A stretch of DNA of 64,000 nt. Origin: a bacterium. Lineage in GTDB: Bacteria; CAIWAD01. The DNA lies in assembly GCA_030429345.1 (NCBI GenBank), contig JAUIFJ010000009.1, forward strand, positions 86,035 to 150,034, given 5' to 3'. The translations under genes were made by a program, and so were the position numbers. Below are positions 1-64,000 of the stretch, piece after piece. Every line of letters begins with the position of its first letter. The first letter of the stretch is position 1. Below the pieces are notes generated by a model. The model saw only the letters and a program-made list of their open reading frames with translations, ran no database searches and was not told the origin of the DNA.

Positions 1-279
1 GTCATCGGCATCGGCTTGTTCGCCCAGTGGTCGATCCTGAGCAATATCACCGCCAGCCTGGTGATCTTCTTCGGCTTTCCCTACCGCATCGACGACCGTG
101 TGGCCATTGTGGAAGGGACGGAGCACATCGAAGGGGTGATCGAGGAGATCACCCTGTTCCATGTGATCCTCCGCCGAGGCGAGGACCGGATCACCTATCC
201 CAACAACCTGATCCTGCAGAGACCCGTGATCCGCCTGCCGAAAGGCGAAACCGACCTGCAGGACCACCGGGAAGACTAG
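1..279 (+). CDS. MscS-family mechanosensitive channel, C-terminal part
   Basis: The reading frame is open from base 1, so the 5' end lies outside the window; 92 residues remain. The fragment begins at the end of the pore-lining helix (LFAQWSILSNITASLVIFF), followed by the MscS beta domain with GFPYRIDDRV and the EGVIEEITLFHVIL motif that is standard in MscS-type small-conductance channels. These inner-membrane channels release solutes on hypo-osmotic shock. The protein stops after a short RPVIRLPKGE tail, so it lacks the larger alpha/beta cytoplasmic vestibule of E. coli MscS, as many short homologues do. The next gene starts 12 bp downstream on the same strand, suggesting cotranscription. 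A second, complete MscS-type gene lies at 13400-14299. Confidence 0.85.
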   Translation, partial: VIGIGLFAQWSILSNITASLVIFFGFPYRIDDRVAIVEGTEHIEGVIEEITLFHVILRRGEDRITYPNNLILQRPVIRLPKGETDLQDHRED

Positions 280-291
280 GACACGCCCGCC

Positions 292-1728
292 ATGACGAAG
301 AATTCGCGCTTGACGATCGGCAGCGAGGAGTGGTGCACGCTGCCGGAACTTGGAATCCCCGCCATCAAGGCCCGTGTCGACTCCGGCGCCAAGACCAGTT
401 CGATCCACGCCTTCAACATCCAGACCTTCCGCCGCAAGGGCGCCAGCTGGGTCAGTTTCGAAGTGCATCCGCTGCAGAACAACCGGCGCGTCTCCATCCG
501 CTGCGAACGTCCCGTGGTGGACAAGCGGATCGTCAAGAGCTCGAGCGGAATCAGCGAGACGCGCTACGTTGTTGTCACACGCATCAAGCTCGGGCCGGAG
601 ACCTGGGATATCGAGCTGACCCTGGCCAACCGCGACTCGATGGGCTACCGCATGCTGCTCGGCCGGGAAGCGATGAGCGGCCGCATGATGATCGATCCCG
701 GCTCCAGCTTCTGCCAGGGCGTCGTGGACAAGGAACGGCTCCGCGAGGTCTACGGCGAACGGCGCGTCGAGCACAGCGGTCTCCAGATCGCCGTCCTGGC
801 AAGCAATCCCGAGCTCTATTCCAACCAGCGGATCCTCGAGGCCGGCGAGGAACGCGGACACACGATGCGCTTCCTGGACATCAAGCAGTGCTACATGAAG
901 CTTGACGCCGACAATCCCGAAGTCCACTACCGGGGCGGCATGGTGCTCGACGAGCTGGACGCCGTGATCACCCGCATCCGCCCCAGCCTGACCTTCTACG
1001 GCTGCGCCCTGGCCCGCCAGTTCGAAAGCATGGGCGTGCTGACGATCAACAGCTCGGCGGCGGTGACACAATCCCGCGACAAGCTCTTCTCCCTGCAGCT
1101 GATGCTGAAGAGCGGCATCAGCATTCCGACCACGGGCTTCGCCAACTCGCCCATGGACACCAACGATCTGATCGACATGGTCGGCGGAGCCCCGCTGATC
1201 GTCAAGCTCCTGGAAGGCACCCAGGGCCGTGGCGTCGTACTCGCCGAAACGCGCAAGGCGGCGGATTCGGTGATCAACGCCTTCAAGTCCCTGCGCGCCA
1301 ATCTGCTGGTGCAGGAGTTCATTCGAGAAGCCGGCGGCAAGGACCTGCGCTGTTTCGTGATCGACGGCAAGGTGGTGGCGACCATCGAGCGCACGGCGGC
1401 CCCCGGGGAGTTCCGCGCCAACCTGCACCGCGGCGGCTCGGCCTCGATCGTCAAGATCAGCACGGAGGAGCGCGCGCTGGCGCTCAGGGCGACGCGCGTC
1501 CTGGGGCTGAAGGTCGCCGGTGTAGACATCATCCGCAGCAACAACGGCCCGCTGTTGCTGGAGGTCAACTCCTCGCCGGGACTGGAGGGGGTCGAGTCGG
1601 CGACCGGCAAGGACATTGCATCACGGATGATCCTGGCCATCGAGAAGAAGCTCGGCTGGAAACGAAGCCTGGGCAAGCCGGTCAAGGACGGCGTCGGCAA
1701 GGCGGCGTTTCCGCGGACCTCCTCGTGA
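292..1728 (+). CDS. Fused RimB-type retropepsin-like protease and RimK-type ATP-grasp ligase
   Basis: This 478-residue protein has two domains. Residues about 5-145 match the ATP-dependent zinc protease/RimB family (PF05618), a retropepsin-like fold, with the conserved segment [12 protein letters not shown] carrying the catalytic Asp and later LLGREAM. Residues about 160-460 are a RimK-type ATP-grasp ligase: [20 protein letters not shown] is the ATP-binding loop region, LVQEFI follows, and VAGVDII with [11 protein letters not shown] supplies the metal-binding end. RimK ligases add amino acids, classically glutamate to the C-terminus of ribosomal protein S6, and RimB-like proteins modulate or trim such tails. 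Here ligase and protease are one polypeptide. The stop overlaps the GTG start of the methyltransferase by 4 bp, so the two are translationally coupled. Confidence 0.85.
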
Positions 1729-2576
1729 TCACGCGGTTGCAGCGTCTGCTGGCGCGCCGCTTGCATGCCCTGCGTCACAACCGGCGCCAGCTGGAGAAAC
1801 TCGCTCTTGCGCCGCACCCGGAAGCCGGCCGGCTGGCCCAGGTGCTGCTGCAGGTGCTCAACAAGGGCCTGCCGCCCGAGCTGAAGAGGGTCGAGCAGCA
1901 CAGGCAGGAACTCGTCTCACAGACACGAAGCGCGGAAATCCTGGATCACGGCGCCGGAAGTCCGGAGCTGGGCCTCAGCCGCGAGCAGATGGAAAGCGGC
2001 CGCCTCGTGCAGGAGGACCTGGCCCAGTTGGCGCGGGGCAGCAGCGTCCCGCCGGCCATGGCGCGTCTGCTCTATTCCCTGGGCAGGACCTTCCGCCCGA
2101 CCACAAGCCTGGAGCTGGGAAGCTGCATGGGCCTGTCCGCCTGTTGCATCGGTCTGGGACTGCAGGAGGGTTCGCGTGATTCACGGCTGCTCAGCATCGA
2201 GGGCGACCCGACGCTTGCCGGGATTGCCCGCGCAAGCCTGAAGGCCTGTCGCGTCCGCTGCGCCGAGATCCGCCAGGGAACCTTCCAGCAGGTCCTCGCC
2301 GACTGGCTGCCGAAGGCCCCGCCCGTCGATTTCCTCTTCAACGACGGCGTACACGAAGAGCACACGGACTGGGAGCTGACGACCCTTGTGCTGGAGCACA
2401 TGCCCGACAATGCCCTGCTGCTGCTGGATGACATTGACTGGTCGCCGGGCATGCGCCGTTTCTGGAAGCGGATCAAGGAACACGAACGCGTATCGCTCAG
2501 TGTCGACCTCTTCCGCTCCGGCCTTCTGCTGACCGGCCCTCCCGGCGCCGGGCATTTCCGCATTGCCATCGACTAG
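1725..2576 (+). CDS. Class I SAM-dependent methyltransferase
   Basis: A 283-residue protein starting with GTG inside the stop region of the preceding ligase gene (GTGA overlap). The first 100 residues are a helical, charged N-terminal extension. Residues about 128-140 carry the glycine-rich SAM loop ([10 protein letters not shown]), followed by LSIEGDP as the acidic strand-2 end, [12 protein letters not shown] near 205-217 and LLLLDDIDW near 240. The spacing of the FNDGxH and DDID segments resembles O-methyltransferase-like enzymes of the class I Rossmann fold. The substrate is unknown. Tight coupling with the RimB-RimK fusion suggests that the two modify the same target or belong to one pathway, which is inference. 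Confidence 0.75.
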
Positions 2577-2639
2577 ACCTGCATGATCCTGCTGCGCCTG
2601 CATGGTGTAGCCGTATCACGGCATCGCGCTCCCATCACA

Positions 2640-2665
2640 GTCATTCCCGCCTTCGCCGGAGTGAC
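2640..2665. repeat. REP-like imperfect palindrome between convergent genes
   Basis: GTCATTCCCGC and GCCGGAGTGAC form 11-bp arms around a CTT(C) loop; 9 of 11 positions pair. Sequences of this GTCATTCCCGCCTTCGCCGGA style are common intergenic palindromes in many Gram-negative genomes. It sits in the 103-bp gap between the converging ends of the methyltransferase gene and the porin-like gene, where it could act as a bidirectional terminator or mRNA-stabilising hairpin. No second copy was seen in this window. Confidence 0.5.
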
Positions 2666-2679
2666 GTGCCTAAGAACTC

Positions 2680-3540
2680 CTACCAGTTCCAGACCAGGTT
2701 GAGCATCGGGAAGAGGAAGAAGGAATCTCCCGTCTCGTAGGGCATGAGCAGGCCCAGGTCGACACAGAAGCGCTTGCCGTAGAAACGCGGCCCGGCGCCC
2801 AGGACCAGGTTGCCGCCGGGCAGGAGGTAGTTCTCGCTGAGCAGCGTGATGCCCGGGCGCAAGGCCCATTCCCCGCCCAGCAGGAGCGCGGGATGGTCGG
2901 CCAGGCCGCCGTCGACAACGCCGTAGCCCAGGCCCGCGTGCAGGGCCGCGCGCTCCGTGCCTTGACTGAGCACGCCGAAGAGAATCCCCGCGCTGCTTTC
3001 CCCGTCCAGGGTGGCGAAGCCCAGAGCGCCAAGCGCCAGTTCCAGCTCATCCGTCTTCAAGGCCCGCCACTTGGAGGTCAGCCAGAACAGCCGGCTCCCC
3101 TCGTCTCCGACCGCCAGGAAGGGCGTCCCCCCGGAAAGGAGCAGATTGTCCGTGAGACCATAGCCGATGAAGGGGATCACGAGCTCGAAAAGGGAGGCAT
3201 AGCCCTTTCCCTTCGGCAGCGTCCGCGCCGTCGGGCCGAAGAACAGCCGTGTCGTGTTCGGATCGAAAGGCCTCTCGGATCCTGCGTCGGCGGCCGGGGA
3301 GATGGTTCGCAGATCCTTGCCGTCAATCCACAGCTCCGTGCCGCCCGTAAGACGGAAGAGGAAAGGATCGCCCCCCGCAAGCACGCGACCGAAGAGCACG
3401 CTGCCGTCCTGCAGTTCGAGTCGCTGCAGGGTCGTGTCCGCAGCAACCGTCTGCGAAGAAGTGCCCGTCTCGGCATGCAGGATGCCCGGCCAGAAGGCCA
3501 GCAGAAGCAGCAGCAGGGCGGCGGGAAGTTGACCGCGCAT
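2680..3540 (-). CDS. Secreted or outer-membrane protein with porin-like C-terminus, unknown function
   Basis: This 286-residue protein starts with a clear signal peptide (MRGQLPAALLLLLLAFWPGILHA). After cleavage comes a small beta-rich domain with LQDGSVLFGRVLAGG and LWIDGKDLRTI, reminiscent of short Sm-like or 'DGS-V-G' modules. The rest has alternating glycine/aromatic beta-strand patterns (FIGYGLTDNLLLSGG, LHAGLGYGVVDGG, LVLGAGPRFYGK) and ends in Leu-Val-Trp-Asn-Trp, an aromatic C-terminus typical of outer-membrane beta-barrels. The family is not recognised. The ATG overlaps the stop of the upstream DUF4287/DUF5655 gene by one base (TGATG). A longer in-frame reading upstream of this ATG is an artefact, because it lies within that gene. 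Confidence 0.6.
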   Translation of the reverse strand: MRGQLPAALLLLLLAFWPGILHAETGTSSQTVAADTTLQRLELQDGSVLFGRVLAGGDPFLFRLTGGTELWIDGKDLRTISPAADAGSERPFDPNTTRLFFGPTARTLPKGKGYASLFELVIPFIGYGLTDNLLLSGGTPFLAVGDEGSRLFWLTSKWRALKTDELELALGALGFATLDGESSAGILFGVLSQGTERAALHAGLGYGVVDGGLADHPALLLGGEWALRPGITLLSENYLLPGGNLVLGAGPRFYGKRFCVDLGLLMPYETGDSFFLFPMLNLVWNW

Positions 3541-4106
3541 CAGGCCTGCTCGTAGGCCTGCTTCAGCAGGACGGCCAGCTCCTTGTCCACCTGTGAGACA
3601 TCCTCGATGCGCACGCAATGGCTGCACATGCCGTTGAAGGGCTTGCCGTCCCCCAGGCGATCGGAGGCGGGCGCGTCCTTGTAGTTGAGCCCCAGGTCGA
3701 TACGCGTCTTCGTGGCAGGCTTGATGATGGCGAACTGCTTGCTGCGGCGCAGGCTGACATAGGTCTTCTTCGGGGAGATCTCCACGTCCTTGCCCAGCTT
3801 CGCCGCTAGCGCGGACAGCTTGTCGTACAAAGGCCTGAGGCCCGCTTTCGCTCCGGCATACTGCGCGGCCACCAGGTCGTCGCCCGCCGCCGGACCGCCG
3901 GCGGCCTGCTCGCGGTAGAGCATCGAAATGGTGTTGGCGAAGCCGTGGGTCAGGCCGTGTTCGCTCTTCAGCAGCTTGAGGATCTCGCCGTGCTTTTCCA
4001 GGCCGCTCTTCTTCAGCAGGCGGATCCATTGCTCGAGGCTCTTGCCGGTCTTCTCCGGCATGTTGCCGATCATCGCCTGCAGCTGCTTGTCGACCGTGTT
4101 TGCCAT
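3540..4106 (-). CDS. DUF4287 / DUF5655 domain protein
   Basis: The protein has 188 residues from the ATG at 4106, chosen because GAGGAGGAAC lies just upstream. The N-terminal 70 residues (KSLEQWIRLLKKSGLEKHGEILKLLKSEHGLTHGFANTI) match DUF4287, a small helical domain. The C-terminal 110 residues (GLRPLYDKLSALAAKLGKDVEISPKKTYVSLRR) match DUF5655, a domain also found at the ends of DUF262-type and other defence-associated or DNA-related proteins. The biochemical role is unknown, and the protein is predicted to be cytosolic. It is followed directly by the porin-like gene with a 1-bp overlap, so the two are probably cotranscribed although they share no obvious function. Confidence 0.75.
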   Translation of the reverse strand: MANTVDKQLQAMIGNMPEKTGKSLEQWIRLLKKSGLEKHGEILKLLKSEHGLTHGFANTISMLYREQAAGGPAAGDDLVAAQYAGAKAGLRPLYDKLSALAAKLGKDVEISPKKTYVSLRRSKQFAIIKPATKTRIDLGLNYKDAPASDRLGDGKPFNGMCSHCVRIEDVSQVDKELAVLLKQAYEQA

Positions 4107-4128
4107 GCCCGTTCCTCCTCTTTTCTCT

Positions 4129-4620
4129 CTATAGCTCGCGGGGGACCTGGAAAAGCTCCAGGCTGCCGCTGCCTGGGCGGATCTCATTCCATTGTCCGAT
4201 CTCCAGGTGGATCACGGCCATTCCGCATGTGGGCACGTTCCCGATCCTCTCGGAACACAGCCCGTTGAGAAAGTCCGTGATCCCCGGATTGTGCGCCACC
4301 AGGCCGACACAGGAGCAGTCCTCCGGAAGCGCCTTCAGCACGCGCAGCATCCGGGCGCTTTCCGCGCCGTAGAGTTCCGGCAGCAGCTCCAGCGGGGGCA
4401 GCGGCGCGGGCAACTCTTCGCGAAGGGCCCGGGCCGTCGTCTGCGCGCGCAGAGCCGGGCTGGACAGCAGGGATTCCATGCGCCAGTCGAAGCCCGCCAG
4501 AAAGCGCCCCATGGCCGGGGCATCCTTCATTCCGCGTTCATTGAGCGGGCGATCGAAGTCGCGCATGCCGGGTTCGCTCCAGCTGGACTTGGCGTGGCGT
4601 ACAAGGATCAATCGTTTCAT
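4129..4620 (-). CDS. sixA: SixA-type phosphohistidine phosphatase
   Basis: This 163-residue member of the histidine phosphatase superfamily begins MKRLILVRHAKSSW. The RHAKS motif with its catalytic histidine is the hallmark of SixA-like enzymes. LSSPALRAQTTARAL supplies the second arginine region, and VGLVAHNPGITDFL supplies the second catalytic histidine. The size fits the family (about 160 residues). SixA removes phosphate from histidine in phosphorelay or nitrogen-PTS proteins. The ATG at 4620 places the RHG-type motif at residues 7-11, where it always lies in the family. The gene lies 22 bp upstream of the DUF4287/DUF5655 start on the same strand. Confidence 0.88.
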   Translation of the reverse strand: MKRLILVRHAKSSWSEPGMRDFDRPLNERGMKDAPAMGRFLAGFDWRMESLLSSPALRAQTTARALREELPAPLPPLELLPELYGAESARMLRVLKALPEDCSCVGLVAHNPGITDFLNGLCSERIGNVPTCGMAVIHLEIGQWNEIRPGSGSLELFQVPREL

Positions 4621-4694
4621 GAACGGCCCTTCCGATGTTCGGCCTCGCTGTCTGAAAACGGGAATATGCACAAGCAGGGCCGCAAGAGGAAAAA

Positions 4695-4725
4695 GAAAGG
4701 GGGCGATTCGAAATCGCCCCCTTTC
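4695..4725 (-). terminator. Rho-independent terminator of the VIT-vWA gene
   Basis: A perfect 14-bp stem (GAAAGGGGGCGATT with AATCGCCCCCTTTC) closes a 3-base loop. On the minus strand it is followed by CTTTTTCC. It lies 8 bases beyond the stop of the VIT-vWA gene and upstream of the sixA promoter region, so it should end the merR-VIT-vWA transcript. Confidence 0.85.
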
Positions 4726-4732
4726 GCGCGCA

Positions 4733-7108
4733 TCATTTCCAGCTGGGCTGTCCCCGCTTTCGTCGGGGCTGTCTTGCCGTGGCCTTGCTGGCGAGCAGCC
4801 GTAGCTCGATGGCCTGCCACAGGCGGAAGAGGCTTTCCCGGGTCAGGCCCTCCGGGTCGTCGAGCAGCTGGCGTACATCCGCGTTTCCGGCCAGGGAACG
4901 CTTGCCGAGCAAGTCCACGAAGAACAGGAGGCAGGGGACGACTTCGTCACGCAGTGCCCACATTCGCTCCGCGTCCATGTCGGACAGCTCGCTCAGGTGA
5001 CTCATGGGGTTGTAGTAGAGCTTGCTCTTTCCCTGCCGCCTCAGCGGAATCTCGTCCATGGCGGGGACCATGTCTGGCTGGATCTGGTCCAGGGCCGGGT
5101 TCAGGCAGAAGCGTGACTCGAAACGGACAGGGGAATCCATTCTGAGCAACCGTTTCACGTGCTGTCTCGTTGCGGACATGCTCATCGTCTCATGAACTGC
5201 CTGTGTGACCTCATATTCCTTCCCGATCCGAATGCTGTTTTCCTCGTCCACTGCCAGGAAGGCCGTGAAGCGGCACAGCACCTGCCGTTTGCAGGACAGG
5301 TCGACGATCCGCTTCTCGAGCCCCTGGCGGCCTTCCTCGTCGTTGTAAGGCAGGGCGTCGTAGGCGATCTGCCAGTCCGCCAGCGTGCGTTTGGCGTGCA
5401 GGGGCAGGACCAGCCGGGGATCCCCCGTCGCCGACTGCAGCACGAGCTCGATCTCTTCCCCGTCCAGGCGTCGCGCGCGCAGCATCAAGGGTTGTGTGAC
5501 GGACGCGGGCAGCCAACGACCGGCCACGCGGAAGGGGCGTCCCGGCACCAGTGGCGGAAGGGAGACATCGCCGCTCTCGAGGCCCTCGCCGACAAGGCGG
5601 GCCTCGCGGAGCACTCCCCGCGCGAAGGCTCCGGCGATCGCGGAGAGCGCGTGTTCGCGATCCGTTGGCGCATTGATCTGCGCCAGCTCGCCTCCTGTTT
5701 CACGGACCAGGCGCGCCAGCAGGCCGCGGTTCAGCGACTGGTCGACCCCAATCACGTAACACGGGGCCGGATGCTTCAGGCCGCGCACTCTTGCCAGAAT
5801 CCGGCGTTCGTCTCCCACCTGGGCATCTGTCAGCAGAAAGATGGCCTGCTCGCGGGCGCTTCCTCCCTGCTGCCGACGCAGTTGATCCAGCTTCTCCCAG
5901 GTGGAAGCCAACAGGGACCCGAGTTCCGTGCCGCCCCGGGAATTCAGGGTCTTGAGGAATCGGCGCGCGCGCTTCAGGGTGCTCTTGTCGATCTCGGCAA
6001 AGGCCAGGGGGTCCTCCCGATCGAAAGCGCCTTCCGCCCGGTGGTCGAAGGCGAGCAGCGCAAGGCGGTCGCCGGGCCGCAGCATGTCGAGCAGATCTGC
6101 GGCACAGTCCCGCGCCGCCTGGATCTGCCAGCCACCCATGCTGCCGGAACGGTCGACCAGCAAGACCACGTCCCGCGGCGGTGGCGCTTCATCGCTTTCG
6201 GGCACTACGATGCTGGCCAGGAAGTGTCCCTTGTCCTCGCCCTGCTCCACGACGCGCAGGTCTCCCTGCAGGGCATCACGCGGAAGCTCCCAGCGGAGGA
6301 TCAGGTCACGCTCCGGAGCGGTCACACGATCCGCGAGCACGAAGGACCGGCCCTCCGGGCTGGTGTCACACACCTCACATTCCTCGAGCTCGAGAGAGGC
6401 CTGCGGCTCGACTCCTTCCGGCAGGGTGCCGTCCGCCAGGGTCAGCCGGAAGCTTGCCTCGATGGGGTTGGGCATGCCGGGCAGCAGGCGGGGAGGGCTG
6501 ATCCGGCTGCCTTCGGGCACAAGGTCCGTGTCCGGCGCGTGCCCGGTTCCCGATGGATCACCGGGAAGGGGCCGGCCAGGGATGTACTTCTCGCCGCAGA
6601 CCAGCGGAAAGCGCCAGACCGCTTTCCGGTCCTCGACGGGCAACTCCTCGACCAGCTCCAGTTCGGTCTCGACTTCGCAGGTCGGGGGAATGTTGCCCAA
6701 TTCCAGGGTGAAGGTCTCGCCGGCTTCCTCCTCCAGCAGGGCGCTCGTGTGCCCCTTGGCGATGGCTTCGTCGTGCTTCTCCAGGGCCTCGCCCCGTTCG
6801 AGCACCTTGCCCTGGATGATCCGCCCGTCGGCTTTCAGTCGAAAGGAGGTCACGGCCGCCTCGGAGGGCAGGGGAAAGGTGTAGACAGCCCTCAGCGGCG
6901 TTTCGTGAAAGTTTCGGAATCGTGTGACAACCAGTGTGCGGGCATTCAGGCCCTCGATGCGGGAGCTCACGGAAAGCCCGCGCACGGGGAGCGCCTCGAG
7001 CTCCTCCCCGTCTTCGGGCGAATCGATGAGCAGGCGCCCGAACCCCTTGGCCTGCCCGGGGGGCTCCGGAAGGCATGGATCATCGATCAACGGCAGTGTG
7101 CGTGTCAT
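4733..7108 (-). CDS. VIT domain and von Willebrand factor A domain protein
   Basis: The protein has 791 residues from the ATG at 7108, preceded by AAGGAG at good spacing; an upstream in-frame ATG at 7150 lacks this. Residues about 40-165 form a VIT (vault/inter-alpha-trypsin) domain: LPVRGLSVSSRIEG, TRFRNFHETPLRAVYTFPLP, ALEEEAGETFTLELGNIPP. Near residue 314 a vWA domain begins with DVVLLVDRSGSMGG, a complete MIDAS DxSxS metal site. There is no signal peptide or membrane span, so it is probably cytosolic. The C-terminal 250 residues are helical and unassigned. VIT-vWA proteins are thought to mediate metal-dependent protein assembly, but their bacterial role is poorly known. The MerR-like gene 62 bp upstream on the same strand is the likely regulator and operon partner. 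Confidence 0.85.
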   Translation of the reverse strand: MTRTLPLIDDPCLPEPPGQAKGFGRLLIDSPEDGEELEALPVRGLSVSSRIEGLNARTLVVTRFRNFHETPLRAVYTFPLPSEAAVTSFRLKADGRIIQGKVLERGEALEKHDEAIAKGHTSALLEEEAGETFTLELGNIPPTCEVETELELVEELPVEDRKAVWRFPLVCGEKYIPGRPLPGDPSGTGHAPDTDLVPEGSRISPPRLLPGMPNPIEASFRLTLADGTLPEGVEPQASLELEECEVCDTSPEGRSFVLADRVTAPERDLILRWELPRDALQGDLRVVEQGEDKGHFLASIVVPESDEAPPPRDVVLLVDRSGSMGGWQIQAARDCAADLLDMLRPGDRLALLAFDHRAEGAFDREDPLAFAEIDKSTLKRARRFLKTLNSRGGTELGSLLASTWEKLDQLRRQQGGSAREQAIFLLTDAQVGDERRILARVRGLKHPAPCYVIGVDQSLNRGLLARLVRETGGELAQINAPTDREHALSAIAGAFARGVLREARLVGEGLESGDVSLPPLVPGRPFRVAGRWLPASVTQPLMLRARRLDGEEIELVLQSATGDPRLVLPLHAKRTLADWQIAYDALPYNDEEGRQGLEKRIVDLSCKRQVLCRFTAFLAVDEENSIRIGKEYEVTQAVHETMSMSATRQHVKRLLRMDSPVRFESRFCLNPALDQIQPDMVPAMDEIPLRRQGKSKLYYNPMSHLSELSDMDAERMWALRDEVVPCLLFFVDLLGKRSLAGNADVRQLLDDPEGLTRESLFRLWQAIELRLLASKATARQPRRKRGQPSWK

Positions 7109-7170
7109 ACAAAATCTCCTTGTCGTACAGGTATTGCTCTCTCTATCCATTCAACCGGAATGTGTCAACG

Positions 7171-7788
7171 TCATTCGCTCTTCGGATCCTTCCCTTTCCG
7201 GATCAGCTGCTGCCGCAGCACCTGCCCGGCGCGCGAGAGGGCGGCGGCCACGGTTTCCGGGTCCAGGTCCTTTTGTGAATCGACCAGGAGATACAGGCCC
7301 GGCCCAAGGCGCGTGACCGAAGGGGGCGCGCTTTCCGCGGAATCTTCAACCGGCCGGACAGCTTCAAAAAGGGGCGTGGCGCGCTGCGGGTTCGGGAAGC
7401 CCTGCTCCATCTCCTGCAGCGGCTCCGCCTTCGTCGGCCGTGCCCAGGCCCGCTCCCGGCGGCGTCGCAGGCTCCTGTCCGGATCCCCGCTCAGCTGCAG
7501 TCCTTCATTGAATCCTTCCTCTCCGGCTGCCTGCCGAGCCAGCAAGCCGCGAATCTGCTCCAGGCTCATGCCGCGCGCTTGCAGCCGGCGGATCTCGATC
7601 ACCTGCCGCAGGTGCGCCTCGCCGAAAAGGGGTTTGCGCCCATCCCAGGCCAGCGGCGGATCCAGAAGCGCCTGGGCTCGATAGAATCGCAGGGTCCGCT
7701 CGCTGAGCGCGCGCTCTTCAGCGCCTTCGTTCTGCAATTCCCGGCAGGCGAGTTCGGCAAGGTCCTGTTGCGTCCATGGGGGCTTCAT
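7171..7788 (-). CDS. MerR-like transcriptional regulator
   Basis: The protein has 205 residues from the ATG at 7788, with GAGG eight bases upstream. Residues about 20-85 are a MerR-type winged helix: LSERTLRFYRAQALLDPP is the recognition region, and FGEAHLRQVIEIRRLQARGMSLEQIRGLL is the wing and second helix pair. The C-terminal half has no cysteine-rich metal site; it is basic in the middle (RSLRRRRERAWARP) and ends in a predicted helix-strand segment. It resembles regulators paired with VIT-vWA genes rather than metal sensors, which is inference. Three CTGTCA/TGACAG palindromes lie 21-66 bases upstream of its start and are the likely autoregulatory operators. Confidence 0.8.
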   Translation of the reverse strand: MKPPWTQQDLAELACRELQNEGAEERALSERTLRFYRAQALLDPPLAWDGRKPLFGEAHLRQVIEIRRLQARGMSLEQIRGLLARQAAGEEGFNEGLQLSGDPDRSLRRRRERAWARPTKAEPLQEMEQGFPNPQRATPLFEAVRPVEDSAESAPPSVTRLGPGLYLLVDSQKDLDPETVAAALSRAGQVLRQQLIRKGKDPKSE

Positions 7789-7808
7789 CGAGTGTCCTCT
7801 TTTCTTCA

Positions 7809-7854
7809 CTGTCACATGACAGTAACAGTACTGTCACTAACTGTCAAGTGACAG
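7809..7854. promoter_or_regulatory. Triple palindromic operator upstream of merR-VIT-vWA
   Basis: Three 14-bp sites share 6-bp arms and 2-bp spacers: CTGTCA-CA-TGACAG (7809-7822), TAACAG-TA-CTGTCA (7823-7836, one arm mismatched, arms in reverse order) and CTGTCA-AG-TGACAG (7841-7854). Centres are 14 and 18 bp apart, and the outer sites are 32 bp apart, about three helical turns. They lie just upstream of the MerR-like gene and are AT-richer than the surroundings. Binding by that protein is the simplest reading, but it is inference. Confidence 0.7.
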
Positions 7855-7968
7855 CGGCCGGTTTCCGCAAAGAATTCTCGAATGGCGCATCGATCCGGGA
7901 GATCCGCAAGGGCGGCAGGTTGCTTGTAATTGACTTGTGGTTTGTGTGGGAGTGAAGGTGAAAGGAAG

Positions 7969-8628
7969 CTAGCCCAGTTCGAGCACCGAAAAGCGCTTGA
8001 TCAGGCCGAACTGGTCGGAATGCAAGGGGCGCAGGCCGTTCCAGCGCTGGATGATGCTGCGCTCGCGTCGGCGGTGGGTATCGTCGAGCAGGATGCGGCA
8101 ATCGGCGGCCAGCCGTTGGCCGACAACGGGGAGCAGGCCGAATCGCTCCCCGGTGCTTTTTCCGGGAGGCCCGTCGCAGACGACCATGCGGTACTCGGAC
8201 TCGCTCGGCAGGGAGGAAATGTCGTACCAGTCGAAGTCGCCGTAGGAGCGCAGTGGCGCATGCAGCACGGTCGTCGTGTGAAGGCGATGGTGTCGTACAA
8301 TCTGCCGCATGTGTTCCGCCCAGTCCGGATGATGCTCGAGCACATGCACGGGCACTCCGTGCTTCTGTCCCAGGACCCCCAGAAGCAGTGTCGACATGCC
8401 GGATCCGCATTCCAGGACAGGCCCGGGATTGCGAGCCACATGGCGCGCAATGTGCTTCAGCAGCCGCAGGCTCGCCGAATAGCCCGGATTCATCCAGGCC
8501 CAGGAAAGCAGGCCCAGCTTCAAGTAGGACGGCGCGTGCCCGCGGGGAGTCGCGGCCAGCAATCGTCGGACAAGGGGCAGGCTTCGGGATTTCAGGCGGC
8601 GCTCTAGCAGCACTCGTCGGCCTTTCAC
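7969..8628 (-). CDS. SAM-methyltransferase-like protein
   Basis: About 219 residues from a GTG at 8628. The start is uncertain because no strong ribosome binding site is visible, and upstream in-frame ATGs lie in sequence that reads like the leader of the divergent gene. GPVLECGSGMSTLLLG is a glycine-rich SAM-binding loop, VHVLEHHPDW is the acidic end of strand 2, YRMVVCDGPPG is the strand-4 DxPPG segment, and CRILLDDTHRRRE follows. The DGPPG and DDTHR motifs are seen in class I methyltransferases attached to glycan or lipid loci. A hydrophobic stretch precedes the SAM loop (YLKLGLLSWAWMNPGY). The substrate is unknown. It is transcribed divergently from the transglutaminase gene. Confidence 0.6.
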   Translation of the reverse strand: MKGRRVLLERRLKSRSLPLVRRLLAATPRGHAPSYLKLGLLSWAWMNPGYSASLRLLKHIARHVARNPGPVLECGSGMSTLLLGVLGQKHGVPVHVLEHHPDWAEHMRQIVRHHRLHTTTVLHAPLRSYGDFDWYDISSLPSESEYRMVVCDGPPGKSTGERFGLLPVVGQRLAADCRILLDDTHRRRERSIIQRWNGLRPLHSDQFGLIKRFSVLELG

Positions 8629-8749
8629 AACTGGGACTGTTCCAAAGAATGGAAAAGCCTGTTTGAATTCGGTAAGGTGTTGCACTCCCGCTTCGGCCGG
8701 AAAGCGGGGGGCACAGCGATGCACTCTCACAGCTTCAGAAGGAGTTCCT

Positions 8750-9790
8750 ATGCGCAGCATTCTGCCTGTCCTCTTGCTGGTTCTTGGCTTGGCAGGCCTC
8801 TCCACCGCGGAATCCGTCCAGGGCGAGATCCGGATGCAGTTCGACCTCTCGGCCCATTCGGCGGATCAGCCCACCGACCTTTGGATTCCCTATCCGGTGA
8901 GTGACGCCAATCAGACCATCTCCCACGTCCGCGTCGAGGGCGACTACGATGCTTCCGCCGTGTATACGGACCGCAAGCACGGCACGCCCATGCTGCACGC
9001 CCGCTGGAATGCCGGCAGCGAGGGCCGTATGCTGCACCTGGCCTTCCACGCCGAGCGGGAGGCCCAGCGCATCGAGAACCTCAAGGATCCGCGCGCCGAC
9101 TGGGATCCCGCCGACTACGCCGTCTACCTGGAAGCCACCGGCCTGGCACCCTTCAACAAGGAGATCACCGGGCTGGCGAAAGAGATCACGAAGGGAAAGA
9201 AGGGCGTGCTCGAGAAGGCGCGCGCCGTCTACGACTGGACGGTCGAGAACACCTACCGCAACCCGGACACGCGCGGCTGCGGCAGCGGCGACGTCTGCAA
9301 GCTGCTCGAGGATCCGGGAGGCAAGTGCGCCGATATCAGCAGCGTATACATCGCCCTGGCGCGCGCCGCCGGAGTGCCCTGCCGCGAGGTCTTCGGCATT
9401 CGCATGGGCCGTGACGAGTACCAGGACATTTCCACCTGGCAGCACTGCTGGGCCGAATTCTACCTGCCCGGCAAGGGTTGGATTCCGGTGGATCCCGCCG
9501 ATGTGCGCAAGGCCATGCTCAAGGAGGACATCGAGCTGGACAATCCGCGCACGGATGAGCTGCGCGCCTTCTTCTGGGCCGGCCTGGACGCCTACCGCAT
9601 CCGCCTCAGCGAAGGCCGCGACCTGCAGCTCGCGCCGCCCCAGCAGGGAGAGGCGATCAACTACCTGATGTACCCCTACGCCCAGATCGGCGGAACGACC
9701 CTGGATTGGCTGGATCCCAAAAGCTTCCAGTACCAGATCGAATACAGCCGCGACGGCGGATACGGGCTGGCGGCCCCTTCGGGCAACTAG
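8750..9790 (+). CDS. Secreted transglutaminase-like protein
   Basis: The protein has 346 residues from the ATG at 8750, with GAAGGAG six bases upstream. The signal peptide MRSILPVLLLVLGLAGLSTAES indicates export. The first half is a beta-rich domain. The second half is a transglutaminase/protease-like domain (PF01841): GGKCADISSVYIALARAAGVPCR holds the catalytic cysteine, TWQHCWAEFYLPGKGW the histidine and PVDPAD the aspartate, so the Cys-His-Asp triad looks complete. Such bacterial proteins act as peptidases or crosslinkers in the envelope. Upstream YDWTVENTYRNPDTRGCGSGD is the usual entrance to the domain. A good terminator follows 25 bases after the stop, so it is probably monocistronic. 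Confidence 0.88.
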   Translation: MRSILPVLLLVLGLAGLSTAESVQGEIRMQFDLSAHSADQPTDLWIPYPVSDANQTISHVRVEGDYDASAVYTDRKHGTPMLHARWNAGSEGRMLHLAFHAEREAQRIENLKDPRADWDPADYAVYLEATGLAPFNKEITGLAKEITKGKKGVLEKARAVYDWTVENTYRNPDTRGCGSGDVCKLLEDPGGKCADISSVYIALARAAGVPCREVFGIRMGRDEYQDISTWQHCWAEFYLPGKGWIPVDPADVRKAMLKEDIELDNPRTDELRAFFWAGLDAYRIRLSEGRDLQLAPPQQGEAINYLMYPYAQIGGTTLDWLDPKSFQYQIEYSRDGGYGLAAPSGN

Positions 9791-9814
9791 TCCCTGACCC
9801 TGTAGACAATCGAG

Positions 9815-9850
9815 CGCCCGCGGCCGGACCCCTTTCGCCGCGGGCGTTTT
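9815..9850 (+). terminator. Rho-independent terminator of the transglutaminase gene
   Basis: CGCCCGCGGC (9815-9824) pairs fully with GCCGCGGGCG (9837-9846) around a 12-base loop and is followed by TTTT. It lies between converging genes, close to the stop codon of the minus-strand propeller gene. Confidence 0.85.
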
Positions 9851-9853
9851 CTC

Positions 9854-10990
9854 TCAGGGCAGGATGGTCAGGCGTCTCACATCCCGGTGACGGCCGTCGC
9901 TGAGCGAGCACAGGTAGAGGCCGCCGGCCAGGCCGGAGGCGGAGAGCGCAAATTGGTGTTCGCCCGCAGGCATCCGGCCCAGGGCGCGCTGCAGGACAAG
10001 CGCTCCCCGCAGGTCATGAAGGCGCAGCGTGACCGGAGCCGGCGCGGGCAGGCGGAAGGCCAGGGTGGTGGCGGGATTGAAGGGGTTCGGCCACAGGCCC
10101 AGGATGCTCAGGCTTTCCGGCAGCGAGTTGAGACCCGGCTCCAGGCCGGTCCCGGCCTCGCGAAGTACGACCGCGTTGGGGCGCAGCAGCCCTCCCGCTC
10201 CGCTGGCCACGAAGGCGCCCAGGGACGTCCCGTCCGGCGAGTATCGTCTCACGCTGCTGTCCTGGCCGTTGCCGACCAGGATGTCGCCGCCGGGCAGGAA
10301 GGCCACGCCTTCCGCCGAACCAAGCCCGGTCAGGAAGTCGCCCTGGTAGAGGCCCTCGGAATTGAAGCGCTTGACCGCCGTGCCGTTGTAGTCCACGACC
10401 AGCAGATCGCCCGCCTCGTCGAACCAGATATTGGTCGGCCCGAGAAGATCCGTGCCGACGAGGATCCCGTCATCCGAGCCGTCGGTGTTGAATCGTCGCA
10501 CATGGTCCCCGTTGTAGGACGACACATGCAGCCGTCCCTCCGCGTCCCAGTCCAGCCCGATCGACGCACCCACGCCTGCCTGGGTGAAGGCGCCGAGAGG
10601 AGTGCCGTCCAGCTCGTAGCGCAACACGAGCCCGTTGCCCGACCATTGCAACACATAGAGCAGGCCGTCGGCGCCGATCTTCATGCGTGTCGGACCGGAG
10701 ATGCCGGTGGCGAAGTTGTTGATGTACTCGCCGGACTCCGCATCATGCCGCGTGATGCGTCCGCTGTTGAGATTCGAGATCAGCACCACGCCCTGGTCCT
10801 CGAGAAAAAGGATATCCTGGGGCCAGGCCAGTTCGCTGTCGATGAAGGTCTGCGGATTCTGCCCGTTGGCATCCACGCGCAGGATCTGCCAGGGGGGAGC
10901 ATCGAAATTGCCGGCGTCGCTGATGTAGACGGAGAAGTCCTGGGCGAAGAGCAGTACCGGAAGCAACAGAAGGAAGAGCAAAGTGCGCAT
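9854..10990 (-). CDS. Secreted NHL/SMP-30-like beta-propeller with FlgD-like C-terminal sorting tail
   Basis: The protein has 378 residues from the ATG at 10990, with AAGGAG upstream. Signal peptide MRTLLFLLLLPVLLFAQ. Residues 20-290 are repeated propeller blades of the type W-x-D-x-x-G-x-L-x-V (IGLDWDAEGRLHVSSYNG, IWFDEAGDLLVVDYNG, VAFLPGGDILVGNGQD), about 40 residues per repeat. The C-terminal 75 residues contain LWPNPFNPATTLAFRLP, then LRLHDLRGALV and AGEHQFALSASGLAGGLYL, matching FlgD-Ig-like or type-IX-type sorting domains found on secreted proteins of FCB-group and related phyla. Ligand unknown. The 384-bp gap between its start and the ric gene holds its promoter region and a terminator-like hairpin but no gene. 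Confidence 0.8.
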   Translation of the reverse strand: MRTLLFLLLLPVLLFAQDFSVYISDAGNFDAPPWQILRVDANGQNPQTFIDSELAWPQDILFLEDQGVVLISNLNSGRITRHDAESGEYINNFATGISGPTRMKIGADGLLYVLQWSGNGLVLRYELDGTPLGAFTQAGVGASIGLDWDAEGRLHVSSYNGDHVRRFNTDGSDDGILVGTDLLGPTNIWFDEAGDLLVVDYNGTAVKRFNSEGLYQGDFLTGLGSAEGVAFLPGGDILVGNGQDSSVRRYSPDGTSLGAFVASGAGGLLRPNAVVLREAGTGLEPGLNSLPESLSILGLWPNPFNPATTLAFRLPAPAPVTLRLHDLRGALVLQRALGRMPAGEHQFALSASGLAGGLYLCSLSDGRHRDVRRLTILP

Positions 10991-11249
10991 GAGCTGGCGT
11001 CTCCTTGTATGTACACGATTCATTCGCTGCGTTTACGGCAGCCGACAGAATGGAAGGGGCATAGGTGTCTGCGAAATCTGTCGTGCTGTGTAGAAAACCG
11101 GACTTAGAATGGAGGGCAGCTTTGCGCTTTCCTGCCGTTTGCACCAATCCTGACAAAAGCAAATCGTATGCCAATGACCGGGGCACGGCAACGCGGAGAA
11201 ATCGCCCTGTTCGAGAAGGGACGGGTGAAGTAGCTGCAATAAAACGGAA

Positions 11250-11293
11250 GAAGCCGGCCCACGCGCACAGGGAATGCGCATGGCACCGGCTTC
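11250..11293 (-). terminator. Probable terminator downstream of ric
   Basis: Outer arms GAAGCCGG (11250-11257) and CCGGCTTC (11286-11293) pair perfectly, with an inner GCGCA/TGCGC stem. On the minus strand the hairpin is followed by TTCCGTTTTATT. It lies 82 bases beyond the ric stop. The inner loop is asymmetric, so this is less certain than the other terminators. Confidence 0.55.
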
Positions 11294-11374
11294 AGTATCG
11301 AGAGTCTTTGTGTACGGCAGGATGTTCCCGGCGGCAGGGTCCCGGAACAGGGTGCATCACATCGTCTACTCTAA

Positions 11375-12070
11375 TTACTCCCCTGCCGCCTGGACGGCAG
11401 CCTTTTCAAGCGCTCGCGGGAAGAGAATGTTGTTCTCCAGGTGAATGTGCTCGTGCAGGTCCTTTTCCAGTTCGGCGAGACCGTGCCACAGGGCGCGCCA
11501 TGTGTTGCATGCGCCTTCAGGCACCACATAGTCATCGCAGAGCCTGCGCAAGGTCCGGAGCGCTTCACCCGCAGCCTCGTGTTCATGCACAAGTTCGTCG
11601 ATGGCATCTCCCGCCTGATCGCCGGCGGACTGGAGAACGAGGGGAAAAAGACGCTGCTCCTCGTCCTGCATGTGCGACTCCAACTCCTTGCGCAGCCCGT
11701 CGAAGACATCAACCAGCGCCTGGAACTTCTCCGGGTCCCGTCCACCGTGGGCGCGAAGGACCTTGCGACACATCCCGTCCAGGCGCGGCAGCTCCTCGCG
11801 AAGCGGTCCGTGATAGGTGGCGAGAATGTGTCCGATCAGGATCGGGAGGGGCTCCCGATCCCAGCGCACCGTTCCGACACTGGTTCCGGCAAGCACATGC
11901 TGTATCTCATCGAGCACCTGGTCGACGGGGATCTCCACGGCGGCGCAGGCTTCCTTCAAGGGCAGTCCCCCACCACAGCAGTAGTCGATGCCGTGACGAG
12001 CGAAAACGCGTGTTGCGAGAGGGTACTCCGCGGCCACTTTGCCGACGGGAGTGAGTTCATTGAAAGACAT
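11375..12070 (-). CDS. ric: RIC di-iron iron-sulfur cluster repair protein (ScdA/YtfE family)
   Basis: This 231-residue protein has the full family architecture. Residues 5-60 are the ScdA N-terminal domain (DUF542) with the conserved HGIDYCCGGG motif. Residues about 80-225 are a hemerythrin-like four-helix bundle with iron ligands in GHILATYHGPLREELP, LESHMQDEEQRLFP, LVHEHEAAG and LHEHIHLENNILFPRA. RIC proteins repair iron-sulfur clusters damaged by nitric oxide or oxidants. The start is 15 bp downstream of the TetR-family gene stop on the same strand, indicating an operon controlled by that repressor rather than by a distant NO sensor. Confidence 0.93.
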   Translation of the reverse strand: MSFNELTPVGKVAAEYPLATRVFARHGIDYCCGGGLPLKEACAAVEIPVDQVLDEIQHVLAGTSVGTVRWDREPLPILIGHILATYHGPLREELPRLDGMCRKVLRAHGGRDPEKFQALVDVFDGLRKELESHMQDEEQRLFPLVLQSAGDQAGDAIDELVHEHEAAGEALRTLRRLCDDYVVPEGACNTWRALWHGLAELEKDLHEHIHLENNILFPRALEKAAVQAAGE

Positions 12071-12085
12071 GTTGCGATCCTTGCT

Positions 12086-12715
12086 TCATTCGATGGTTGG
12101 AGACTGGGTGTTGTCTGTTACACAGGGCTGGAGCAAGCGGCAGAGAGACTGGAGCGCTTCCTCGCGGAACTCCGGGCCCGGGCGATGCGACGCCCTGGAA
12201 GAAGCGCTTTCAATGAGCAGGTGAATCGTGCCCAGCACCGGCACCAGCAGAAGGCGCGCTTCGATGTCCCTGCGCACCTGCCCCTGCTCCATCCCCTCCC
12301 TGAGCGCCGCGAGCACAAAAGACCGTGTCTGTCGTACCGTGTGACGAATTGAGGCGCGCGCTTCATCCGGCAGGCACTGTTCAGCCTCCTCGGAACGGAA
12401 AAGCCAGGCCAGGCCGGCGTCTTCCCGGACAAGGGCAATGCGATTCCGCGCCAGTTGAAGTATGCGTTCCAGGGGTTCCGCCTCCCCTTCCGGAATACTG
12501 GCCATCATGCGCTCGACGGCGAGGGCCACCGCCGCCTCGAGCATGGCCTCCCGGTTCGGGAAATGCCGGAACAGGGCGCCGCTGGTCAGCCCAAGTTCGC
12601 GGGAAAGCCTTGTCGTGGTCAAGGCTGTAATTCCTTGACTTCCAAGTAGATCCAGAACGGCGCGGGCCGTTTCCCGTCGACGTTCGCTTCCGGTTTTCCG
12701 GGTTCGAGTGCTCAT
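12086..12715 (-). CDS. TetR-family transcriptional regulator
   Basis: This 209-residue protein has an N-terminal TetR helix-turn-helix at residues 10-57 (RRETARAVLDLLGSQGITALTTTRLSRELGLTSGALFRHFPNREAML), where LTSGALFRHFPN is the recognition helix and the typical F/Y-x-H-F-x-N ending. The C-terminal ligand-binding half is helical and not assigned to a subfamily. A perfect 7-bp-arm palindrome lies 12 bases upstream of the start and overlaps the likely promoter, so autorepression is expected. It is the first gene of a two-gene operon with ric, so its ligand may relate to nitrosative or oxidative stress (inference). Confidence 0.9.
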   Translation of the reverse strand: MSTRTRKTGSERRRETARAVLDLLGSQGITALTTTRLSRELGLTSGALFRHFPNREAMLEAAVALAVERMMASIPEGEAEPLERILQLARNRIALVREDAGLAWLFRSEEAEQCLPDEARASIRHTVRQTRSFVLAALREGMEQGQVRRDIEARLLLVPVLGTIHLLIESASSRASHRPGPEFREEALQSLCRLLQPCVTDNTQSPTIE

Positions 12716-12726
12716 GGGCTGATTGT

Positions 12727-12742
12727 AAGTAAGTTCTTACTT
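12727..12742. promoter_or_regulatory. TetR-type operator upstream of tetR-ric
   Basis: AAGTAAG-TT-CTTACTT is a perfect palindrome with 7-bp arms and a 2-bp centre. It lies 12 bases upstream of the TetR-family start codon in an AT-rich pocket. Size, symmetry and position fit a TetR-family self-operator. Confidence 0.75.
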
Positions 12743-12786
12743 TTAATCAAGCGCACAGGAATCCGTTCCCGCACCCCCTCGGGAGT

Positions 12787-13374
12787 TCATGCCGGGCCGG
12801 TCTCCTTTTCCTGTCGCGCCGCCAGCTCGATGAAATCCGCCTGTTCGCGGATCTTGCGGTACTCGTTGAGGACCAGGCGACGCCAGGAAATCCAGGTGGC
12901 GAAGGACAACAGCAAGAGGACCGCAGTTCCCGAGAATCCCAGGTACAGGCTCCAGCTCTTCTCCGGGAAACGGGCAATCAGGAGCACATCGAGGGCAAGG
13001 GCGATCAGGAACCAGTTGACCGCCCAGCCGCGGCAGATGCGCATGCGGCTGCGCCCGTACTCCAGCAGATCCGAGAGACGTTCCGAGTGGGTCAGGATCA
13101 GGCGCCGGTCCCTGTAATACTCGGCGCGGCTCTTGAAGGAGGCGGACAGGAAGCCTTCGCCCCACAGTTTCTCGAGCAGCATGTCGGAAAGGCGATCCAT
13201 GACGATGCCGAGCACGTAGACGAATGCCAGCACGGGGAGCGCCACGGCCGGCTGCAGGATCTGCTCGAGAACGCCCTTGTCCACGCCGATGAGGGCAAGC
13301 ACCAGCAGCACGACCCAGGCGGTGGCACCGACCCCGATCACGATCAGTTCGACAAAGAGATTGGTTGTGCTCAC
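12787..13374 (-). CDS. Four-helix membrane protein of unknown function
   Basis: The protein has 195 residues with four predicted membrane segments: about residues 8-29 (VIGVGATAWVVLLVLALIGV), 42-60 (VALPVLAFVYVLGIVMD), 117-134 (WFLIALALDVLLIARF) and 142-163. Between the second and third spans is a charged loop of about 55 residues (FKSRAEYYRDRRLILTHSERLSDLLEYGRSRMRICR) that probably faces the cytoplasm. The C-terminal tail is charged and helical. I do not recognise the family. It sits 25 bp downstream of the MscS-type gene on the same strand and may be cotranscribed with it. Confidence 0.7.
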   Translation of the reverse strand: MSTTNLFVELIVIGVGATAWVVLLVLALIGVDKGVLEQILQPAVALPVLAFVYVLGIVMDRLSDMLLEKLWGEGFLSASFKSRAEYYRDRRLILTHSERLSDLLEYGRSRMRICRGWAVNWFLIALALDVLLIARFPEKSWSLYLGFSGTAVLLLLSFATWISWRRLVLNEYRKIREQADFIELAARQEKETGPA

Positions 13375-13399
13375 GCGAAGCCTCCGTGTTGCATCACAC

Positions 13400-14299
13400 T
13401 CATGCGCTTCCGCCCGGCTTCAGCGTGCCGCCCCGGGACTGCAGTCCGGCCATGCCTTCCCAGACCCGCTCTTCCACGTCGTCGACGAAAAGCTGCAGGT
13501 GCGGGAAGGGGATCTGGATCCGCGCGGCGTCGAGGGCCAGCTTGGCCGCCTCGATCACGGCGACGTATACGGCGGGTTTGTCCTTGCCGTCCTCGACCCA
13601 GACGCGGATCTCGAGGTTGACGCTGGAATCCCCCAGCTCGGTGAACACGACGGCGCTTTCCTGGTGCGGCGACAGGTCCGGAATGTCTGTTACGGCTTTC
13701 AGCAGGACCTCGCGGGCCTGGGCCAGGTCCTCCTTGTAGGCGATGCCCAGCGGTACATCGATGCGCATCGCCCCTTGCTTGCTGTAGTTCTCGAGCGTGG
13801 CGTCAATGATGCGCTTGTTCGGTATCACGACGAAAGTGTTGCGCACGGTGCGGATCCGCGTGCTGCGCAGCGTGATCTCCGAGACCTGGCCGAACTCGCT
13901 TTCGGTCTCGATCCAGTCGCCGACGGCAAAGGGCTTGTCGACGAAGATCAGGATGCCGGCGATCATGTTGGCCACCGAATCCTGGGCGGCGAATCCCAGG
14001 GCGATGCCCGCCACACCCAGACCGGCCAGCGCGGTCGCGATGTTGAAGCCCAGCTGGTCTGCCGCCATCACCAGCGAGGCCAGCAGGGCCACATAGCGCA
14101 GGAGCCTGTCGACCAGCAGGACGCGGATCTCCTCCTGCACCTCCATGCGCGCCAGGGTCAGCTGCAGCGGCCGACGCACGAGCTGGAAGAGCAGCCAGCC
14201 CAGCAGGAGAATCAGCAGTGCCGCCAGTACATCCGGCAGATACCCGACGACCTTTGTCGCCAGCGTCTTGAAGTCCAGAAACTCTTCCAGGCGCTCCAT
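13400..14299 (-). CDS. MscS-family mechanosensitive channel
   Basis: A complete 299-residue channel. Three N-terminal membrane segments are visible (VVGYLPDVLAALLILLLGWLL, VALLASLVMAADQLGF, and the pore helix with GLGVAGIALGFAAQDSVANMIAG). They are followed by the beta domain (DWIETESEFGQVSEITLRSTRIRTV) and an alpha/beta C-terminal domain (MRIDVPLGIAYKEDLAQAREVLLKAV). The glycine/alanine-rich TM3 and the GFAAQDSVANMIAG segment are diagnostic of MscS. It protects against hypo-osmotic lysis. The 5' neighbour is a cupin gene on the same strand; the 3' neighbour is a membrane protein of unknown function. Confidence 0.92.
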   Translation of the reverse strand: MERLEEFLDFKTLATKVVGYLPDVLAALLILLLGWLLFQLVRRPLQLTLARMEVQEEIRVLLVDRLLRYVALLASLVMAADQLGFNIATALAGLGVAGIALGFAAQDSVANMIAGILIFVDKPFAVGDWIETESEFGQVSEITLRSTRIRTVRNTFVVIPNKRIIDATLENYSKQGAMRIDVPLGIAYKEDLAQAREVLLKAVTDIPDLSPHQESAVVFTELGDSSVNLEIRVWVEDGKDKPAVYVAVIEAAKLALDAARIQIPFPHLQLFVDDVEERVWEGMAGLQSRGGTLKPGGSA

Positions 14300-14334
14300 G
14301 GGAAACCCCCGTTCGTGCTACACGCTGTCGATGG

Positions 14335-14697
14335 CTATTCGTCGCGGTGGACCGTATCCGGCGAGAAGGCCGGCAGGCAGACGGCGACATACTCCGCGCC
14401 TTCCGGGCCGGGAGTGCTGTAGCGGATCCATTCTCCCGCATCGGTGATCACGGCCTGTCCGGCGCGCACGCTCAGGGTTCCCCCTTCGTGTTCCACCTGC
14501 AGGGTTCCTTTCAGCACCAGCGTGATCTCGCGGAAGTCCGGACGCTGGCCGGGCTCGACCCAGCCGGAAGGCGAGACCATGCGGGCCACGCTCAGGCCTT
14601 CGTCTTTCGTGTTCACCCGGCCCACGTACTCCTCGATCCGTTTCGGTTTCGTGCCTGCGGAATCGATCACGGAGGGACCTTCAATCATTCTGGGCAT
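14335..14697 (-). CDS. Small cupin-domain protein
   Basis: The protein has 120 residues from the ATG at 14697, with GAAGGAGC upstream. Sequence VEPGQRPDFREITLVLKGTLQVEHEGGTLSVRAGQAVITDAGEWIRYSTPG is a single cupin barrel. The first cupin motif has PGQRPDFRE in place of the usual GxHxHxxxE, so the two histidines are lost while the glutamate is kept. Metal binding may therefore be altered or absent. The function is unknown; such proteins can bind small sugars or regulate enzyme activity. It lies 35 bp upstream of the MscS gene on the same strand. Confidence 0.75.
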   Translation of the reverse strand: MPRMIEGPSVIDSAGTKPKRIEEYVGRVNTKDEGLSVARMVSPSGWVEPGQRPDFREITLVLKGTLQVEHEGGTLSVRAGQAVITDAGEWIRYSTPGPEGAEYVAVCLPAFSPDTVHRDE

Positions 14698-14769
14698 GTC
14701 GCGCTCCTTCCAGCGTGTGATGCATGGGTATCCGCCGCCATCGGGAACGCGTGGCGGCAGCAATCTCTC

Positions 14770-15552
14770 TCATTCTTCTTCCGGCATCTCCGGCAGGTCC
14801 GAGTACGGCACATCCAGGGCAATGCCGAAGTGCTCCTCCAGCGCGTCCAGATATCCGGGTGCGTCCGGAAACTGGATCACGCTCATATCCGGACCGCGAC
14901 CCATCGTGCAACGGCGATCCTGCAGCCTCAGCATGCCGTTCTCCCTGCGGATCACGGCAATGCGCATGCGCGTGAAGTGGCTGTCGGGGTGGGTCGAGGT
15001 GTAGTGGTTCCCGTAGACGATGTCCATCGGCACGACGGGCATGCAATCCAGGCTGTAGAGGTCGATCCAGTCCTCGTCCTCGCGAACCTGCAGCAACAGG
15101 CCCAGCGCGTGTCCACGCATGCGGTAGCTGTCCCTGCCGCAGCGTGTCACAGTGCCTTCCTCAAGGGGAAGCGGGCAGGGCGGGGTCCTGGAGCCGAAGC
15201 CCGTATCCACCAGCCAGGTGCGTCCCGCAAGGGTGACCCCAGTCACCTGGTGGCTGCGCCCCGTGGGTTCTCCATGCAGGTGCACGCGCGCCAGCAAGGG
15301 GCGCGCCTCGAAGCCGGCTGCCTGGAGGGCGCGCAGGAAGAGCCCGTTGAGCTCGAAGCAGTAGCCGCCGCGCCGGCCGCGGAGCAGCTTGTCCACCTGG
15401 GCCGCGGGGTCCAGGTCGATTCCCCGACCGAGCAGGATGTCGAAGTTCTCGAAGGGGATGCTCTGCAGCTGGGCAAACTGCAGCTCGGCCAGGACATCCT
15501 GGCAGGGCCTGCCCGGAGTGGATACGCCGATGCGCGAGCAGTACTCGTCCAT
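14770..15552 (-). CDS. Arylamine N-acetyltransferase
   Basis: This protein has 260 residues from the ATG at 15552, close to the usual NAT length of about 270. The catalytic triad is visible: cysteine in RRGGYCFELNG, histidine in GRSHQV and aspartate in TWLVDTGFG. The family motif PFENFDILLGR is near residue 40. NAT enzymes transfer acetyl from acetyl-CoA to arylamines and hydrazines; in some bacteria they act in secondary metabolism, such as amide closure of ansamycins. A further in-frame ATG lies upstream, but homology begins at the chosen start. It lies 72 bp upstream of the cupin gene. Confidence 0.9.
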   Translation of the reverse strand: MDEYCSRIGVSTPGRPCQDVLAELQFAQLQSIPFENFDILLGRGIDLDPAAQVDKLLRGRRGGYCFELNGLFLRALQAAGFEARPLLARVHLHGEPTGRSHQVTGVTLAGRTWLVDTGFGSRTPPCPLPLEEGTVTRCGRDSYRMRGHALGLLLQVREDEDWIDLYSLDCMPVVPMDIVYGNHYTSTHPDSHFTRMRIAVIRRENGMLRLQDRRCTMGRGPDMSVIQFPDAPGYLDALEEHFGIALDVPYSDLPEMPEEE

Positions 15553-15711
15553 GGGAAAGCTCTCCCCGGACCCTTCATGCCGTGTTGTGCGGATCATGCG
15601 GGAGTATACCACTTCGCGGCCCATGCCGACCACGGGAATCGACGGCCGTCCAGATCCAGCACAATGCGGTCAGGCGTGTACACCGCCCCCGCCGAAAGAG
15701 GGTTTCGGCGT

Positions 15712-16500
15712 CTACCCGGACGACCCGGCCTGGATGCCTTCTTCGGCCAGCAGCTGCAGCAGCCGGAAGAAGGCCTCGTTCGATCGGATCGATGCGGTTT
15801 CCGCCAGGGTGTGGTAGCCCAGCGTGGGAATCTGCAGTGTCGCGCCCTGGACGCTGCCGGCGCTGGCCGCGATCACGCGTCCCATTTCCGTGCTGCCCAC
15901 GGAACGCGGCGGAGTGCCCGGCTCCGCGCGGCGGTCCAGCTCCTCGATGTAGCGATCCTTGTAGACGAAACTCAAGCCTTCGCCGCGACAAAGGGTTTCC
16001 AGGCGTTCCTGCAGCGCCGGATCGAAGGCCGCGTTGGCGTCCCGCGTTCGCAGCACAAGGTCCGGCAGGTCCTGTACGCCGGCCTCGGCGAAGGGGCTGG
16101 TATCCACGACGATCAACTGTTTGATGGGCGTGTCACGCCTGCGGATCCACTCCATCAGGAAGCGCCAGCTGCTGCCCGACTCCTCCTGCGCCGTGAAACA
16201 GGCTGTCCCGCGGAAACCGTGGTCGAAAAGGTGGACCAGGTGCGCCACCGTCAGCACGTTGTCCAGCTGGCCGCTGAGCGTCTCCTCCCCGATCGTGAGA
16301 CGATCGGTGAAGGCGACCGGCGTGCCCGGCACCAGGTGCTCCAGGCCCTGGATCTCGAAGATGGCGTTGTTGCGCCGCTCGCGGAGGAAGGCCCGGGAAT
16401 CGGGGGTCGACTCCGGCGCGTGGATTCCGTGACGGTCCGCGCCTTCCCCGGGCAGCGGACATCCTGCAGAAAGTACGAAGCACGGTCGAGTAATCGCCAT
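15712..16500 (-). CDS. M42-like metallopeptidase, divergent N-terminus
   Basis: This 262-residue protein looks like a short M42/M28-type aminopeptidase. Metal and catalytic positions of M42 are recognisable in SGQLDNVLT (bridging Asp), CFTAQEESGSS (Glu-Glu pair), LIVVDTSPF (Asp) and LGYHTLAETASI (His). The first metal histidine, usually in an 'H-x-D' segment, is not clear; the matching region reads GEGADRHGIHAPE. M42 enzymes are about 350 residues, so this protein lacks roughly 80, probably the N-terminal part and inserted PDZ-like domain. It could be a truncated or specialised family member. It is followed by the DUF5916 gene and shares its strand with it. Confidence 0.6.
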   Translation of the reverse strand: MAITRPCFVLSAGCPLPGEGADRHGIHAPESTPDSRAFLRERRNNAIFEIQGLEHLVPGTPVAFTDRLTIGEETLSGQLDNVLTVAHLVHLFDHGFRGTACFTAQEESGSSWRFLMEWIRRRDTPIKQLIVVDTSPFAEAGVQDLPDLVLRTRDANAAFDPALQERLETLCRGEGLSFVYKDRYIEELDRRAEPGTPPRSVGSTEMGRVIAASAGSVQGATLQIPTLGYHTLAETASIRSNEAFFRLLQLLAEEGIQAGSSG

Positions 16501-16506
16501 GCAATC

Positions 16507-19161
16507 CTAGCCCGCCGTGAACCAGTAGCTCAGCTTGAGCGCCACCAGGTTGTCGCCGGCAATCGAGAGGGCGTCGAAGGGGTCCGGCACGCGGTCGGGG
16601 GATTCCGTCGCGCGGAACTTGCCGCGGTCCTGCTGCCAGATGAAGTAGAAGGAGCTGCCCAGCCGCCAGTCCCAGCGGACGACGACGTTCGAGCGCCAGC
16701 TCCCGAACTCGAAGTCGTCACGACGAACCTGCAGGGGGTCTCCGGAAGGCGTCGTCTCGGGCAGGGTCCAGGTTCCCTCTTCCCGTGTGACAACTCCCAT
16801 ATCGGCGTAGCGCCGCACGATGTCGCTGCGCGCCCCGAGTGCCCGCCCCGGGTCCGAATAGCGGATGCTCGCCTGGAAGGGCTCCACGTAGAGTTCGAAG
16901 CGCAGGCGGGGATTCACCGTGTAGCGGACACGCGTGTTGAGCTTGATCTCGCGATAGTCCAGGCGGGCGAAGAGCACGCGCTCGCCGCCTTGTGTGTCAT
17001 AGCGTCCCAGGTACTGCAGGGGCTGCACGTCCCGGGTCCAGCCCGGATTGATGCGGAACTCCCAGTGGGGATTCGGGCGCAGGCGGGTGAAGAACCAGTG
17101 GTCCATGGACAGGCGTCCGTCCGTTCCCCAGTTCATGCTGCCGCCCCAGGAAACGGAATTGGGATCCTGCAGCTGCGCGCTTTCCACCGAGTACCAGGCG
17201 CTGTTGCCGGCGCGCGTGGCCAATGTAATTCCTCCCCTGCTCAAATGGTCGCTGTAGGCGCCGAAGGCGTGATGCACTCCGCCCTCCAGGGTCCAGAAGT
17301 TCCGGAACTGCCCCCAGCCTTCCAGCTCCGTGCCGCGGCTGGTGGGCAGCCCGCCGAAGTTCCAGGCCGCGTAGGCGTCCCACTCCACGTTCCAGCGGCG
17401 GAAAAAGCCCTGTCCGCGATTCTCTTCCCAGGAGATCTCGGCCCAGGCATCCACGTCGTCCGCGCTGCTCAGGCTGCCAAGGTCGTTCAGTTCGAAGCCC
17501 GGGGATTCGGCCTGGGTGCCCAGCCACCAGTTGAGGTGCTCGCCGCCCGGCTTCCCCAGTTCCAGGTTGGCCGCCCACCCGGACAGGGTCGTCCGGCCCG
17601 GATCATAGTGCACGTGATCCACGTCAGGACGCTGGTAGTAGCGCGCGCTCGATCGCTGCAGGCGGGCAATCACCGTGCTGTCCCCCTCGACGCGGCTGCC
17701 GCCCCACCAGCCGGCGAGCTGGTAGTCGCCGTCCTTGAATCGCCAGAGTCCGTCAACGCCGCCGGAAAAGGCGTTCTCCGTATACTCCTCGCGCAGGGGG
17801 ACGGAATCGTCCAGGTCCCGGGCAAGCCCCGTGAGCGACACGCCGAAGAGCGAACCGCTCTTGCCGAGTTCCTGCTGCAGGCGCAGGACCGCGGATCCGG
17901 CGCGCGGTTCGACGAGGGTTTCCCCGTATTGCCTGCCTGCGCCGTCGGCGTTGTAGGTCTCCGCGCTCTCCTCGTCGGTCAGCGCGGCGAGCACGCCGAT
18001 GGAGGTGCCGCCCGGCAGGCGGCCGGTGACCTTGGCCGCGCCCAGGATCGTCGTGTTCCGCGGCACGTCGGCGTGTGTCACGGAGTCCGGCAGGTTGACC
18101 CGCGGCTGAGAGCCGATGCGCCGCGAATAATAGTAGCGCGGTCCGCGCCCCCGCAGCAGGGCGTCTCCCTCCAGGAAGAAGGGGCGCCGTTCGCTGAAGA
18201 AGGTCTCGAAGGCGCTCAGGTTGACTTCGGCGGGATCCGCCTCCACCTGGCCGAAGTCGGGATTGATTGTCGCGTCGAGGGTCAGGTTCGGCCCCAGCCC
18301 CATCTTCAGGTCGCCGCCGATTCGCTGTTCGCCGTTGATCCTGTCTACAAAAGGATCGGCGTCGTCCGGATGCGCCGGCATGAAGGCCTCGCCGGCCATA
18401 TAGGGCAGGAACTCGAAGCGCTTCGAGGGGCGGATGCCGCGTATACCGCGCAGCTCGCCGAAGTGGGAGGACCAGCCGGTCATCGATCGCGGGATCATCA
18501 CCCAGTAGTCCTCCGCGTCGCGCTCGGGAGTCCAGCGGTCGATCTGCAGGCCCCAGACCTGCTCGTCTACATCATTGAAGCGCAGCTGGCTGAAGGGAAT
18601 CCGCGCCTCCACCACCCAGTGGTCCTCGTGGATGCGCGTGCGTGTCTCCCAGTTCGGATTCCAGCTCATCACCTGGTTGTACTCCTCGTCCTCCGGTGTA
18701 TACCAGTCCACCTGCACGCCGGAGGTCATGGTGCCGAAGGTGTAGCCCGTGCGACGATCGTGGAAGCTGTCGAAAGTGATGAAGAGCCCCTGGTTCTGGC
18801 CCATATCGTCCCGCGGACTCAGGCGGGCGTCGATCCGCCCGGTCAGCGGCGTCCAGAGGCGGGCGCCGATATACAGCGCATTCTCGTCGAAAAAGAAGGC
18901 GACTTCAGTCGCTTCGGCACCGTCCACCCCCTCCTCGGGATCCTTCTGCGTCATTTCGCGGATCCAGGCCGCTCGCCGCCAGGCCCCCTCGTCGAGTCGG
19001 GCGTCCACCTGCATGCGCTCGCCCTCCTCCAGCTGGATCGCCTGTGCCACCGGGCGCTCGGTACCGGCAACATGGGCCTGGGCAAGCGCAGTAAAACATA
19101 GATTTAGACCAGTCAACCACAAGAAAAAGCCGGGAGTCGTGTGCAGGCGGGGATCAATCAT
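16507..19161 (-). CDS. DUF5916 protein with CBM9-like N-terminal domain
   Basis: This 884-residue protein has a signal sequence (FFLWLTGLNLCFTALAQAHVA). Residues about 45-230 form a carbohydrate-binding-family-9-like domain (DARLDEGAWRRAAWIREM, FFFDENALYIGARLW, VVEARIPFSQLRF). The remainder matches DUF5916, with FFSERRPFFLEGDALLRGRGPRYYYSRRIG, and continues as about 500 residues of beta-strand-rich sequence ending WYWFTAG-like (KLSYWFTAG), as expected of an outer-membrane barrel. The family is common in Bacteroidota, Gemmatimonadota and other FCB-type bacteria, and its substrate is unknown. The start has AGGAATCC upstream. The following 287 bases up to the beta-helix gene carry no supportable feature. 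Confidence 0.88.
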   Translation of the reverse strand: MIDPRLHTTPGFFLWLTGLNLCFTALAQAHVAGTERPVAQAIQLEEGERMQVDARLDEGAWRRAAWIREMTQKDPEEGVDGAEATEVAFFFDENALYIGARLWTPLTGRIDARLSPRDDMGQNQGLFITFDSFHDRRTGYTFGTMTSGVQVDWYTPEDEEYNQVMSWNPNWETRTRIHEDHWVVEARIPFSQLRFNDVDEQVWGLQIDRWTPERDAEDYWVMIPRSMTGWSSHFGELRGIRGIRPSKRFEFLPYMAGEAFMPAHPDDADPFVDRINGEQRIGGDLKMGLGPNLTLDATINPDFGQVEADPAEVNLSAFETFFSERRPFFLEGDALLRGRGPRYYYSRRIGSQPRVNLPDSVTHADVPRNTTILGAAKVTGRLPGGTSIGVLAALTDEESAETYNADGAGRQYGETLVEPRAGSAVLRLQQELGKSGSLFGVSLTGLARDLDDSVPLREEYTENAFSGGVDGLWRFKDGDYQLAGWWGGSRVEGDSTVIARLQRSSARYYQRPDVDHVHYDPGRTTLSGWAANLELGKPGGEHLNWWLGTQAESPGFELNDLGSLSSADDVDAWAEISWEENRGQGFFRRWNVEWDAYAAWNFGGLPTSRGTELEGWGQFRNFWTLEGGVHHAFGAYSDHLSRGGITLATRAGNSAWYSVESAQLQDPNSVSWGGSMNWGTDGRLSMDHWFFTRLRPNPHWEFRINPGWTRDVQPLQYLGRYDTQGGERVLFARLDYREIKLNTRVRYTVNPRLRFELYVEPFQASIRYSDPGRALGARSDIVRRYADMGVVTREEGTWTLPETTPSGDPLQVRRDDFEFGSWRSNVVVRWDWRLGSSFYFIWQQDRGKFRATESPDRVPDPFDALSIAGDNLVALKLSYWFTAG

Positions 19162-19448
19162 GAGGGATTCCTGTCTGGGGGCATGGACGCGAATCTGGTT
19201 GTGGATCTGATGTGTGAAGGGGATTGGACAGGGAGAAAGCGGATTGGTTACAAGCGAAGGCCTGGGCGACCGGCGACAGAAACCCCTTGCCTGCAGCAGC
19301 GACCCTTACATCGATGTCCCGTCCGGCGACGCGCTCGATAGGAATCGCCTCGAGTTCGGCGTGCCTCTGCCGGGAAACTCAGGCCCGATGCGCTCTCCCG
19401 GGTTCCTGCGCCGTATACGCCGCATGGTTCCAATGCCTCGAAGGCCGG

Positions 19449-20666
19449 CTAGTATTCGACAACGGCTTCGAGCTGGTACCAGGCGCTGCCGAGGATCAGG
19501 GGGAAGCGGGCGCTTGTCTGCGCGGTTTCCGAGACCAGCTCGAATGCTCCACCGGGCATGGGCGAACCATAGACACGGTAGCCCGTGGCATGGGGAACCG
19601 GGTTCCACGAAAGCTCGACCGCGGAACCGTGATACTCGATGTCGAGGTGCGGAAACTCCATCGACCCCATGTCGGGAGCCGGCCCGCCGTAGCCGCGGGG
19701 ATCCAGGTCGAGCAGCGTGTCGCCCTCCAGGGCAAGGAAGGCGGTCCCCGCATCGATGCAGCGCGAGGTGGATCGAAGTGTATACAAATCGTCACCGGGA
19801 TCGCTGAAGGCCGGAGGATAGCTGATGTTCCCTTCGCCCCAGAAGATCTCGCCGTTCCCGTTGGTCACGATCCCGTTGTGGATGTTGCTGTAGTACACGG
19901 ATACCGAGCAGGAATCCTGCTGCGCGCTGAACTCGATGGCCGGGTTCGATACGCGCTCGTCGAAGATGCAGTTGACCAGGACGGGATGGCAGTCGTTGTC
20001 AAGGTACATGCCGACTTCGTCCAGGCCGTTGTCCACGTTCGTCACGTTGATCAGCAGCGGGCTGGAACCATCCTCGCAGTAGATCCCGCCCCCGTTGCCG
20101 GTGAGCCAGTTGCCGTAGATCGTGACCTGCCGCAGGATCGGGCTGGAACCGCCCCCGCAGTAGATGCCCGAGCCGCGTCCGGTCGTGTGGTTGTTGCGGA
20201 CGATCACGTTCTCGATGACGGGCGCGGCTCCCAGGTGGCAACAGATGCCGCTGCCCTGGCCGGTGGCCTGGTTCTCCTGCACGATCAGGTTCTGCAGTCG
20301 CGGGCTGGCGTTGTATACGGCGATTCCTCCCGCCAGGTTCGTATGCTGGCCGTTCTGCAGGGTGAAGTTCTTCACGAGAGTCGAGGTGTCGATCAGGCTT
20401 TCCTCATGATAGCCGAACTGGATCACCGACCACCACTCGTAGCCGTCGATGATGCAGGTGCGCATGTCCTCCCCGATGAGCCGGATGCCGTTGACCTCCG
20501 GCCAGACCAGGATCTCGTAATACATCCCGGCCGCGACAAGGACCGTATCGCCGGGTTCGGACTGGTTGAGCGCTGCCTGTATCGTGCTCACATCCTCGGG
20601 CACGCGCCGCGTGGTGGCTGGCAGCGTCTGGCAGGTCAGCAGCAGGAGAAAAAGATAGACATGCAT
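19449..20666 (-). CDS. Secreted right-handed beta-helix protein
   Basis: The protein has 405 residues from the ATG at 20666. Signal peptide MHVYLFLLLLTCQTLPA. Residues 25-70 contain VPEDVSTIQAALNQSEPGDTVLVAAGMYYE, the standard entrance to pectate-lyase-like right-handed beta-helices. Four repeats follow with SGI-type turns (GGIAVYNASPRLQNLIVQ, GSGICCHLGAAPVIENVIV, GSGIYCGGGSSPILRQVTI, GGGIYCEDGSSPLLINVT). After the helix, DLDPRGYGGPAPDMGSMEF is a common C-terminal signature of these proteins. The last 75 residues (VELSWNPVPHATGYRVYGS) are a fibronectin-III-like module. It is likely an extracellular or surface glycan-binding protein; a catalytic role is not evident. Confidence 0.82.
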   Translation of the reverse strand: MHVYLFLLLLTCQTLPATTRRVPEDVSTIQAALNQSEPGDTVLVAAGMYYEILVWPEVNGIRLIGEDMRTCIIDGYEWWSVIQFGYHEESLIDTSTLVKNFTLQNGQHTNLAGGIAVYNASPRLQNLIVQENQATGQGSGICCHLGAAPVIENVIVRNNHTTGRGSGIYCGGGSSPILRQVTIYGNWLTGNGGGIYCEDGSSPLLINVTNVDNGLDEVGMYLDNDCHPVLVNCIFDERVSNPAIEFSAQQDSCSVSVYYSNIHNGIVTNGNGEIFWGEGNISYPPAFSDPGDDLYTLRSTSRCIDAGTAFLALEGDTLLDLDPRGYGGPAPDMGSMEFPHLDIEYHGSAVELSWNPVPHATGYRVYGSPMPGGAFELVSETAQTSARFPLILGSAWYQLEAVVEY

Positions 20667-20881
20667 GTGCCCACCCCGGGTAGAACAAAGGAACAACGGC
20701 ATACGGGCAGCACTCGCTGCCCGATGGCGACAGCCTGAGGATAGGGAACCAGGGTGGCGAAGGGTTGATGCAGGTCAACCCCTGGAGGAACCGGAGCCGG
20801 CGTGATGCAGGATGCCCTGAAGACTTCGCGGGCACGCGCGGAATGGAAGAATGGCAGGACATTGGAAGGAGAGCTCCTCCC

Positions 20882-21727
20882 CTACCTTGCCGCCCGCCTC
20901 AGCTCCACAGCCCGCGGGACCCCCTTCTTGTCCGGATGCCGAAGGGCATGGCGGATCAGCGCCTTGCGCTCTGTAGTCGCGCCTTCCAGCCACTCCTCGC
21001 AGGTATCCAGCAGCAGTTCAGGATTGTCCTTGCCGATGTCGCCCAGGTGGTTGGCGACGCTGCGTCTCACATAGGGCGAGGGGTCGTCGCGCAGCTGTTC
21101 CAGAATCGGCAGGCAGGGACGGGGATCGGCGATGAAGACGCGCAGGCGCTTCCCCCAGGGCAGCCGGGGGCGCGGTCCTTCCGTACACAGGCGTCTCACA
21201 TGGGGATCCGGATCCTTCGTCCAGTCTTTGAGCACGGCCAGGGTGCGCTCCGTCTGCTCCTCGAGAAAGGGGCGGATCGAGAACTCGGAGGTGAAACGAC
21301 GGGTCAGTTCGTAGAGTGCCCGCATGGCCGGGTCGAAGGGGTCCCGTCCGGCATTGTCCTTCGCCTGTCGTCCGTGTGACGCCACCAGTGCGCCGTGCGG
21401 CAGGTAGAAGAAACCGGCCAGGCCATTGTCCTCCGTCTGCTCCAGGGGCGGAGTAAGGGATGCCAGCAGCAGCTCGGCGGCTTCCTCGAAGGGACGGTCC
21501 AGCACCTGCCAGAGCGCCTCGCCGATGTGCTCGCCGCGAGCCATGATCCCCAGGGGCTCCAGGCCGTCCTGTGCCACGCGGGAAAAGCGGTCGACGGGAA
21601 AAGAGGGGTCGGCCAACCTCAGGTTCGCGGCCATGGCATCGATGGCGGCCTGGCCCAGCAGGGTGTACAGCGGCACGCCCTTCTCGATGGCTCTCGGCGC
21701 GGGGGGCAGCTCGGGTTTCGGGGACAA
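20882..21727 (-). CDS. HEAT-repeat DNA alkylation repair protein (AlkC/AlkD-like)
   Basis: This 281-residue protein consists of helical HEAT-like repeats. The diagnostic segment is DPHVRRLCTEGPRPRLPWGKRLRVF followed by LRDDPSPYVRRSVANHLGDIGKDNPELLLDTCEEWL, typical of AlkC-type 3-methylpurine DNA glycosylases. Such enzymes excise alkylated bases without base flipping. The start codon appears to be TTG at 21727. It sits 33 bp downstream of nothing coding and is read toward the beta-helix gene, 215 bp away, with no obvious terminator between them. The CNNM-type gene upstream ends 34 bp before this start, so they may share a transcript. Confidence 0.8.
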   Translation of the reverse strand: MSPKPELPPAPRAIEKGVPLYTLLGQAAIDAMAANLRLADPSFPVDRFSRVAQDGLEPLGIMARGEHIGEALWQVLDRPFEEAAELLLASLTPPLEQTEDNGLAGFFYLPHGALVASHGRQAKDNAGRDPFDPAMRALYELTRRFTSEFSIRPFLEEQTERTLAVLKDWTKDPDPHVRRLCTEGPRPRLPWGKRLRVFIADPRPCLPILEQLRDDPSPYVRRSVANHLGDIGKDNPELLLDTCEEWLEGATTERKALIRHALRHPDKKGVPRAVELRRAAR

Positions 21728-21760
21728 GGGGACTCCGGATCTCTGGTGAAGAACCGGAAG

Positions 21761-22882
21761 CTACGGCCGGGGCGGGACATTCGCCGGATCTTCCGGAGTC
21801 CCGGAAGTGCGCGATGGTTCCGCGATCCGCATGCCCTTTGCCCTCTTGCGCCACTTCCGGCGGGCCAGGGCGCGCATGTCCTGGACGTTGTCGGTCTCGT
21901 CTACAATCTCCAGGCCCATCAGGGTCTCGATGATGTCCTCCAGCGTCACCAGGCCGTCCGTGCCGCCATGCTCGCTGACGACCAGGGCCAGGTGCTGCCG
22001 CTCTTCCAGGAAGCGCTCGAGCAGCGCCATCAGGGACAGGCTCTGCGGCACGACAAGGATCTCCCTGCGCAGGGCGGACAGGGGCCTGGCGCCGTCTCCC
22101 CCGGCAGATTGGGCCAGCACCTCGTGCTTGAGCACGACGCCGGTGATCTGGTCCACGTTCTCCCGGTAGATCGGCAGGCGGGAGAAGGGTGTTTGTGTTA
22201 CGGTAGGCAAGGCGTCGTCGACGGACTCGTCCTCCGGGAGGGCCGTCATCACCGTGCGGGGAGTCATGATATCTGTCACACGCAGGGAGCCGAAGCGGAA
22301 GAGATTGTGGACGATCCGGTACTCGCGCAGGTCGACCGTGCCGGATTGCAGGCCGGCGGAGGCCATCGCCACAAGCTCCTCCCGGGAGAAGACATGGCTC
22401 GCCTTCCCCCTGGACAGCAGGCGTGTGACACGCTCCGACAGCCAGACCACGGGGTAGAGCACGATGACCAGCAGATTGACGAAATGCGCTGTCGGTCCGG
22501 CCAGCCGGGCCCAGTAGACGGCGCCGATGGTCTTGGGCACGATCTCGGAGAGGAAGAGGATCAAAAGGGTCATCACGGCCGAGAAGAGACCGAACCAGGC
22601 GCTGCCGAAGACGACCATTGCCTGTGCGCCGGCACCGATGGCGCCGACCGTGTGCGCGATCGTGTTCAGCGTCAGGATCGCCGCCAGTGAACGGTCGATG
22701 TTGTCCTGCTTGAGCCGCTTCAGCAGGGCGGCCCGTTTCGGCCGATGCTCCTTCTGGCTTTCGATCCAGGAGGGCGTCAGGCTGAGCAGAACCGCTTCCG
22801 CGATCGAGCAGAGAAAGGAGAAGCCGAGCGCCAGAAGGATGTACGCCAGCAGGAGCAGGAACTCCGGGCCGGATGGGTTCAC
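21761..22882 (-). CDS. CNNM/CorC-type transporter-like membrane protein with CBS pair
   Basis: This 373-residue protein starts with GTG at 22882, preceded by AAGGAG. The N-terminal 180 residues are a CNNM transmembrane domain (LLLLAYILLALGFSFLCSIAEAVLLSLTP, LTLNTIAHTVGAIGAGAQA, FLSEIVPKTIGAVYW). Residues about 200-325 are two CBS domains: VTDIMTPRTVMTALPEDESVDDAL, then LALVVSEHGGTDGLVTLEDIIETLMG, which includes the typical VVSEHGGTxG...EDIIE signature of the hemolysin C family. There is no C-terminal CorC_HlyC domain; the tail is short and basic. CNNM proteins export or regulate magnesium. Confidence 0.9.
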   Translation of the reverse strand: MNPSGPEFLLLLAYILLALGFSFLCSIAEAVLLSLTPSWIESQKEHRPKRAALLKRLKQDNIDRSLAAILTLNTIAHTVGAIGAGAQAMVVFGSAWFGLFSAVMTLLILFLSEIVPKTIGAVYWARLAGPTAHFVNLLVIVLYPVVWLSERVTRLLSRGKASHVFSREELVAMASAGLQSGTVDLREYRIVHNLFRFGSLRVTDIMTPRTVMTALPEDESVDDALPTVTQTPFSRLPIYRENVDQITGVVLKHEVLAQSAGGDGARPLSALRREILVVPQSLSLMALLERFLEERQHLALVVSEHGGTDGLVTLEDIIETLMGLEIVDETDNVQDMRALARRKWRKRAKGMRIAEPSRTSGTPEDPANVPPRP

Positions 22883-23034
22883 GATTGGAACTCCTTGTTC
22901 TGAAGTTGCTTGCCTCCGGAAGATCCCTGCAGGAAGGGATGCGGCTTCCTTCGATCCCCACGACCGGAAGCGAGGAAAGACAGGATACCCGCCAGAGCTG
23001 CAGGAGGTTTCCCCCCTATGTAGTTATGGCAGGA

Positions 23035-23400
23035 TCATTCCGCCAGCAGGGCCAGCATGACCAGACGTCCATCCGGATCCCGGAAGGTCACGCAGTGTGT
23101 GGGATTGCCCTCCGCATCCGTCGGGCCGCTGTTCCGGATGTCGCTGGCGCCGGATTTCCGGATGTGCTCCAGCGCGGCGGGGAAATCGTCCGTGGCCAGG
23201 GTCAGCCAGGGCTTGTCCCACATCTCGTCCCCGTTGTGCGGCACGACGGCGATCGTCGCCCCCTCGCTCTTGTCCTGGAAGGTGCAGTAGAAGTCGTGAT
23301 CCTCGAGAGTCGCGCTATCTCCCAAAACCGTGCTGAAGAAGTCCTTCAACCGGGCCGTCTCGGGAGTCGCAAAAGTGAACTGGGCAATGACGATTCTCAT
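23035..23400 (-). CDS. VOC-family (glyoxalase-like) protein
   Basis: The protein has 121 residues from the ATG at 23400, with AGGGAG upstream. Sequence features FATPETARLKDFFSTVLGDS, then TLATDDFPAALEHIRKSGASDI and CVTFRDPDGRLVMLALL are the paired beta-alpha-beta-beta-beta modules of the vicinal oxygen chelate fold. The FRDPDGxxxxL ending is typical of glyoxalase/bleomycin-resistance proteins. Substrate unknown. It is one of three VOC genes in the 23-38 kb array. Confidence 0.85.
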   Translation of the reverse strand: MRIVIAQFTFATPETARLKDFFSTVLGDSATLEDHDFYCTFQDKSEGATIAVVPHNGDEMWDKPWLTLATDDFPAALEHIRKSGASDIRNSGPTDAEGNPTHCVTFRDPDGRLVMLALLAE

Positions 23401-23457
23401 GGTGTGACTCCCTGGTTGGTGAATGGACATTCGGTCTTTCGGTCGTGCCCTGGCGAA

Positions 23458-24087
23458 TCACTCGGATGAAGGAAGCAACTCCAGTGCTCTCTTGTAGTCT
23501 TCAAGCAGGTTCGCCTCGCGCCACCAGAGGGAGTTCACTCCTTCGTAGAAGCCCTTCACATAGGTCAGCGGATTCGGCTCGGAAAAGTCGACCAATGACA
23601 GGGTCCCGGAAAAGTGGCTCACAACTTCCCGGTAGTCCTCCTGCTGGGAGTAGCATTGGCCCAGGGAAAGGACCAGGCTGTAGTCCATGTCCCGCAGTAT
23701 GCCTGTGCTTTCGGCGGTTTTCCAGGCCGCCCCCTGCAGGCGGGCAGGCTGCCACATGCCACCCTCCCGTGTGTACAATTGCTGCAACAGCGATTCCAGG
23801 CTGTCGACGTCGGTTTGCGGTCCGCCGGGAAGCAGTGCCTTGCGCATGATGTCCAGGGTCTTGCCCTGGTAGGCGTGTGACTCCTGCAGGACCGCCCGGT
23901 TGGCATCGATCTCGTGGCGGATGCCCTGCAGAGAGCGCGCGACAAGGTCCGCCGTGCGTCGCGCCTCGCGCCATTCGTTGACCAGCAGAGCCAGCAGCAC
24001 GGCCAGCACGATCGAGAAGATCTCCAGCGCCACGGCGGTTGCCGGAAAGGACTCGCGGAAACGGCGGAAGCGGCTGGTTCTCGACAT
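23458..24087 (-). CDS. Single-pass membrane protein of unknown function
   Basis: The protein has 209 residues from the ATG at 24087, preceded by GGAGGA. A basic N-terminus (MSRTSRFRRFRE) precedes one membrane span (ATAVALEIFSIVLAVLLALLVNEW), then an extracytoplasmic helical region with REARRTADLVARSLQGIRHEIDANRAVLQES. This layout is common in annotated hypothetical proteins with the 'E-x-x-S-I-V-L-G-V-L-L-A-L-x-V-x-E-W' start, in which the span is followed by a domain reporting on an unknown signal. No enzyme motif is visible. It starts 91 bp downstream of the DinB gene end. Confidence 0.6.
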   Translation of the reverse strand: MSRTSRFRRFRESFPATAVALEIFSIVLAVLLALLVNEWREARRTADLVARSLQGIRHEIDANRAVLQESHAYQGKTLDIMRKALLPGGPQTDVDSLESLLQQLYTREGGMWQPARLQGAAWKTAESTGILRDMDYSLVLSLGQCYSQQEDYREVVSHFSGTLSLVDFSEPNPLTYVKGFYEGVNSLWWREANLLEDYKRALELLPSSE

Positions 24088-24178
24088 GGCTCCTCCGGCC
24101 TTCGCTAGTGTCGTGATCCCGGGAGGACCGGATAATGCAGCTGGCTGCCCACTCCCGGGCCTGTGGCCCTTTGTCGCT

Positions 24179-24706
24179 TCAGCAATCGTGACTCCAATCG
24201 CTACGCTCGGCCAGCCCCAGCGCCAGCGCTCCGACCCAGGGCTGAAGGTCGGGGGCTTCGCCCAGGAGCTCCTGGAGCGCACCGCGCACCTGCTCGCGGT
24301 GCGCCGTTCCGTGATGCAAAGCCTGAAGCAGGACCACGCTGGCCCGGCACCGATAGGCGCCCTGGTCGAGTTGCAGGCCGGACTCGAGATCGATGCCGAG
24401 CGCCAGTCGTTCTTCCCAGCGACTCAAAGTCCGAACAACCCGCTCATCCAGTTCGCTCAGGGAGGGGAGCGGGTCGGGGTCTGCATCCGGATCCGCCCAC
24501 TCGGGGCGCTCTCCCCCAAGCAGGGCCAGGTAGTGTGCATCACAGGCAATCGTGTGGGCCAGGGTGGCATGAAGGCTCCCGTATCCGCGAACCGGATGCT
24601 GGAGCCGCTCTCCCGGAAGATCCTGGCAGGCCCGGATCAGTTCTCGGGTCGCCCAGGCCTGGTGCCGGAAGGCTTGCAACAGGAACTTGTCAAGTGGAAG
24701 GGGCAC
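24179..24706 (-). CDS. DinB-family protein
   Basis: The protein has 175 residues from a GTG at 24706, with GAGGAAG six bases upstream. The DinB/YfiT four-helix bundle is visible: FRHQAWATRELIRACQDLPGE, LHATLAHTIACDAHYLALLGG with the first metal histidine, and VVLLQALHHGTAHREQVRGAL with the other two. Bacterial members include thiol-transferases (bacillithiol or mycothiol dependent) and damage-inducible proteins. The start lies 2 bp after the stop of the GyrI-like gene, so they are cotranscribed. Confidence 0.85.
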   Translation of the reverse strand: MPLPLDKFLLQAFRHQAWATRELIRACQDLPGERLQHPVRGYGSLHATLAHTIACDAHYLALLGGERPEWADPDADPDPLPSLSELDERVVRTLSRWEERLALGIDLESGLQLDQGAYRCRASVVLLQALHHGTAHREQVRGALQELLGEAPDLQPWVGALALGLAERSDWSHDC

Positions 24707-24708
24707 AG

Positions 24709-25185
24709 CTACTTCCTCACTGGTACATAGATGTCCAGCTCCGCCTCGTCCCCCTTGTGAAATCGCTCGTCGTACCACTCGATGACGGGGCCATCCGCCT
24801 GCCGGTAGCCGGACTTCGGCAACCATTCCTGGTGAATGCGGCGGAAGGCTTCCGGAATGCTCTGCGGCATGGGGCCGCGCGCCGTGAAGACCGCGAAGGT
24901 GGCCGCCGGAACCGTGCGACACACCATGTCCGCAGGCAGCGCTGTCGGCGGATCCGCCTCGGCGGCGATCAAGTAGCTGAAAGCGCCGCTCGCGTCCCCA
25001 TCCAGGCAGATCCCCAGTAGCACATCTTGTCTCGTGCGCCCGGGAATGCGATCAATCCCGCCATCCTGGATCACACGATCCCAGAAAGCGGGTATCTCGC
25101 TCTGGCTGCGGTTCTTCTCTGTTGTCGTACGAAGTTCGAATCCTATGACCTGGAAAGAGTCCAGGTCGACCAGACGGGGTTCCAT
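24709..25185 (-). CDS. GyrI-like small-molecule-binding protein
   Basis: This 158-residue protein matches the AraC-effector/GyrI-like fold as a stand-alone domain: FQVIGFELRTTTEKNRSQSEIPAFWDRV, GICLDGDASGAFSYLIAAEAD, VPAATFAVFTARGPMPQSIPEAFRRIHQEWLPKSGYR and DGPVIEWYDERF, ending in DIYVPVRK. These domains bind hydrophobic or cationic drugs, and some inhibit gyrase or hydrolyse electrophiles (SRPBCC-unrelated SHS2 fold). No DNA-binding region is attached. It is followed directly by the DinB gene. Confidence 0.85.
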   Translation of the reverse strand: MEPRLVDLDSFQVIGFELRTTTEKNRSQSEIPAFWDRVIQDGGIDRIPGRTRQDVLLGICLDGDASGAFSYLIAAEADPPTALPADMVCRTVPAATFAVFTARGPMPQSIPEAFRRIHQEWLPKSGYRQADGPVIEWYDERFHKGDEAELDIYVPVRK

Positions 25186-25355
25186 GTTTCTCAGTCCTGA
25201 AATTCACTGTGGGTGGCTGGGAACACGATCGCTGCCATGGCTTCCTGGCACTTGATCCAGGAAACAGGCGACAACTTGTGAATCCTGCAGTTCCGGCACA
25301 AGGCGAATCGGAATCCTGCTCGACTCGTAGTTCATGACGATCTTCTTGGCTCACA

Positions 25356-26399
25356 TCACCAGGGTCCTTCCCTGGTCACATTGACGAAGTCCTGTCCGTC
25401 GTAGCGGTAGACGCCCATCCAGCCGTGGAACCAGTGCCGGCCGCGATCGTCCTGGAAGACCCCGTGTACGGCGCTGCTTCGCAGGCCCTGCTCCTTGCCG
25501 AAGAGCGTAAAGGAGTTCCCGTCATAGCGGTAGACGCCGGCATTCTCGACGGGAAACCACAGGGCGCCGTCCCGGTCGGCGGTGATCCCGTAGATCTCGC
25601 TTCCTTCCAGGTCGTATCGCTGGCTGAGGTTGACATAGGTCTCGCCGTCGAAGTGGTACAGTCCTTCGTAGCGGGTCGAGATCCACAGCTCGTCGTTCTC
25701 GCCCAGGTGGATGCCGTTGACATACATCGTCGTGTCACGATCCAGGACCCGAAAGGGCCTGCGCTCCTCGCCATCGACCACGGTGACCACACCTTCGCCG
25801 ATGAACCACAAACGGCCCTGGCGGTCTTCCAGGATGCCGTTGACCATGGCCGGGCCGGAGACGCCGCGCCCGCGATCCCGCTTCCCCGGCGGCAGGGCGA
25901 AGGCGTGGAAGCGGTTCCCGTCGAACCGGAAAGCGCCATCGTAGGTGCCGGCCCAGAGCCGGCCGCGACTGTCGCGGAAGAGGTTCCAGACGTCCGTGCC
26001 GGTCAAACCGTCTTTCCTCGAATAGGATCGAAAAGTCTCACCGACGTGGCGTGTGATTCCCAGGTCGTGGGCAAACCACAGGGTGCCGTCCGGGTCCTCG
26101 TGGATCGCGCGGACGGTGACCGCTTGTGTTTCATGTATTTCCAGGTAGACCAGCGAGTCCCCGTCGTAGCGGGCCACGCCTCCTTCGCCGGCGAACCAGA
26201 AATACCCCTGCCGGTCCTGGTGCACGCTGCGTACGACTCCGCTGATCTGCTTGTCCCACAAATCCGTGAAATACTCGTCCAGTTCGGATTCGGCCTTCGC
26301 GGCTTGTGCTCCATCCATGATAGGCGCGGGACTCTCTGTGCTGCAGCCGGCCAGCAGGGTCAGCAGGAGCAGGATGCCCAGGGGTCGGCTAGCGTTCAT
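25356..26399 (-). CDS. Lipoprotein with two-component-regulator propeller repeats
   Basis: The protein has 347 residues from the ATG at 26399. A lipobox (LLLLTLLAGCS) marks a lipoprotein with Cys at residue 19. Then come about seven propeller repeats of the form D-x-x-G-x-L/F-W-F-x(5-8)-G-V/L-x-R-Y-D-G (DRQGYFWFAGEGGVARYDG, DPDGTLWFAHDLGITRHVG, DSRGRLWAGTYDGAFRFDG, DRQGRLWFIGEGVVTVVDG, ENDELWISTRYEGLYHFDG, DRDGALWFPVENAGVYRYDG, DDRGRHWFHGWMGVYRYDG). Such repeats form the periplasmic sensor of hybrid two-component systems, but no kinase is attached here. The start overlaps the preceding YdeI-like gene by 11 bp. Confidence 0.85.
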   Translation of the reverse strand: MNASRPLGILLLLTLLAGCSTESPAPIMDGAQAAKAESELDEYFTDLWDKQISGVVRSVHQDRQGYFWFAGEGGVARYDGDSLVYLEIHETQAVTVRAIHEDPDGTLWFAHDLGITRHVGETFRSYSRKDGLTGTDVWNLFRDSRGRLWAGTYDGAFRFDGNRFHAFALPPGKRDRGRGVSGPAMVNGILEDRQGRLWFIGEGVVTVVDGEERRPFRVLDRDTTMYVNGIHLGENDELWISTRYEGLYHFDGETYVNLSQRYDLEGSEIYGITADRDGALWFPVENAGVYRYDGNSFTLFGKEQGLRSSAVHGVFQDDRGRHWFHGWMGVYRYDGQDFVNVTREGPW

Positions 26400-27021
26400 T
26401 CCAGCCCTTCCCTGCGGTGATCCGCTCGCGGCATTTCTCGATGCGCGAGCGGCGGGTGGCGGCCTGTTTCGCGCCGTTGAAGTGCAGCAGATAGCCACGC
26501 TGCCGGCCGGGGGTCAGGGCCAGGAAGGCCTTGCGCAGGGCGGCATCCGCGGTACAGGCTTCGTGCAGCTCCTGCGGCCATTCCGGATCCGCAACCTGCC
26601 CCGTATCCCGGCGTGCGCCGGAAGCCTCGACGCGAAGCGCCTCCCGCACATACTCCGCGATCATGTCGTGGGCCGAACGGGCCTCTGTCAGCGACTGGAA
26701 GCGCATGTAGCGCGTAAAACGCGAGTTCTTTCCCGGTGGAACCAGGACTTGCCGGGGATCCCTCATTTCCGCGCCACGGAAGAAGGACAGCGTGACACTC
26801 TCCTTCAGGGCGCTCAGCATGACGATGTTGCGGCCATTCATCGTGTAGCAGGGAGAGCCCCACTTGATCTGCTCGTCCAGGCCGCACTGCTGCAGCGTAT
26901 CACGCAGGGACTCCAGCACGGCCTGCCAGGGCACGACCTTGCACTGCGGCGTGCCGCCGTACTCGCAGCGGCCGCAGCCATCCTGCAGATACTCGTTTAC
27001 GGATCCAGGCTTGCGGGGCAT
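26389..27021 (-). CDS. YdeI/OmpD-associated family protein with DUF1801 domain
   Basis: This 210-residue protein has three parts. The N-terminus has a Cys cluster, GCGRCEYGGTPQCKV, found in this family. Residues about 40-110 are a DUF1801-type domain (DEQIKWGSPCYTMNGRNIVML). The C-terminal part has AFLALTPGRQRGYLLHFNGAKQAATRRSRIEKC, the YdeI/OmpD-associated signature. Its role is uncertain; relatives are linked to cationic-peptide resistance and stress. The stop overlaps the start of the propeller lipoprotein gene. Confidence 0.85.
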   Translation of the reverse strand: MPRKPGSVNEYLQDGCGRCEYGGTPQCKVVPWQAVLESLRDTLQQCGLDEQIKWGSPCYTMNGRNIVMLSALKESVTLSFFRGAEMRDPRQVLVPPGKNSRFTRYMRFQSLTEARSAHDMIAEYVREALRVEASGARRDTGQVADPEWPQELHEACTADAALRKAFLALTPGRQRGYLLHFNGAKQAATRRSRIEKCRERITAGKGWNER

Positions 27022-27035
27022 CCGCCCTCCCTTGT

Positions 27036-27461
27036 TTATCCAGTTTTACCCGAGAACTTTTCCTCGACATGCCGGGCAAAACGGTCAAGGATCGCCTGCC
27101 AGCCCAGTCTCTGCTGCTCTGCCGTGTGCACGTCCTCGGCTTCGAAGGACTCTTTCACGGACACACCATCGGTGTTTTCTGTGAACTCGATGCGCACCTT
27201 GCGGCCGTCCGTCATTTCGTACTCGATCAGCGCCATCTCTTGGATCCGCGTATACCTTCCCTCGAAATCGAACCCCATCGAGCCGTCTCGCGCCTCCATG
27301 CGGTAGCAGAATCGCTCTCCGACGCGCAGGTCGCTCGTCGCATGCGGGCAGCACCAGTCCTCGCTGGCCGCGTTCCAGCAGCAGATGTCCTCCGGCGTGA
27401 TCCAGGCCTGCCATGCTGCCTGAAGTGGTGCCTGGACTCGGGTTTCAATGGATATCCACAT
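27036..27461 (-). CDS. SRPBCC / AHSA1-type domain protein
   Basis: The 141-residue protein is a single START-like (SRPBCC) domain: VQAPLQAAWQAWITPEDICCWNAASEDWCCPHATSDLRVGERFCYRMEARDGSMGFDFEGRY-type sequence, with the W-TxPEDI and VGxxFxYR features of activator-of-Hsp90-ATPase-like (AHSA1) proteins. These bind hydrophobic ligands or act as small stress proteins. The start is ATG at 27461, with a GGAGGTG-like site upstream. It ends 14 bp before the YdeI-like gene start, so both are likely in one transcript. Confidence 0.85.
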   Translation of the reverse strand: MWISIETRVQAPLQAAWQAWITPEDICCWNAASEDWCCPHATSDLRVGERFCYRMEARDGSMGFDFEGRYTRIQEMALIEYEMTDGRKVRIEFTENTDGVSVKESFEAEDVHTAEQQRLGWQAILDRFARHVEEKFSGKTG

Positions 27462-27491
27462 CTGAACACCTCCCGTTCGGTTGTTCTCGCG

Positions 27492-28190
27492 TCAGTCCAT
27501 GTAGAGCGCTTCGGGCAGACTCCCGCTGTTGTACGGCCCGAAGAGCCGCTGGCGCCCGCTGCGCCAGTCGCGGCCGTATACCGGGTCGTCCGGGCGCTCC
27601 ACCAGGAAATAGAGCGAGTCTGCCAGCGGCGGCAGGAGCCAGTCCACCGGCTCTCCCAGCCGGCGGGGCGGGAACTGCTTCGAGCCGAGGGCGACCGGTT
27701 CCCCATTCGGTCCGGTATACGGCAGACCGAAAAACAGGGCGATGCGCACCTCGCCTATCGGGGCTTTCGGCGCGGCATGCAGGTCAAACCCGTGTTCGAC
27801 GACATGCGGGCGCAGATCCACCTCCCCCAGTTCGATCCGGCCCATGTGATCCACTGCGGGCAGGGCTTGGCCCTCCAGGCACAGCAGTTCGTATCGGATT
27901 CCCGTAGTGAAGGTAATCCGAACCAGGCTGTCCTCGAACGTGTCCTCGAAGAGTCCGTGCTCATCGAAGAAGGACCAAGCATCGTAGTGTTCGCCCGCTT
28001 TCCCCTGCAGAGTGGCAAGTATCTCGACTCCACGACTCCCCTCGCCCTCCGGCAACACCACACGTCCTGACAGGACCTGTGAGCCGGACCACGCTCGGGG
28101 GACTTCCCCGCCAGTGGATGCCGAAAGCGTTTCGTGGGACGGAATCGACAGCAGGAGCAGGAGTGCCAGGGCAAGAAGAGCCTGCCTCAC
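27492..28190 (-). CDS. Secreted protein of unknown function
   Basis: About 232 residues from a GTG at 28190, chosen because it directly precedes a signal peptide (VRQALLALALLLLLSIPSHETLSAS). An ATG at 28203 is in a different frame and leads to a short unconvincing reading. The mature region has LSGRVVLPEGEGSRGVEILATLQG, resembling a carboxypeptidase-regulatory-like beta sandwich. Later come FDLHAAPKAPIGEVRIALFFGLPYTGPNGEP and LPPLADSLYFLVERPDDPVYGRDWR. The family is not recognised. The start lies 14 bp after the end of the 2-TM gene. Confidence 0.5.
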   Translation of the reverse strand: MRQALLALALLLLLSIPSHETLSASTGGEVPRAWSGSQVLSGRVVLPEGEGSRGVEILATLQGKAGEHYDAWSFFDEHGLFEDTFEDSLVRITFTTGIRYELLCLEGQALPAVDHMGRIELGEVDLRPHVVEHGFDLHAAPKAPIGEVRIALFFGLPYTGPNGEPVALGSKQFPPRRLGEPVDWLLPPLADSLYFLVERPDDPVYGRDWRSGRQRLFGPYNSGSLPEALYMD

Positions 28191-28204
28191 ATGGAAGGGG
28201 CATC

Positions 28205-28660
28205 TCACCGGCCGCGACCTTCGGCTTCCCGCGTGTTCGCCAGGCGGACCGCGGAAAAGCATGATGGATAGTCCTTGACGATTTCCTGGTACTCCTGCAG
28301 CAGCTGTTCTTCCGCGCGGCCGCCCAGCCTCAGGGCGACGGCCAATGCATGCAGGCGCCCGAGGCAGGCTTCGCGTTCAGCCACCCCGCGGGCCAATCCC
28401 AGTTGCTGGATCAGTCCGGTGGAAAGCGAAGCCGTCGCCGTGAAGGCCGCCACGATCCAGCAGGTCAGCGGCCAACTGGAGGCCACGGCCTCGCCACGGG
28501 CAGCGGCGGATCCGGCAAGCGCCGTGGCCACGGTCCCGGTCAACAGGGCGAGCAGCAGCAGGAAGCGATGCTGGCGACGCGTTCTGGCCAACTCCTTGCC
28601 GATCACCGTGTCGGCCTTGTCCAGGGCAGGTTCCAGATGCTGTGTCTCACTGTGCGCCAA
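28205..28660 (-). CDS. Two-TM helical membrane protein, possibly SLATT-like
   Basis: 151 residues from a TTG at 28660, chosen because GGAGG lies seven bases upstream; longer in-frame starts lack such a site. After an N-terminal helix (LEPALDKADTVIGKELARTRRQHR) come two membrane segments (FLLLLALLTGTVATALAGSA, WPLTCWIVAAFTATASLSTGLI) and a cytoplasmic helical C-terminus (REACLGRLHALAVALRLG, LLQEYQEIVKDYPSCF). The two-TM-plus-helical-tail layout resembles SLATT proteins, which accompany nucleotide-signal defence systems. There is no SMODS or SLOG partner nearby, so this is a weak suggestion. Confidence 0.5.
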   Translation of the reverse strand: MAHSETQHLEPALDKADTVIGKELARTRRQHRFLLLLALLTGTVATALAGSAAARGEAVASSWPLTCWIVAAFTATASLSTGLIQQLGLARGVAEREACLGRLHALAVALRLGGRAEEQLLQEYQEIVKDYPSCFSAVRLANTREAEGRGR

Positions 28661-29013
28661 GGGAGGTCCTCCAGGATGGACTGCGCCAACCGGCAGCGTG
28701 TCGAATGAACTCTCTGCCGTTCTACGAACCATGAATGTGCCAGAGTCCGCTTCGTCCTGCAATGACTGGTTCACGGCAGGGAAATCGCACAGCGGTCCCG
28801 GACAGGGCCTGTTTCAGGAGGATCACGCGCCGCGTTTCACGCTGCACGCCGGCAATAGGGGCCGTCCAGGGCGCAGTCCTACAAGGAGCCGCACGTGTTC
28901 CGCAGAAGCCCGAAGGCGAGGGGCGCGCGGCGGGAGCATCGAGCCGGGACGCTACGGGCGAAGTCCTGCTCGCCAATGGAACACCGTACGAACCGGACGG
29001 CCCCTGCAAGGCT
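28661..29013. other. Gene-free gap
   Basis: In about 350 bases between the 2-TM gene and the VOC gene I see no reading frame with family similarity, no strong hairpin and no clear promoter. The stretch remains GC-rich, so long antisense-style frames are open but look like composition artefacts. Confidence 0.5.
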
Positions 29014-29661
29014 TCAGCCCGTTTCTTCCAGAAGGAAGCGGCCCGCCGGAGTCTCGAAGTCGACTCGCGCCGGATTGGCCTCGCAAGGCCTGTCCAGCGG
29101 CATCCAGGCGCGACCAAGTCGCGGCAGCAGCAGGACGCCCTCGAAATCCCCGCACCAGTAGAAGTTTCCGTGACGCGAGGCTTCCCCGAGCAGGCGGATG
29201 CCGTACTGCCCCACCAGGGCGTCTCCGCGCGCAAGCGGATCCCGGCAGGGCAGGCCGATCTCGTTCAGGCGGATCACATCCTGAATGCCGAAGCTCTCCT
29301 GCTCGGGATGGCCAAGTGAGGGGCGTTCAATGAATTCGGCCACATTGCCGTCGGCATCATGGAAGTATACGGCGCGCCCATTGCCGAAGTCGACGATCCT
29401 CTTTCCCTGCCAGGGCAGCGGCTCCAGCTCGCGCTCGTCCAGGAAACGGATCACGGCGGCCAGGCAGCCTGGCGGGATCAGGAAGCAGTAGTGGTAATAC
29501 CAGGAGCGATCGGCAGCGCGGAAGCACAGCTCGGTCTCACCGCATCGCACCTTGAGCAGATCCGGCTGCATACGCTCGACCGGAAAGCCGAGCACATCAG
29601 CAAAGAAGGACTGCTGGGCATCCAGCCGTGGACTGGACAGGGTCAGGGAGTGGATCTTCAC
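29014..29661 (-). CDS. VOC-family (glyoxalase-like) protein, two-module
   Basis: This 215-residue protein begins MKIHSLTLSSPRLDAQQSFFADVLGFPVER, the standard VOC opening. VYFHDADGNVAEFIERP closes the first module with the metal-ligand glutamate. A second, shorter half follows (IRLNEIGLPCRDPLARGDALVGQYG, FYWCGDFEGVLLLPRLGRAWMP). The length matches two-module VOC proteins. Substrate unknown. It is read toward the 353-bp gene-free gap. Confidence 0.85.
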   Translation of the reverse strand: MKIHSLTLSSPRLDAQQSFFADVLGFPVERMQPDLLKVRCGETELCFRAADRSWYYHYCFLIPPGCLAAVIRFLDERELEPLPWQGKRIVDFGNGRAVYFHDADGNVAEFIERPSLGHPEQESFGIQDVIRLNEIGLPCRDPLARGDALVGQYGIRLLGEASRHGNFYWCGDFEGVLLLPRLGRAWMPLDRPCEANPARVDFETPAGRFLLEETG

Positions 29662-29727
29662 TTGGGCCTTTCAACCATGCGTACCTTGGTGGACACGTTC
29701 CAGCACTCCGCAGCACCCTGCAAGCAT

Positions 29728-30264
29728 TCAGGCGCCGGGGGACGAGATCCATTCGTAGACGAGTGTGCCCTCTTCCGTTTCCAGCTCCTTCACGAAGCGC
29801 AGCCCCGACTTGAGCAGCACCCTGCGCGAGGCTTGGTTCTGTCGGGCGACGGTCGCGATCACGCGCCGCATGCCGTGTTCGCCTCGTCCGTACTCCAGCA
29901 GGGCCGGAACGATCTCGCTGGCGTAGCCCTTCCCCCAGTGCCTGCGCAGGAAGGCGTACTTGACCTCCGGCTCCGATTGGCCGCCGGGATGGACCAGGCC
30001 GCAGCAACCGGCAATCCCGCCCGTGGAACGCTCGACGATGACGAACATTCCGTAGCCGCGTGTCCGGTAGTTGGCCTGTGTGACCTCCATCCAGCGCTGG
30101 CATTCTTCCCGACGGATCGGCCGGCCGTCATCGACCCAGCGCGCGCCCTCCTCGTCCGAGTAGATGGCGTAGATCGCCTCCAGATCCTGCGGAATCCAGC
30201 GCCGACACAGCAGGCGGGCAGTTGTGAAGAGGGATTCCCCGCCCATGTCACAAGCCTGGCTCAC
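29728..30264 (-). CDS. GNAT-family N-acetyltransferase (RimJ/RimL type)
   Basis: This 178-residue protein begins near LFTTARLLCRRWIPQDLEAIYAIYSD, the N-terminal signature of RimJ/RimL-type acetyltransferases. VIVERSTGGIAGCCGLVHPG and VKYAFLRRHWGKGYASEIVPALLEYG give the beta-4/beta-5 and acetyl-CoA-binding region (R-R-x-W-G-K-G-Y-A), and RVIATVARQNQASRRVLLKSGLRFV is the C-terminal motif. The start overlaps the stop of the ABM-type gene by 4 bp (ATGA). A second in-frame ATG lies 7 codons downstream. Confidence 0.9.
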   Translation of the reverse strand: MSQACDMGGESLFTTARLLCRRWIPQDLEAIYAIYSDEEGARWVDDGRPIRREECQRWMEVTQANYRTRGYGMFVIVERSTGGIAGCCGLVHPGGQSEPEVKYAFLRRHWGKGYASEIVPALLEYGRGEHGMRRVIATVARQNQASRRVLLKSGLRFVKELETEEGTLVYEWISSPGA

Positions 30265-30602
30265 GATGAGGGTGCATCCCCCCGTGGGGAACGGAGATCC
30301 AGCACGCTATAGTGGCGGCATACAGGATCCCAGCGGCTGAGCACCGTCTGGGCTTCCTCCGGCACATAGGCACGGGCATAGTCCTCGCCCTGGAAGCGGA
30401 TCACGCTCTCCAGCGAGTCGAAGGTGATCTGGGTCACGAACTCGACCTCCGCATCGTGATCCAGGCGCAAGACCTCGAAGCTCCTGTAGCCGGGAATCTT
30501 CCGCTTCTCGATGCCCGGTATCACGCTGTCCCGCAGGACCTTCCAGTAGGTGTCGGCATTCTGCGGGGTTGTCCAGCCGTGCCAGACGCGCTTGATCGCC
30601 AT
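30261..30602 (-). CDS. Antibiotic biosynthesis monooxygenase-like (dimeric alpha-beta barrel) protein
   Basis: The protein has 113 residues from the ATG at 30602, with AGGAGA eight bases upstream. VWHGWTTPQNADTYWKVLRDSVIPGIEKRKIPGYRSFEVLRLD and EFVTQITFDSLESVIRFQGEDYARAYVPEEAQTVLSRWD form one ferredoxin-like alpha+beta module as in ABM or NIPSNAP-type proteins. The ending RWDPVCRHYSVLD is typical. Substrate unknown. It is translationally coupled to the GNAT gene by a 4-bp overlap. Confidence 0.85.
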   Translation of the reverse strand: MAIKRVWHGWTTPQNADTYWKVLRDSVIPGIEKRKIPGYRSFEVLRLDHDAEVEFVTQITFDSLESVIRFQGEDYARAYVPEEAQTVLSRWDPVCRHYSVLDLRSPRGDAPSS

Positions 30603-30634
30603 AGGGTCTCCTGTAGTCCATCTGCCTGCAAGGG

Positions 30635-32248
30635 TCATTTCACGTCGATCACGAAGGTGCCGTCCCAGTCTGCCGGGACGCCCTGGGCCCTGAAACGCTC
30701 GCAGCGCTCGAGATACAATCGCGCCGGCTGGTCGCCGGGAACCTGGACCAGGAAGCGCTGGAACATCTCCGCGGCCTTCTCGAACTCCTGCACCTGGTAC
30801 AGGGAAATGGCCTGCTCGAACTCCTGCCGCGAGCGCAGCTTGCTCTGGCGCACGGGTTCGGGGTCGCCGCTGAAGAGCTCGTAGATCACGGTCGGTTCCT
30901 GGCGTCCCTTGACCTTGACGCGATCGATGAGCCGCATGGGCACCAGGTCCGGCTCCTCGATCTTGCGGTGGATGTTCTCAGTGAGCAGGATGTCGACGCC
31001 GTAATACTTGGTCAGGCTCTCGATTCGGGCCGACAGGTTCACCGCGTCGCTGATCACCGTACCGTCCATGCGGTTGCGCTCGCCAACCGTGCCCAGACGC
31101 AGCAGCCCGCGGTGAATGCCGATGCCGATGCGCACAGGCGAGCTGGGGCTTCCCTTGCCGGAATGCTGGTTGAACTCCGCCAGCGTGGCCTGCATGTCGG
31201 CGGCGGCCTGGACCGCGTCGTTGGCGTCCTCGAAGAGCGCCATCATGCCGTCCCCGTAATACTTGTCGATGAAGCCGCGGTTCTTGCGGATCACGGGCCC
31301 CATGGCGCTGAAGTAGGAATTGATGAACATGAAGTTCTCTTCCGGGGACATCTCCTCCGAAAGCTGCGTGAAGTTGCGGATGTCGGAAAAGAGCACGGTC
31401 ATCTTCTTTTGCACACTGTCACTCAGTTCCACGTCGACGATGGTCTGCTTTTCCAGGTAGCCGAGGAATTCGTGCGGCACGAAGCGCCCGTAGGCGGCGT
31501 TCGTGTTGGAGAGCATCGAGATCGAGGCGCGCAGGGCGTTGATCACGAGGAAAAGAATACCCAGTCCGATGATCGTGATCCCCAGCATCACGCCCAGGCT
31601 GGTGCCCCACTCGCCGAAGGCCGCCTGCTTGGTGGCGCCGACCGGAAAGATCACTTCCCGCACTCCGCGCACGTCGCCGATCTTCCAGTCGCGCTTCGTG
31701 CTCGCCGGGTGGGAATTGTGGCAGTCGACGCAACTCTGCTCCATGATCAGCGCCTTGCTGTATCTCATGGAAGGGCGGCCCTGGTAATCCTCGAAACGCA
31801 CGAAGGGCTTCGTCGGATCCTCCGCGAAGCGCAGCGTGGCCAGGGCCTGGCTTTCGTACTCGTCCCGCGGACCGCCGTCCTTGCGTGTCTTGAAGGGAAA
31901 ATCGCTGTAGAGCCGGTTGGAAATGCCCAGCTCGGGGTTGGTCATCGCGTTGGCCAGTTCGATGCTGAAGGTCGCAGGAAAGGGAATCGCGCCTTCGGTC
32001 TTCGTGTAGTCGTCGATCGGCGTGATGCCGACATCCTTGAGTCGTGCGACAACCTCCGAGCTGTACATGGAGTGCACACGCTCAAGCGAACTGACATAGG
32101 TCTCGACGTACTTCAGGCTCAGCTTGCGGTTGACCCGGTCCGTCAGGTAGAGCATGTTGCCGAAGATGAGAATCATCCCCAGCGCGAAAAGAGTGCCGGT
32201 GGAGGCGATCGGGTACCGGTGGAGAAGGTTCAGCAATCGGGTGAACAA
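30635..32248 (-). CDS. Membrane class III adenylyl/guanylyl cyclase with Tll0287-like (DUF3365) heme-motif sensor
   Basis: The protein has 537 residues from a TTG at 32248; AAGGAGG sits six bases upstream, which decides the start. One membrane span (STGTLFALGMILIFGNMLYLT) is followed by a periplasmic DUF3365/Tll0287-like domain with a CxxCH heme-attachment motif (QSCVDCHNSHP). A second span is near FGEWGTSLGVMLGITIIGLGILFLVI. The cytoplasmic part has a class III cyclase domain: KKMTVLFSDIRNFTQLSEEM (metal Asp), FIDKYYGDGMMALFE (Lys and second metal Asp) and DGTVISDAVNLSARIESL. The C-terminus has TPR-like helices (AISLYQVQEFEKAAEMFQRFLV). It probably makes cAMP in response to a redox or gas signal. 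The gene for a diguanylate cyclase lies next upstream. Confidence 0.88.
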   Translation of the reverse strand: MFTRLLNLLHRYPIASTGTLFALGMILIFGNMLYLTDRVNRKLSLKYVETYVSSLERVHSMYSSEVVARLKDVGITPIDDYTKTEGAIPFPATFSIELANAMTNPELGISNRLYSDFPFKTRKDGGPRDEYESQALATLRFAEDPTKPFVRFEDYQGRPSMRYSKALIMEQSCVDCHNSHPASTKRDWKIGDVRGVREVIFPVGATKQAAFGEWGTSLGVMLGITIIGLGILFLVINALRASISMLSNTNAAYGRFVPHEFLGYLEKQTIVDVELSDSVQKKMTVLFSDIRNFTQLSEEMSPEENFMFINSYFSAMGPVIRKNRGFIDKYYGDGMMALFEDANDAVQAAADMQATLAEFNQHSGKGSPSSPVRIGIGIHRGLLRLGTVGERNRMDGTVISDAVNLSARIESLTKYYGVDILLTENIHRKIEEPDLVPMRLIDRVKVKGRQEPTVIYELFSGDPEPVRQSKLRSRQEFEQAISLYQVQEFEKAAEMFQRFLVQVPGDQPARLYLERCERFRAQGVPADWDGTFVIDVK

Positions 32249-32485
32249 CTCCTGCCTCCTTGTATCACATGAGTCGAAACGTGTCTGCCGGCCGGTCGCC
32301 GGATGGGTCGGGTAGCGCGCTGTGTCCTGCCGGCCGAATGCCCGGTTGATGCCGGCATCCTGCCAGAGTGCCGAAGACTGCCAAGTTGTGCAAGGGAAAA
32401 GAGGAAAGGGAAAGAAATAGAAGAACAATCCCGGCCTGGCGGAAGCCTGGTGGCAGAGCCCCGGCCGGGGCGGATGCCGGTGGGC

Positions 32486-33856
32486 TCACATGGCCTGCGC
32501 CGTCTTGCGGGCCTGCTTCACCTTGTACATCTCGTTGTCGGCCCGGCTGAGCAGTTCTTCAAGGGGGATTCGGTCCGTGGGGGCCTGCACGATCCGGCCC
32601 AGGCTGAAGCTCAGGGGATAGCGGCGCTCCGGGTCCGCATTCGCGAGCTCCTGGGCCAGGTTGAGGCGCTCAATGACCACGTCGCATTCGCTCTCGCTGC
32701 CGTTGGCGAGCACGGCGAACTCGTCCCCGCCGATGCGCGCCAGCACATCGCTTTCGCGGATGTTGTCGCGCAGCACCTGGACCACCTCGCAGATCAGCTC
32801 CGATCCGCTCTCGTGCCCCAGCGTGTCATTGACCTGCTTCAGGCCGTCTACATCGACATAGAGCACCGAGACGTATTCCTGTGATCGCCTCGCCTCGAGC
32901 AGCTTCTGCCGGCCATGCAGCTTGAGGCCGCGCAGGTTGTAGGCCCGCGTCAGCTCGTCTCTCAGCGATACATCCCGCAGGCGAATCTCCAGCAGGCTGA
33001 TGCGCCGCGCCAGCAACAGCACGATCAGGATCATTCCCGTACCCGAGAGCACAGCCGTCACCGCCGCCGCATTGGAGATCGCCATCTGACCGATCTCGAC
33101 AAGGCGCGCCTGGCCGAGGACGATCAGGTAGGTGATCACCACGCCGAAGGGCAGGGCGATGCGCGCTGTATCACCGGCGATTCCGAGCTGGACCAGGATC
33201 GCGTAGGAGCCGAAGGGCGCCCGGCGTACGGCGAGAATGTAGAACAGCAGCCCGATGGAAAGCAGTGTCTGCGGCGAGAGCAGGATGCTCGGGGAAAGCC
33301 GAACGAACTCGATCGCATTGAAGAAGTAGCCCGCGGCGAAGAGCAGGCACAACATAAGCGTCGCAAGCAGCGCCAGGTCCAGCAGGTGTCCCAACCAGTC
33401 ACGGCGCCTGGGGTGTACCATGGCGGCGGCCGCCAGCAGGAACAGGCCCGCGAGGGACTGCAGCGAGGTCGGGACGACATGGGAGCGATACGTATCCGCC
33501 ACGAGCGCGGGACCGACACGCGCCGCGCCGAAGACGAGCAGCTCCACCACTCCAGCAACGCAAAGACCCAGGCACAGAACGGCGAACAGGCGGGACACGG
33601 CGCGCTGGCGAGGCCCCGCTTCCGGCCGGCTCAGCGCCAGTGCCGCTCCCAGCAGCAGGAGATTCAAGGCTGTCGTCGCCTGCATTTCCGCCCAGCCCGC
33701 GGGTAGCGCGGAGGCGAGCGACGGAATCTGCCAGGCCAGCAGGACCAGGCTGCACAGGGCGACTACGAAGGCCAGAGCGGCCTTGCCCGCCCGGCAGAAC
33801 CGCTCCACTGCGCGCGTGTCCAGCACGGCCTTTGCTTCGTATGTGTAGGAGTTCAT
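32486..33856 (-). CDS. Membrane diguanylate cyclase (GGDEF)
   Basis: The protein has 456 residues from the ATG at 33856, with GAGGGAA upstream. About eight or nine membrane segments fill residues 25-285 (AALAFVVALCSLVLLAWQI, LLDLALLATLMLCLLFAAGYF and others), resembling MASE-type sensor regions without an assigned family. The GGDEF domain covers about 290-450 (DELTRAYNLRG, VDVDGLKQVNDTLGH, RIGGDEFAV), with an intact GGDEF active site and an inhibitory I-site RESD five residues before it. It should make c-di-GMP with product inhibition. It ends 237 bp upstream of the adenylyl cyclase start, on the same strand. Confidence 0.92.
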   Translation of the reverse strand: MNSYTYEAKAVLDTRAVERFCRAGKAALAFVVALCSLVLLAWQIPSLASALPAGWAEMQATTALNLLLLGAALALSRPEAGPRQRAVSRLFAVLCLGLCVAGVVELLVFGAARVGPALVADTYRSHVVPTSLQSLAGLFLLAAAAMVHPRRRDWLGHLLDLALLATLMLCLLFAAGYFFNAIEFVRLSPSILLSPQTLLSIGLLFYILAVRRAPFGSYAILVQLGIAGDTARIALPFGVVITYLIVLGQARLVEIGQMAISNAAAVTAVLSGTGMILIVLLLARRISLLEIRLRDVSLRDELTRAYNLRGLKLHGRQKLLEARRSQEYVSVLYVDVDGLKQVNDTLGHESGSELICEVVQVLRDNIRESDVLARIGGDEFAVLANGSESECDVVIERLNLAQELANADPERRYPLSFSLGRIVQAPTDRIPLEELLSRADNEMYKVKQARKTAQAM

Positions 33857-34145
33857 TCGGGCGATTCCCTCTTCGAGATTCTCCCGACGGTCTGAAGGAG
33901 GTTTCGGACTGGCAGGAGCCATACTGGAGTATTCGAAAGAGAGTATCGAGCGCCCCTGCGAGCGCATTTAGCCATTGGGGCCGCAGCCGCCGCATGTAGT
34001 ACGGGCCGATCTGGCAGGATCTGGTCCGGTCAGCATCCGTCATGCCTGCGGCCCCGCGCTTTCCCCGGATTCGTTCGCTGGTCGTCTCGGATCCAGCGAA
34101 AAGGAAAAGTGTACTACTGGTCGATGCTACTGTCTGCCGGGCCTG

Positions 34146-34496
34146 TCAGCTGCGCAGGATGCTTTCCATCTTCTTTCCGCGCGCCAGCTCGTCGATCAGC
34201 TTGTCCAGCCAGCGGATCTGCTGCATCAGGGAATCCTTGATCTCCTCGACCCGGATCCCGCAGACGACGCCACGGATTTTCCCGGTGTTCGGATGCATGC
34301 GCGGCGCATCGGCGAAGAAGGCCTCGAGATCCTTCCCCTCGTCCAGCACCTGCTGCAGCCCCTTCTCGTCATAACCCGTGAGCCAGAAAATGATCCGGTC
34401 CACCTCCTGCTTCGAGTATCCTTTGCGCTCGGCCTTCTTGATGTAGGCTGGGTAGACCTTGGCGAAGGGCATGGCATAGATAGTGTGCCGGTCCAT
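34146..34496 (-). CDS. DUF2200 family protein
   Basis: The protein has 116 residues from the ATG at 34496, with AGAGGCAA upstream. The sequence HTIYAMPFAKVYPAYIKKAERKGYSKQEVDRIIFWLTGYDEKGL and FFADAPRMHPNTGKIRGVVCGIRVEEIKDSLMQQIRWLDKLIDELARGK-type C-terminus match DUF2200 over its whole length. The function is unknown; relatives occur in diverse bacteria as single-domain cytosolic proteins. The 289 bases between it and the GGDEF gene hold no recognisable gene. Confidence 0.88.
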   Translation of the reverse strand: MDRHTIYAMPFAKVYPAYIKKAERKGYSKQEVDRIIFWLTGYDEKGLQQVLDEGKDLEAFFADAPRMHPNTGKIRGVVCGIRVEEIKDSLMQQIRWLDKLIDELARGKKMESILRS

Positions 34497-34553
34497 GAAT
34501 TGCCTCTTTGTAGACGGCGGTTTGAATGTGTCGGAGCGCCCGGCAGGGAGCAC

Positions 34554-35507
<954 letters not shown>

Positions 35508-35549
35508 GTACTTTCTCCCGATGCTTGTGTGCTGTCGACTGGAAATCGC

Positions 35550-36800
35550 CTAGGCTTTCTCTGCGGCGGCCAGCAGTTTTTCAGCCCTGCCGAGAACTGC
35601 GTCATGCAGTTCCATTGCCAACTTCTCATGGAACACGGCGGCGGAGTCCCGGACACCGTCAACCCGGGCTGTAACCTCGCCACAACGCTGCGTGATGCGA
35701 GACTTCAGGAGCGACCACGCCAGGCTGTTCTGTCGCGCCAGCTTCTTCCAGTCGGCACCCTCGAAGGCCCGGATAGACCTTGCATTGCCCAGTTTCATGG
35801 CAGGCTGCGAAGACAACCCTGGCCAGTGAATCGTTGACACCAGGTCGTAGAGCGGCGCGAAAACCCTCTTGCCGTCTTCATAGAGGAAGGAGTAGTTCTT
35901 GGAGTGCGCATCCGCGTTGCCGATGATCCAATTGAAGATCAAGGCGTCCAGAAAACGTGGCAGATCCTTCACCGCCGCGGTGGACCAGGACCGGATCAGG
36001 GCAAGACAATCCTGGATCGTCGCCCCGCCCTCCTGCTGGTACTTCCGGGCCGGATGATGTCCCAATGCCTGGCAGAAGTCTTCCTGATGTATACGCTGCA
36101 AATGGCCATCCGGCAGGAGTCTCCTGTCGTAGCGCTCCACCACGAGGCAGGGGATCTTCCCGATCCTGCGATATGCGACACCGGGCACCTGCATGCCGAT
36201 CGACCGTGCCAGGGTCATGCAGAACCATTCGTTGAGCGCCAGACCTGGATAGTGGCCCGGCTCCGGTTTCAGGATATGGGTACTCGGCGTCTGCTCAAGC
36301 GGCAAGTGCAGGCCGCCGTCACTCAGGATCACGGGAAGCTTGTCCCGTGCTCCGGCAAGGGACAGGCGCACACCCTTTTCTCCGGCCAACAGGGGGCGTT
36401 GCGGCAACTCGGCCAGCAGGCTTTCCAGGCTGCTGTCACTCAGCAAGCGTCTCGTAGACGCTCCCTCATGGGCGATCTCCTGCCCGGCAGACAACACACT
36501 GACAGCGCCCGCACAATCGCCTCCCAATGCCCGCAGCAGAGCCATGTCGTTTGCATCACTGAATCCCAGGTTCCTGGCAATGATCCGTCGCGTTTGCTCT
36601 TCAGGCAATACGCCTGCAAAGAAGGGCAGGGTCTGCTTCGTGGGGAATCGTCCCGGCTGCCGCGGCAGGGAGCGAGACAGGGGAATCGCATTCCGGGCCT
36701 GCAGCCAGGCATCCGTATACTCGAACTCCATCTGCCCCGGTTCGTCTTCGATCAGGGCACCGACAAGGTCTCCATGGAGCAGGACCTGGAGCCTATTCAT
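35550..36800 (-). CDS. hipA: HipA-family serine/threonine kinase toxin
   Basis: This 416-residue protein has the HipA fold. SLAGARDKLPV is the P-loop/autophosphorylation region, in which the serine corresponds to the regulatory Ser150 of E. coli HipA (SIAGAQEK). HILKPEPGHYPGLALNEWFCM carries the ATP-lysine, FNWIIGNADAHSKNYSFLY the catalytic Asp, and FAPLYDLVST the metal Asp. HipA of E. coli phosphorylates GltX and causes persistence. The start ATG at 36800 overlaps the hipB stop by 8 bp; a second in-frame ATG lies at 36809. All active-site positions look intact. Confidence 0.93.
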   Translation of the reverse strand: MNRLQVLLHGDLVGALIEDEPGQMEFEYTDAWLQARNAIPLSRSLPRQPGRFPTKQTLPFFAGVLPEEQTRRIIARNLGFSDANDMALLRALGGDCAGAVSVLSAGQEIAHEGASTRRLLSDSSLESLLAELPQRPLLAGEKGVRLSLAGARDKLPVILSDGGLHLPLEQTPSTHILKPEPGHYPGLALNEWFCMTLARSIGMQVPGVAYRRIGKIPCLVVERYDRRLLPDGHLQRIHQEDFCQALGHHPARKYQQEGGATIQDCLALIRSWSTAAVKDLPRFLDALIFNWIIGNADAHSKNYSFLYEDGKRVFAPLYDLVSTIHWPGLSSQPAMKLGNARSIRAFEGADWKKLARQNSLAWSLLKSRITQRCGEVTARVDGVRDSAAVFHEKLAMELHDAVLGRAEKLLAAAEKA

Positions 36801-37029
36801 GTGAAGCACCCCTTCTCTTCCCTGTTTCCAGGTCTTCGAAGACCAGTCTCAGGCCGCAGGCCTGAAGCACCTGCAGAACCTTCCCGATCTGGCAGCTGGG
36901 TTTCCCTTTTTCCAGATCCACAAGAAAGCGGACACCTGTCCCGCTGGCCAGGGCCAGATCCTTCTGCGTCGCACCCAGTTCCTTGCGTCTCCGGCGAATC
37001 AGAGTGCCCAGGTCTTTCGCATTCTGCAT
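36793..37029 (-). CDS. hipB: HipB-family antitoxin, Xre-type HTH
   Basis: This 78-residue protein carries an Xre helix-turn-helix: LGTLIRRRRKELGATQKDLALASGTGVRFLVDLEKGKPSCQIGKVLQVLQACGLRLVFED-type sequence, matching HipB in length and layout. It should bind HipA and repress the operon. Four TTCCCGATCGGGAA-type palindromes lie upstream, the nearest beginning 5 bases before the start codon and covering the ribosome binding region. The gene overlaps hipA by 8 bp. Confidence 0.93.
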   Translation of the reverse strand: MQNAKDLGTLIRRRRKELGATQKDLALASGTGVRFLVDLEKGKPSCQIGKVLQVLQACGLRLVFEDLETGKRRGASHE

Positions 37030-37033
37030 GAGG

Positions 37034-37191
37034 TTCCCGATCGGTAAAATTGTCCGTGCGTGGGTGGAATCGTGATGGATTTCTTCCCGATCGGGAATCT
37101 ATTGCATCGCTCAGTGATCTCATAGAGATTCCTGAGCGGGAAAGTTTTGTAAAGAAGCGGTTGTCGGCAAGGGTTGCTTCCCGATCGGGAA
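37034..37191. promoter_or_regulatory. Four HipB-type operator palindromes
   Basis: Four 14-bp sites follow the consensus TTCCCGATCGGGAA: 37034-37047 (TTCCCGATCGGTAA), 37084-37097 (perfect), 37129-37142 (TTCCTGAGCGGGAA) and 37178-37191 (perfect). Start-to-start spacing is 50, 45 and 49 bp, between four and five helical turns. E. coli hipBA also has four operators, there with TATCC-N8-GGATA. The first site overlaps the hipB leader, so repression and perhaps translational masking are likely. Binding is inferred from symmetry and position. Confidence 0.85.
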
Positions 37192-37257
37192 ACGCCCATC
37201 AGGACGGACCCTGCCCTCGCGCGACACGGATCCGTAGACCCACCTGAATGGCCTCGC

Positions 37258-37725
37258 TCACGCCCTTTCTCCCGGCTTCGCCTCCAGGCGAGCATCTACT
37301 GCCGCCTTCAGCGCCCTCGGCTCGTCACTGCCGATGCGGTACACGCGTCCACGCATTGTCCGCAGTTCGACCGCCTGGAAGCCGGAGACATTGTAGAGCC
37401 AGCCATGGCGGATCTTCTTGATTCCCCAGCCGTTCCACCAGTGGTTCTCGACCAGGGCCGTCTCACGCACATCCTCCAGGGGAATGCGCTTGCGGATCAG
37501 CCCGATGCCGAAACGAAGGCGGATCTCGTCCCGTGTGACATGTACTCCAAGGCTATGGAAAAGTGGAAACAGGAGCAGTAGCGGCACACAGGGAAGAAGC
37601 ATGCCGGCGGCATCCTCGACTCCCGTGGCCCAGAGGGTCGTCGCGAAGAGCGCGAAGAAGAGAAGCATCCCCAGCAGGATCCATCTCACAGTCGTGCCGG
37701 GCTGGACGTGGTTGTAGTCACTCAT
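37258..37725 (-). CDS. Membrane protein with PH-like domain
   Basis: The protein has 155 residues from the ATG at 37725, overlapping the VOC stop by 8 bp. Two close membrane segments (WILLGMLLFFALFATTLWATGV, MLLPCVPLLLLFPLFHSLGV) are followed by a cytosolic beta-rich PH-like region: VHVTRDEIRLRFGIGLIRKRIPLEDVRETALV, WGIKKIRHGWLYNVSGFQAVELRTMRGRVYRIGSDEPRAL-type sequence. This layout matches small bacterial PH-domain membrane proteins (bPH). The function is unknown. The gene is coupled to the VOC gene upstream. Confidence 0.7.
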   Translation of the reverse strand: MSDYNHVQPGTTVRWILLGMLLFFALFATTLWATGVEDAAGMLLPCVPLLLLFPLFHSLGVHVTRDEIRLRFGIGLIRKRIPLEDVRETALVENHWWNGWGIKKIRHGWLYNVSGFQAVELRTMRGRVYRIGSDEPRALKAAVDARLEAKPGERA

Positions 37726-38098
37726 TCGACTTCCCCGCCTGGTAGAGCGCGATCCGGTTCCCTTCGCAGTCCTCGAACTCGGCGACGATGCCGCCATCCT
37801 CGAGGATCTTGGCGGGGTAGAGGATCGGGCACCCCGCCTCTGTCACACGCTCCAGCACGTCGTGGATGCGCTCCACCGTGAAATAGAGGATCGGCCCCTG
37901 CTTGCCGGGAACGTATACATCACCCTCCGCCAGGGCGCCGCTTGCTCCTGCACCTTCTCCGCCGGCCGGAAAGAGGGCCATGGCATAGCCATCGATCGTC
38001 CGCGGCTCGAGCCGGACCTGGAAGACCCGCTCGTAGAACGGGACCGCCCTGGCCAGGTCCGCCACCGGGATCTCGAAGTAGTGTACGAACGCGGGCAT
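37718..38098 (-). CDS. VOC-family (glyoxalase-like) protein
   Basis: The protein has 126 residues from the ATG at 38098, with GGAGGGGA just upstream. VHYFEIPVADLARAVPFYERVFQVRLEPRTIDGYAMALFP is a standard VOC opening, and GGIVAEFEDCEGNRIALYQ the closing strand with its glutamate. Single-module glyoxalase/dioxygenase-like protein of unknown substrate. It is divergent from the first ATP-grasp gene of the ligase cluster, 176 bp away, and overlaps the PH-like gene by 8 bp. Confidence 0.88.
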   Translation of the reverse strand: MPAFVHYFEIPVADLARAVPFYERVFQVRLEPRTIDGYAMALFPAGGEGAGASGALAEGDVYVPGKQGPILYFTVERIHDVLERVTEAGCPILYPAKILEDGGIVAEFEDCEGNRIALYQAGKSNE

Positions 38099-38274
38099 GC
38101 TCCCCTCCGGTTGCGCTTCGATCTTCGAATGCTGGGTGCAACTTTGCGTTTCGGGGTCTATTCTAGAAGAGCAAGGTTCGCCATACTGTCGCCATCCGGT
38201 CCGCAACCGCCCGATTGCCCGCGCGGCAGGCGGATCCGGCGAGGCAGGCAGACACACAGCTTCAGCAGGTTCCC

Positions 38275-39492
38275 ATGAACGTTCTCATGCTCTCCCCGGG
38301 CTTTCCCGTCGAACAGCCCTTTTTCACCCGCGGCCTGGCCCGGCGCGGACACCATGTCATCGGCCTGGGCGACCAGCCGCAGCATGACCTTCCCCCGGTG
38401 GCGAAGGAAAGCCTGGCCGCCTATGTGCAGGTGGCCAGCTTCACGGACGAGGAGCGGGTGCTCGCGACGGTGGCCGACATCCACCGCAAGGCACACATCG
38501 ACCGCGTCGAGTGCACCTGGGAGCCCTACATGGTCTTGGCTGCCCGCATGCGCGAGATGCTGGGCCTGCCCGGAATGACCGTCGCGGAAACCATTCCCTT
38601 CCGCGACAAGGAACAGATGAAGCGCGTGCTCGACCGCAAGGGCATCCGCACACCGCGGCATTTCAGCACGACCCAGGCAAAGGGCGTGCGGGAGGCTGCC
38701 GCGGAAATCGGCTATCCGATCTGCGTCAAGCCGATTGCCGGCGCCGGCTCGGCGGACACCTACCGGGTCGACAGCGCCGAGCAGCTGGAAGAGATCCTGC
38801 CGCTGCTCGGCCATGTGCCGGAAGTCAGTGTCGAGGAGTTCATCGAGGCCGACGAGTATACCTTCGACACGGTCTGCGTCGGCGGCGAGATCAAGTATTT
38901 CAATATCTGCCGCTATCGTCCTCGGCCGCTGATCGGCAAGACCAACGAATGGATCAGCCAGCAGACCGTCGCCATGCGAGATGTGATGCACCCGGACCTG
39001 GAGTCCGGCCGGCAGATGGGCCAGGCCGTGATCCAGGCCCTGGGCTTCAAGGACGGATTCACCCACATGGAATGGTACCGCCAGGCAAGCGGCGAGGCCG
39101 TCTTCGGGGAGATCGCCGCGCGGCCGCCCGGAGCGAACACGGTGGACCTGATGAACTTCGCCAACGACTTCGACGTGCACGAAGGCTGGGCCGAGGCGGT
39201 CACCGAAGGCTCCTTCAGCCAGCCGATCCGCCGCAGCTACAACGCGGCAAGCCTCTTCAAGCGGGCCCAGGGCCAGGGGCGGATCCGCCACATCGAAGGG
39301 CTGGACGCCCTGATGGCCGACTACGGCGAGCACCTCTGCGTGGTCGACCTGCTGCCTGTTGGCGCACAGCGGCGGAACTGGAAGCAGACCCTGCGCTCCG
39401 ACGGCATGATCATCGGGCGGCACCCGGACTATGCCACCCTCTGCGAGATGATGGACGACATCGGCATCCGCCTGCAGATCTACGCCGAGTAG
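38275..39492 (+). CDS. ATP-grasp ligase, paralogue A of the amide-ligase cluster
   Basis: The protein has 405 residues from the ATG at 38275. The N-terminal pre-ATP-grasp Rossmann-like part begins MNVLMLSPGFPVEQPFFTRGLARRGHHVIGLGD. FRDKEQMKRVLDRKGIRTPRH marks the start of the ATP-grasp region, GYPICVKPIAGAGSADTYRV the ATP-binding loop and lysine, VSVEEFIEADEYTFDTV the adenine-side strand, and THMEWY plus FGEIAARPPGAN the metal-binding acidic residues. Such enzymes join a carboxylate to an amine via an acyl phosphate. It is clearly homologous to the genes at 44739 and 46269. The next gene, an N-formylglutamate-amidohydrolase-family enzyme, follows 21 bp downstream on the same strand. Confidence 0.88.
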   Translation: MNVLMLSPGFPVEQPFFTRGLARRGHHVIGLGDQPQHDLPPVAKESLAAYVQVASFTDEERVLATVADIHRKAHIDRVECTWEPYMVLAARMREMLGLPGMTVAETIPFRDKEQMKRVLDRKGIRTPRHFSTTQAKGVREAAAEIGYPICVKPIAGAGSADTYRVDSAEQLEEILPLLGHVPEVSVEEFIEADEYTFDTVCVGGEIKYFNICRYRPRPLIGKTNEWISQQTVAMRDVMHPDLESGRQMGQAVIQALGFKDGFTHMEWYRQASGEAVFGEIAARPPGANTVDLMNFANDFDVHEGWAEAVTEGSFSQPIRRSYNAASLFKRAQGQGRIRHIEGLDALMADYGEHLCVVDLLPVGAQRRNWKQTLRSDGMIIGRHPDYATLCEMMDDIGIRLQIYAE

Positions 39493-39513
39493 GCGGGAAG
39501 CGTGAGACAAGCC

Positions 39514-40452
39514 ATGAGCCTGCCGGAAGGAATCCGCTCCATCGATGGCGTCTGCGAGCTGCAGAGCCATGCAAGCCCCGGCGCCGAAGACCGCCGCCCG
39601 GACCCGTTCATCGAGCTGCCGCACGGGGCGACCCGGCGCTCCGACTACGACCGGCTGCGCGCCCGGCTCTCGCCGGAGCTGCCTCCAGACCTGATCGACT
39701 ACTTCTTCGTCAACACGGATGTCGGTTCCTGGGAGTACGCCACGCAAGTGGCCCGGCAACTGACGAAATCCGCGGCCGCGGGTGCGCCACTGAAGGTGCT
39801 GGTCGCGCGCTGCCTGGTTCCGCGGGCCTTCATCGACACCAACCGCGTGATCCAGGCCGGCAGAAGCGAGGCGAAGGAGGCCGGCCTGAGCACGGCCACG
39901 GCCGAGTACATTCGCGAAGAGGCGGATGCCCGCCTGCTGCACACGCTGCACGCGCAGTATCACGCCGTCGTCGAGGCGGCCTATGACTGGATCTGCGGCG
40001 CGGGCGGCCAGGCCATGGCGGCGCATACCTATGCTCCGCGCTCGATCGAGATCGATTCCTACGACGAGGGCATCGGCAGGGCCCTGAGGCGGGCCTATGA
40101 GCCGGAGCAGTACGGGACGTGGAAGAAGCGCCCCGCCATCGACATCATCAGCGAGGATCCGGAAGGAAAGGACCTGGCGCCCCGGGAACTGGTGCAGGCC
40201 CTTCGAAAGGAATTCGACGCGCAGGGAATCGAGGCCGTCGAGAACGGCGTCTACTGCCTGCACCCGGTCTCGATGGCCTACCACTACGCGGCCCGCTATC
40301 CGGGCCAGGTGCTGTGCCTCGAAGTATCACGCGATCTGCTGGCGGAGCCCTTCTCCCCCTTCGAGGAGATGGCGATCAGCGAGCACAAAGCAGCACGCAT
40401 TGCCGCGCCCATCGCGGCGGCCTACAGGGACATCCTTTCCGCGCGCGTGTGA
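39514..40452 (+). CDS. N-formylglutamate amidohydrolase-family enzyme
   Basis: About 312 residues; ATG at 39514 is used, although a GTG at 39502 is in frame and equally possible. The family (PF05013) motifs are present: FIELPHGATRRSDYD carries the first metal histidine, FVNTDVGSWEYA follows, and VPRAFIDTNRVIQ is the conserved D-x-N-R. The C-terminal half contains GGQAMAAHTYAPRSIEIDSYDE and ISEHKAARIAAPIAAAY. In histidine degradation this family (HutG type 2) removes formyl groups, but no hut gene is nearby. In the ligase cluster it may trim N-acyl or terminal residues from a product (inference). It converges with the esterase gene 31 bp away. Confidence 0.8.
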   Translation: MSLPEGIRSIDGVCELQSHASPGAEDRRPDPFIELPHGATRRSDYDRLRARLSPELPPDLIDYFFVNTDVGSWEYATQVARQLTKSAAAGAPLKVLVARCLVPRAFIDTNRVIQAGRSEAKEAGLSTATAEYIREEADARLLHTLHAQYHAVVEAAYDWICGAGGQAMAAHTYAPRSIEIDSYDEGIGRALRRAYEPEQYGTWKKRPAIDIISEDPEGKDLAPRELVQALRKEFDAQGIEAVENGVYCLHPVSMAYHYAARYPGQVLCLEVSRDLLAEPFSPFEEMAISEHKAARIAAPIAAAYRDILSARV

Positions 40453-40483
40453 TCCAACAGCCTATGCAGGGTTCCAGACCGTA

Positions 40484-41260
40484 TCAGCCGCCCAGCGCCT
40501 GCAGGTTCTCCTGCACGTACTTGGGCAGCATTTCGCGCCAGGTCGGCCAGTCGTGGGGCCAGTGCGCGTCCCAGACATCCACGCGGTTGGGAATGCCCTT
40601 GCCGCCCAGCACCTCCGCCACGCGCCAGGATTCCTCCGGGTTCTCGTTGTCGCCCCCGCCGCAGGCCAGCAGCACATGGCGCTGCCGCAACCGCTCCAGG
40701 TGATCGCCCTCCAGCCCGGGCACGAAGAGCAGCGGGGACTGGTGGTGGAACTCCTCGTACCACTGGCCTTCCAGCCACTTCTGCAGGTCATAGGTCCCGC
40801 TCATGCAGATGGCGCGGCTGAAGACCTCCGGGTGGCGGCAGATCGAGACCAGGGCGTTGTAGGCGCCCACGGAAGCGCCGGCGGTCAGGATCTCGATGTG
40901 CTCGCTGTTGCAGTCCTGCTGGATCAGCCGCACGACTTCGTGTCTCACGAAGAGATCGAACTGCTGCTGGATCCAGACCCGGTGCGCCACGTTCGGCTCG
41001 TTGATCCAGGTCCGCCCGTTGACGCTGTCCACCGAGTAGACCTTGAGCCGCCCCTCGCGGATGAAGGGCGCCAGACCCTGGATCAGGTAGAAGCGCTCGA
41101 CCTCTTCGGCGTCTCCGCCGGCCGTCGGGAAGAGCAGCAAGGGCACGCCGTAATCGCCCCAGTGGACGATCTGGGCATGCGTCTGCAGATGCTCCGAATG
41201 CCACCAGTGGACCTGCTTCAGCGAGGCCGTGTGCGCGTCAAGATATTGTGTGTCACTCAT
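40484..41260 (-). CDS. Alpha/beta-hydrolase esterase, stand-alone domain
   Basis: This 258-residue cytosolic protein belongs to the esterase D / putative-esterase group (PF00756). The nucleophile elbow is ILTAGASVGAYNALV (G-x-S-x-G). The acidic residue probably lies in LLACGGGDNENPEES, and the histidine in DAHWPHDWPTWREMLP. The opening EHLQTHAQIVHWGDYGVPLLLFPTAGGDAEEVERF is typical of a conserved family often annotated only as 'esterase'. Substrate unknown. It is one of two such hydrolases in the ligase cluster, 50 bp downstream of ATP-grasp B on the same strand. Confidence 0.85.
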   Translation of the reverse strand: MSDTQYLDAHTASLKQVHWWHSEHLQTHAQIVHWGDYGVPLLLFPTAGGDAEEVERFYLIQGLAPFIREGRLKVYSVDSVNGRTWINEPNVAHRVWIQQQFDLFVRHEVVRLIQQDCNSEHIEILTAGASVGAYNALVSICRHPEVFSRAICMSGTYDLQKWLEGQWYEEFHHQSPLLFVPGLEGDHLERLRQRHVLLACGGGDNENPEESWRVAEVLGGKGIPNRVDVWDAHWPHDWPTWREMLPKYVQENLQALGG

Positions 41261-41310
41261 GAAGGTCTTTCCCGTGCTCCTGGTCCTTGTCGGACTTCCG
41301 ACTCTTCTTT

Positions 41311-42555
41311 CTAGTACTCGCCATCCGGGTGCGTGTCACGCCACTTCTGGATGCGCCCCCAGAAGAGCTCGGTGAACTCCTCGATCTCGTGCTCGGGGAA
41401 GAGCACCGCCACCTTGCGGCGGATCGTCTCCTTCGCCTTCTCCGTGGCGAAGAAGGCGTGTGCCTGCTCGCCCAGGTGGGGCAGGTGCTTGTCGCAGAAC
41501 TCGCGGAATCGCTCCGTCTCCATGCGCTCGTGGCCGATGGCGGCATAGCGCCTCAGCTTCTCGCGGTAGGGAAGGTCCTCCCTGGCAATGCGGAAGTAGG
41601 GTTCCCATTCCAGGTTCTGCCGCATGGTCTTTCCCGTGGCGGCGCAGAAGGTGGACCAGCGGATGTTGGCCATGACCAGCCAGGGAAAGAAGAAGTGCAG
41701 CGAGGTGACCTGGGAATCGGGGCAGGCGTTGGCGAAGTCGATCGGATGCCAGACGCCGTCCTTGTGCAGGGCCTCGCAGGAATTGAAGTCCCAGCCGAAG
41801 AAGGAATTGATCGTCATCGTCATGTCCTCGAGCAGGGATTTCTCCTCCGCGTCGACGAACTGCTCCTTCATTTCATAGCGGTCGTGGAGCGGCGCTCCCG
41901 GGTCGTAGCTGATCAGGCGGAACTGCGGCCCGATGCCCACGCAGCGCACGAAGCGGTCGAAGCCGTCCACCGAGCGCTGCAGATGCATCACGAGCTTGCC
42001 GCTCTCCTCGTACTTGGCGCGCAGGGTCTCCGCGTCGTCGATGCGGCTGACGCCCTTCCAGGCGCCGCCGTCGTAGGGCTTCATGAAGAGCGGATAGCCG
42101 ACCTTGTCGCCGATCTCCCCCAGGTCGAACATTCGCGCGTAGCGCTTCAAGGTCACGTCGAGGTCGGCGTGCTCGTCGTAGGACTTGGGCGGGACCATCC
42201 AGGTCTTCGGCACGGGCATGCCCAGGCGCATCATGGCGCAGTAGGAGGTCTGCTTCTCCATGGACTGCAGCGACCAGGGATTGTTGTAGACATAGAGCCC
42301 GTCCATCAGCACGGACTTCTTGATCCACTCGCGGCTGGTGTGATACCAGTGCGTCAGCCGGTCGATCACCAGGTCGTAGGGGCAGTCCTGCTGCAGGTCG
42401 TAGGGCTCGATGGAGACCGTCTCCACCTCGAAGCGCACCGTGTCCCCGCCGACGGGCAGGGCCAGGTCGAGGGTCTTCATGATCTCGGCATAGCAGATCG
42501 GCCAGCAGAGGTCGCCGCCCAGGGACAACCCGATTTTCCGTGTTACATCAGCCAT
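41311..42555 (-). CDS. RimK-like ATP-grasp ligase, gene B of the amide-ligase cluster
   Basis: The protein has 414 residues from the ATG at 42555. The sequence differs from the three other ATP-grasp proteins of the cluster and is closer to RimK-type ligases. KQTSYCAMMRLGMPVPKTWMVPPK begins the ATP-grasp region, GYPLFMKPYDGGAWKGVSRIDD holds the ATP-binding lysine and glycine loop, and LVMHLQRSVDGFDRFVRCVGIGPQFRLI the next strands. FNSCEAL and PIDFANACPDSQ carry the metal ligands. The C-terminal 110 residues form an extra helical part. It probably forms a different amide bond from A, C and D. It starts 51 bp downstream of the two-domain esterase gene. Confidence 0.85.
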   Translation of the reverse strand: MADVTRKIGLSLGGDLCWPICYAEIMKTLDLALPVGGDTVRFEVETVSIEPYDLQQDCPYDLVIDRLTHWYHTSREWIKKSVLMDGLYVYNNPWSLQSMEKQTSYCAMMRLGMPVPKTWMVPPKSYDEHADLDVTLKRYARMFDLGEIGDKVGYPLFMKPYDGGAWKGVSRIDDAETLRAKYEESGKLVMHLQRSVDGFDRFVRCVGIGPQFRLISYDPGAPLHDRYEMKEQFVDAEEKSLLEDMTMTINSFFGWDFNSCEALHKDGVWHPIDFANACPDSQVTSLHFFFPWLVMANIRWSTFCAATGKTMRQNLEWEPYFRIAREDLPYREKLRRYAAIGHERMETERFREFCDKHLPHLGEQAHAFFATEKAKETIRRKVAVLFPEHEIEEFTELFWGRIQKWRDTHPDGEY

Positions 42556-42606
42556 GGCTTCCCCGTTTCTCCTGTCTTGCCTCACAGCGCCGCCCGGCGC
42601 CGGATT

Positions 42607-43743
42607 CTAGAGATAGCTTTCCCAGAGGGGCCCGGGAAAGAGCCGGCTCAGGCCCTTGCGCAGGCGGTCCCGCCAGTTTTCCCAGTTGTGCCCGTCGTAG
42701 GCCTCTTCGTAGGTGGTCTCGATGCCGTGCTTCTGCAGGAAGGGCACCAGCGAACGGTTCTCGTAGATCAGCGATTCGAACATGCCGCAGCTGACGAAGG
42801 CGCGGTTGACCGGCCTGCCTGGCGCCTTCCGAAAGGCGTTCATGAAGGCCACGACCGGGTCGAAGACCGGGCTGCGCGAGTGTCCGCCGATATCCGTGAA
42901 GGCGAAGGACCCGGACTGCAGCAGCAGCGAATCGAAAGCGCCGGGGTAGAGCCAGGCCGTCGACAGCGAAGCGACTCCGCCGAAGCTGGCGCCCATGAGG
43001 CTGCGCCCGGATCCTTCCGGAATCAGCGAATAGCGCTGCTCCAGGACCGGGACCAGCTCTTCGACGATGTGCCGCGCGTGGCGCTCGTCGTGGGCGTACT
43101 CGCGCAGGCGGTCGACCGGATTCGTCAGGGCGACGACCAGCGGCGAGACTTCACGCCGGGCGATCAGGTTGTCGAGCGCGTTGTCCAGCTGCGAGTAGCG
43201 AAGGTAGTCCTCGCCGTCGTGCACGACAAGCAGGCGATGGCGCCGGTAGGGGCGGTAGCCGGCAGGCAGGTAGACGCCGACCTGCCGCTCGCCCCCGAGA
43301 GCCTCGCTGCGGAGCGCGAAGCGCTCGATCCGCCCCTGCCTGACGGATGGATCACGGAAAGTCCAGTCGGGACGCTCGTAGTCGCCGCCGTGTGTCACCG
43401 AATTGCCGCCGAAGGGATCGTTGGCCACCTGCTCGTTGAGCGGATCGAAAATCCATTCCTCGTGGCCGTCCCGCGTGACGCCGAACTTGTACTCGATGCG
43501 CGAACCGGCGGGAAAATCGGCCTGCAGCACCCAGAGATCGGTGCCCTCGACCCGCTTCAGCGGAAGGCTGGAGGGCAGGCCGTAGATCCAGTGTCTTACG
43601 GCCACCTGCTCGGCCTCGCCGACGAAGGCGAAGGTCACGGAGCTGCCGTCCACATAGGGGAAGCTGACCTTCTGCAGGATGCGTTCCACATCCGCGGGGG
43701 CCGGTTCTGCGGGAAGGCTCTCGAAGAGGCGCGGGAGGCTCAT
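42607..43743 (-). CDS. Two-domain esterase (E-set plus alpha/beta hydrolase), enterochelin-esterase-like
   Basis: The protein has 378 residues from the ATG at 43743, overlapping the upstream stop by 4 bp. Residues about 25-125 form an early-set/CBM48-like beta sandwich (SSVTFAFVGEAEQVAVRHWI, WVLQADFPAGSRIEYKFGV, WIFDPLNEQVANDPFGGNS). Residues about 130-370 form an alpha/beta hydrolase with nucleophile SLMGASFGGVAS, and histidine in EEAYDGHNWENWRD. The order matches Fes-type enterochelin esterases and related acyl hydrolases. It is cytosolic. In this cluster it could hydrolyse or transfer an ester or thioester of the ligase product (inference). Confidence 0.85.
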   Translation of the reverse strand: MSLPRLFESLPAEPAPADVERILQKVSFPYVDGSSVTFAFVGEAEQVAVRHWIYGLPSSLPLKRVEGTDLWVLQADFPAGSRIEYKFGVTRDGHEEWIFDPLNEQVANDPFGGNSVTHGGDYERPDWTFRDPSVRQGRIERFALRSEALGGERQVGVYLPAGYRPYRRHRLLVVHDGEDYLRYSQLDNALDNLIARREVSPLVVALTNPVDRLREYAHDERHARHIVEELVPVLEQRYSLIPEGSGRSLMGASFGGVASLSTAWLYPGAFDSLLLQSGSFAFTDIGGHSRSPVFDPVVAFMNAFRKAPGRPVNRAFVSCGMFESLIYENRSLVPFLQKHGIETTYEEAYDGHNWENWRDRLRKGLSRLFPGPLWESYL

Positions 43744-44684
43744 GAGGCGAACTCCCGGACCTGGCCGTCGACTCCGAGCTGCCTCGCCGGGCCGGGTCCG
43801 CAGGAATGCCAGCGCCCGGCGCGGCGCTCCAGCACCGTGCCTTCGTCGAAGAGCACGCACTGGAAGGGCTCGAAGCGGCGGGCGAAAAGCTGGACGCGAA
43901 TCGGGTCCTCGAGCGCCAGGCGGCTGTCCCCCTCGGGCAGGGGCTGAATGGAGCCGCAGAGCCCCATGCCGGCGCGCAGCACTTCCGGATTGCCCTTGCC
44001 CTGCGGCGGGAAATCGTGGTAGAAGACCAGGCGTTCGGCCAGGGCCATGGCGCCGCCGGACCAGGCGATCACGGGGACGTCGCCGACGTGCTGCAACACG
44101 CCGAAGAGGCGCAGGCGGTTCAGCAGGATCGCCACGTGTCCCCCGGCGATGAGCAGCGCTCCCGAGCGGGAGAGGATCTCCGCCAGGTCCTTGCGGTGAG
44201 CGGCGAGCAGCGGACGCTCGGACAGGCGGAGGCGCGAGTCGTAGTCCTCGATCAGGCCCGTGACACGCTGCAGGTATTCGCTGTCCAGCCGGCGGATCAT
44301 GTCGACGGCCGAGGCGCGTTCCCCTTCCAGGGAGATCCCTGCCGGTCCAGGCAGGAGCAGCTCGCGGGCCGCGTCGAGCAGGTGGCCCAGGCGGGCGTTG
44401 TATACATCCCGCAAATGGCGCAGCACATCCTGCCGCTCGCGCAGCAGGCCGATCAGTTCCGTGTCCTCCGCGAAGAGGTGCTCCGAGCGGGCGAAGAGCT
44501 CCAGGTTGCGGCAGGGCCCGCCGATCGCCTCGCGCAGCTCCTGGTCCTCGCCCTCCTCCGTTTCCCAGCCGGCGGTCGTGTAGGCCGCCGGGGCGCGCAC
44601 TTCGACACGCTCGAGCAGGCGGATCAGCGAGGCGTAGGCCGGCTGCGGTCCGAGCAGGAACAGCCTGTCGCGCGGTTCAGCCAT
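43740..44684 (-). CDS. Protein with peptidase-S51-like (cyanophycinase-type) segment
   Basis: The protein has 314 residues from the ATG at 44684. The first 160 residues are helical (ELREAIGGPCRNLELFAR, LRHLRDVYNARLGHLLDAARELLL) and unassigned. Residues about 170-260 contain GALLIAGGHVAILLNRLRLFGVLQHVGDVPVIAWSGGAMALAERL-type sequence, in which GG-x-x-x-x-L and AWSGGAMAL resemble the S51 pattern (GGNQ..L; G-x-S-A/G-G-A) of dipeptidase E and cyanophycinase. The expected catalytic histidine may be in VFYHDFPPQGKG. The S51 link is a pattern match only. Placed between ligase and esterase genes with a 4-bp overlap downstream, it probably acts in the same pathway. Confidence 0.55.
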   Translation of the reverse strand: MAEPRDRLFLLGPQPAYASLIRLLERVEVRAPAAYTTAGWETEEGEDQELREAIGGPCRNLELFARSEHLFAEDTELIGLLRERQDVLRHLRDVYNARLGHLLDAARELLLPGPAGISLEGERASAVDMIRRLDSEYLQRVTGLIEDYDSRLRLSERPLLAAHRKDLAEILSRSGALLIAGGHVAILLNRLRLFGVLQHVGDVPVIAWSGGAMALAERLVFYHDFPPQGKGNPEVLRAGMGLCGSIQPLPEGDSRLALEDPIRVQLFARRFEPFQCVLFDEGTVLERRAGRWHSCGPGPARQLGVDGQVREFAS

Positions 44685-44738
44685 GGGCCGCTCCCGTCGG
44701 GATGTCCGCGTGGAGTCTCGCTGGAACAAGGGCGTGGA

Positions 44739-45962
44739 TCACTGGGCATGCACCTTCATCGTCCGGCCGACCTCGTCGAGCATGTGCCGCAGGTGGTCGA
44801 AATCCTCGTGTTTCATCCGTACCCAGGCATTGGCCATGTAGCCCGCCTCGACGCCCTGGGTCGGCGTGCCGGGATCGGGCAGGTGGCAATCCGTGATCCA
44901 TTCGCCGAAGCGCTCCCGGATCTCCCCGACGCCGCTGTAGCCGGCGATGCGGCCGTCGCGATCCGGCCGCAGGGCGATGATGCCGGCGGCAAAGCGCCGC
45001 GAGGGCTGCTGCGTCGTGTTGCCCTGCGTGACGGCCCGGGCCCACTGGTGATACAGGTCCATGTCGTTGGCCATGTTGTAGAGGTCCCAGGCGCGGACGC
45101 CGGGCGGCCGGCAGCCGATCTCGGAGAACTTGAGCCCCTTCGGCCCGAAGAACCATTCCATGTGCGTCGCCGCGGTGCCGATCTTCAGCGCCTCGATCAC
45201 CTGGCGGCCCATCCGCTTGACCTGGTCGTACTCGTCGACGCTGTCGATGCGGTTGGTCGTCACGAACTGCGGCGAGATCCAGCGGTGACGCATGGCCTCG
45301 AGCACATTGGGAAAGTAGTGGGTGATGAATTCGCAGGCGACCCTGCCGTCGATGGTGAGCGTGTCGTAGAAGCCCTCGTGGCCCTCGATGAACTCCTCGA
45401 CGGCCACATTGCCGCCTTGTCCCACATGGGAGGCGCGCAGGGCGCGCTCGAGCTCGTCCTCGCTTGTCACACGCCATGTGCCGGAGGCGCCGGCGCCGTC
45501 CCGCGGCTTGATGATCAGCGGAAAGCCCACTTCCCGCGCGAAGGCCAGGATCTCCTGGGCGTCCCCGCTGCCGATGGACTGGGCGCAGGGCACGCCGGCC
45601 TCGCGCAGCACCTGCTTCATGGAAGGCTTGTCGCGACAGAGCCAGGAGGTCTCGACGGAAATGCCGGGAATCGTGCAGGCCTCGCGCACCTTGGCCACGG
45701 TCATCACGTGGGCCTCGATCGTCGCCTCCAGGCGATCGACCCAGAGCTTGCCCTGCACGAAGCGGACGGCCTCGGTCAGGGCGCGCTCATCGGTGACATT
45801 GGGCAGGTGGATGTAGTCGAAAAGCCAGGATTTCAGCTCCTCGTCAAGACCCTCCTTCGGGGTCTCGCCGATGGCGATCACATTGGCTCCGGCCTGTTTC
45901 AGGCCGCGGACGAATTCGCGCTGGTTGCGCGGAAAGAACGGCTCGACAAAGATGACGTTCAT
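44739..45962 (-). CDS. ATP-grasp ligase, paralogue C of the amide-ligase cluster
   Basis: This 407-residue protein starts MNVIFVEPFFPRNQREFVRGLKQAGANVIAIGE, parallel to genes A and D. CRDKPSMKQVLREAGVPCAQS, GFPLIIKPRDGAGASGTWRV, VAVEEFIEGHEGFYDTLTIDG, THMEWFFGPKG and FSEIGCRPPGVRAWDLYN match A and D position by position, with the ATP-lysine, glycine loop and metal-binding Glu residues kept. The C-terminal domain (GIIALRPDRDGRIAGYSGVGEIRERFG) is also shared. It is the first gene of the minus-strand half of the cluster; gene D lies divergently 306 bp upstream. Confidence 0.88.
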   Translation of the reverse strand: MNVIFVEPFFPRNQREFVRGLKQAGANVIAIGETPKEGLDEELKSWLFDYIHLPNVTDERALTEAVRFVQGKLWVDRLEATIEAHVMTVAKVREACTIPGISVETSWLCRDKPSMKQVLREAGVPCAQSIGSGDAQEILAFAREVGFPLIIKPRDGAGASGTWRVTSEDELERALRASHVGQGGNVAVEEFIEGHEGFYDTLTIDGRVACEFITHYFPNVLEAMRHRWISPQFVTTNRIDSVDEYDQVKRMGRQVIEALKIGTAATHMEWFFGPKGLKFSEIGCRPPGVRAWDLYNMANDMDLYHQWARAVTQGNTTQQPSRRFAAGIIALRPDRDGRIAGYSGVGEIRERFGEWITDCHLPDPGTPTQGVEAGYMANAWVRMKHEDFDHLRHMLDEVGRTMKVHAQ

Positions 45963-46268
45963 GGCTTCTCTCTGCTGGGTTCAGGAACTGCTGTCCGGGG
46001 CCAAGAATGTGCCACTGCCGCCACGCTGGTGCAAGCCTTCCCGGTCCTCATGACAGACTTGCGCCCGGCCGCTGCGGGTGGTACATACGGGTGCGGGTGC
46101 CCTTCCTTCTCACTTCTCACGCGGAGATGCAGAGGGCGCGGGGGCAGCCCGTTCATGCAGCCAGGCGGATCCGGCAGAGCGCCGGTTCCATCACACAGAC
46201 CATCGTGCAGCTGCGGGAGTCTCCTCGCCCATGAGGGCTCCGGCCTGCCGCCAAGGGGTTGTCCAGCC
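45963..46268. other. Divergent intergenic region between ATP-grasp genes C and D
   Basis: 306 bases separate the two divergent ligase starts and must hold both promoters. I see no confident -35/-10 pair, riboswitch or large hairpin. A poor candidate coding stretch on the plus strand looks like composition. AAGGGG lies 11 bases before the gene D start, and GAGAGAAG before gene C. Confidence 0.45.
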
Positions 46269-47495
46269 ATGCAGAAGATCGTCTTTGTCGCTCCCTATTT
46301 CATGGAGGCCACCCTGCGCTTCGTGCGCGCGGCGGCGCGGGTGCCCGATTGCCGGCTGGCGCTGGTCAGCTGCGATCCGGCCGACAAGCTGCCGCCGGAT
46401 CTGAAGCAGGCCCTGGCGGCCCACTACGCCGTTCGCGACACCTCGACGGAACAGCTTCTGCACGGCGTGCAGCAGGTGGGGCGGCAGCTGGGCGGGATCG
46501 ATGCCCTGCTCGGAATGCTGGAGCAGATCCAGGTCTCGCTGGGGGAGATTCGCGATGCGCTCGGGCTGCGCGGCATGGGCGCGGCAGCGGCCCGCAATTT
46601 CCGCGACAAGGCCCTGATGAAGACGGTCCTCCGCGAGGCGGGCGTGCCCTGCGCGCGACACCGGGCGGTGACCACGGTCGAGGCGGGCATGGCCTTCGCC
46701 GCCGGGACGGGCTTTCCGCTGATCGTCAAGCCGCTGGACGGCGCCGGCGCCAAGGGCACCTTCCGCTGTGAGACAGCGGAGCAGCTGCAGGAATGCCTGC
46801 GGCATTCGCGGCCTTCGGAAGCCAATGTGCTGGTGCTGGAAGAGTTCATTCAGGGCAAGGAACGCTCCTTCGACAGCGTCTGCCTGGACGGGAAGATCCT
46901 CTGGTCCTCGATCTCGCACTACTTCCCGGGGCCGCTGGAAGTCGTGCGCGAACCCTGGATCCAATGGTGCGTGATGATTCCGCGGGAGGCGGACGATCCG
47001 CAGTCCGGGGACATCCGCGGTGTAGCACAGCAGGCCCTGACGGCCCTGGGCATGGAAACCGGCCTGAGCCATATGGAATGGTTCCTGCGCGAGGACGGCA
47101 GCCTGGCCGTCTCCGAAGTGGGCTGCCGCCCTCCCGGCGCCCAGTTCACCTCGCTGATCTCCTGGGCGCACGACTTCGACCTCTACCAGGCCTGGGCCGA
47201 TGTGCTGATCCACCAGCGCTTCCAGGCCCCGGAACGCAAGTTCGCCGCCGGAGCCGCCTACCTGCGCGGCATGGGCCGGGGCCGTGTCACGGCCGTCCAC
47301 GGCCTCGACCGCATCGCGAAGGACTTCGGCGGGATCGTCGTCGAGGCCAGCATTCCGAAACCCGGCATGGCCCCGACAGGAAGCTACGAGGGCGAAGGCC
47401 ACATCCTTGTGAGACACCCGGAGACGGAAGTGGTGAAGGAGGCGCTCAGGCGGATCGTGAGCACGGTGCGGGTGGAGCTGCGCGAAGACGCCTAG
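46269..47495 (+). CDS. ATP-grasp ligase, paralogue D of the amide-ligase cluster
   Basis: The protein has 408 residues from the ATG at 46269. It parallels A and C: MQKIVFVAPYFMEATLRFVRAA, FRDKALMKTVLREAGVPCARH, GFPLIVKPLDGAGAKGTFRC, LVLEEFIQGKERSFDSVCLDG, LSHMEWFLREDG and VSEVGCRPPGAQFTSL keep the ATP-binding and metal sites. The C-terminal domain (KFAAGAAYLRGMGRGRVTAVHGLDRI) is the part copied in the pseudogene at 49107. It is followed by 236 gene-free bases. By family it forms an amide or ester-like bond at the cost of ATP; substrates are unknown. Confidence 0.88.
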   Translation: MQKIVFVAPYFMEATLRFVRAAARVPDCRLALVSCDPADKLPPDLKQALAAHYAVRDTSTEQLLHGVQQVGRQLGGIDALLGMLEQIQVSLGEIRDALGLRGMGAAAARNFRDKALMKTVLREAGVPCARHRAVTTVEAGMAFAAGTGFPLIVKPLDGAGAKGTFRCETAEQLQECLRHSRPSEANVLVLEEFIQGKERSFDSVCLDGKILWSSISHYFPGPLEVVREPWIQWCVMIPREADDPQSGDIRGVAQQALTALGMETGLSHMEWFLREDGSLAVSEVGCRPPGAQFTSLISWAHDFDLYQAWADVLIHQRFQAPERKFAAGAAYLRGMGRGRVTAVHGLDRIAKDFGGIVVEASIPKPGMAPTGSYEGEGHILVRHPETEVVKEALRRIVSTVRVELREDA

Positions 47496-47731
47496 GCGAT
47501 TCCGCCGACAGGTCAACCTGGATCACAGCTACCCATCGTCATCCCAGGGAAACGATCAGGCAACTCGACCGGTCTGCGATTCGGCGATAGTGTCCGATCG
47601 ATCCTCTGGATACGCACGAACCGGGTTTTCCGCCGGAGAGAGGATCCGGCCGGCAATCGCCAAACCGCATGCCGGCCGGTGCCGCCGCGTCTGGAGCAGG
47701 GTTCCCCTTGCAGAACCCTTGTCCCCGTGTA

Positions 47732-48079
47732 TTACAAGCCTTGCTCGCAGAACTGCTCTACCGCCTGGAGGGCTTCAATCCCGTAGACCACCGCCGGACC
47801 GCCGCCCATCAGGATGGCCATGGAAACCGTTTCCACGATCTCCTCCTTGACCGCGCCCGCCTTCATCGCGTCATGGACATGGAAGGAGATGCACCCGTCG
47901 CAACGGACCGTGATGGCAATGCTGAGGGCGATCAGCTCCTTGGTCCTCGTGTCCAGTGCCCCGGGTTTCGTGCTGGCGACATGCAGCGCGCCAAAGCCTT
48001 TCATCACATCGGGCACCTCGTGCTCCAGCTTCTGCATCCAGTGCTGGAGTTCCTTGTAGTGGGAAGGAAAGTTCTTCAT
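47732..48079 (-). CDS. Carboxymuconolactone decarboxylase / AhpD-like protein
   Basis: This 115-residue all-helical protein matches the CMD/AhpD family. HEVPDVMKGFGALHVASTKPGALDTRTKELIALSIAITVRCDGCISFHVHDAMKAG-type sequence includes the C-x-x-C (RCDGC) and distal histidine used in peroxidase-type members. GAVKEEIVETVSMAILMGGGPAVVYG is the family C-terminus. It probably acts in peroxide or thiol chemistry. It lies 60 bp downstream of the ZIP-transporter gene on the same strand. Confidence 0.9.
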   Translation of the reverse strand: MKNFPSHYKELQHWMQKLEHEVPDVMKGFGALHVASTKPGALDTRTKELIALSIAITVRCDGCISFHVHDAMKAGAVKEEIVETVSMAILMGGGPAVVYGIEALQAVEQFCEQGL

Positions 48080-48139
48080 GACTCTCTCCGATCGCTAGTA
48101 TGTTGAACGACCGGCATCCGCGGCCTGAGCGACAAGAGC

Positions 48140-48901
48140 TCAGGAACCGCCCGCCGGTCCATGCATGGCAAAAGCCAGGAGCAGCGTCAGGGCCAGGCCG
48201 ATCACGAAAAGCCCGAATCGGCTGCCCGCCTGTCGCAGGGAGTGAATCCCCTTGATCTCCGGCACGAGGTCGGAGGCCGCGATGTATACGAAACTGCCTG
48301 CCCCGAAAAGGACCAGGCCCGACACATCAACGTCCTGCGAGATCCACAAGGCCAGCAAGGCACCCACCGGGAAGGTCAGGGCGGAGAGCAGGTTCCAGAG
48401 CAGGGCGCTGCGGTGGGCGAAGCCTCCGTGAACGAGGATCCCGAAGTCCCCGAGCTCCTGGGGGACCTCATGAATCGCCGCGGCGATCCAGGCGACGATG
48501 CCGGCCGAAGGATTGACCAGGAAGGTGCTCGCGATACCCAGCCCGCCCAGGAAGTTGTGGACGGCGTCGCCGGTGAGAATCAAGGTTGTCATCGGCTTGC
48601 GGACCGGGGGACGGGCGTGATGCGACTGGTGCCAGTGGAGGAACAGTTCCAGACCCAGGAAGGTCGTGAAGCCCGCCAGCAGCCAGATGCCGGCGGCAAG
48701 CATTCCCAACCCTGCCGTGCCTTCGGGAATCATGTGGAAAAAGGCGCCGCCAAGCAGGCTCCCGGCGGCAAGGGCGATCAAGGGAAGCAGCAGTCGTTCG
48801 AGCGTGGCCGGCTTGAGAAGGGTTGTCAGGCCTCCTATCAGCGCAATTGCGCTCATGAGCAGGCCGCCGACGAGAATCCAGATCAGGTTGTTGATCTGCA
48901 T
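48140..48901 (-). CDS. ZIP-family metal transporter
   Basis: This 253-residue membrane protein has about eight hydrophobic spans. The ZIP signatures are present: GGAFFHMIPEG in the third span, GDAVHNFLGGLGIASTFLV in TM4 with His-Asn metal ligands, and AAIHEVPQELGDFGILVHGG in TM5 with His-Glu-x-x-x-Glu. A histidine-containing loop (LHWHQSHHARPP) lies between TM3 and TM4, as in many zinc importers. It probably imports Zn or other divalent metals. It is upstream of the AhpD-like gene on the same strand. Confidence 0.93.
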   Translation of the reverse strand: MQINNLIWILVGGLLMSAIALIGGLTTLLKPATLERLLLPLIALAAGSLLGGAFFHMIPEGTAGLGMLAAGIWLLAGFTTFLGLELFLHWHQSHHARPPVRKPMTTLILTGDAVHNFLGGLGIASTFLVNPSAGIVAWIAAAIHEVPQELGDFGILVHGGFAHRSALLWNLLSALTFPVGALLALWISQDVDVSGLVLFGAGSFVYIAASDLVPEIKGIHSLRQAGSRFGLFVIGLALTLLLAFAMHGPAGGS

Positions 48902-49106
48902 GGCAGTGCCATTCCGCTCTGCCGATCCTGCGTCCAGGGGACGCGCAATATCGGCGTTATTCTACCGGATGGTACGCAGCAAACAGCTACGAATCAAGGC
49001 CACGGGCACAGGGAAAGTTTGAAGGCTTCCTGAGGCTTTGGTCAGCCATGTTTTGCCTGAATCAAATTCTGAGATTGGTTCCACGATCAAATACACTATT
49101 GCTATT

Positions 49107-49383
49107 CCACCAGCGCTTCCAGGCCCCGGAGCGCAAATAGGCCGCCGGCGCCGCCTACCTGCGCGGCATGGGCCAGGAGCGTGTCACGGCCGTCCACGGC
49201 CTCGACCGCATCGCGAAGGACTTCGGCGGCATCGTCGTCGAGGCCAGCATTCCGAAACCCGGCATGGCCCCGACAGGAAGCTACGAGGGCGAAGGGCACA
49301 TCCTTGTGAGACACCCGGAGACGGAAGTGGTGATGGAGGCGCTCAGGCGGATCGTGAGCACGGTGCGGGTGGAGCTGGGGTAG
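49107..49383 (+). pseudogene. 3' fragment copy of the ATP-grasp gene D
   Basis: Bases 49107-49377 align without gaps to 47210-47480 of the ATP-grasp D gene (constant offset 1897). By eye I count 11 differences in 271 bases, about 96% identity. An in-frame TAG replaces a Phe codon (at 49138-49140), and Arg-Gly becomes Gln-Glu; several other changes are silent. Nothing homologous to the N-terminal two thirds of gene D is present, so it cannot make a working ligase. It arose by a recent partial duplication with about 1.6 kb (AhpD and ZIP genes) between the copies. Confidence 0.92.
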
Positions 49384-49430
49384 GGGGTTCGAAGCGGAAG
49401 AATGTCACACCTGCGTGACTCCTTCGATGG

Positions 49431-49892
49431 CTATCGCGCCAGGCGAGCGTCGAAGCGAAAGTCCTTGCAGGATGCGATGATGACCTGCGCAGTGGCCGGG
49501 TGCAGCGGATTGATCAGGTAGTTGGATTCTTCCGGAATCACGATCGAGGGCACCTGTAGCACAGGGGATCGTTTCGATTCCAGCCAGTCCGTCCCCATGT
49601 CCTTGAGCAGTGGATTCTCGTCGAAGACCTGCCAGTTCCGCGGCAGGGTATCACGGGGAAGGACTTCGATCTCCAGATCCTCCGGCAAGTCCACTTCCTG
49701 TTGCACAAGGTCCGCTGGCGCCAGATCCCGGTCCACATGGACCAGTACTTCCAGCGCGGCAAGGGCCAGCGACTGGCTGGTGTATACGACAGGATGGCCC
49801 CGCCGATGCCAGCGGCCGGAAGCGAAGAGACCGCCCTTGCCCGAAAGGGAATCTGCAGCGTAGGCCTTGCGACAGATTCTCCAGACGCGCAT
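49431..49892 (-). CDS. RES-domain toxin
   Basis: This 153-residue protein matches the RES family of NAD+-degrading toxins. MRVWRICRKAYAADSLSGKGGLFASGRWHRRGHPVVYTSQSLALAALEVLVH-type sequence holds the conserved Arg (RVWRI and GRWH), Tyr and Glu (ALEVLVH) positions, and SNYLINPLHPATAQV the C-terminal N-P-x-H motif. RES toxins such as MbcT or ParT break down or transfer from NAD+/NADP. The start overlaps the antitoxin stop by one base (TGATG), the usual antitoxin-first order. Confidence 0.92.
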   Translation of the reverse strand: MRVWRICRKAYAADSLSGKGGLFASGRWHRRGHPVVYTSQSLALAALEVLVHVDRDLAPADLVQQEVDLPEDLEIEVLPRDTLPRNWQVFDENPLLKDMGTDWLESKRSPVLQVPSIVIPEESNYLINPLHPATAQVIIASCKDFRFDARLAR

Positions 49893-50344
49893 CAGCTATG
49901 GATGCCGTAATTCAGGCGATCCAGCAGCTCCTCCACCTGGCGCTCGCCGATTTCCGTATCCAGCAGGGAGATGGGGGTTTCTCCGGTCAGGGCCTGGTTC
50001 TCGCGATTGAGCCAGGTGCGCGCTTTCTCGATGCTGCCCAGGACATGGGAAGCCTGAAGCAGTAGGCGCACGATGCGGTAGAGGCGATCCGATTCAATCG
50101 GCGAAAGCACCTGGCTGGCCTTGCGTCGCGCAAGGGTTCGGGAGGCGACGCCCAGCAACTCCGCCAGACCGGCGGCACTGAAGTGCAGGGCCGAGCTTAC
50201 GGACTCGAAGGCGGCATAGGGAAATCCGCTGCGCAGGGCGGCTTTCAGCTCCCGAGGGGTTCGAATCCTTCGCTCGAAGACCCTGGGGCCACCCAGAAGC
50301 GCGACGACCTGGCGCGTATGCTGATCTATCTTTGTGGATGCCAT
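49892..50344 (-). CDS. Xre/MbcA/ParS-type (DUF2384) antitoxin
   Basis: This 150-residue protein matches RES-partner antitoxins. The middle part (AGLAELLGVASRTLARRKASQVLSPIESDRLYRIVRLLLQASHVLGSIEKARTWLNRENQALTGETPISLLDTEIG-type sequence) is the DNA-binding helix-turn-helix followed by the DUF2384 C-terminus, with the signature W-L-N-R-x-N-x-A-L-x-G-x-x-P. It should neutralise the RES toxin and repress the pair. No clear ribosome binding site lies before the ATG at 50344; repeats upstream cover that region. Confidence 0.92.
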   Translation of the reverse strand: MASTKIDQHTRQVVALLGGPRVFERRIRTPRELKAALRSGFPYAAFESVSSALHFSAAGLAELLGVASRTLARRKASQVLSPIESDRLYRIVRLLLQASHVLGSIEKARTWLNRENQALTGETPISLLDTEIGERQVEELLDRLNYGIHS

Positions 50345-50369
50345 ATGTCATATATCATAATGCCATATG
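50338..50369. promoter_or_regulatory. Direct repeats at the antitoxin start, probable operator
   Basis: ATGCCATATG occurs at 50338-50347 and again at 50360-50369, 22 bp apart (two helical turns), with an AT-rich TATATCATA between. The first copy includes the start codon of the antitoxin. Each has a CATATG palindromic core. The site is the only strongly AT-rich pocket nearby. Binding by the Xre-type antitoxin is inferred. Confidence 0.55.
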
Positions 50370-50449
50370 GCTACTTCTGCAAGAGGTTTCATGGCAGCCT
50401 TTGGACTCGGTCGAAGGATTCCTTTCGTCCATGCAGCGGCGGAAGCCCC

Positions 50450-51613
50450 TCAACCCAGCCGGATCACCCGGCTGCCAGGATGGAAGAACTTCCACGAGAA
50501 CCAGTACTCGTCCGACACCGCCACGGGCTCGAGCCGCTGCTCCAGGGCTCCGCTGATCCAGGCGCCCCTCGGGTCCCACAGGGTGTTGCTGTCCGCGTCG
50601 CGCAGGGTTCCCGCCGCATCCAGCTCCAGTCGAAGTTCCTGTCCCTGCAGCCTGCTGCGAAAGGCATTGACCGTGTCTCCCCGGGCAACCAGGCAGAAGC
50701 CCGGCTCCTCGTGATGCACGATGCCGCGCTTCAGCACTTCGTCCTTCAGGTAGACAATTGAACTCCCGGCGACGCCATCCCTCACACCGATCACGCGGGT
50801 TCGCGCGGGAAAGCTGGAATCGCGCTTCCCCTTCGCCAGGCCGGGCGTGTTCTCGCTGGCGAGGATCTTCCGCCAGACGCCGGGAACCGGCAACTCGAAG
50901 CGGCGCAGGTCCTTTTCCGTGACACGCGCCACCTGCGGCATCTCCTTCAGCTTCCGGACATCGCTCCAGGAAAGGATCTGGAAGGGAAGCATCTCCAGCG
51001 AGCAGGGGTGCAAGGGCCCGATGATCGATTCGAAGGAGGCCTGCTGGAACCAGGTCCTCGTCCCGCGATCGGCCACGATCATGTTGGCCTGCTTGAAGGA
51101 GCCGACGAAGAGCGGCCCGATTCCCGTCACATCAAAAGGAATGATCGTACGACACATGGCGCAGTAGGTCAGCGAGACCAGCCGCTCACCGAAGCGGTCG
51201 TTGACAATGTGGTGATGGATCACATAGTCCAAGGGATAGGCCTTCGTGATGCCTTCCACCGAGATCACCGCCAGCTGCATCTCCTCCTTCAACGGCAGGA
51301 CGAGCGGATCTTCCGCCATTTCGGGAAAGTCGACCGCGTCGAAGACATGCTCCTGGTGTAGCCGAAAGGCAAGAACAACAGACACACCCGCCACCGTGAG
51401 CAGCACATAGGCCTCAAGGGATGCGGTTCCTGTTGCCATCACGATCCGCACAACCGCCAGAAAGGCCGCCGCGAAGAGCAGGACCGCCAGCGGTTTTCTC
51501 CACTTGAAGTGGGCATACAACCAGGAGACGGGAATCGGCTCAATGAGAGCCATCGTGATCGCCCCCGTTCCGACAAGAAGGGCTGCAAGAGTGATCAGGC
51601 CAAGGAGGAGCAT
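50450..51613 (-). CDS. DUF3179 membrane protein
   Basis: This 387-residue protein has three or four N-terminal membrane segments (MLLLGLITLAALLVGTGAITMAL, LAVLLFAAAFLAVVRIVMATG, AYVLLTVAGVSVVLAF), followed by the DUF3179 domain. The hallmark is RLVSLTYCAMCRTIIPFDV, with two cysteines (C-x-x-C) and YPLDYVIHHHIVND before it. TWFQQASFESIIGPL and ARTRVIGVRDG are also family features. DUF3179 proteins occur widely without a defined function. It starts 30 bp downstream of the CPT-type kinase gene. Confidence 0.9.
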   Translation of the reverse strand: MLLLGLITLAALLVGTGAITMALIEPIPVSWLYAHFKWRKPLAVLLFAAAFLAVVRIVMATGTASLEAYVLLTVAGVSVVLAFRLHQEHVFDAVDFPEMAEDPLVLPLKEEMQLAVISVEGITKAYPLDYVIHHHIVNDRFGERLVSLTYCAMCRTIIPFDVTGIGPLFVGSFKQANMIVADRGTRTWFQQASFESIIGPLHPCSLEMLPFQILSWSDVRKLKEMPQVARVTEKDLRRFELPVPGVWRKILASENTPGLAKGKRDSSFPARTRVIGVRDGVAGSSIVYLKDEVLKRGIVHHEEPGFCLVARGDTVNAFRSRLQGQELRLELDAAGTLRDADSNTLWDPRGAWISGALEQRLEPVAVSDEYWFSWKFFHPGSRVIRLG

Positions 51614-51643
51614 GGGGAGTCCTCTGATTCAGACTTCGGGAGT

Positions 51644-52162
51644 CTACTTCTGAAGCGCGTGCCGGATTCTGTCGACAGCCTCTTCCGTCGCCATCGTCGA
51701 AGTATCGAGAATCAAATCGTGATCCGAGAATGCACAAGTCTGATCAAACGAGCGCCGCGCCTCGCTCATACTTCGATCGCCGCGGGAGCGTGTGCGCTCT
51801 TCGATCTCCTCCCAGGGACACGCCAGGCGCACCGACAACAGCTCCACCCCGACCAACATCTCCCGCAATCGGGATGCGGCGCCCTCGTTGGGCAAGACCA
51901 CATCGAAGAGGACCCGATGGCCATCGGCGATCAGGGAGCTCAGGCAGATGATGGCGCTGGAAAACAAAGCCTGGCCATCCACGCCGGACCAGTCGTCCTC
52001 CGTGTTGCAATGCTGCTGGACGGAAAGGGGCAGGGTCTCGAAGAGCGTATCGAAGGAGAAGTGCAGCCAGATCTCGGGAAGCAGGGTTTCCTGCAGGGCA
52101 TGGGCCAAGGTGGTTTTACCGGAGGATGTGGGGCCGTGGAGGAGGATGAGGGTGGGGGGCAT
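51644..52162 (-). CDS. Chloramphenicol phosphotransferase-like P-loop kinase
   Basis: This 172-residue protein has a Walker A motif (HGPTSSGKTTLA), then LHFSFDTLFETLP, which fits the CPT family (PF07931) with its D-x-x-x-x substrate region. RVLFDVVLPNEGAASRLREMLVGVELLSVRLACPWEEIEERTRSRGDRSMSEAR-type sequence has the lid arginines. C-terminal DLILDTSTMATEEAVDRI is typical. The family includes the Streptomyces enzyme that phosphorylates chloramphenicol, but many members act on other small molecules. It lies 61 bp downstream of the DUF3883 gene. Confidence 0.88.
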   Translation of the reverse strand: MPPTLILLHGPTSSGKTTLAHALQETLLPEIWLHFSFDTLFETLPLSVQQHCNTEDDWSGVDGQALFSSAIICLSSLIADGHRVLFDVVLPNEGAASRLREMLVGVELLSVRLACPWEEIEERTRSRGDRSMSEARRSFDQTCAFSDHDLILDTSTMATEEAVDRIRHALQK

Positions 52163-52223
52163 GGAAGATGCTCTACGCCTAAAGATTCAATCGCACACAG
52201 GTGTGACTTCCGAGCAGATGTGT

Positions 52224-53072
52224 TTATGCGGGTCGCGCGATATACTCTGATGGCTTCAGGGTACAGCGCTCTTCAATGTTGCCTTGAAGGGTAAAGAGTT
52301 TTGGCGATTCCCGAAAGCGGAACAAGCGGTACAAGAAATAACGGGAGGATTCTTCCCGTGAGAATCGCAACTCATTGGGTGTGACAAAGAAAGGTGTGTT
52401 CTTCCCATACTTCGTGGTCTTCGCCTCAATGAAGCGATCCGCACCATTTTCCTCGAAAGACTTGATATCGAATCCGGCAGACGGCCCCACCGTTTCGGAC
52501 ACCTGTTCGATGCGTTCAGCAAGAGACTCTTTGCCTGCGTGGATCAATCGTGCTCGCTCAAAGTTGAGAATGAACAACTCCCCGGCCAGCCCCAGTGACT
52601 GATTCCTTGCTTCGCGCTCCAAATAGTTGACTGCCCCAGTTGAAAAACCAGGTCCATGCTCCGAGACTTTGGGTGCTTTTGGCTCTTCGGGTACCGGAGG
52701 CGCCTCAAGAACAGCCAGAAAATCTTCTACGGAAGGAGCTTGCGGAACGAGCTCCGAATCCTTTGCAAAAAGCTGGTGCATCTCCGGGTGCTGCTTTAAG
52801 TAGTCTTCGACTGCAGGAGGAAGAAGTGTGCGCTGGTAATTCGACCTTGGCTTGTATCCTTCGATCCAGGGTATGCCCATCTCGTACAGAACCGCGCTGA
52901 TGTTTTGATGCTTCAGTTCAACAGATCCATCCGAACGATCGTTGAGTCGTTCCAGCAGCGCTCGACGATGCTCGGTCTTGTTGTACTTCTTCCCGGACAG
53001 TTCGAGCCGAAGCATCCGAAAGTAATCGGCTACAGCGGCTTCGACTTCGGAATCTGTCCAGTTTTTAGCCAT
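52224..53072 (-). CDS. DUF3883 nuclease-like protein
   Basis: This 282-residue protein has an N-terminal region (WTDSEVEAAVADYFRMLRLELSG) found in restriction-linked proteins, a proline-rich middle (residues about 115-140), and a C-terminal DUF3883 domain with AGELFILNFERARL, AGFDIKSFEENGADRFIEAKTTK and FFVTPNELRFSRE. The E-A-K triad and the preceding aspartate fit a PD-(D/E)XK-type fold. DUF3883 domains occur next to type I and other restriction systems. It is the last gene of the hsd locus, 89 bp downstream of hsdR. Confidence 0.85.
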   Translation of the reverse strand: MAKNWTDSEVEAAVADYFRMLRLELSGKKYNKTEHRRALLERLNDRSDGSVELKHQNISAVLYEMGIPWIEGYKPRSNYQRTLLPPAVEDYLKQHPEMHQLFAKDSELVPQAPSVEDFLAVLEAPPVPEEPKAPKVSEHGPGFSTGAVNYLEREARNQSLGLAGELFILNFERARLIHAGKESLAERIEQVSETVGPSAGFDIKSFEENGADRFIEAKTTKYGKNTPFFVTPNELRFSREESSRYFLYRLFRFRESPKLFTLQGNIEERCTLKPSEYIARPA

Positions 53073-53161
53073 GGGAATCCGTCAAAAAATCTTTCACTCG
53101 GCCAAACCATTCATAGGGATCTACAGTCCTCTACTAACCGAACAGTGACACTCAGGGTGTA

Positions 53162-56100
53162 CTACGGGTTCGTAATCGCATAAACCATGTCCCCCACGAA
53201 CCGTTTGAAGGAAACGTTTTGGACAAAATGCTTGTATACTTCCGTGTCATCCTTCAGCAGTAACTGCATCACCTTTGCCAGTGCCTGGTCGTGTGCCATT
53301 CGCGCCGTATGAGGCGTGTTCGCTTTGGCATTTTGATAGGCTTCGTCCGCTGCGACCTTTGGTGCAATGTCCTCGCGAATGCGTTTCGCAACCCGATCCG
53401 CATCCTGGAACAGAGTACCGAACTGCTCGTTGAATGACTTCAATATGTTGCTTAGCCGATCCAACTCGGGCTCACTTTCCCCCCCGCCCGATCCGGGTTG
53501 CAGGGGATCTATCTCCCCCTCGTCGTCCGCTAGCGCGATCTTCATGGCCGCTTTCTTTTCAACACGGTAGCTGTCCATGTCGATGGCTTCGAGAATCCCC
53601 TTAGCAAGGTCTTCTTCCTTTGGAGCCGGCAGCTTGGGCGTGAGCAGATTCAGGAAAATCGAGAGCTTCTCCCACTCAGCGTTATTGTACGGTATCACCG
53701 AGGCGAGAAAGGCATAGGTCCGGCAGAACATCTTGGCACTGCCTTTGAACTCCACTTGTGCGTCTTCATCCAGCTGGCCGATGTAGACCGCCACACAGGC
53801 ATCCAGAATCGGGTCCAGTTGATCTCGCTCCGCGCCGTCCAGAAAGAGCTCTACCAATTGCTGCACTTGCTCAGGGGAATACACCTGGGCGGCGTCCAGT
53901 ACCCCTTTCAGGTCATGAAGCTTGTTGGGGTCTGTTTCATCGGCCAGCAATGTGGTACGGTAGTAGTCCTGGAATGCCAGGGTGATGGCTGCGCTATTGT
54001 TCTGGAAATCAAGAATAAAACAGTCGTGCTTCTTCGGATGGGCGCGGTTGAGCCGGGACAGCGTCTGCACGGCCCGAATGCCCGAAAGCGACTTGTCTAC
54101 ATACATTGTATGCAATAGTGGTTCGTCGTAGCCGGTCTGGAACTTGTCGGCACAGATCAGGAAACGGAAGGGGTCGCCCTGTATCTTTTGCGCGATTTCG
54201 CCGCTTGAGAATTCGTTGAGCGAAGTTTCGCTCACACTAGCGCCTTTGTATACATGGTCCCCCGAGAAAGCGACAATCGCCTGATAGGGACTCTTGCGCT
54301 CTTGTAGATAGGACTTGAAAGCGTGGAAGTACTGAATCGCCCGTTCGATGCCGCTGGTGATCACCATGGCGCGGGCCTGGCCACCGATCTTTGTGGTCGC
54401 CATTACCTGCTCGTGGAAGTGATCCACCATGATCTCGGCCTTGAGCCGGATCGCATGATCATGGCTCTCCACATAGCGGCGGAGCTTTTTGCGTGCCTTC
54501 TTCGTATCGAATTCCGGGTCGTCTTCGATTTTCTTGACCAGCTTGTAATAACTCTCCACTGGCGTGTAGGCCTTCAAGACATCGAGGATAAAACGCTCAT
54601 CGACGGCCTGTTTCATAGTATAACTGTGGAAGGGCCTGTGTTTGATCTTGCCCTCAGAGTCAGGCGGCAGTGGCTCTCCGAACATTTCCAGGGTCTTGTT
54701 CTTGGGCGTCGCCGTGAAAGCGAAATAACTGGCGTTGCTCAGCATCTTACGCGCCGTCATGCGCTTCTCGAGGGCCGCGTTCACCGTATCTTCCGGGTCC
54801 GCCCCCGCTTCATCGTCTTCCTCGACATGCTGCCCTGAACCCCTGAGTGCCTGGCTCATCGCCGCCGTGGTCTTGCCGCCTTGGCTAGAGTGCGCCTCGT
54901 CGATCACGATGGCGAAGGTCTTGCCGCCCTCCATAGCGATTTCATCGAGGATGACGGGGAACTTCTGCACGGTCGAGACAATGATCTTCTTTCCCTGCTC
55001 GATGAACTTGCGCAGGTCTCCGGAACGCTTGGCGTGGCCCACCGTCGAGCTCACCTGCATAAACTGCTTGATGGTCGCCTGGATCTGGCTGTCGAGGATG
55101 CGTCGGTCCGTCACCACGATGACCGAGTCAAAAACTTCCTGGCCCTCCCGCTTTAGGCCGATGAGCTGATGCGACAGCCAGGCGATCGAGTTGGATTTGC
55201 CGCTGCCCGCGGAGTGCTGTACCAGATAGCGCTTGCCCGCGCCATGAGCTTTCACATCGGTCAAGGCCTGTCGCACAAGACTCAACTGGTGATAGCGAGG
55301 CCAGACCTGCTTGCGCTTCTTTCTGCCGGTGCGCGCATCCTTCTCGACGACGATCTGCGCGTAGTTCTCCAGGATATCGGTCAGCCCCGCCGGCGTGAGC
55401 ACTTCTTTCCAGAGGTAGTCGGTCTTCAGCCCCTGAGGATTGGGCGGGTTGCCCGCGCCATCCTTGTAGCCCTTGTTGAAGGGCAGGAACCAGGAGCCCT
55501 TTCCACGCAGCTCGGTACACATGCGCACTTCGCTGTCGTCAACGGCGAAATGGACTACGCAGCGGCCGAACTCGAATAGGCGCTCGCGCGGGTTACGATC
55601 GCGCTTGTATTGCTGGATAGCATCTTCCACCGTCTGTTTGGTCAAGCTGTTCTTCAGCTCGAATGTGGCGATGGGCAAGCCATTGATGAATAAGCCTAGG
55701 TCAAGGGCGCGGCGTGTTTCATCCATACTGTAGGCAAGCTGCCGCGTAACCGAAAAGCGGTTTTCCGCATGCAGTTTCTTCGCCTTGGCATTGCCCGGAG
55801 ACGGCGTGCCGTAGAAGAGATCGAAATGCAGCGGCCCGTGAGACACTCCCTTGCGCAATACATCAATGACGCCTCGCTTGCCGATCTCGCCCGAAAGGCG
55901 CACCAGGAACTTGAGGCGGTTGATTTCCTTGGTGTCCTTCTCGTCGGCCATCGCAAGCTTCTCGAAAGCCTGCGGCTGGGTGCTGCGTAGGAAGGCGAAA
56001 AGCTGTGGAACATCCAGAGCATGGGCGCGGTCGAAATCCTGCGGGCTGCCGGCGGTGTAGCCGGTACCGCCATAGGGTGGCGGCCGCTCGGCAACCTGAT

Positions 56101-56185
56101 TCGGCACGACGGCGAGACCATCGCTACCGGTCATCTGCCTCATGATAAGGGATTCGAGGCCCTTCTCGCTTGTATCCGTCGTCAT
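53162..56185 (-). CDS. hsdR: Type I restriction enzyme R subunit
   Basis: This 1007-residue protein is full length for HsdR. The N-terminal nuclease domain has GLFINGLPIATFELKNSLTKQTVEDA, with the E-x-K catalytic residues. The SF2 motor includes VQHSAGSGKSNSIAW (Walker A), IVIDEAHSSQGGK (DEAH box), YFAFTATPKNKTL (motif III) and RAVQTLSRLNRAHPKKHDC (motif VI). It cuts DNA after ATP-driven translocation when unmethylated HsdS sites are bound. It begins 220 bp downstream of the AlbA_2 gene and is probably transcribed with or after it; a set of short repeats lies in that gap. Confidence 0.95.
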   Translation of the reverse strand: MTTDTSEKGLESLIMRQMTGSDGLAVVPNQVAERPPPYGGTGYTAGSPQDFDRAHALDVPQLFAFLRSTQPQAFEKLAMADEKDTKEINRLKFLVRLSGEIGKRGVIDVLRKGVSHGPLHFDLFYGTPSPGNAKAKKLHAENRFSVTRQLAYSMDETRRALDLGLFINGLPIATFELKNSLTKQTVEDAIQQYKRDRNPRERLFEFGRCVVHFAVDDSEVRMCTELRGKGSWFLPFNKGYKDGAGNPPNPQGLKTDYLWKEVLTPAGLTDILENYAQIVVEKDARTGRKKRKQVWPRYHQLSLVRQALTDVKAHGAGKRYLVQHSAGSGKSNSIAWLSHQLIGLKREGQEVFDSVIVVTDRRILDSQIQATIKQFMQVSSTVGHAKRSGDLRKFIEQGKKIIVSTVQKFPVILDEIAMEGGKTFAIVIDEAHSSQGGKTTAAMSQALRGSGQHVEEDDEAGADPEDTVNAALEKRMTARKMLSNASYFAFTATPKNKTLEMFGEPLPPDSEGKIKHRPFHSYTMKQAVDERFILDVLKAYTPVESYYKLVKKIEDDPEFDTKKARKKLRRYVESHDHAIRLKAEIMVDHFHEQVMATTKIGGQARAMVITSGIERAIQYFHAFKSYLQERKSPYQAIVAFSGDHVYKGASVSETSLNEFSSGEIAQKIQGDPFRFLICADKFQTGYDEPLLHTMYVDKSLSGIRAVQTLSRLNRAHPKKHDCFILDFQNNSAAITLAFQDYYRTTLLADETDPNKLHDLKGVLDAAQVYSPEQVQQLVELFLDGAERDQLDPILDACVAVYIGQLDEDAQVEFKGSAKMFCRTYAFLASVIPYNNAEWEKLSIFLNLLTPKLPAPKEEDLAKGILEAIDMDSYRVEKKAAMKIALADDEGEIDPLQPGSGGGESEPELDRLSNILKSFNEQFGTLFQDADRVAKRIREDIAPKVAADEAYQNAKANTPHTARMAHDQALAKVMQLLLKDDTEVYKHFVQNVSFKRFVGDMVYAITNP

Positions 56186-56202
56186 CGCGCGTCCTCTTCG
56201 TC

Positions 56203-56412
56203 GATCAAGTACCCATCAATTAGATTCTTAAGCCCTATCCATCTATGAATCAAATGCTTATGAATTGAGCTTGCCTGTCAGGATGGTCTTCGATCAAGTA
56301 GCCATCAAACAACCAGCAAACAAACGATACAGTCACAACTCTTGGAATATCTATTACTTGCAACAGCATGTCGGGATGAATCTACTTTCTGGAGCAAGCA
56401 ACCATCAAACAA
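56203..56412. repeat. Three degenerate 18-21 bp direct repeats before hsdR
   Basis: Copies are GATCAAGTACCCATCAAT at 56203-56220, GATCAAGTAGCCATCAAACAA at 56292-56312 and GAGCAAGCAACCATCAAACAA at 56392-56412, spaced 89 and 100 bp. The third reaches into the end of the AlbA_2 gene. On the minus strand the first two would read Phe-Asp-Gly-Tyr-Leu-Ile if translated, so they could be remnants of a repeated coding segment or regulatory sites. Confidence 0.6.
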
Positions 56413-57904
56413 TCCCTTCTGAAGCTGGCGCTGGCGCAGCCCAGTAGGGCAAGTAGCTCCGAATGCGACTTCCTACTTCTGGATCCGCAATCACGATCAA
56501 ACCTGAATCGACAGCCTCAGCAAGCAGCCGGGATGCCGTAGCGCTGTTCTTGTCATCAATGCCAAGGCGCTGGCGAAGCGTGGCATTGGTCATCGACTGC
56601 CGGGTAACATAGCGCAAGCACGCATGGAGGTAGCAGGCCCGTACCCGATCGGTCTTGTTCATTGCGGAAAGAGCTTTGTGAGCAAAAAGGACAACCCTCG
56701 TAGCCTCTTTCAGGCTTTCAAAAAGCGGGGCTGGGAGCTGAAAGAATTCGACCTGAAAAACAACTTTGTCTATGCCGCTGCCGCGCTCTTCGCAGATACG
56801 GAATCGGCGAAGCAATGAAGCCAACGCCTCATTGCGCGATCGCGGCGGTGTATCCACAAAGCGCTGGGTGTCCACCAATGGTTGCCCTGGGTTAGTGATT
56901 TCAATGCGGTCATCGAAGATCTCAACCATGGGCCCCGCGCCGGTTACGAAGAAGTCTTGATGAATGAGCGCATTAGCCACCAGCTCGCGCACCGCAAGCT
57001 CGGGGAACATGGGAACGCTCTTCCGCAGAGCTTTGTCGATGACTTCATTGGCGGGCAATAATCCATTGATGTATCCCACCAGCCCTTCGAAGCCGCTGGC
57101 GTATCCTTTGGCCCCCTCTTGCTCCTTCTGCGTTTCGGTCCGTCCGATGCCGCGATACTGGATCACACGAACTGCTTTGCGCCGCAAGCCGTGAAAAGCA
57201 TCCAGCCGCTTGGCGAAGAGGACGGCTCCAAGGTTTGTGATATCCCAGCCGCCGGCCTCGCTCCTGCGGATCAGCCGGTCATCCGCCAGTGCTTCCAGAA
57301 TGCCCCGCCGGTTGGCCGGCAAGGACCGCTCCAGGAGTTCGAAGTATGCCGGGTAGTCCAGCAGCCGAAGCACTTCGTCGTCTGTAACACGCTCGGAAGC
57401 GATGCCGTCTTCAAAGGGCGTCTGGTCAAAGATGCGCCAAAGCTCTCGCTCCTTCTCGGGAAAGTCCTTCAGCTTCTTCTTGTAGCTCCCGATGCGGATG
57501 AACTCCTGCCCCGAAAAGCGTACCGGATGTCGAGTTGCTCGGGCAATCTCCAGCAGGACGACACGATGGCCGTCTACATCCACCGTGAACAAACGAAACT
57601 CAAGCTTCGGCTCCAGCAGCCGCAGCAGCCAGTTCTCCAACTGCTCCTGGCCGACGCGGGTCGCGTGTGGATCGAATGTGGTTCCAACGATTGTGCGGTC
57701 ATCATCGCGCACGCCCCAGAGCAAATACGCAAAGGCCTTCCCCACCAATGCCGCAGAATTGGCAAGCGCAGATATGTACTCACCAATTGCTGATGGATCA
57801 CAGTTGTCGACCTTGAACTCGACCCACTCGGTTTCCCTAGGCAGAGTACAGAGCTCACGCACCAGACCCACGAGAAACTCAGTGGAGCGACCACTGCTAT
57901 TCAT
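56405..57904 (-). CDS. AlbA_2 (Schlafen-type) domain ATP-binding protein
   Basis: This 499-residue protein carries an N-terminal AlbA_2 domain (ETEWVEFKVDNCDPSAIGEYISALANSAALVGKAFAYLLWGV), a middle region, and an HATPase_c_4-type domain (AVRELVANALIHQDFFVTG, DDRIEITNPGQPL, EERGSGIDKVV). The C-terminus has a winged-helix-like part (RQSMTNATLRQRLGIDDKNSATASRLLAEAVDSGLI). Such proteins are often annotated as transcriptional regulators or as phage-defence accessory genes. It overlaps the hsdS stop by 4 bp and so is part of the hsd operon. Confidence 0.88.
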   Translation of the reverse strand: MNSSGRSTEFLVGLVRELCTLPRETEWVEFKVDNCDPSAIGEYISALANSAALVGKAFAYLLWGVRDDDRTIVGTTFDPHATRVGQEQLENWLLRLLEPKLEFRLFTVDVDGHRVVLLEIARATRHPVRFSGQEFIRIGSYKKKLKDFPEKERELWRIFDQTPFEDGIASERVTDDEVLRLLDYPAYFELLERSLPANRRGILEALADDRLIRRSEAGGWDITNLGAVLFAKRLDAFHGLRRKAVRVIQYRGIGRTETQKEQEGAKGYASGFEGLVGYINGLLPANEVIDKALRKSVPMFPELAVRELVANALIHQDFFVTGAGPMVEIFDDRIEITNPGQPLVDTQRFVDTPPRSRNEALASLLRRFRICEERGSGIDKVVFQVEFFQLPAPLFESLKEATRVVLFAHKALSAMNKTDRVRACYLHACLRYVTRQSMTNATLRQRLGIDDKNSATASRLLAEAVDSGLIVIADPEVGSRIRSYLPYWAAPAPASEGIV

Positions 57905-59316
57905 GACGCGACTTCCTCGTCAGCGGTATCATGAGCTTCGTCCAATTCGGAATCCCCCACACCAGCATTGATCGGGTCTACATCCGGCAACCCCGCCGCC
58001 GCCTCGCGCACATCCAGCTTGCCGGTGACCACATCGGCCACGAGGCGTTTGCGGTATTCGCGCAGAAGGTCGATCTCTTGTGTGAGTCTGCTAATGCCAG
58101 CGTTTACACTTGATAGTTCATCATTCAAGAAACGACAAATAACTTCTTGCTCATCGACTGGTGGCAGTGGCAATCTAAAGACTGACCAAGCATCCGTTCG
58201 GAGGCAGCAAGTTCCATGTCCCGCGATCTCGACTAGTTCAAGTAGCTCACGCTGTACGCCAGTTAGTAATAGGGAAAAATAGTTTACAGATAGCTCCGGA
58301 TATGGAACGAGGGCTTTCATATCTTGATTTATCGTAACAGGTACCCTGGAAATGGCATTTGGAAATGTACGCGCTAAAATCATCCCACGAACTACAATCA
58401 ACACGGCTTGATCCAAAATTAGGCTAAGGTTAGTCTCTTCTAGCGCTGAGTCCGAGATGTGATCTTTCGAATCAAATATCTCCGGAGTTTTCATGTCTTT
58501 GGGACTTACCCATGGCGTCTGTCCAGTCCAGTATCGCTCTACACTTTTACTCGGAGTCATACCGCCAAATGTCTTTACTAAGGACTTAATCTTGCGCACA
58601 TCCCAATGCTCTGGAATATCCCCGAGCCATGGGATGCCGGAGGGTTTGAGGGGAACGGATGGATCAAGACCCCGTGTGACAGCCCGATGAATGATGGCCT
58701 GCTTCTGCTCGTTGAGCAGAGCCATCACCTTCCGCTTCGCACGAATCGCCCGTTCCAGCCGCCCGGTGGCCCAGTTTAGGAAGCGGACGATGGCGTCTTG
58801 CTCGTCGGGTGGGGGGAGGGGTGAGTAAATCATCTTGAAATGCTCGGGCCGCAGACTCCACATATCAGAAGTAATACCGTATGACCAGCGCTCCGCTTCC
58901 CTTGCAAACTGCGGTGTACGGTAGAGGTGATGGAAATAACTCGACAAATATTCTTGCTTGCGAAGTCGCATTACGACATATGCGGGACTTATGATCCCGC
59001 GCAGCGCTGAAGCGGCAATTGCTCCCTGCCACGCACGCATTTTGTTGTATGCAATATCACGGGGTTGAACGAGTTTGTAGGCGGACTTATCCAAATTCGA
59101 GCTGTCTTTCTTCGAACTGTTTTGGAGTAAGGTCTTCTGCCTGACAATTCCTCTCGAAATCGTGACTGAAAGCAGATCTTCGCCTGGGTGGTCGCGTTCC
59201 TTCACTTCTGCAAATAGGGCGCGATTTGGCAAGACTTCCCAGTGCCCGGGCACCTGGCCGAGCCACGAGACATTGGATTCTTTCATCGCATGATAGGGCT
59301 TAAGGTCGGCGGTCAT
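57901..59316 (-). CDS. hsdS: Type I restriction-modification specificity subunit S
   Basis: This 471-residue protein has two target recognition domains. The first is opened by WLGQVPGHWEVLPNRALF and closed by LPPPDEQDAIVRFLNWATGRLERAI; the second by WLGDIPEHWDVRKIKSLVK and closed by LPPVDEQEVICRFLNDELSSV. Each half ends in the conserved central or C-terminal helix. The C-terminus (YRKRLVADVVTGKLDVREAAAGLPD) is typical. It sets the DNA sequence recognised by HsdM and HsdR. The second TRD stretch (about 58100-58600) is clearly more AT-rich than the flanks, suggesting TRD exchange. Overlaps of 4 bp link it to both neighbours. Confidence 0.95.
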   Translation of the reverse strand: MTADLKPYHAMKESNVSWLGQVPGHWEVLPNRALFAEVKERDHPGEDLLSVTISRGIVRQKTLLQNSSKKDSSNLDKSAYKLVQPRDIAYNKMRAWQGAIAASALRGIISPAYVVMRLRKQEYLSSYFHHLYRTPQFAREAERWSYGITSDMWSLRPEHFKMIYSPLPPPDEQDAIVRFLNWATGRLERAIRAKRKVMALLNEQKQAIIHRAVTRGLDPSVPLKPSGIPWLGDIPEHWDVRKIKSLVKTFGGMTPSKSVERYWTGQTPWVSPKDMKTPEIFDSKDHISDSALEETNLSLILDQAVLIVVRGMILARTFPNAISRVPVTINQDMKALVPYPELSVNYFSLLLTGVQRELLELVEIAGHGTCCLRTDAWSVFRLPLPPVDEQEVICRFLNDELSSVNAGISRLTQEIDLLREYRKRLVADVVTGKLDVREAAAGLPDVDPINAGVGDSELDEAHDTADEEVAS

Positions 59317-61415
59317 GCCGCATCTCCGTTCCCCATTTGGCGCTCGTAGGATTGTCGTACAAGACTAAGGATATACGGGAGTTCTTCCTGTGTTGAAAAA
59401 CTTACTTCGACATCTCCATTCCCCCAGCGGCGCATCCCTGATACATCTCGGCAGATGCCCCTAGGATCATTGATGTCGGCGAAGGCCATATTCAATACTA
59501 AACGCAAGCGCTTGGCCTGCGGGATCACATCCACGAAGTTCGTCTCCGCCTTGTAGGCTATATACAGCTTCTTGAACTCCTCCGAAACACAAGGGTCGAG
59601 AGCAAGCACCTGTTTGCTGAATTCGGTTAAAATGCCGCTCATCTCACCGGTGTGTGCATGTGGATGATCTTCTATTGTGTACATCCCCGGTGAACTAGTC
59701 TTCTGTGGTCGATATTGTGCAAGATTCGCTTCATCTAGTTTCGGCGCGGCCCAAACTTCTAAAGCACGATCGGCGATTCCTTCGGCACGCTTCTGAATGG
59801 AGGATTCATTCCAAACATCAAGCTCCCCGAGACCCGCATTCAAATGGAGGGGGCTCTGTTTGAATCCCCCCTTCATGTCGCGCTTTTCGCTAAAGGAGCG
59901 ATCGCTGTACTCAGAGTTGTACCCCGTCAGCGTGAGATTGCCGATGGTGTGCAGCCACTGCTTCTGAATACGCTGCCACTCCGGTCCAAGTGCCTGTTGC
60001 CATGCCAAGGGGAGGTCCGGGTTCTGTGGCAGGATGTGTTCGATTGTGTACTCATCTACCAGCACACGCTCCTTGCGGCCATAGTTCTCAAGGCGCCGCA
60101 GCCAATAGCTTCGGCTGCGAAAGTTGTAGACATCCCGCGTGTATAATTCTCGCCGGAATTCGTCGTCAGCAGGGAAACGGCGATAAGAGGGCAGAGTCAG
60201 GAAGTGCGCTTTGATGCTCTCTAGGTAGCGGTCTTTCTTCAGGACCTTTCCAAAAGTGGCAAACGTCTTGTTCAGTGAATTGGTTGGAATTGAGCAGATT
60301 GCACGGCGAAACACATAGGCTTCCGCAAGGCGCACAGCTTCGGCAAATTCGGGAGCACTGAGCGTGCCAGTCGCATAATCGCAGTACAGCTCCAAAAGGA
60401 ACGGATAGGAAACGTCGACCTTCAATTCACGCAGATCTTGGAAGACTCTGCTGAGTGCTGAGTCCGGTTCGCGTCCAAGTGCCATCGCACAGTAGTAGCG
60501 GGCATAGGTGCGGATTTCCTTTACCAGAGCTTCAATTCCCGCTTCTTGAACAGGTTTGGTTCTTGAGTAGTCCTTGAATGCTTCATAGACTTCACGCTCA
60601 CGCGGAATGTCGCCTGTTCGAACAGTCAGGTAGTGGCGCATGAAACTGTCGAATTGCGTGCCGTATGCCTCTTGCCCGAACTCCAGTTCCATTGGACGCC
60701 AGTAGTCCTCGTAGAGGCGTGTTTGGAGTTTGGGCTCAAGTCCCATCAGGATATAATTGCGGATCAGGTCGGCCTGGCTTAACTCCTTGCCCGTGGAGTT
60801 CATGCTCTCGAAAATAAGTTGAGGGTTGTCCTGGTCGCGGCTGAGCGCGATATCCACCACCACCAGTTTGGCAAGGCCGCGACAAACTGGAACAAGGTCA
60901 CCCTTCCTTCCGTTGAGCAGCTCCGTGAATAGGTCGAAATTTTGTGTAACACGAAGAGAAGGAACTTCCGGCTGTTCTCCACTTCTGATAATTGCCTGAA
61001 GTGAAGCCTTATCCGTTTGCGAGAGCAACAGCTTGAAATACCGATCACCGCTCTCCAGCGGATTGCTGAGGTAGTAGTGGCGGAGCTTGGTGGCCGAGAA
61101 GCCATCCTCCGGTTCGCTCTCGCCAAGTGCGCGGGCCAATGCTTCGATCAGCAACGACACCGTAGTCAAGCGCTGTTGTCCGTCGATTACTAGCAGAGGA
61201 GCTTGGTGAGATACTTGAGAAAGACCCTGTTCGACGTAGACAATCGATCCGATGAAATGCACAGCGATCTTGTCGCTGGATCCAGCTCTCAGAATGTCGT
61301 CCCATAGCTGACGGCATTGCTTCTCCGTCCAGGAATAGGTGCGCTGGTAGATTGGGATTACAAATTGCGATGACTTCTGCAGGAAGTTCAGCAGTTTGGC
61401 TTCAGTGGCTTTCAT
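59313..61415 (-). CDS. DUF262/DUF1524 (GmrSD-like) protein with C-terminal DUF5655-type domain
   Basis: The 700-residue protein starts with a DUF262 domain (FVIPIYQRTYSWTEKQCRQLWDDIL and LVIDGQQRLTTVSLLIEAL), in which D-G-Q-Q-R-L-T-T is the NTPase/ParB-like motif. The middle and end contain DUF1524, an HNH nuclease: YTIEHILPQNPDLPLAW, then HTIGNLTLTGYNSEYSDRSFSEKRD. The last 90 residues look like DUF5655 (LYIAYKAETNFVDVIPQAKRLRLVLNMAFADI). The layout matches GmrSD-type type IV restriction enzymes, which cut modified DNA. Located between hsdM and hsdS with 4-bp overlaps on both sides. Confidence 0.88.
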   Translation of the reverse strand: MKATEAKLLNFLQKSSQFVIPIYQRTYSWTEKQCRQLWDDILRAGSSDKIAVHFIGSIVYVEQGLSQVSHQAPLLVIDGQQRLTTVSLLIEALARALGESEPEDGFSATKLRHYYLSNPLESGDRYFKLLLSQTDKASLQAIIRSGEQPEVPSLRVTQNFDLFTELLNGRKGDLVPVCRGLAKLVVVDIALSRDQDNPQLIFESMNSTGKELSQADLIRNYILMGLEPKLQTRLYEDYWRPMELEFGQEAYGTQFDSFMRHYLTVRTGDIPREREVYEAFKDYSRTKPVQEAGIEALVKEIRTYARYYCAMALGREPDSALSRVFQDLRELKVDVSYPFLLELYCDYATGTLSAPEFAEAVRLAEAYVFRRAICSIPTNSLNKTFATFGKVLKKDRYLESIKAHFLTLPSYRRFPADDEFRRELYTRDVYNFRSRSYWLRRLENYGRKERVLVDEYTIEHILPQNPDLPLAWQQALGPEWQRIQKQWLHTIGNLTLTGYNSEYSDRSFSEKRDMKGGFKQSPLHLNAGLGELDVWNESSIQKRAEGIADRALEVWAAPKLDEANLAQYRPQKTSSPGMYTIEDHPHAHTGEMSGILTEFSKQVLALDPCVSEEFKKLYIAYKAETNFVDVIPQAKRLRLVLNMAFADINDPRGICRDVSGMRRWGNGDVEVSFSTQEELPYILSLVRQSYERQMGNGDAA

Positions 61416-63709
61416 TTCGAACTTCCCTTCAACAGCCCATCCAGCAAGCCTTCCGCCTCCTTCTCAACAGCCAAAATATCCGCGCTAATCTCCTTTAGGG
61501 TCCTCAGGGGTTGCGGCTTGTAGAAATGGCGTGTGAAGCTGATTTCATAGCCGATCTTGGTCGCGCCTTCTTTGATCCAGGCATCCGGCGTGTACGGAAG
61601 CACTTCTCGGCGGATGAAGGCCTCGATGCCGCCCTCCTCCAGCAAAGGCACCTGTTCCGTATCGCGCAGCTCCGAGTCGGTTTCGTATTCGACGATCACA
61701 GCCTTGCCGGCAACTTCCGCAGAGAAGAGGCCGTGCAGCGGGTCGGCTTTGGCCTTGCCGGGTTTGTGCACTTTGGCAATCACGGGAGGCGCTGACTCAA
61801 CACGCCAGCTCGCGGCTTGTAGAATCTTCTTTTTGTCGGCTGCAGCCAGCTTGATACCGGTCTGCTTCAGTGCGTCGTCCACGCGCCGGCGGAATAGGTT
61901 GTGATCCTCGAAGAGTACATCTCCGAGCGAAGCTCGTAAGGTCGTGGCGATGTCGACCAGGCGACCGTCGCGCTCCCAGGTCTTGCGGTCGAGTAGTTTC
62001 TTGCGCTTCCTATCAGGCAGCACCTTGCTGCTCAGGCCTTCTTCGTCGCCTTCGTCGTCGTCCTTTCCCCACTCTGCCAGACGCTTTTCCAGCCGAGCAG
62101 ATACTTTGGCGAAGTGTGTGAAGAGCTCATCACCGAACTCATCGAAAAGCGCGGAGCGAATCTCTTCGTCCCCTGAGTTGAAGCGCAAACTCTCGATGGC
62201 CTTGAGCGTGAGGCGGCTGTGCAGCCGCAAGGGTCTTTCGACCGTGACTTTCCAGTAGCCGAATGCGGCGTTGGGGAAGATTTTGGACTCCGGCGTTTCC
62301 TTGAACTCAAGGAAGGTGCGGCTGACCTCCTCAATGTCCTCTGCCGAGAGCTCACAATTCTTCTTGCCGAGATTTTTCCGCAGGGGCTTGGACCACTTGC
62401 TGGCATCGATGAGTTGCACCTGACCTTTGCGGTGAGCAGGCTTCTTGTTGGACAACACCCAGATGTAAGTGGCGATGCCCGTATTATAGAAGAGATTGAG
62501 CGGCAATGCGACGATGGCTTCCAGCCAGTCGTTCTCGATCAGCCAGCGGCGGATGTTGCTTTCGCCCTGGCCCGCATCGCCCGTGAAGAGCGAAGAGCCG
62601 TTGTGCACTTCGGCTATGCGGCTGCCGAGCTCCGACTTGTCATTCATCTTCGAGGCCATATTGGCCAGGAAGAGCATCTGCCCGTCACTAGAGCGTGTGA
62701 CAAGCGAGAGCTCCTCGCCTTGATGCATCACCTTGAAACGCGGATCCCGCATGCCCTCCTTGCCGCCCATCGTTTCCAGGTCCTTTTTCCAGCTCTTGCC
62801 GTAGGGCGGATTCGAAAGCATGAAATCGAAGTCCTTGCCGGGGAAGGCATCATGAGAAAGGGTGGACCATTCGGCGCCGCCGACAATGTGATCGGCGCTC
62901 TCGCCCTCGCCTTTGAGCAGCATGTCTGCCTTGCAGACGGCGTAGGTTTCCGGGTTGATTTCCTGGCCGTACAAAAGGCACACAACCTCTTGCTCCCGCT
63001 GCCCGGCAATCGCTCCAAGCGTTGTTTCCGCGACGGTCAGCATACCGCCGGTACCACAAGCACAGTCATAGAGCAGGTAGGTGCCCGAACGGATCTGCTC
63101 CTCAATCGGCAGGAAGACAAGGTTCGCCATCAGCTGAACAGCGTCCCTTGGAGTCCAGTGTTCTCCGGCTTCCTCGTTGTTTTCCTCGTTGAATTTGCGG
63201 ACCAGCTCCTCGAAAACGGTGCCCATCGAATGATTGTCTATGCCGGTCGGCGAGAGATCGATATCGGGATCGAGAAACTTGCTGATCAGTGTGCCGATGG
63301 CATCGGCTCTGGAAAGGGTCTGGAGCTGGTTGCGGAATTTGAAATTATCGAGGATGTCCTGGACATTGGGAGAAAAGCCGTCAAGGTAATCCTCGAAGTC
63401 GGCCAAAAGCTGCTGTTGATTGCCCCGCGACATGAGGTCACGCAGCGTGAATTTGGACGTATTATAGAATGCCTGCCCGGCAGCATCACAAAGAGCGGCG
63501 CGCTGTTCCGTGATGCCTGCCTTGTCCAGCATCTTCCGGGCCGCGAGCACCTTCTCCTTCGTCGGCTCGAGCACTGCATCCATGCGCCGGATGACGCACA
63601 TCGGCAAGATCACATCCGGGTACTTACCGCGCTTGAAGAGGTCGCGGAGCACATCGTCGGCAATGCCCCAAATGAAGTTGACGATCTTGGTGTGTGTTGC
63701 TTGATCCAA
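61412..63709 (-). CDS. hsdM: Type I restriction-modification N6-adenine methyltransferase M subunit
   Basis: This 765-residue protein starts with TTG at 63709, with GAGG upstream. An N-terminal helical HsdM_N domain (KIVNFIWGIADDVLRDLFKRGKYPDVILP) precedes the methyltransferase domain: LLYDCACGTGGMLTVAE is the SAM loop and FDFMLSNPPYGKSWK the catalytic NPPY. The C-terminal 250 residues are longer than in EcoKI-type HsdM and include KETPESKIFPNAAFGYWKVTVERPL. It methylates the HsdS site. It is the first gene of the operon; the promoter must lie in the about 190 bases before the transposase fragment. Confidence 0.95.
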   Translation of the reverse strand: MDQATHTKIVNFIWGIADDVLRDLFKRGKYPDVILPMCVIRRMDAVLEPTKEKVLAARKMLDKAGITEQRAALCDAAGQAFYNTSKFTLRDLMSRGNQQQLLADFEDYLDGFSPNVQDILDNFKFRNQLQTLSRADAIGTLISKFLDPDIDLSPTGIDNHSMGTVFEELVRKFNEENNEEAGEHWTPRDAVQLMANLVFLPIEEQIRSGTYLLYDCACGTGGMLTVAETTLGAIAGQREQEVVCLLYGQEINPETYAVCKADMLLKGEGESADHIVGGAEWSTLSHDAFPGKDFDFMLSNPPYGKSWKKDLETMGGKEGMRDPRFKVMHQGEELSLVTRSSDGQMLFLANMASKMNDKSELGSRIAEVHNGSSLFTGDAGQGESNIRRWLIENDWLEAIVALPLNLFYNTGIATYIWVLSNKKPAHRKGQVQLIDASKWSKPLRKNLGKKNCELSAEDIEEVSRTFLEFKETPESKIFPNAAFGYWKVTVERPLRLHSRLTLKAIESLRFNSGDEEIRSALFDEFGDELFTHFAKVSARLEKRLAEWGKDDDEGDEEGLSSKVLPDRKRKKLLDRKTWERDGRLVDIATTLRASLGDVLFEDHNLFRRRVDDALKQTGIKLAAADKKKILQAASWRVESAPPVIAKVHKPGKAKADPLHGLFSAEVAGKAVIVEYETDSELRDTEQVPLLEEGGIEAFIRREVLPYTPDAWIKEGATKIGYEISFTRHFYKPQPLRTLKEISADILAVEKEAEGLLDGLLKGSSK

Positions 63710-63899
63710 CGGAAAAGCCTCGGTTTCTACTTTGTTGAGTACGGAATTGTGCTGGCAAGTCTACGCCGCACGCCTTCTGTCCACCACAGCGAATGACATT
63801 GCAAATACAAAGGGTAATCTACTGCATCCTCATACCATTCGGCAATCGAAACACTTCAGGATCAACACCAGTGCGTCAAGTCCAAAACTGTGTGCAAAT

Positions 63900-64000
63900 T
63901 CAACTGGCCTTCCGAAGTGATAGCATTTCAAGTAATTCAGGATTGAGGTAGCGGCGCTCACTCCGCCACTCTTCATCCTGCTCAACGGTCAGCGCTGTGA
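63900..64000 (-). mobile_element. C-terminus of an IS256-family transposase, cut by the window edge
   Basis: On the minus strand the bases from 64000 to 63900 read TALTVEQDEEWRSERRYL, then NPELLEMLSLRKAS and a stop. The EEW-x(3)-RRYL segment is characteristic of the C-terminus of IS256-type (mutator) transposases. The sequence just after the stop (about 63873-63899, rich in TTTGCACACAGTTTTGG on the minus strand) fits an IS256-type terminal inverted repeat. The rest of the element lies outside the window, so completeness is unknown. Confidence 0.55.

Follow-up and report, generated by a model that had tools for sequence, protein, structure and literature searches.

A gene cluster with four ATP-grasp ligases, two esterases and an S51-fold protein recurs across bacterial phyla, often beside a glycogen synthase gene

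Several ATP-grasp ligases encoded together with peptidases and hydrolases, and without an NRPS, were reportedly a general theme of a 2009 survey of amidoligase gene neighbourhoods. This survey (Iyer, Abhiman, Burroughs, Aravind 2009, Mol BioSyst 5:1636) is cited in PMC8939145. The cluster described here is located in a window of 64,000 nucleotides, the whole stretch of DNA analysed. It shares with the amidoligase neighbourhoods the combination of multiple ATP-grasp ligases with peptidases or hydrolases and the lack of an NRPS, and its gene content suggests that it belongs among the ATP-grasp amidoligase clusters, as a variant. Neither the gene set nor a link between amino-acid ligation and alpha-glucan was found in the literature searched, a comparison that did not extend to Iyer et al. 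2009.

Eight open reading frames, all intact, were found at positions 38275-47495 of the window, where the initial annotation had placed them (Table 1). They encode four ATP-grasp ligases, two PF00756 esterases, a marginal N-formylglutamate-amidohydrolase-like protein (FGase) and an S51-fold protein, which confirms the described composition. Likewise, no NRPS, PKS, carrier protein or precursor peptide was detected at 38275-47495. Translation of G2 may start at GTG (39502) or ATG (39514), and that of G4 at ATG (42555), with GTG at 42585 as an alternative. G5 and G6 overlap by 4 nt. The divergent region between G7 and G8 is the probable promoter region for both arms.

Table 1. Features of the cluster and its surroundings, in window positions.
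Feature	Position	Strand	Remark
G1: ATP-grasp ligase (PF18130 + PF02222)	38275..39492	+	405 aa, orthogroup G1
G2: N-formylglutamate-amidohydrolase-like (FGase, PF05013)	39502..40452	+	just under gathering score
G3: alpha/beta-hydrolase esterase (PF00756)	40484..41260	-	profile match and candidate triad
G4: RimK-like ATP-grasp ligase	41311..42555	-	AlphaFold2 fold match
G5: esterase, N-terminal enterochelin-esterase/E-set domain	42607..43743	-	PF00756
G6: S51-fold (peptidase E/cyanophycinase) protein, long helical insertion	43740..44684	-	fold and hhalign
G7: ATP-grasp ligase, orthogroup G7	44739..45962	-	Pfam
G7/G8 divergent intergenic region, 306 nt	45963..46268	.	without conserved small ORF
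G8: ATP-grasp ligase, orthogroup G8	46269..47495	+	Pfam; divergent from G7
Stray 278-nt copy of G8 3' end, 95% identical	49100..49377	+	

Pfam assigned G1, G7 and G8 to the ATP-grasp ligases. G4 has no Pfam match; its AlphaFold2 model resembles the ATP-grasp structures Ddl, LysX, RimK and MdnB, which gives the four ligases claimed before. The ATP-binding lysines and metal-binding acidic residues of this fold are conserved, and K112, K152, E269, E281 and R285 (G7 numbering) are kept in at least 95% of 105 ligase sequences. The ligase orthogroups span phyla, G4 being extremely conserved (62-76% identity across phyla) and G7 reaching 60-76%. A cluster of several ligases that lacks an NRPS, a carrier protein and a precursor peptide would most naturally be read as forming amide or peptide-like bonds, as the initial annotation had also proposed.

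Similar to the graspetide ligases, G4 has a fold like that of MdnB; however, the cluster lacks a detected precursor peptide. A RiPP or graspetide identity was rejected, since the two gaps large enough to hold a precursor gene, G7/G8 and G8/CMD, contain no small ORF with a conserved counterpart. A ligase bearing the PGM1_C domain, as in pheganomycin-type PGM1, joins the cluster in some Gammaproteobacteria. Anti-phage defence was also considered and discarded, because no PADLOC model matches any of the eight. RimK modifies ribosomal protein S6, and with its fold like RimK and LysX, G4 could tag a protein, for example a glycogen enzyme, with amino acids, while the other proteins edit the tag. Such protein modification is decidedly improbable: the neighbourhoods contain no small conserved protein that could act as carrier or target, and the two esterases and three further ligases would be left unexplained.

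G3 and G5 both match the PF00756 profile and possess a candidate Ser-acid-His triad, S130/E206/H236 in G3 (invariant in 57 aligned sequences) and S253/E323/H352 in G5 (invariant in 67), the acid member being chosen from conservation and position rather than from a structure. The two esterases differ in architecture as described previously, one of them carrying an Enterochelin_N/E-set N-terminal domain. The cluster G5 proteins form a family of their own and share 52-68% identity with the copy in the window. In its two-domain layout G5 agrees with enterochelin esterase and the CBM48-CE1 feruloyl esterases, and its candidate Ser-Glu-His set is intact. However, siderophore or xylan genes do not recur near the cluster. 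Glucan binding by the E-set domain was rejected, since the matches to the starch-binding families CBM_20 (E 0.0065) and CBM_48 (E 0.012) and to AMPK1_CBM were all below significance.

The assignment of G2 to the FGase family is in line with an E value of 2.3e-6 against PF05013, but its score of 28.3 bits does not reach the gathering score of 28.9 bits. FGase was found in 10 related loci and an AstE/AspA-type deacylase in 8, with both together in none; a short AstE-like match in locus L066, overlapping GCS2, was left out of this count. AstE/AspA, an aspartoacylase-type deacylase unrelated to FGase, appears to swap with it between loci.

Orthologues of the cluster genes recur together in Myxococcota, Acidobacteriota, Planctomycetota, Gammaproteobacteria and other groups. 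Among 235 Myxococcota genomes, G4 was found in 71, G6 in 72, G5 in 70, and all three in 69. All 71 genomes with the RimK-like ligase G4 possess G6, and 69 of them possess the E-set esterase G5; this co-occurrence holds even where the genes are on separate contigs. In 199 Acidobacteriota genomes, G4 and G6 were present in the identical six. Over 80 named loci, G5 was counted in 71, G6 in 64, G3 in 59, G7 in 45, G8 in 31 and G1 in 30. Elsewhere the set goes beyond eight genes, with GlgA, the GCS2-CBS ligase, the AstE/AspA-type deacylase, GlgC and GlgB added. One culturable carrier, Paraliomyxa miuraensis SMH-27-4 (L061), has G4, G5, G6 and G7 in its linked part. The apparent antisense families c9, c10 and c16, obtained by ORF clustering, look like opposite-strand shadows of real genes and were discarded.

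Because orthologues co-occur across phyla, the grouping of the cluster genes is, by this comparison, far beyond chance. The initial annotation had regarded the eight genes as one functional set, a view to be given up if homologues did not occur together in other genomes, and had suggested a gene-neighbourhood search. The search found the opposite of that objection, namely families that occur together across phyla, almost perfectly so for G4, G5 and G6 in Myxococcota. Gene order differs from phylum to phylum, and many loci lack G1, G2 or G8, which would agree with unrelated housekeeping genes adjacent by accident. This explanation is hardly credible, given that G4, G5 and G6 accompany one another almost without exception in Myxococcota, as do G4 and G6 in Acidobacteriota, and that the orthogroups span phyla. 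For the G4-G5-G6 core it is refuted by the co-occurrence. The gene set is not peculiar to the window's genome, as it recurs in several phyla. Nor is it obvious that the genes form a niche secondary-metabolite cluster. As noted for the window, no exporter was visible, and neither an exporter nor a resistance gene recurs in the related neighbourhoods.

Of the 80 loci, 39 contain a GlgA gene. In most of these, no more than a few tens of nt separate it from a ligase gene, G7 being the ligase that it most often abuts. The GlgA-bearing loci belong to Gammaproteobacteria, Myxococcota, Planctomycetota and Acidobacteriota. Nearly all cluster GlgAs form one clade, outside which fall their in-genome paralogues, the GlgAs of cluster-free genomes and E. 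coli GlgA. Similar to bacterial glycogen synthesis (GlgC-GlgA-GlgB), the cluster GlgA keeps all tested E. coli GlgA catalytic residues, with K15, H161, R300, K305 and E377 conserved, and some loci also encode GlgC (12 loci) or GlgB (a few), as in L065 with the order GlgA-ligase-PGM1-GARS-GlgC-GlgB. However, it differs from the ordinary pathway in its separate clade, its presence alongside ordinary GlgA in many genomes, and its position among ligase genes. In Myxococcota, GlgA was found in 69 of the 71 genomes with G4, whereas 93 of the 164 genomes lacking G4 possess it. This link, which goes beyond the eight genes of the initial annotation, appears to be the strongest clue to the role of the cluster. 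GlgA beside a ligase could also reflect shared storage regulation, not a shared product.

The genome containing the window (98% complete) encodes a single GlgA, which lies on a different contig and does not belong to the dedicated clade. Neither a dedicated GlgA nor GCS2-CBS was found in it, and therefore a glucan would not be strictly required. L009, the closest of the relatives that have a long flank, shows no GlgA within its 21 kb.

G6 itself has no Pfam match, and PF03575 was matched by 15 out of 20 family members. In the fold search with the G6 model, all 18 PDB matches at E <=0.001 were S51 proteins, and hhalign aligned G6 with E. coli PepE (E 2.3e-5); a phmmer search of PDB sequences with one S51 orthologue as query yielded no useful match. 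These results agree in giving G6 the S51 fold and bear out the earlier S51-like assignment. The window's G6 keeps Ser224 and Asp239 (numbering from the TTG start at 44729), and Glu replaces the catalytic His. In the family alignment (n=64), Ser is present in 49/64 and Asp in 61/64 sequences, the catalytic His column holds H in 24, D in 26 and Q in 7, and a Ser or Cys nucleophile is absent from 8/64. The Ser-His-Asp/Glu catalytic set of peptidase family S51 is thus not conserved in this alignment, and because a conserved catalytic His is absent, the trimming-peptidase role given to G6 is doubtful.

Cyanophycin synthetase and cyanophycinase resemble the cluster in combining ATP-grasp ligases with an S51-fold protein. 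Since cyanophycinase has the S51 fold, and GlgA, GlgC and GlgB are storage enzymes, the cluster could serve as a nitrogen-and-carbon store, the ligases making a cyanophycin-like amide polymer that G6 mobilises and that is co-regulated with glycogen. We consider this improbable, because the ATP-grasp plus Mur-ligase architecture of CphA is missing, the S51 catalytic His is mostly replaced, and some members lack the nucleophile. The cluster also differs from the cyanophycin system in the long helical insertion of its S51 protein. Cyanophycin synthesis itself was rejected, with no Mur-ligase domain in any of the eight proteins and scores of 31-40 bits against the cya_phycin_syn cut-off of 850.

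We tentatively propose, at somewhat less than even confidence, that the eight genes constitute one horizontally spread biosynthetic pathway, passed on as a unit, for the ligation of mainly acidic amino acids, the product being joined to, or made with, an alpha-glucan in hosts with the dedicated GlgA. The product itself would best be read as an amide built from acidic amino acids and located inside the cell. The comparative support comprises co-inheritance across phyla, intact esterase catalytic residues, the ligase ATP-binding lysines and the dedicated GlgA clade. An acidic-amino-acid theme runs through the RimK-like, GCS2, FGase, AstE/AspA and S51 families, although such family-level hints at substrates are weak. 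G4, the invariant core, together with G7, G8 and G1, would add carboxylic, mainly acidic, amino acids successively via acyl-phosphate chemistry. The two Ser esterases may transfer or release ester-linked intermediates, and FGase, or its AstE/AspA-type replacement, may free an acidic amino acid of an N-acyl group or a terminal residue. The S51-fold protein, a near-obligate partner of the conserved ligases and esterases, would bind or process an amide of the Asp/Glu type and may lack normal peptidase activity. In dedicated-GlgA hosts the product would be joined to, or co-made with, GlgA-derived alpha-1,4-glucan, and it would be retained inside the cell. In the window's genome, the acceptor may come from the single housekeeping GlgA, or may not be a glucan.

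L-amino-acid-ligase-like paralogues are typical of dipeptide synthesis, and the cluster ligases match such families. Four ligases, two esterases and a deacylase would suffice for stepwise assembly of a free small peptide-like metabolite or cofactor, decorated by GlgA with one or a few glucose units in some hosts only. A small peptide-like metabolite was also what the initial annotation had envisaged. No dedicated GlgA is found nearby in the window's genome or in several loci that are RimK-only or lack GlgA. This account is possible but rather doubtful: the Gammaproteobacteria place GlgA with GlgC and GlgB, a real polymer pathway, the sequences are very highly conserved for secondary metabolism, and neither an exporter nor a resistance gene recurs in the neighbourhoods. 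Returning to the proposed glucan-linked pathway, it is unlikely, though conceivable, that an undescribed class of bacterial alpha-glucan exists in at least four phyla, with ligase-attached acidic amino acids or a short peptide on a dedicated GlgA glucan. That this class would be a peptidated glycogen or a peptide-primed glucan is equally speculative. A gene set kept across phyla with its own glycogen synthase would suggest one compound made by many uncultured bacteria, and would link amino-acid ligation with alpha-glucan metabolism in bacteria, a concrete and testable target.

The nearest relatives of the window's cluster are planctomycete. The 16S gene of the host is approximately 75% identical to two planctomycete 16S genes, and with an identity of only this level the host is unlikely to be a planctomycete. 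Its small phylum probably acquired the cluster horizontally.

The eight neighbouring genes described in the initial annotation, here labelled G1 to G8 together with their orthologues, were all confirmed as real and intact. Five of them, G7 to G3, form a minus-strand operon in which neighbouring genes are at most about 50 nt apart. The reading frames of G6 and G5 share four bases, and this pair also touches or overlaps in many relatives. A 306-nt region separates the divergently oriented G7 and G8.

Features of the window and of related loci (L-numbers: loci from other genomes; L091: contig C92 of the window genome)
Feature	Sequence	Position	Strand
Cluster, G1 to G8	window	38275-47495	
G1, ATP-grasp	window	38275-39492	+
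G2, FGase-like	window	39502-40452	+
G3, esterase	window	40484-41260	-
G4, RimK-like ATP-grasp	window	41311-42555	-
G5, E-set esterase	window	42607-43743	-
G6, S51-fold protein	window	43740-44684	-
G7, ATP-grasp	window	44739-45962	-
G8, ATP-grasp	window	46269-47495	+
Direct repeat, first copy	window	47203-47480	
Direct repeat, second copy	window	49100-49377	
Toxin/antitoxin pair	window	49431-50344	
Restriction gene and large ORFs	window	53162-63709	
AstE/AspA-type deacylase	L026	14005-14916	
AstE/AspA-type deacylase	L034, L018, L067, L069, L073, L075, L078		
Two ORFs without Pfam match	L026	14929-17743	
Sensor histidine kinase	L022	6878-9949	
Sensor histidine kinase	L059	6885-9953	
GlgA region	L091	11004-15562	

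G1, G7 and G8 were assigned to the ATP-grasp ligases by Pfam and NCBIfam. Their pairwise identity within the window is just 31-33%, and each belongs to a separate cross-phylum orthogroup, G1 and G8 as clades (support of 0.999 and 1.0, respectively) and G7 as the remainder of the tree. G4 matched no Pfam family; profile search gave weak matches to D-Ala-D-Ala ligase, and structural matches of its AlphaFold2 model (pLDDT 75.5) were Ddl, LysX, RimK, and MdnB. In the alignments, the ligase catalytic residues are conserved across relatives, as is a candidate Ser-Glu-His set, invariant in each of the PF00756 esterases G3 and G5. G5 is similar to both enterochelin esterase and CBM48-linked feruloyl esterases. 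G2 scores slightly below the cut-off of the N-formylglutamate-amidohydrolase family (FGase).

G6 possesses the S51 fold, based on its model (pLDDT 91.3), whose 18 PDB matches at E <= 0.001 are all of peptidase E or cyanophycinase types, and on hhalign against E. coli PepE (E 2.3e-5). Ser224 and Asp239 of G6 align with PepE Ser120 and Asp135. The hhalign column of PepE His157, which MAFFT places some columns away, is occupied by Glu266 in the window, and only 24 of 64 sequences have His there; therefore, the usual peptidase activity should not be assumed for G6.

Scanning genome contigs for G4 revealed 387 encoding stretches, of which 80 loci were retained. Even though many of the contigs are short, these loci contain G5 (71), G6 (64), G3 (59), G7 (45), G8 (31), G1 (30), and G2 (10). 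Among 235 Myxococcota genomes, the distributions of G4 (71 genomes), G5 (70), and G6 (72) almost coincide, with 69 genomes having the complete trio (Fisher p 1e-56 to 1e-60, uncorrected for relatedness), including genomes carrying the genes on different contigs. Similarly, the same six of 199 Acidobacteriota genomes harbour G4 and G6. The cluster is a real unit, and these distributions indicate co-inheritance. The amide-forming cluster first proposed holds in outline, while its secondary-metabolite flavour is doubtful.

ORF clustering over all 80 loci revealed additional conserved neighbours, namely the glycogen synthase GlgA (39 loci), the glycogen-synthesis genes GlgC (12) and GlgB (4), and a GCS2-CBS ligase (19, and more by tblastn). 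In most cases GlgA lies directly against a ligase gene or overlaps it, in various arrangements; the hosts are Gammaproteobacteria, Myxococcota and Deltaproteobacteria MAGs, Planctomycetota, and Acidobacteriota. In L065, GlgA-ligase-PGM1-GARS-GlgC-GlgB adjoins ligase, S51, esterase, and RimK genes. Phylogenetically, the cluster-associated GlgA forms a dedicated clade: a tree of 63 sequences recovered 35 cluster copies and one copy 26 kb from a G6 gene with bootstrap 100, and after adding E. coli GlgA, 38 of 39 cluster copies grouped with that distant copy (local support 0.92). Second GlgAs of the same genomes, GlgAs from cluster-free genomes, and reference GlgAs fell outside. The E. coli residues K15, H161, R300, K305, and E377 are conserved in cluster GlgA. 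Among Myxococcota, GlgA occurs in 69/71 genomes with G4 versus 93/164 without it.

FGase was found in ten loci. Eight loci have an AstE/AspA-type deacylase (PF24827) immediately following GCS2-CBS, and no locus combines the two. The two families have unrelated folds but share N-acyl acidic amino acids as substrates. This common activity, together with the mutual exclusion, hints that the swapped enzymes serve one step, acting on an acidic amino acid. Their distribution agrees partially with the G4 tree, but L026 and L034, which have the AstE/AspA type, fall within an otherwise FGase-bearing clade, and the window is an FGase-bearing member of a planctomycete clade. In L026, two ORFs (373 and 555 aa) separate the AstE/AspA-type gene from the G1 ligase; both are conserved in L034. 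In the Acidobacteriota loci L022 and L059, the genes for the E-set esterase and RimK flank a Reg_prop/Y_Y_Y sensor histidine kinase gene, possibly a regulator.

Within the window's phylum, only the window genome, one of five in the set, has G4, and its sequence forms a fully supported clade with five from Planctomycetota; the host 16S shares about 75% identity with that of planctomycetes. Horizontal acquisition, leaving direction aside, is the simplest reading.

In the proposed pathway, acidic amino acids would be ligated stepwise, with a glucan as acceptor where the host has a dedicated GlgA. The esterases would handle ester intermediates, and the product would be intracellular. Against this pathway stand the sub-threshold starch-binding signals of G5 and the window genome itself, whose single GlgA, on contig C92, lies outside the dedicated clade. 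Neighbours of this GlgA include a PF00756 esterase (Pfam match) and, from their translations, what we take to be a GalT-like protein and a ROK-type kinase. GCS2-CBS was not found in the window genome. The literature searched contained no description of this gene set, of which prior mention is possible. We place it among ATP-grasp amidoligase clusters, with the unexplained glycogen-synthase link as an added feature.

A 278-nt direct repeat (95% identity) places a stray copy of the G8 3' end 1.9 kb downstream, which points to an earlier duplication or recombination event at the cluster edge. Just downstream of the cluster lies a RES-domain toxin and Xre-MbcA-ParS antitoxin pair. Further on, a Type I restriction R subunit (HSDR_N, SWI2/SNF2) is followed by more large minus-strand ORFs, perhaps a defence island.
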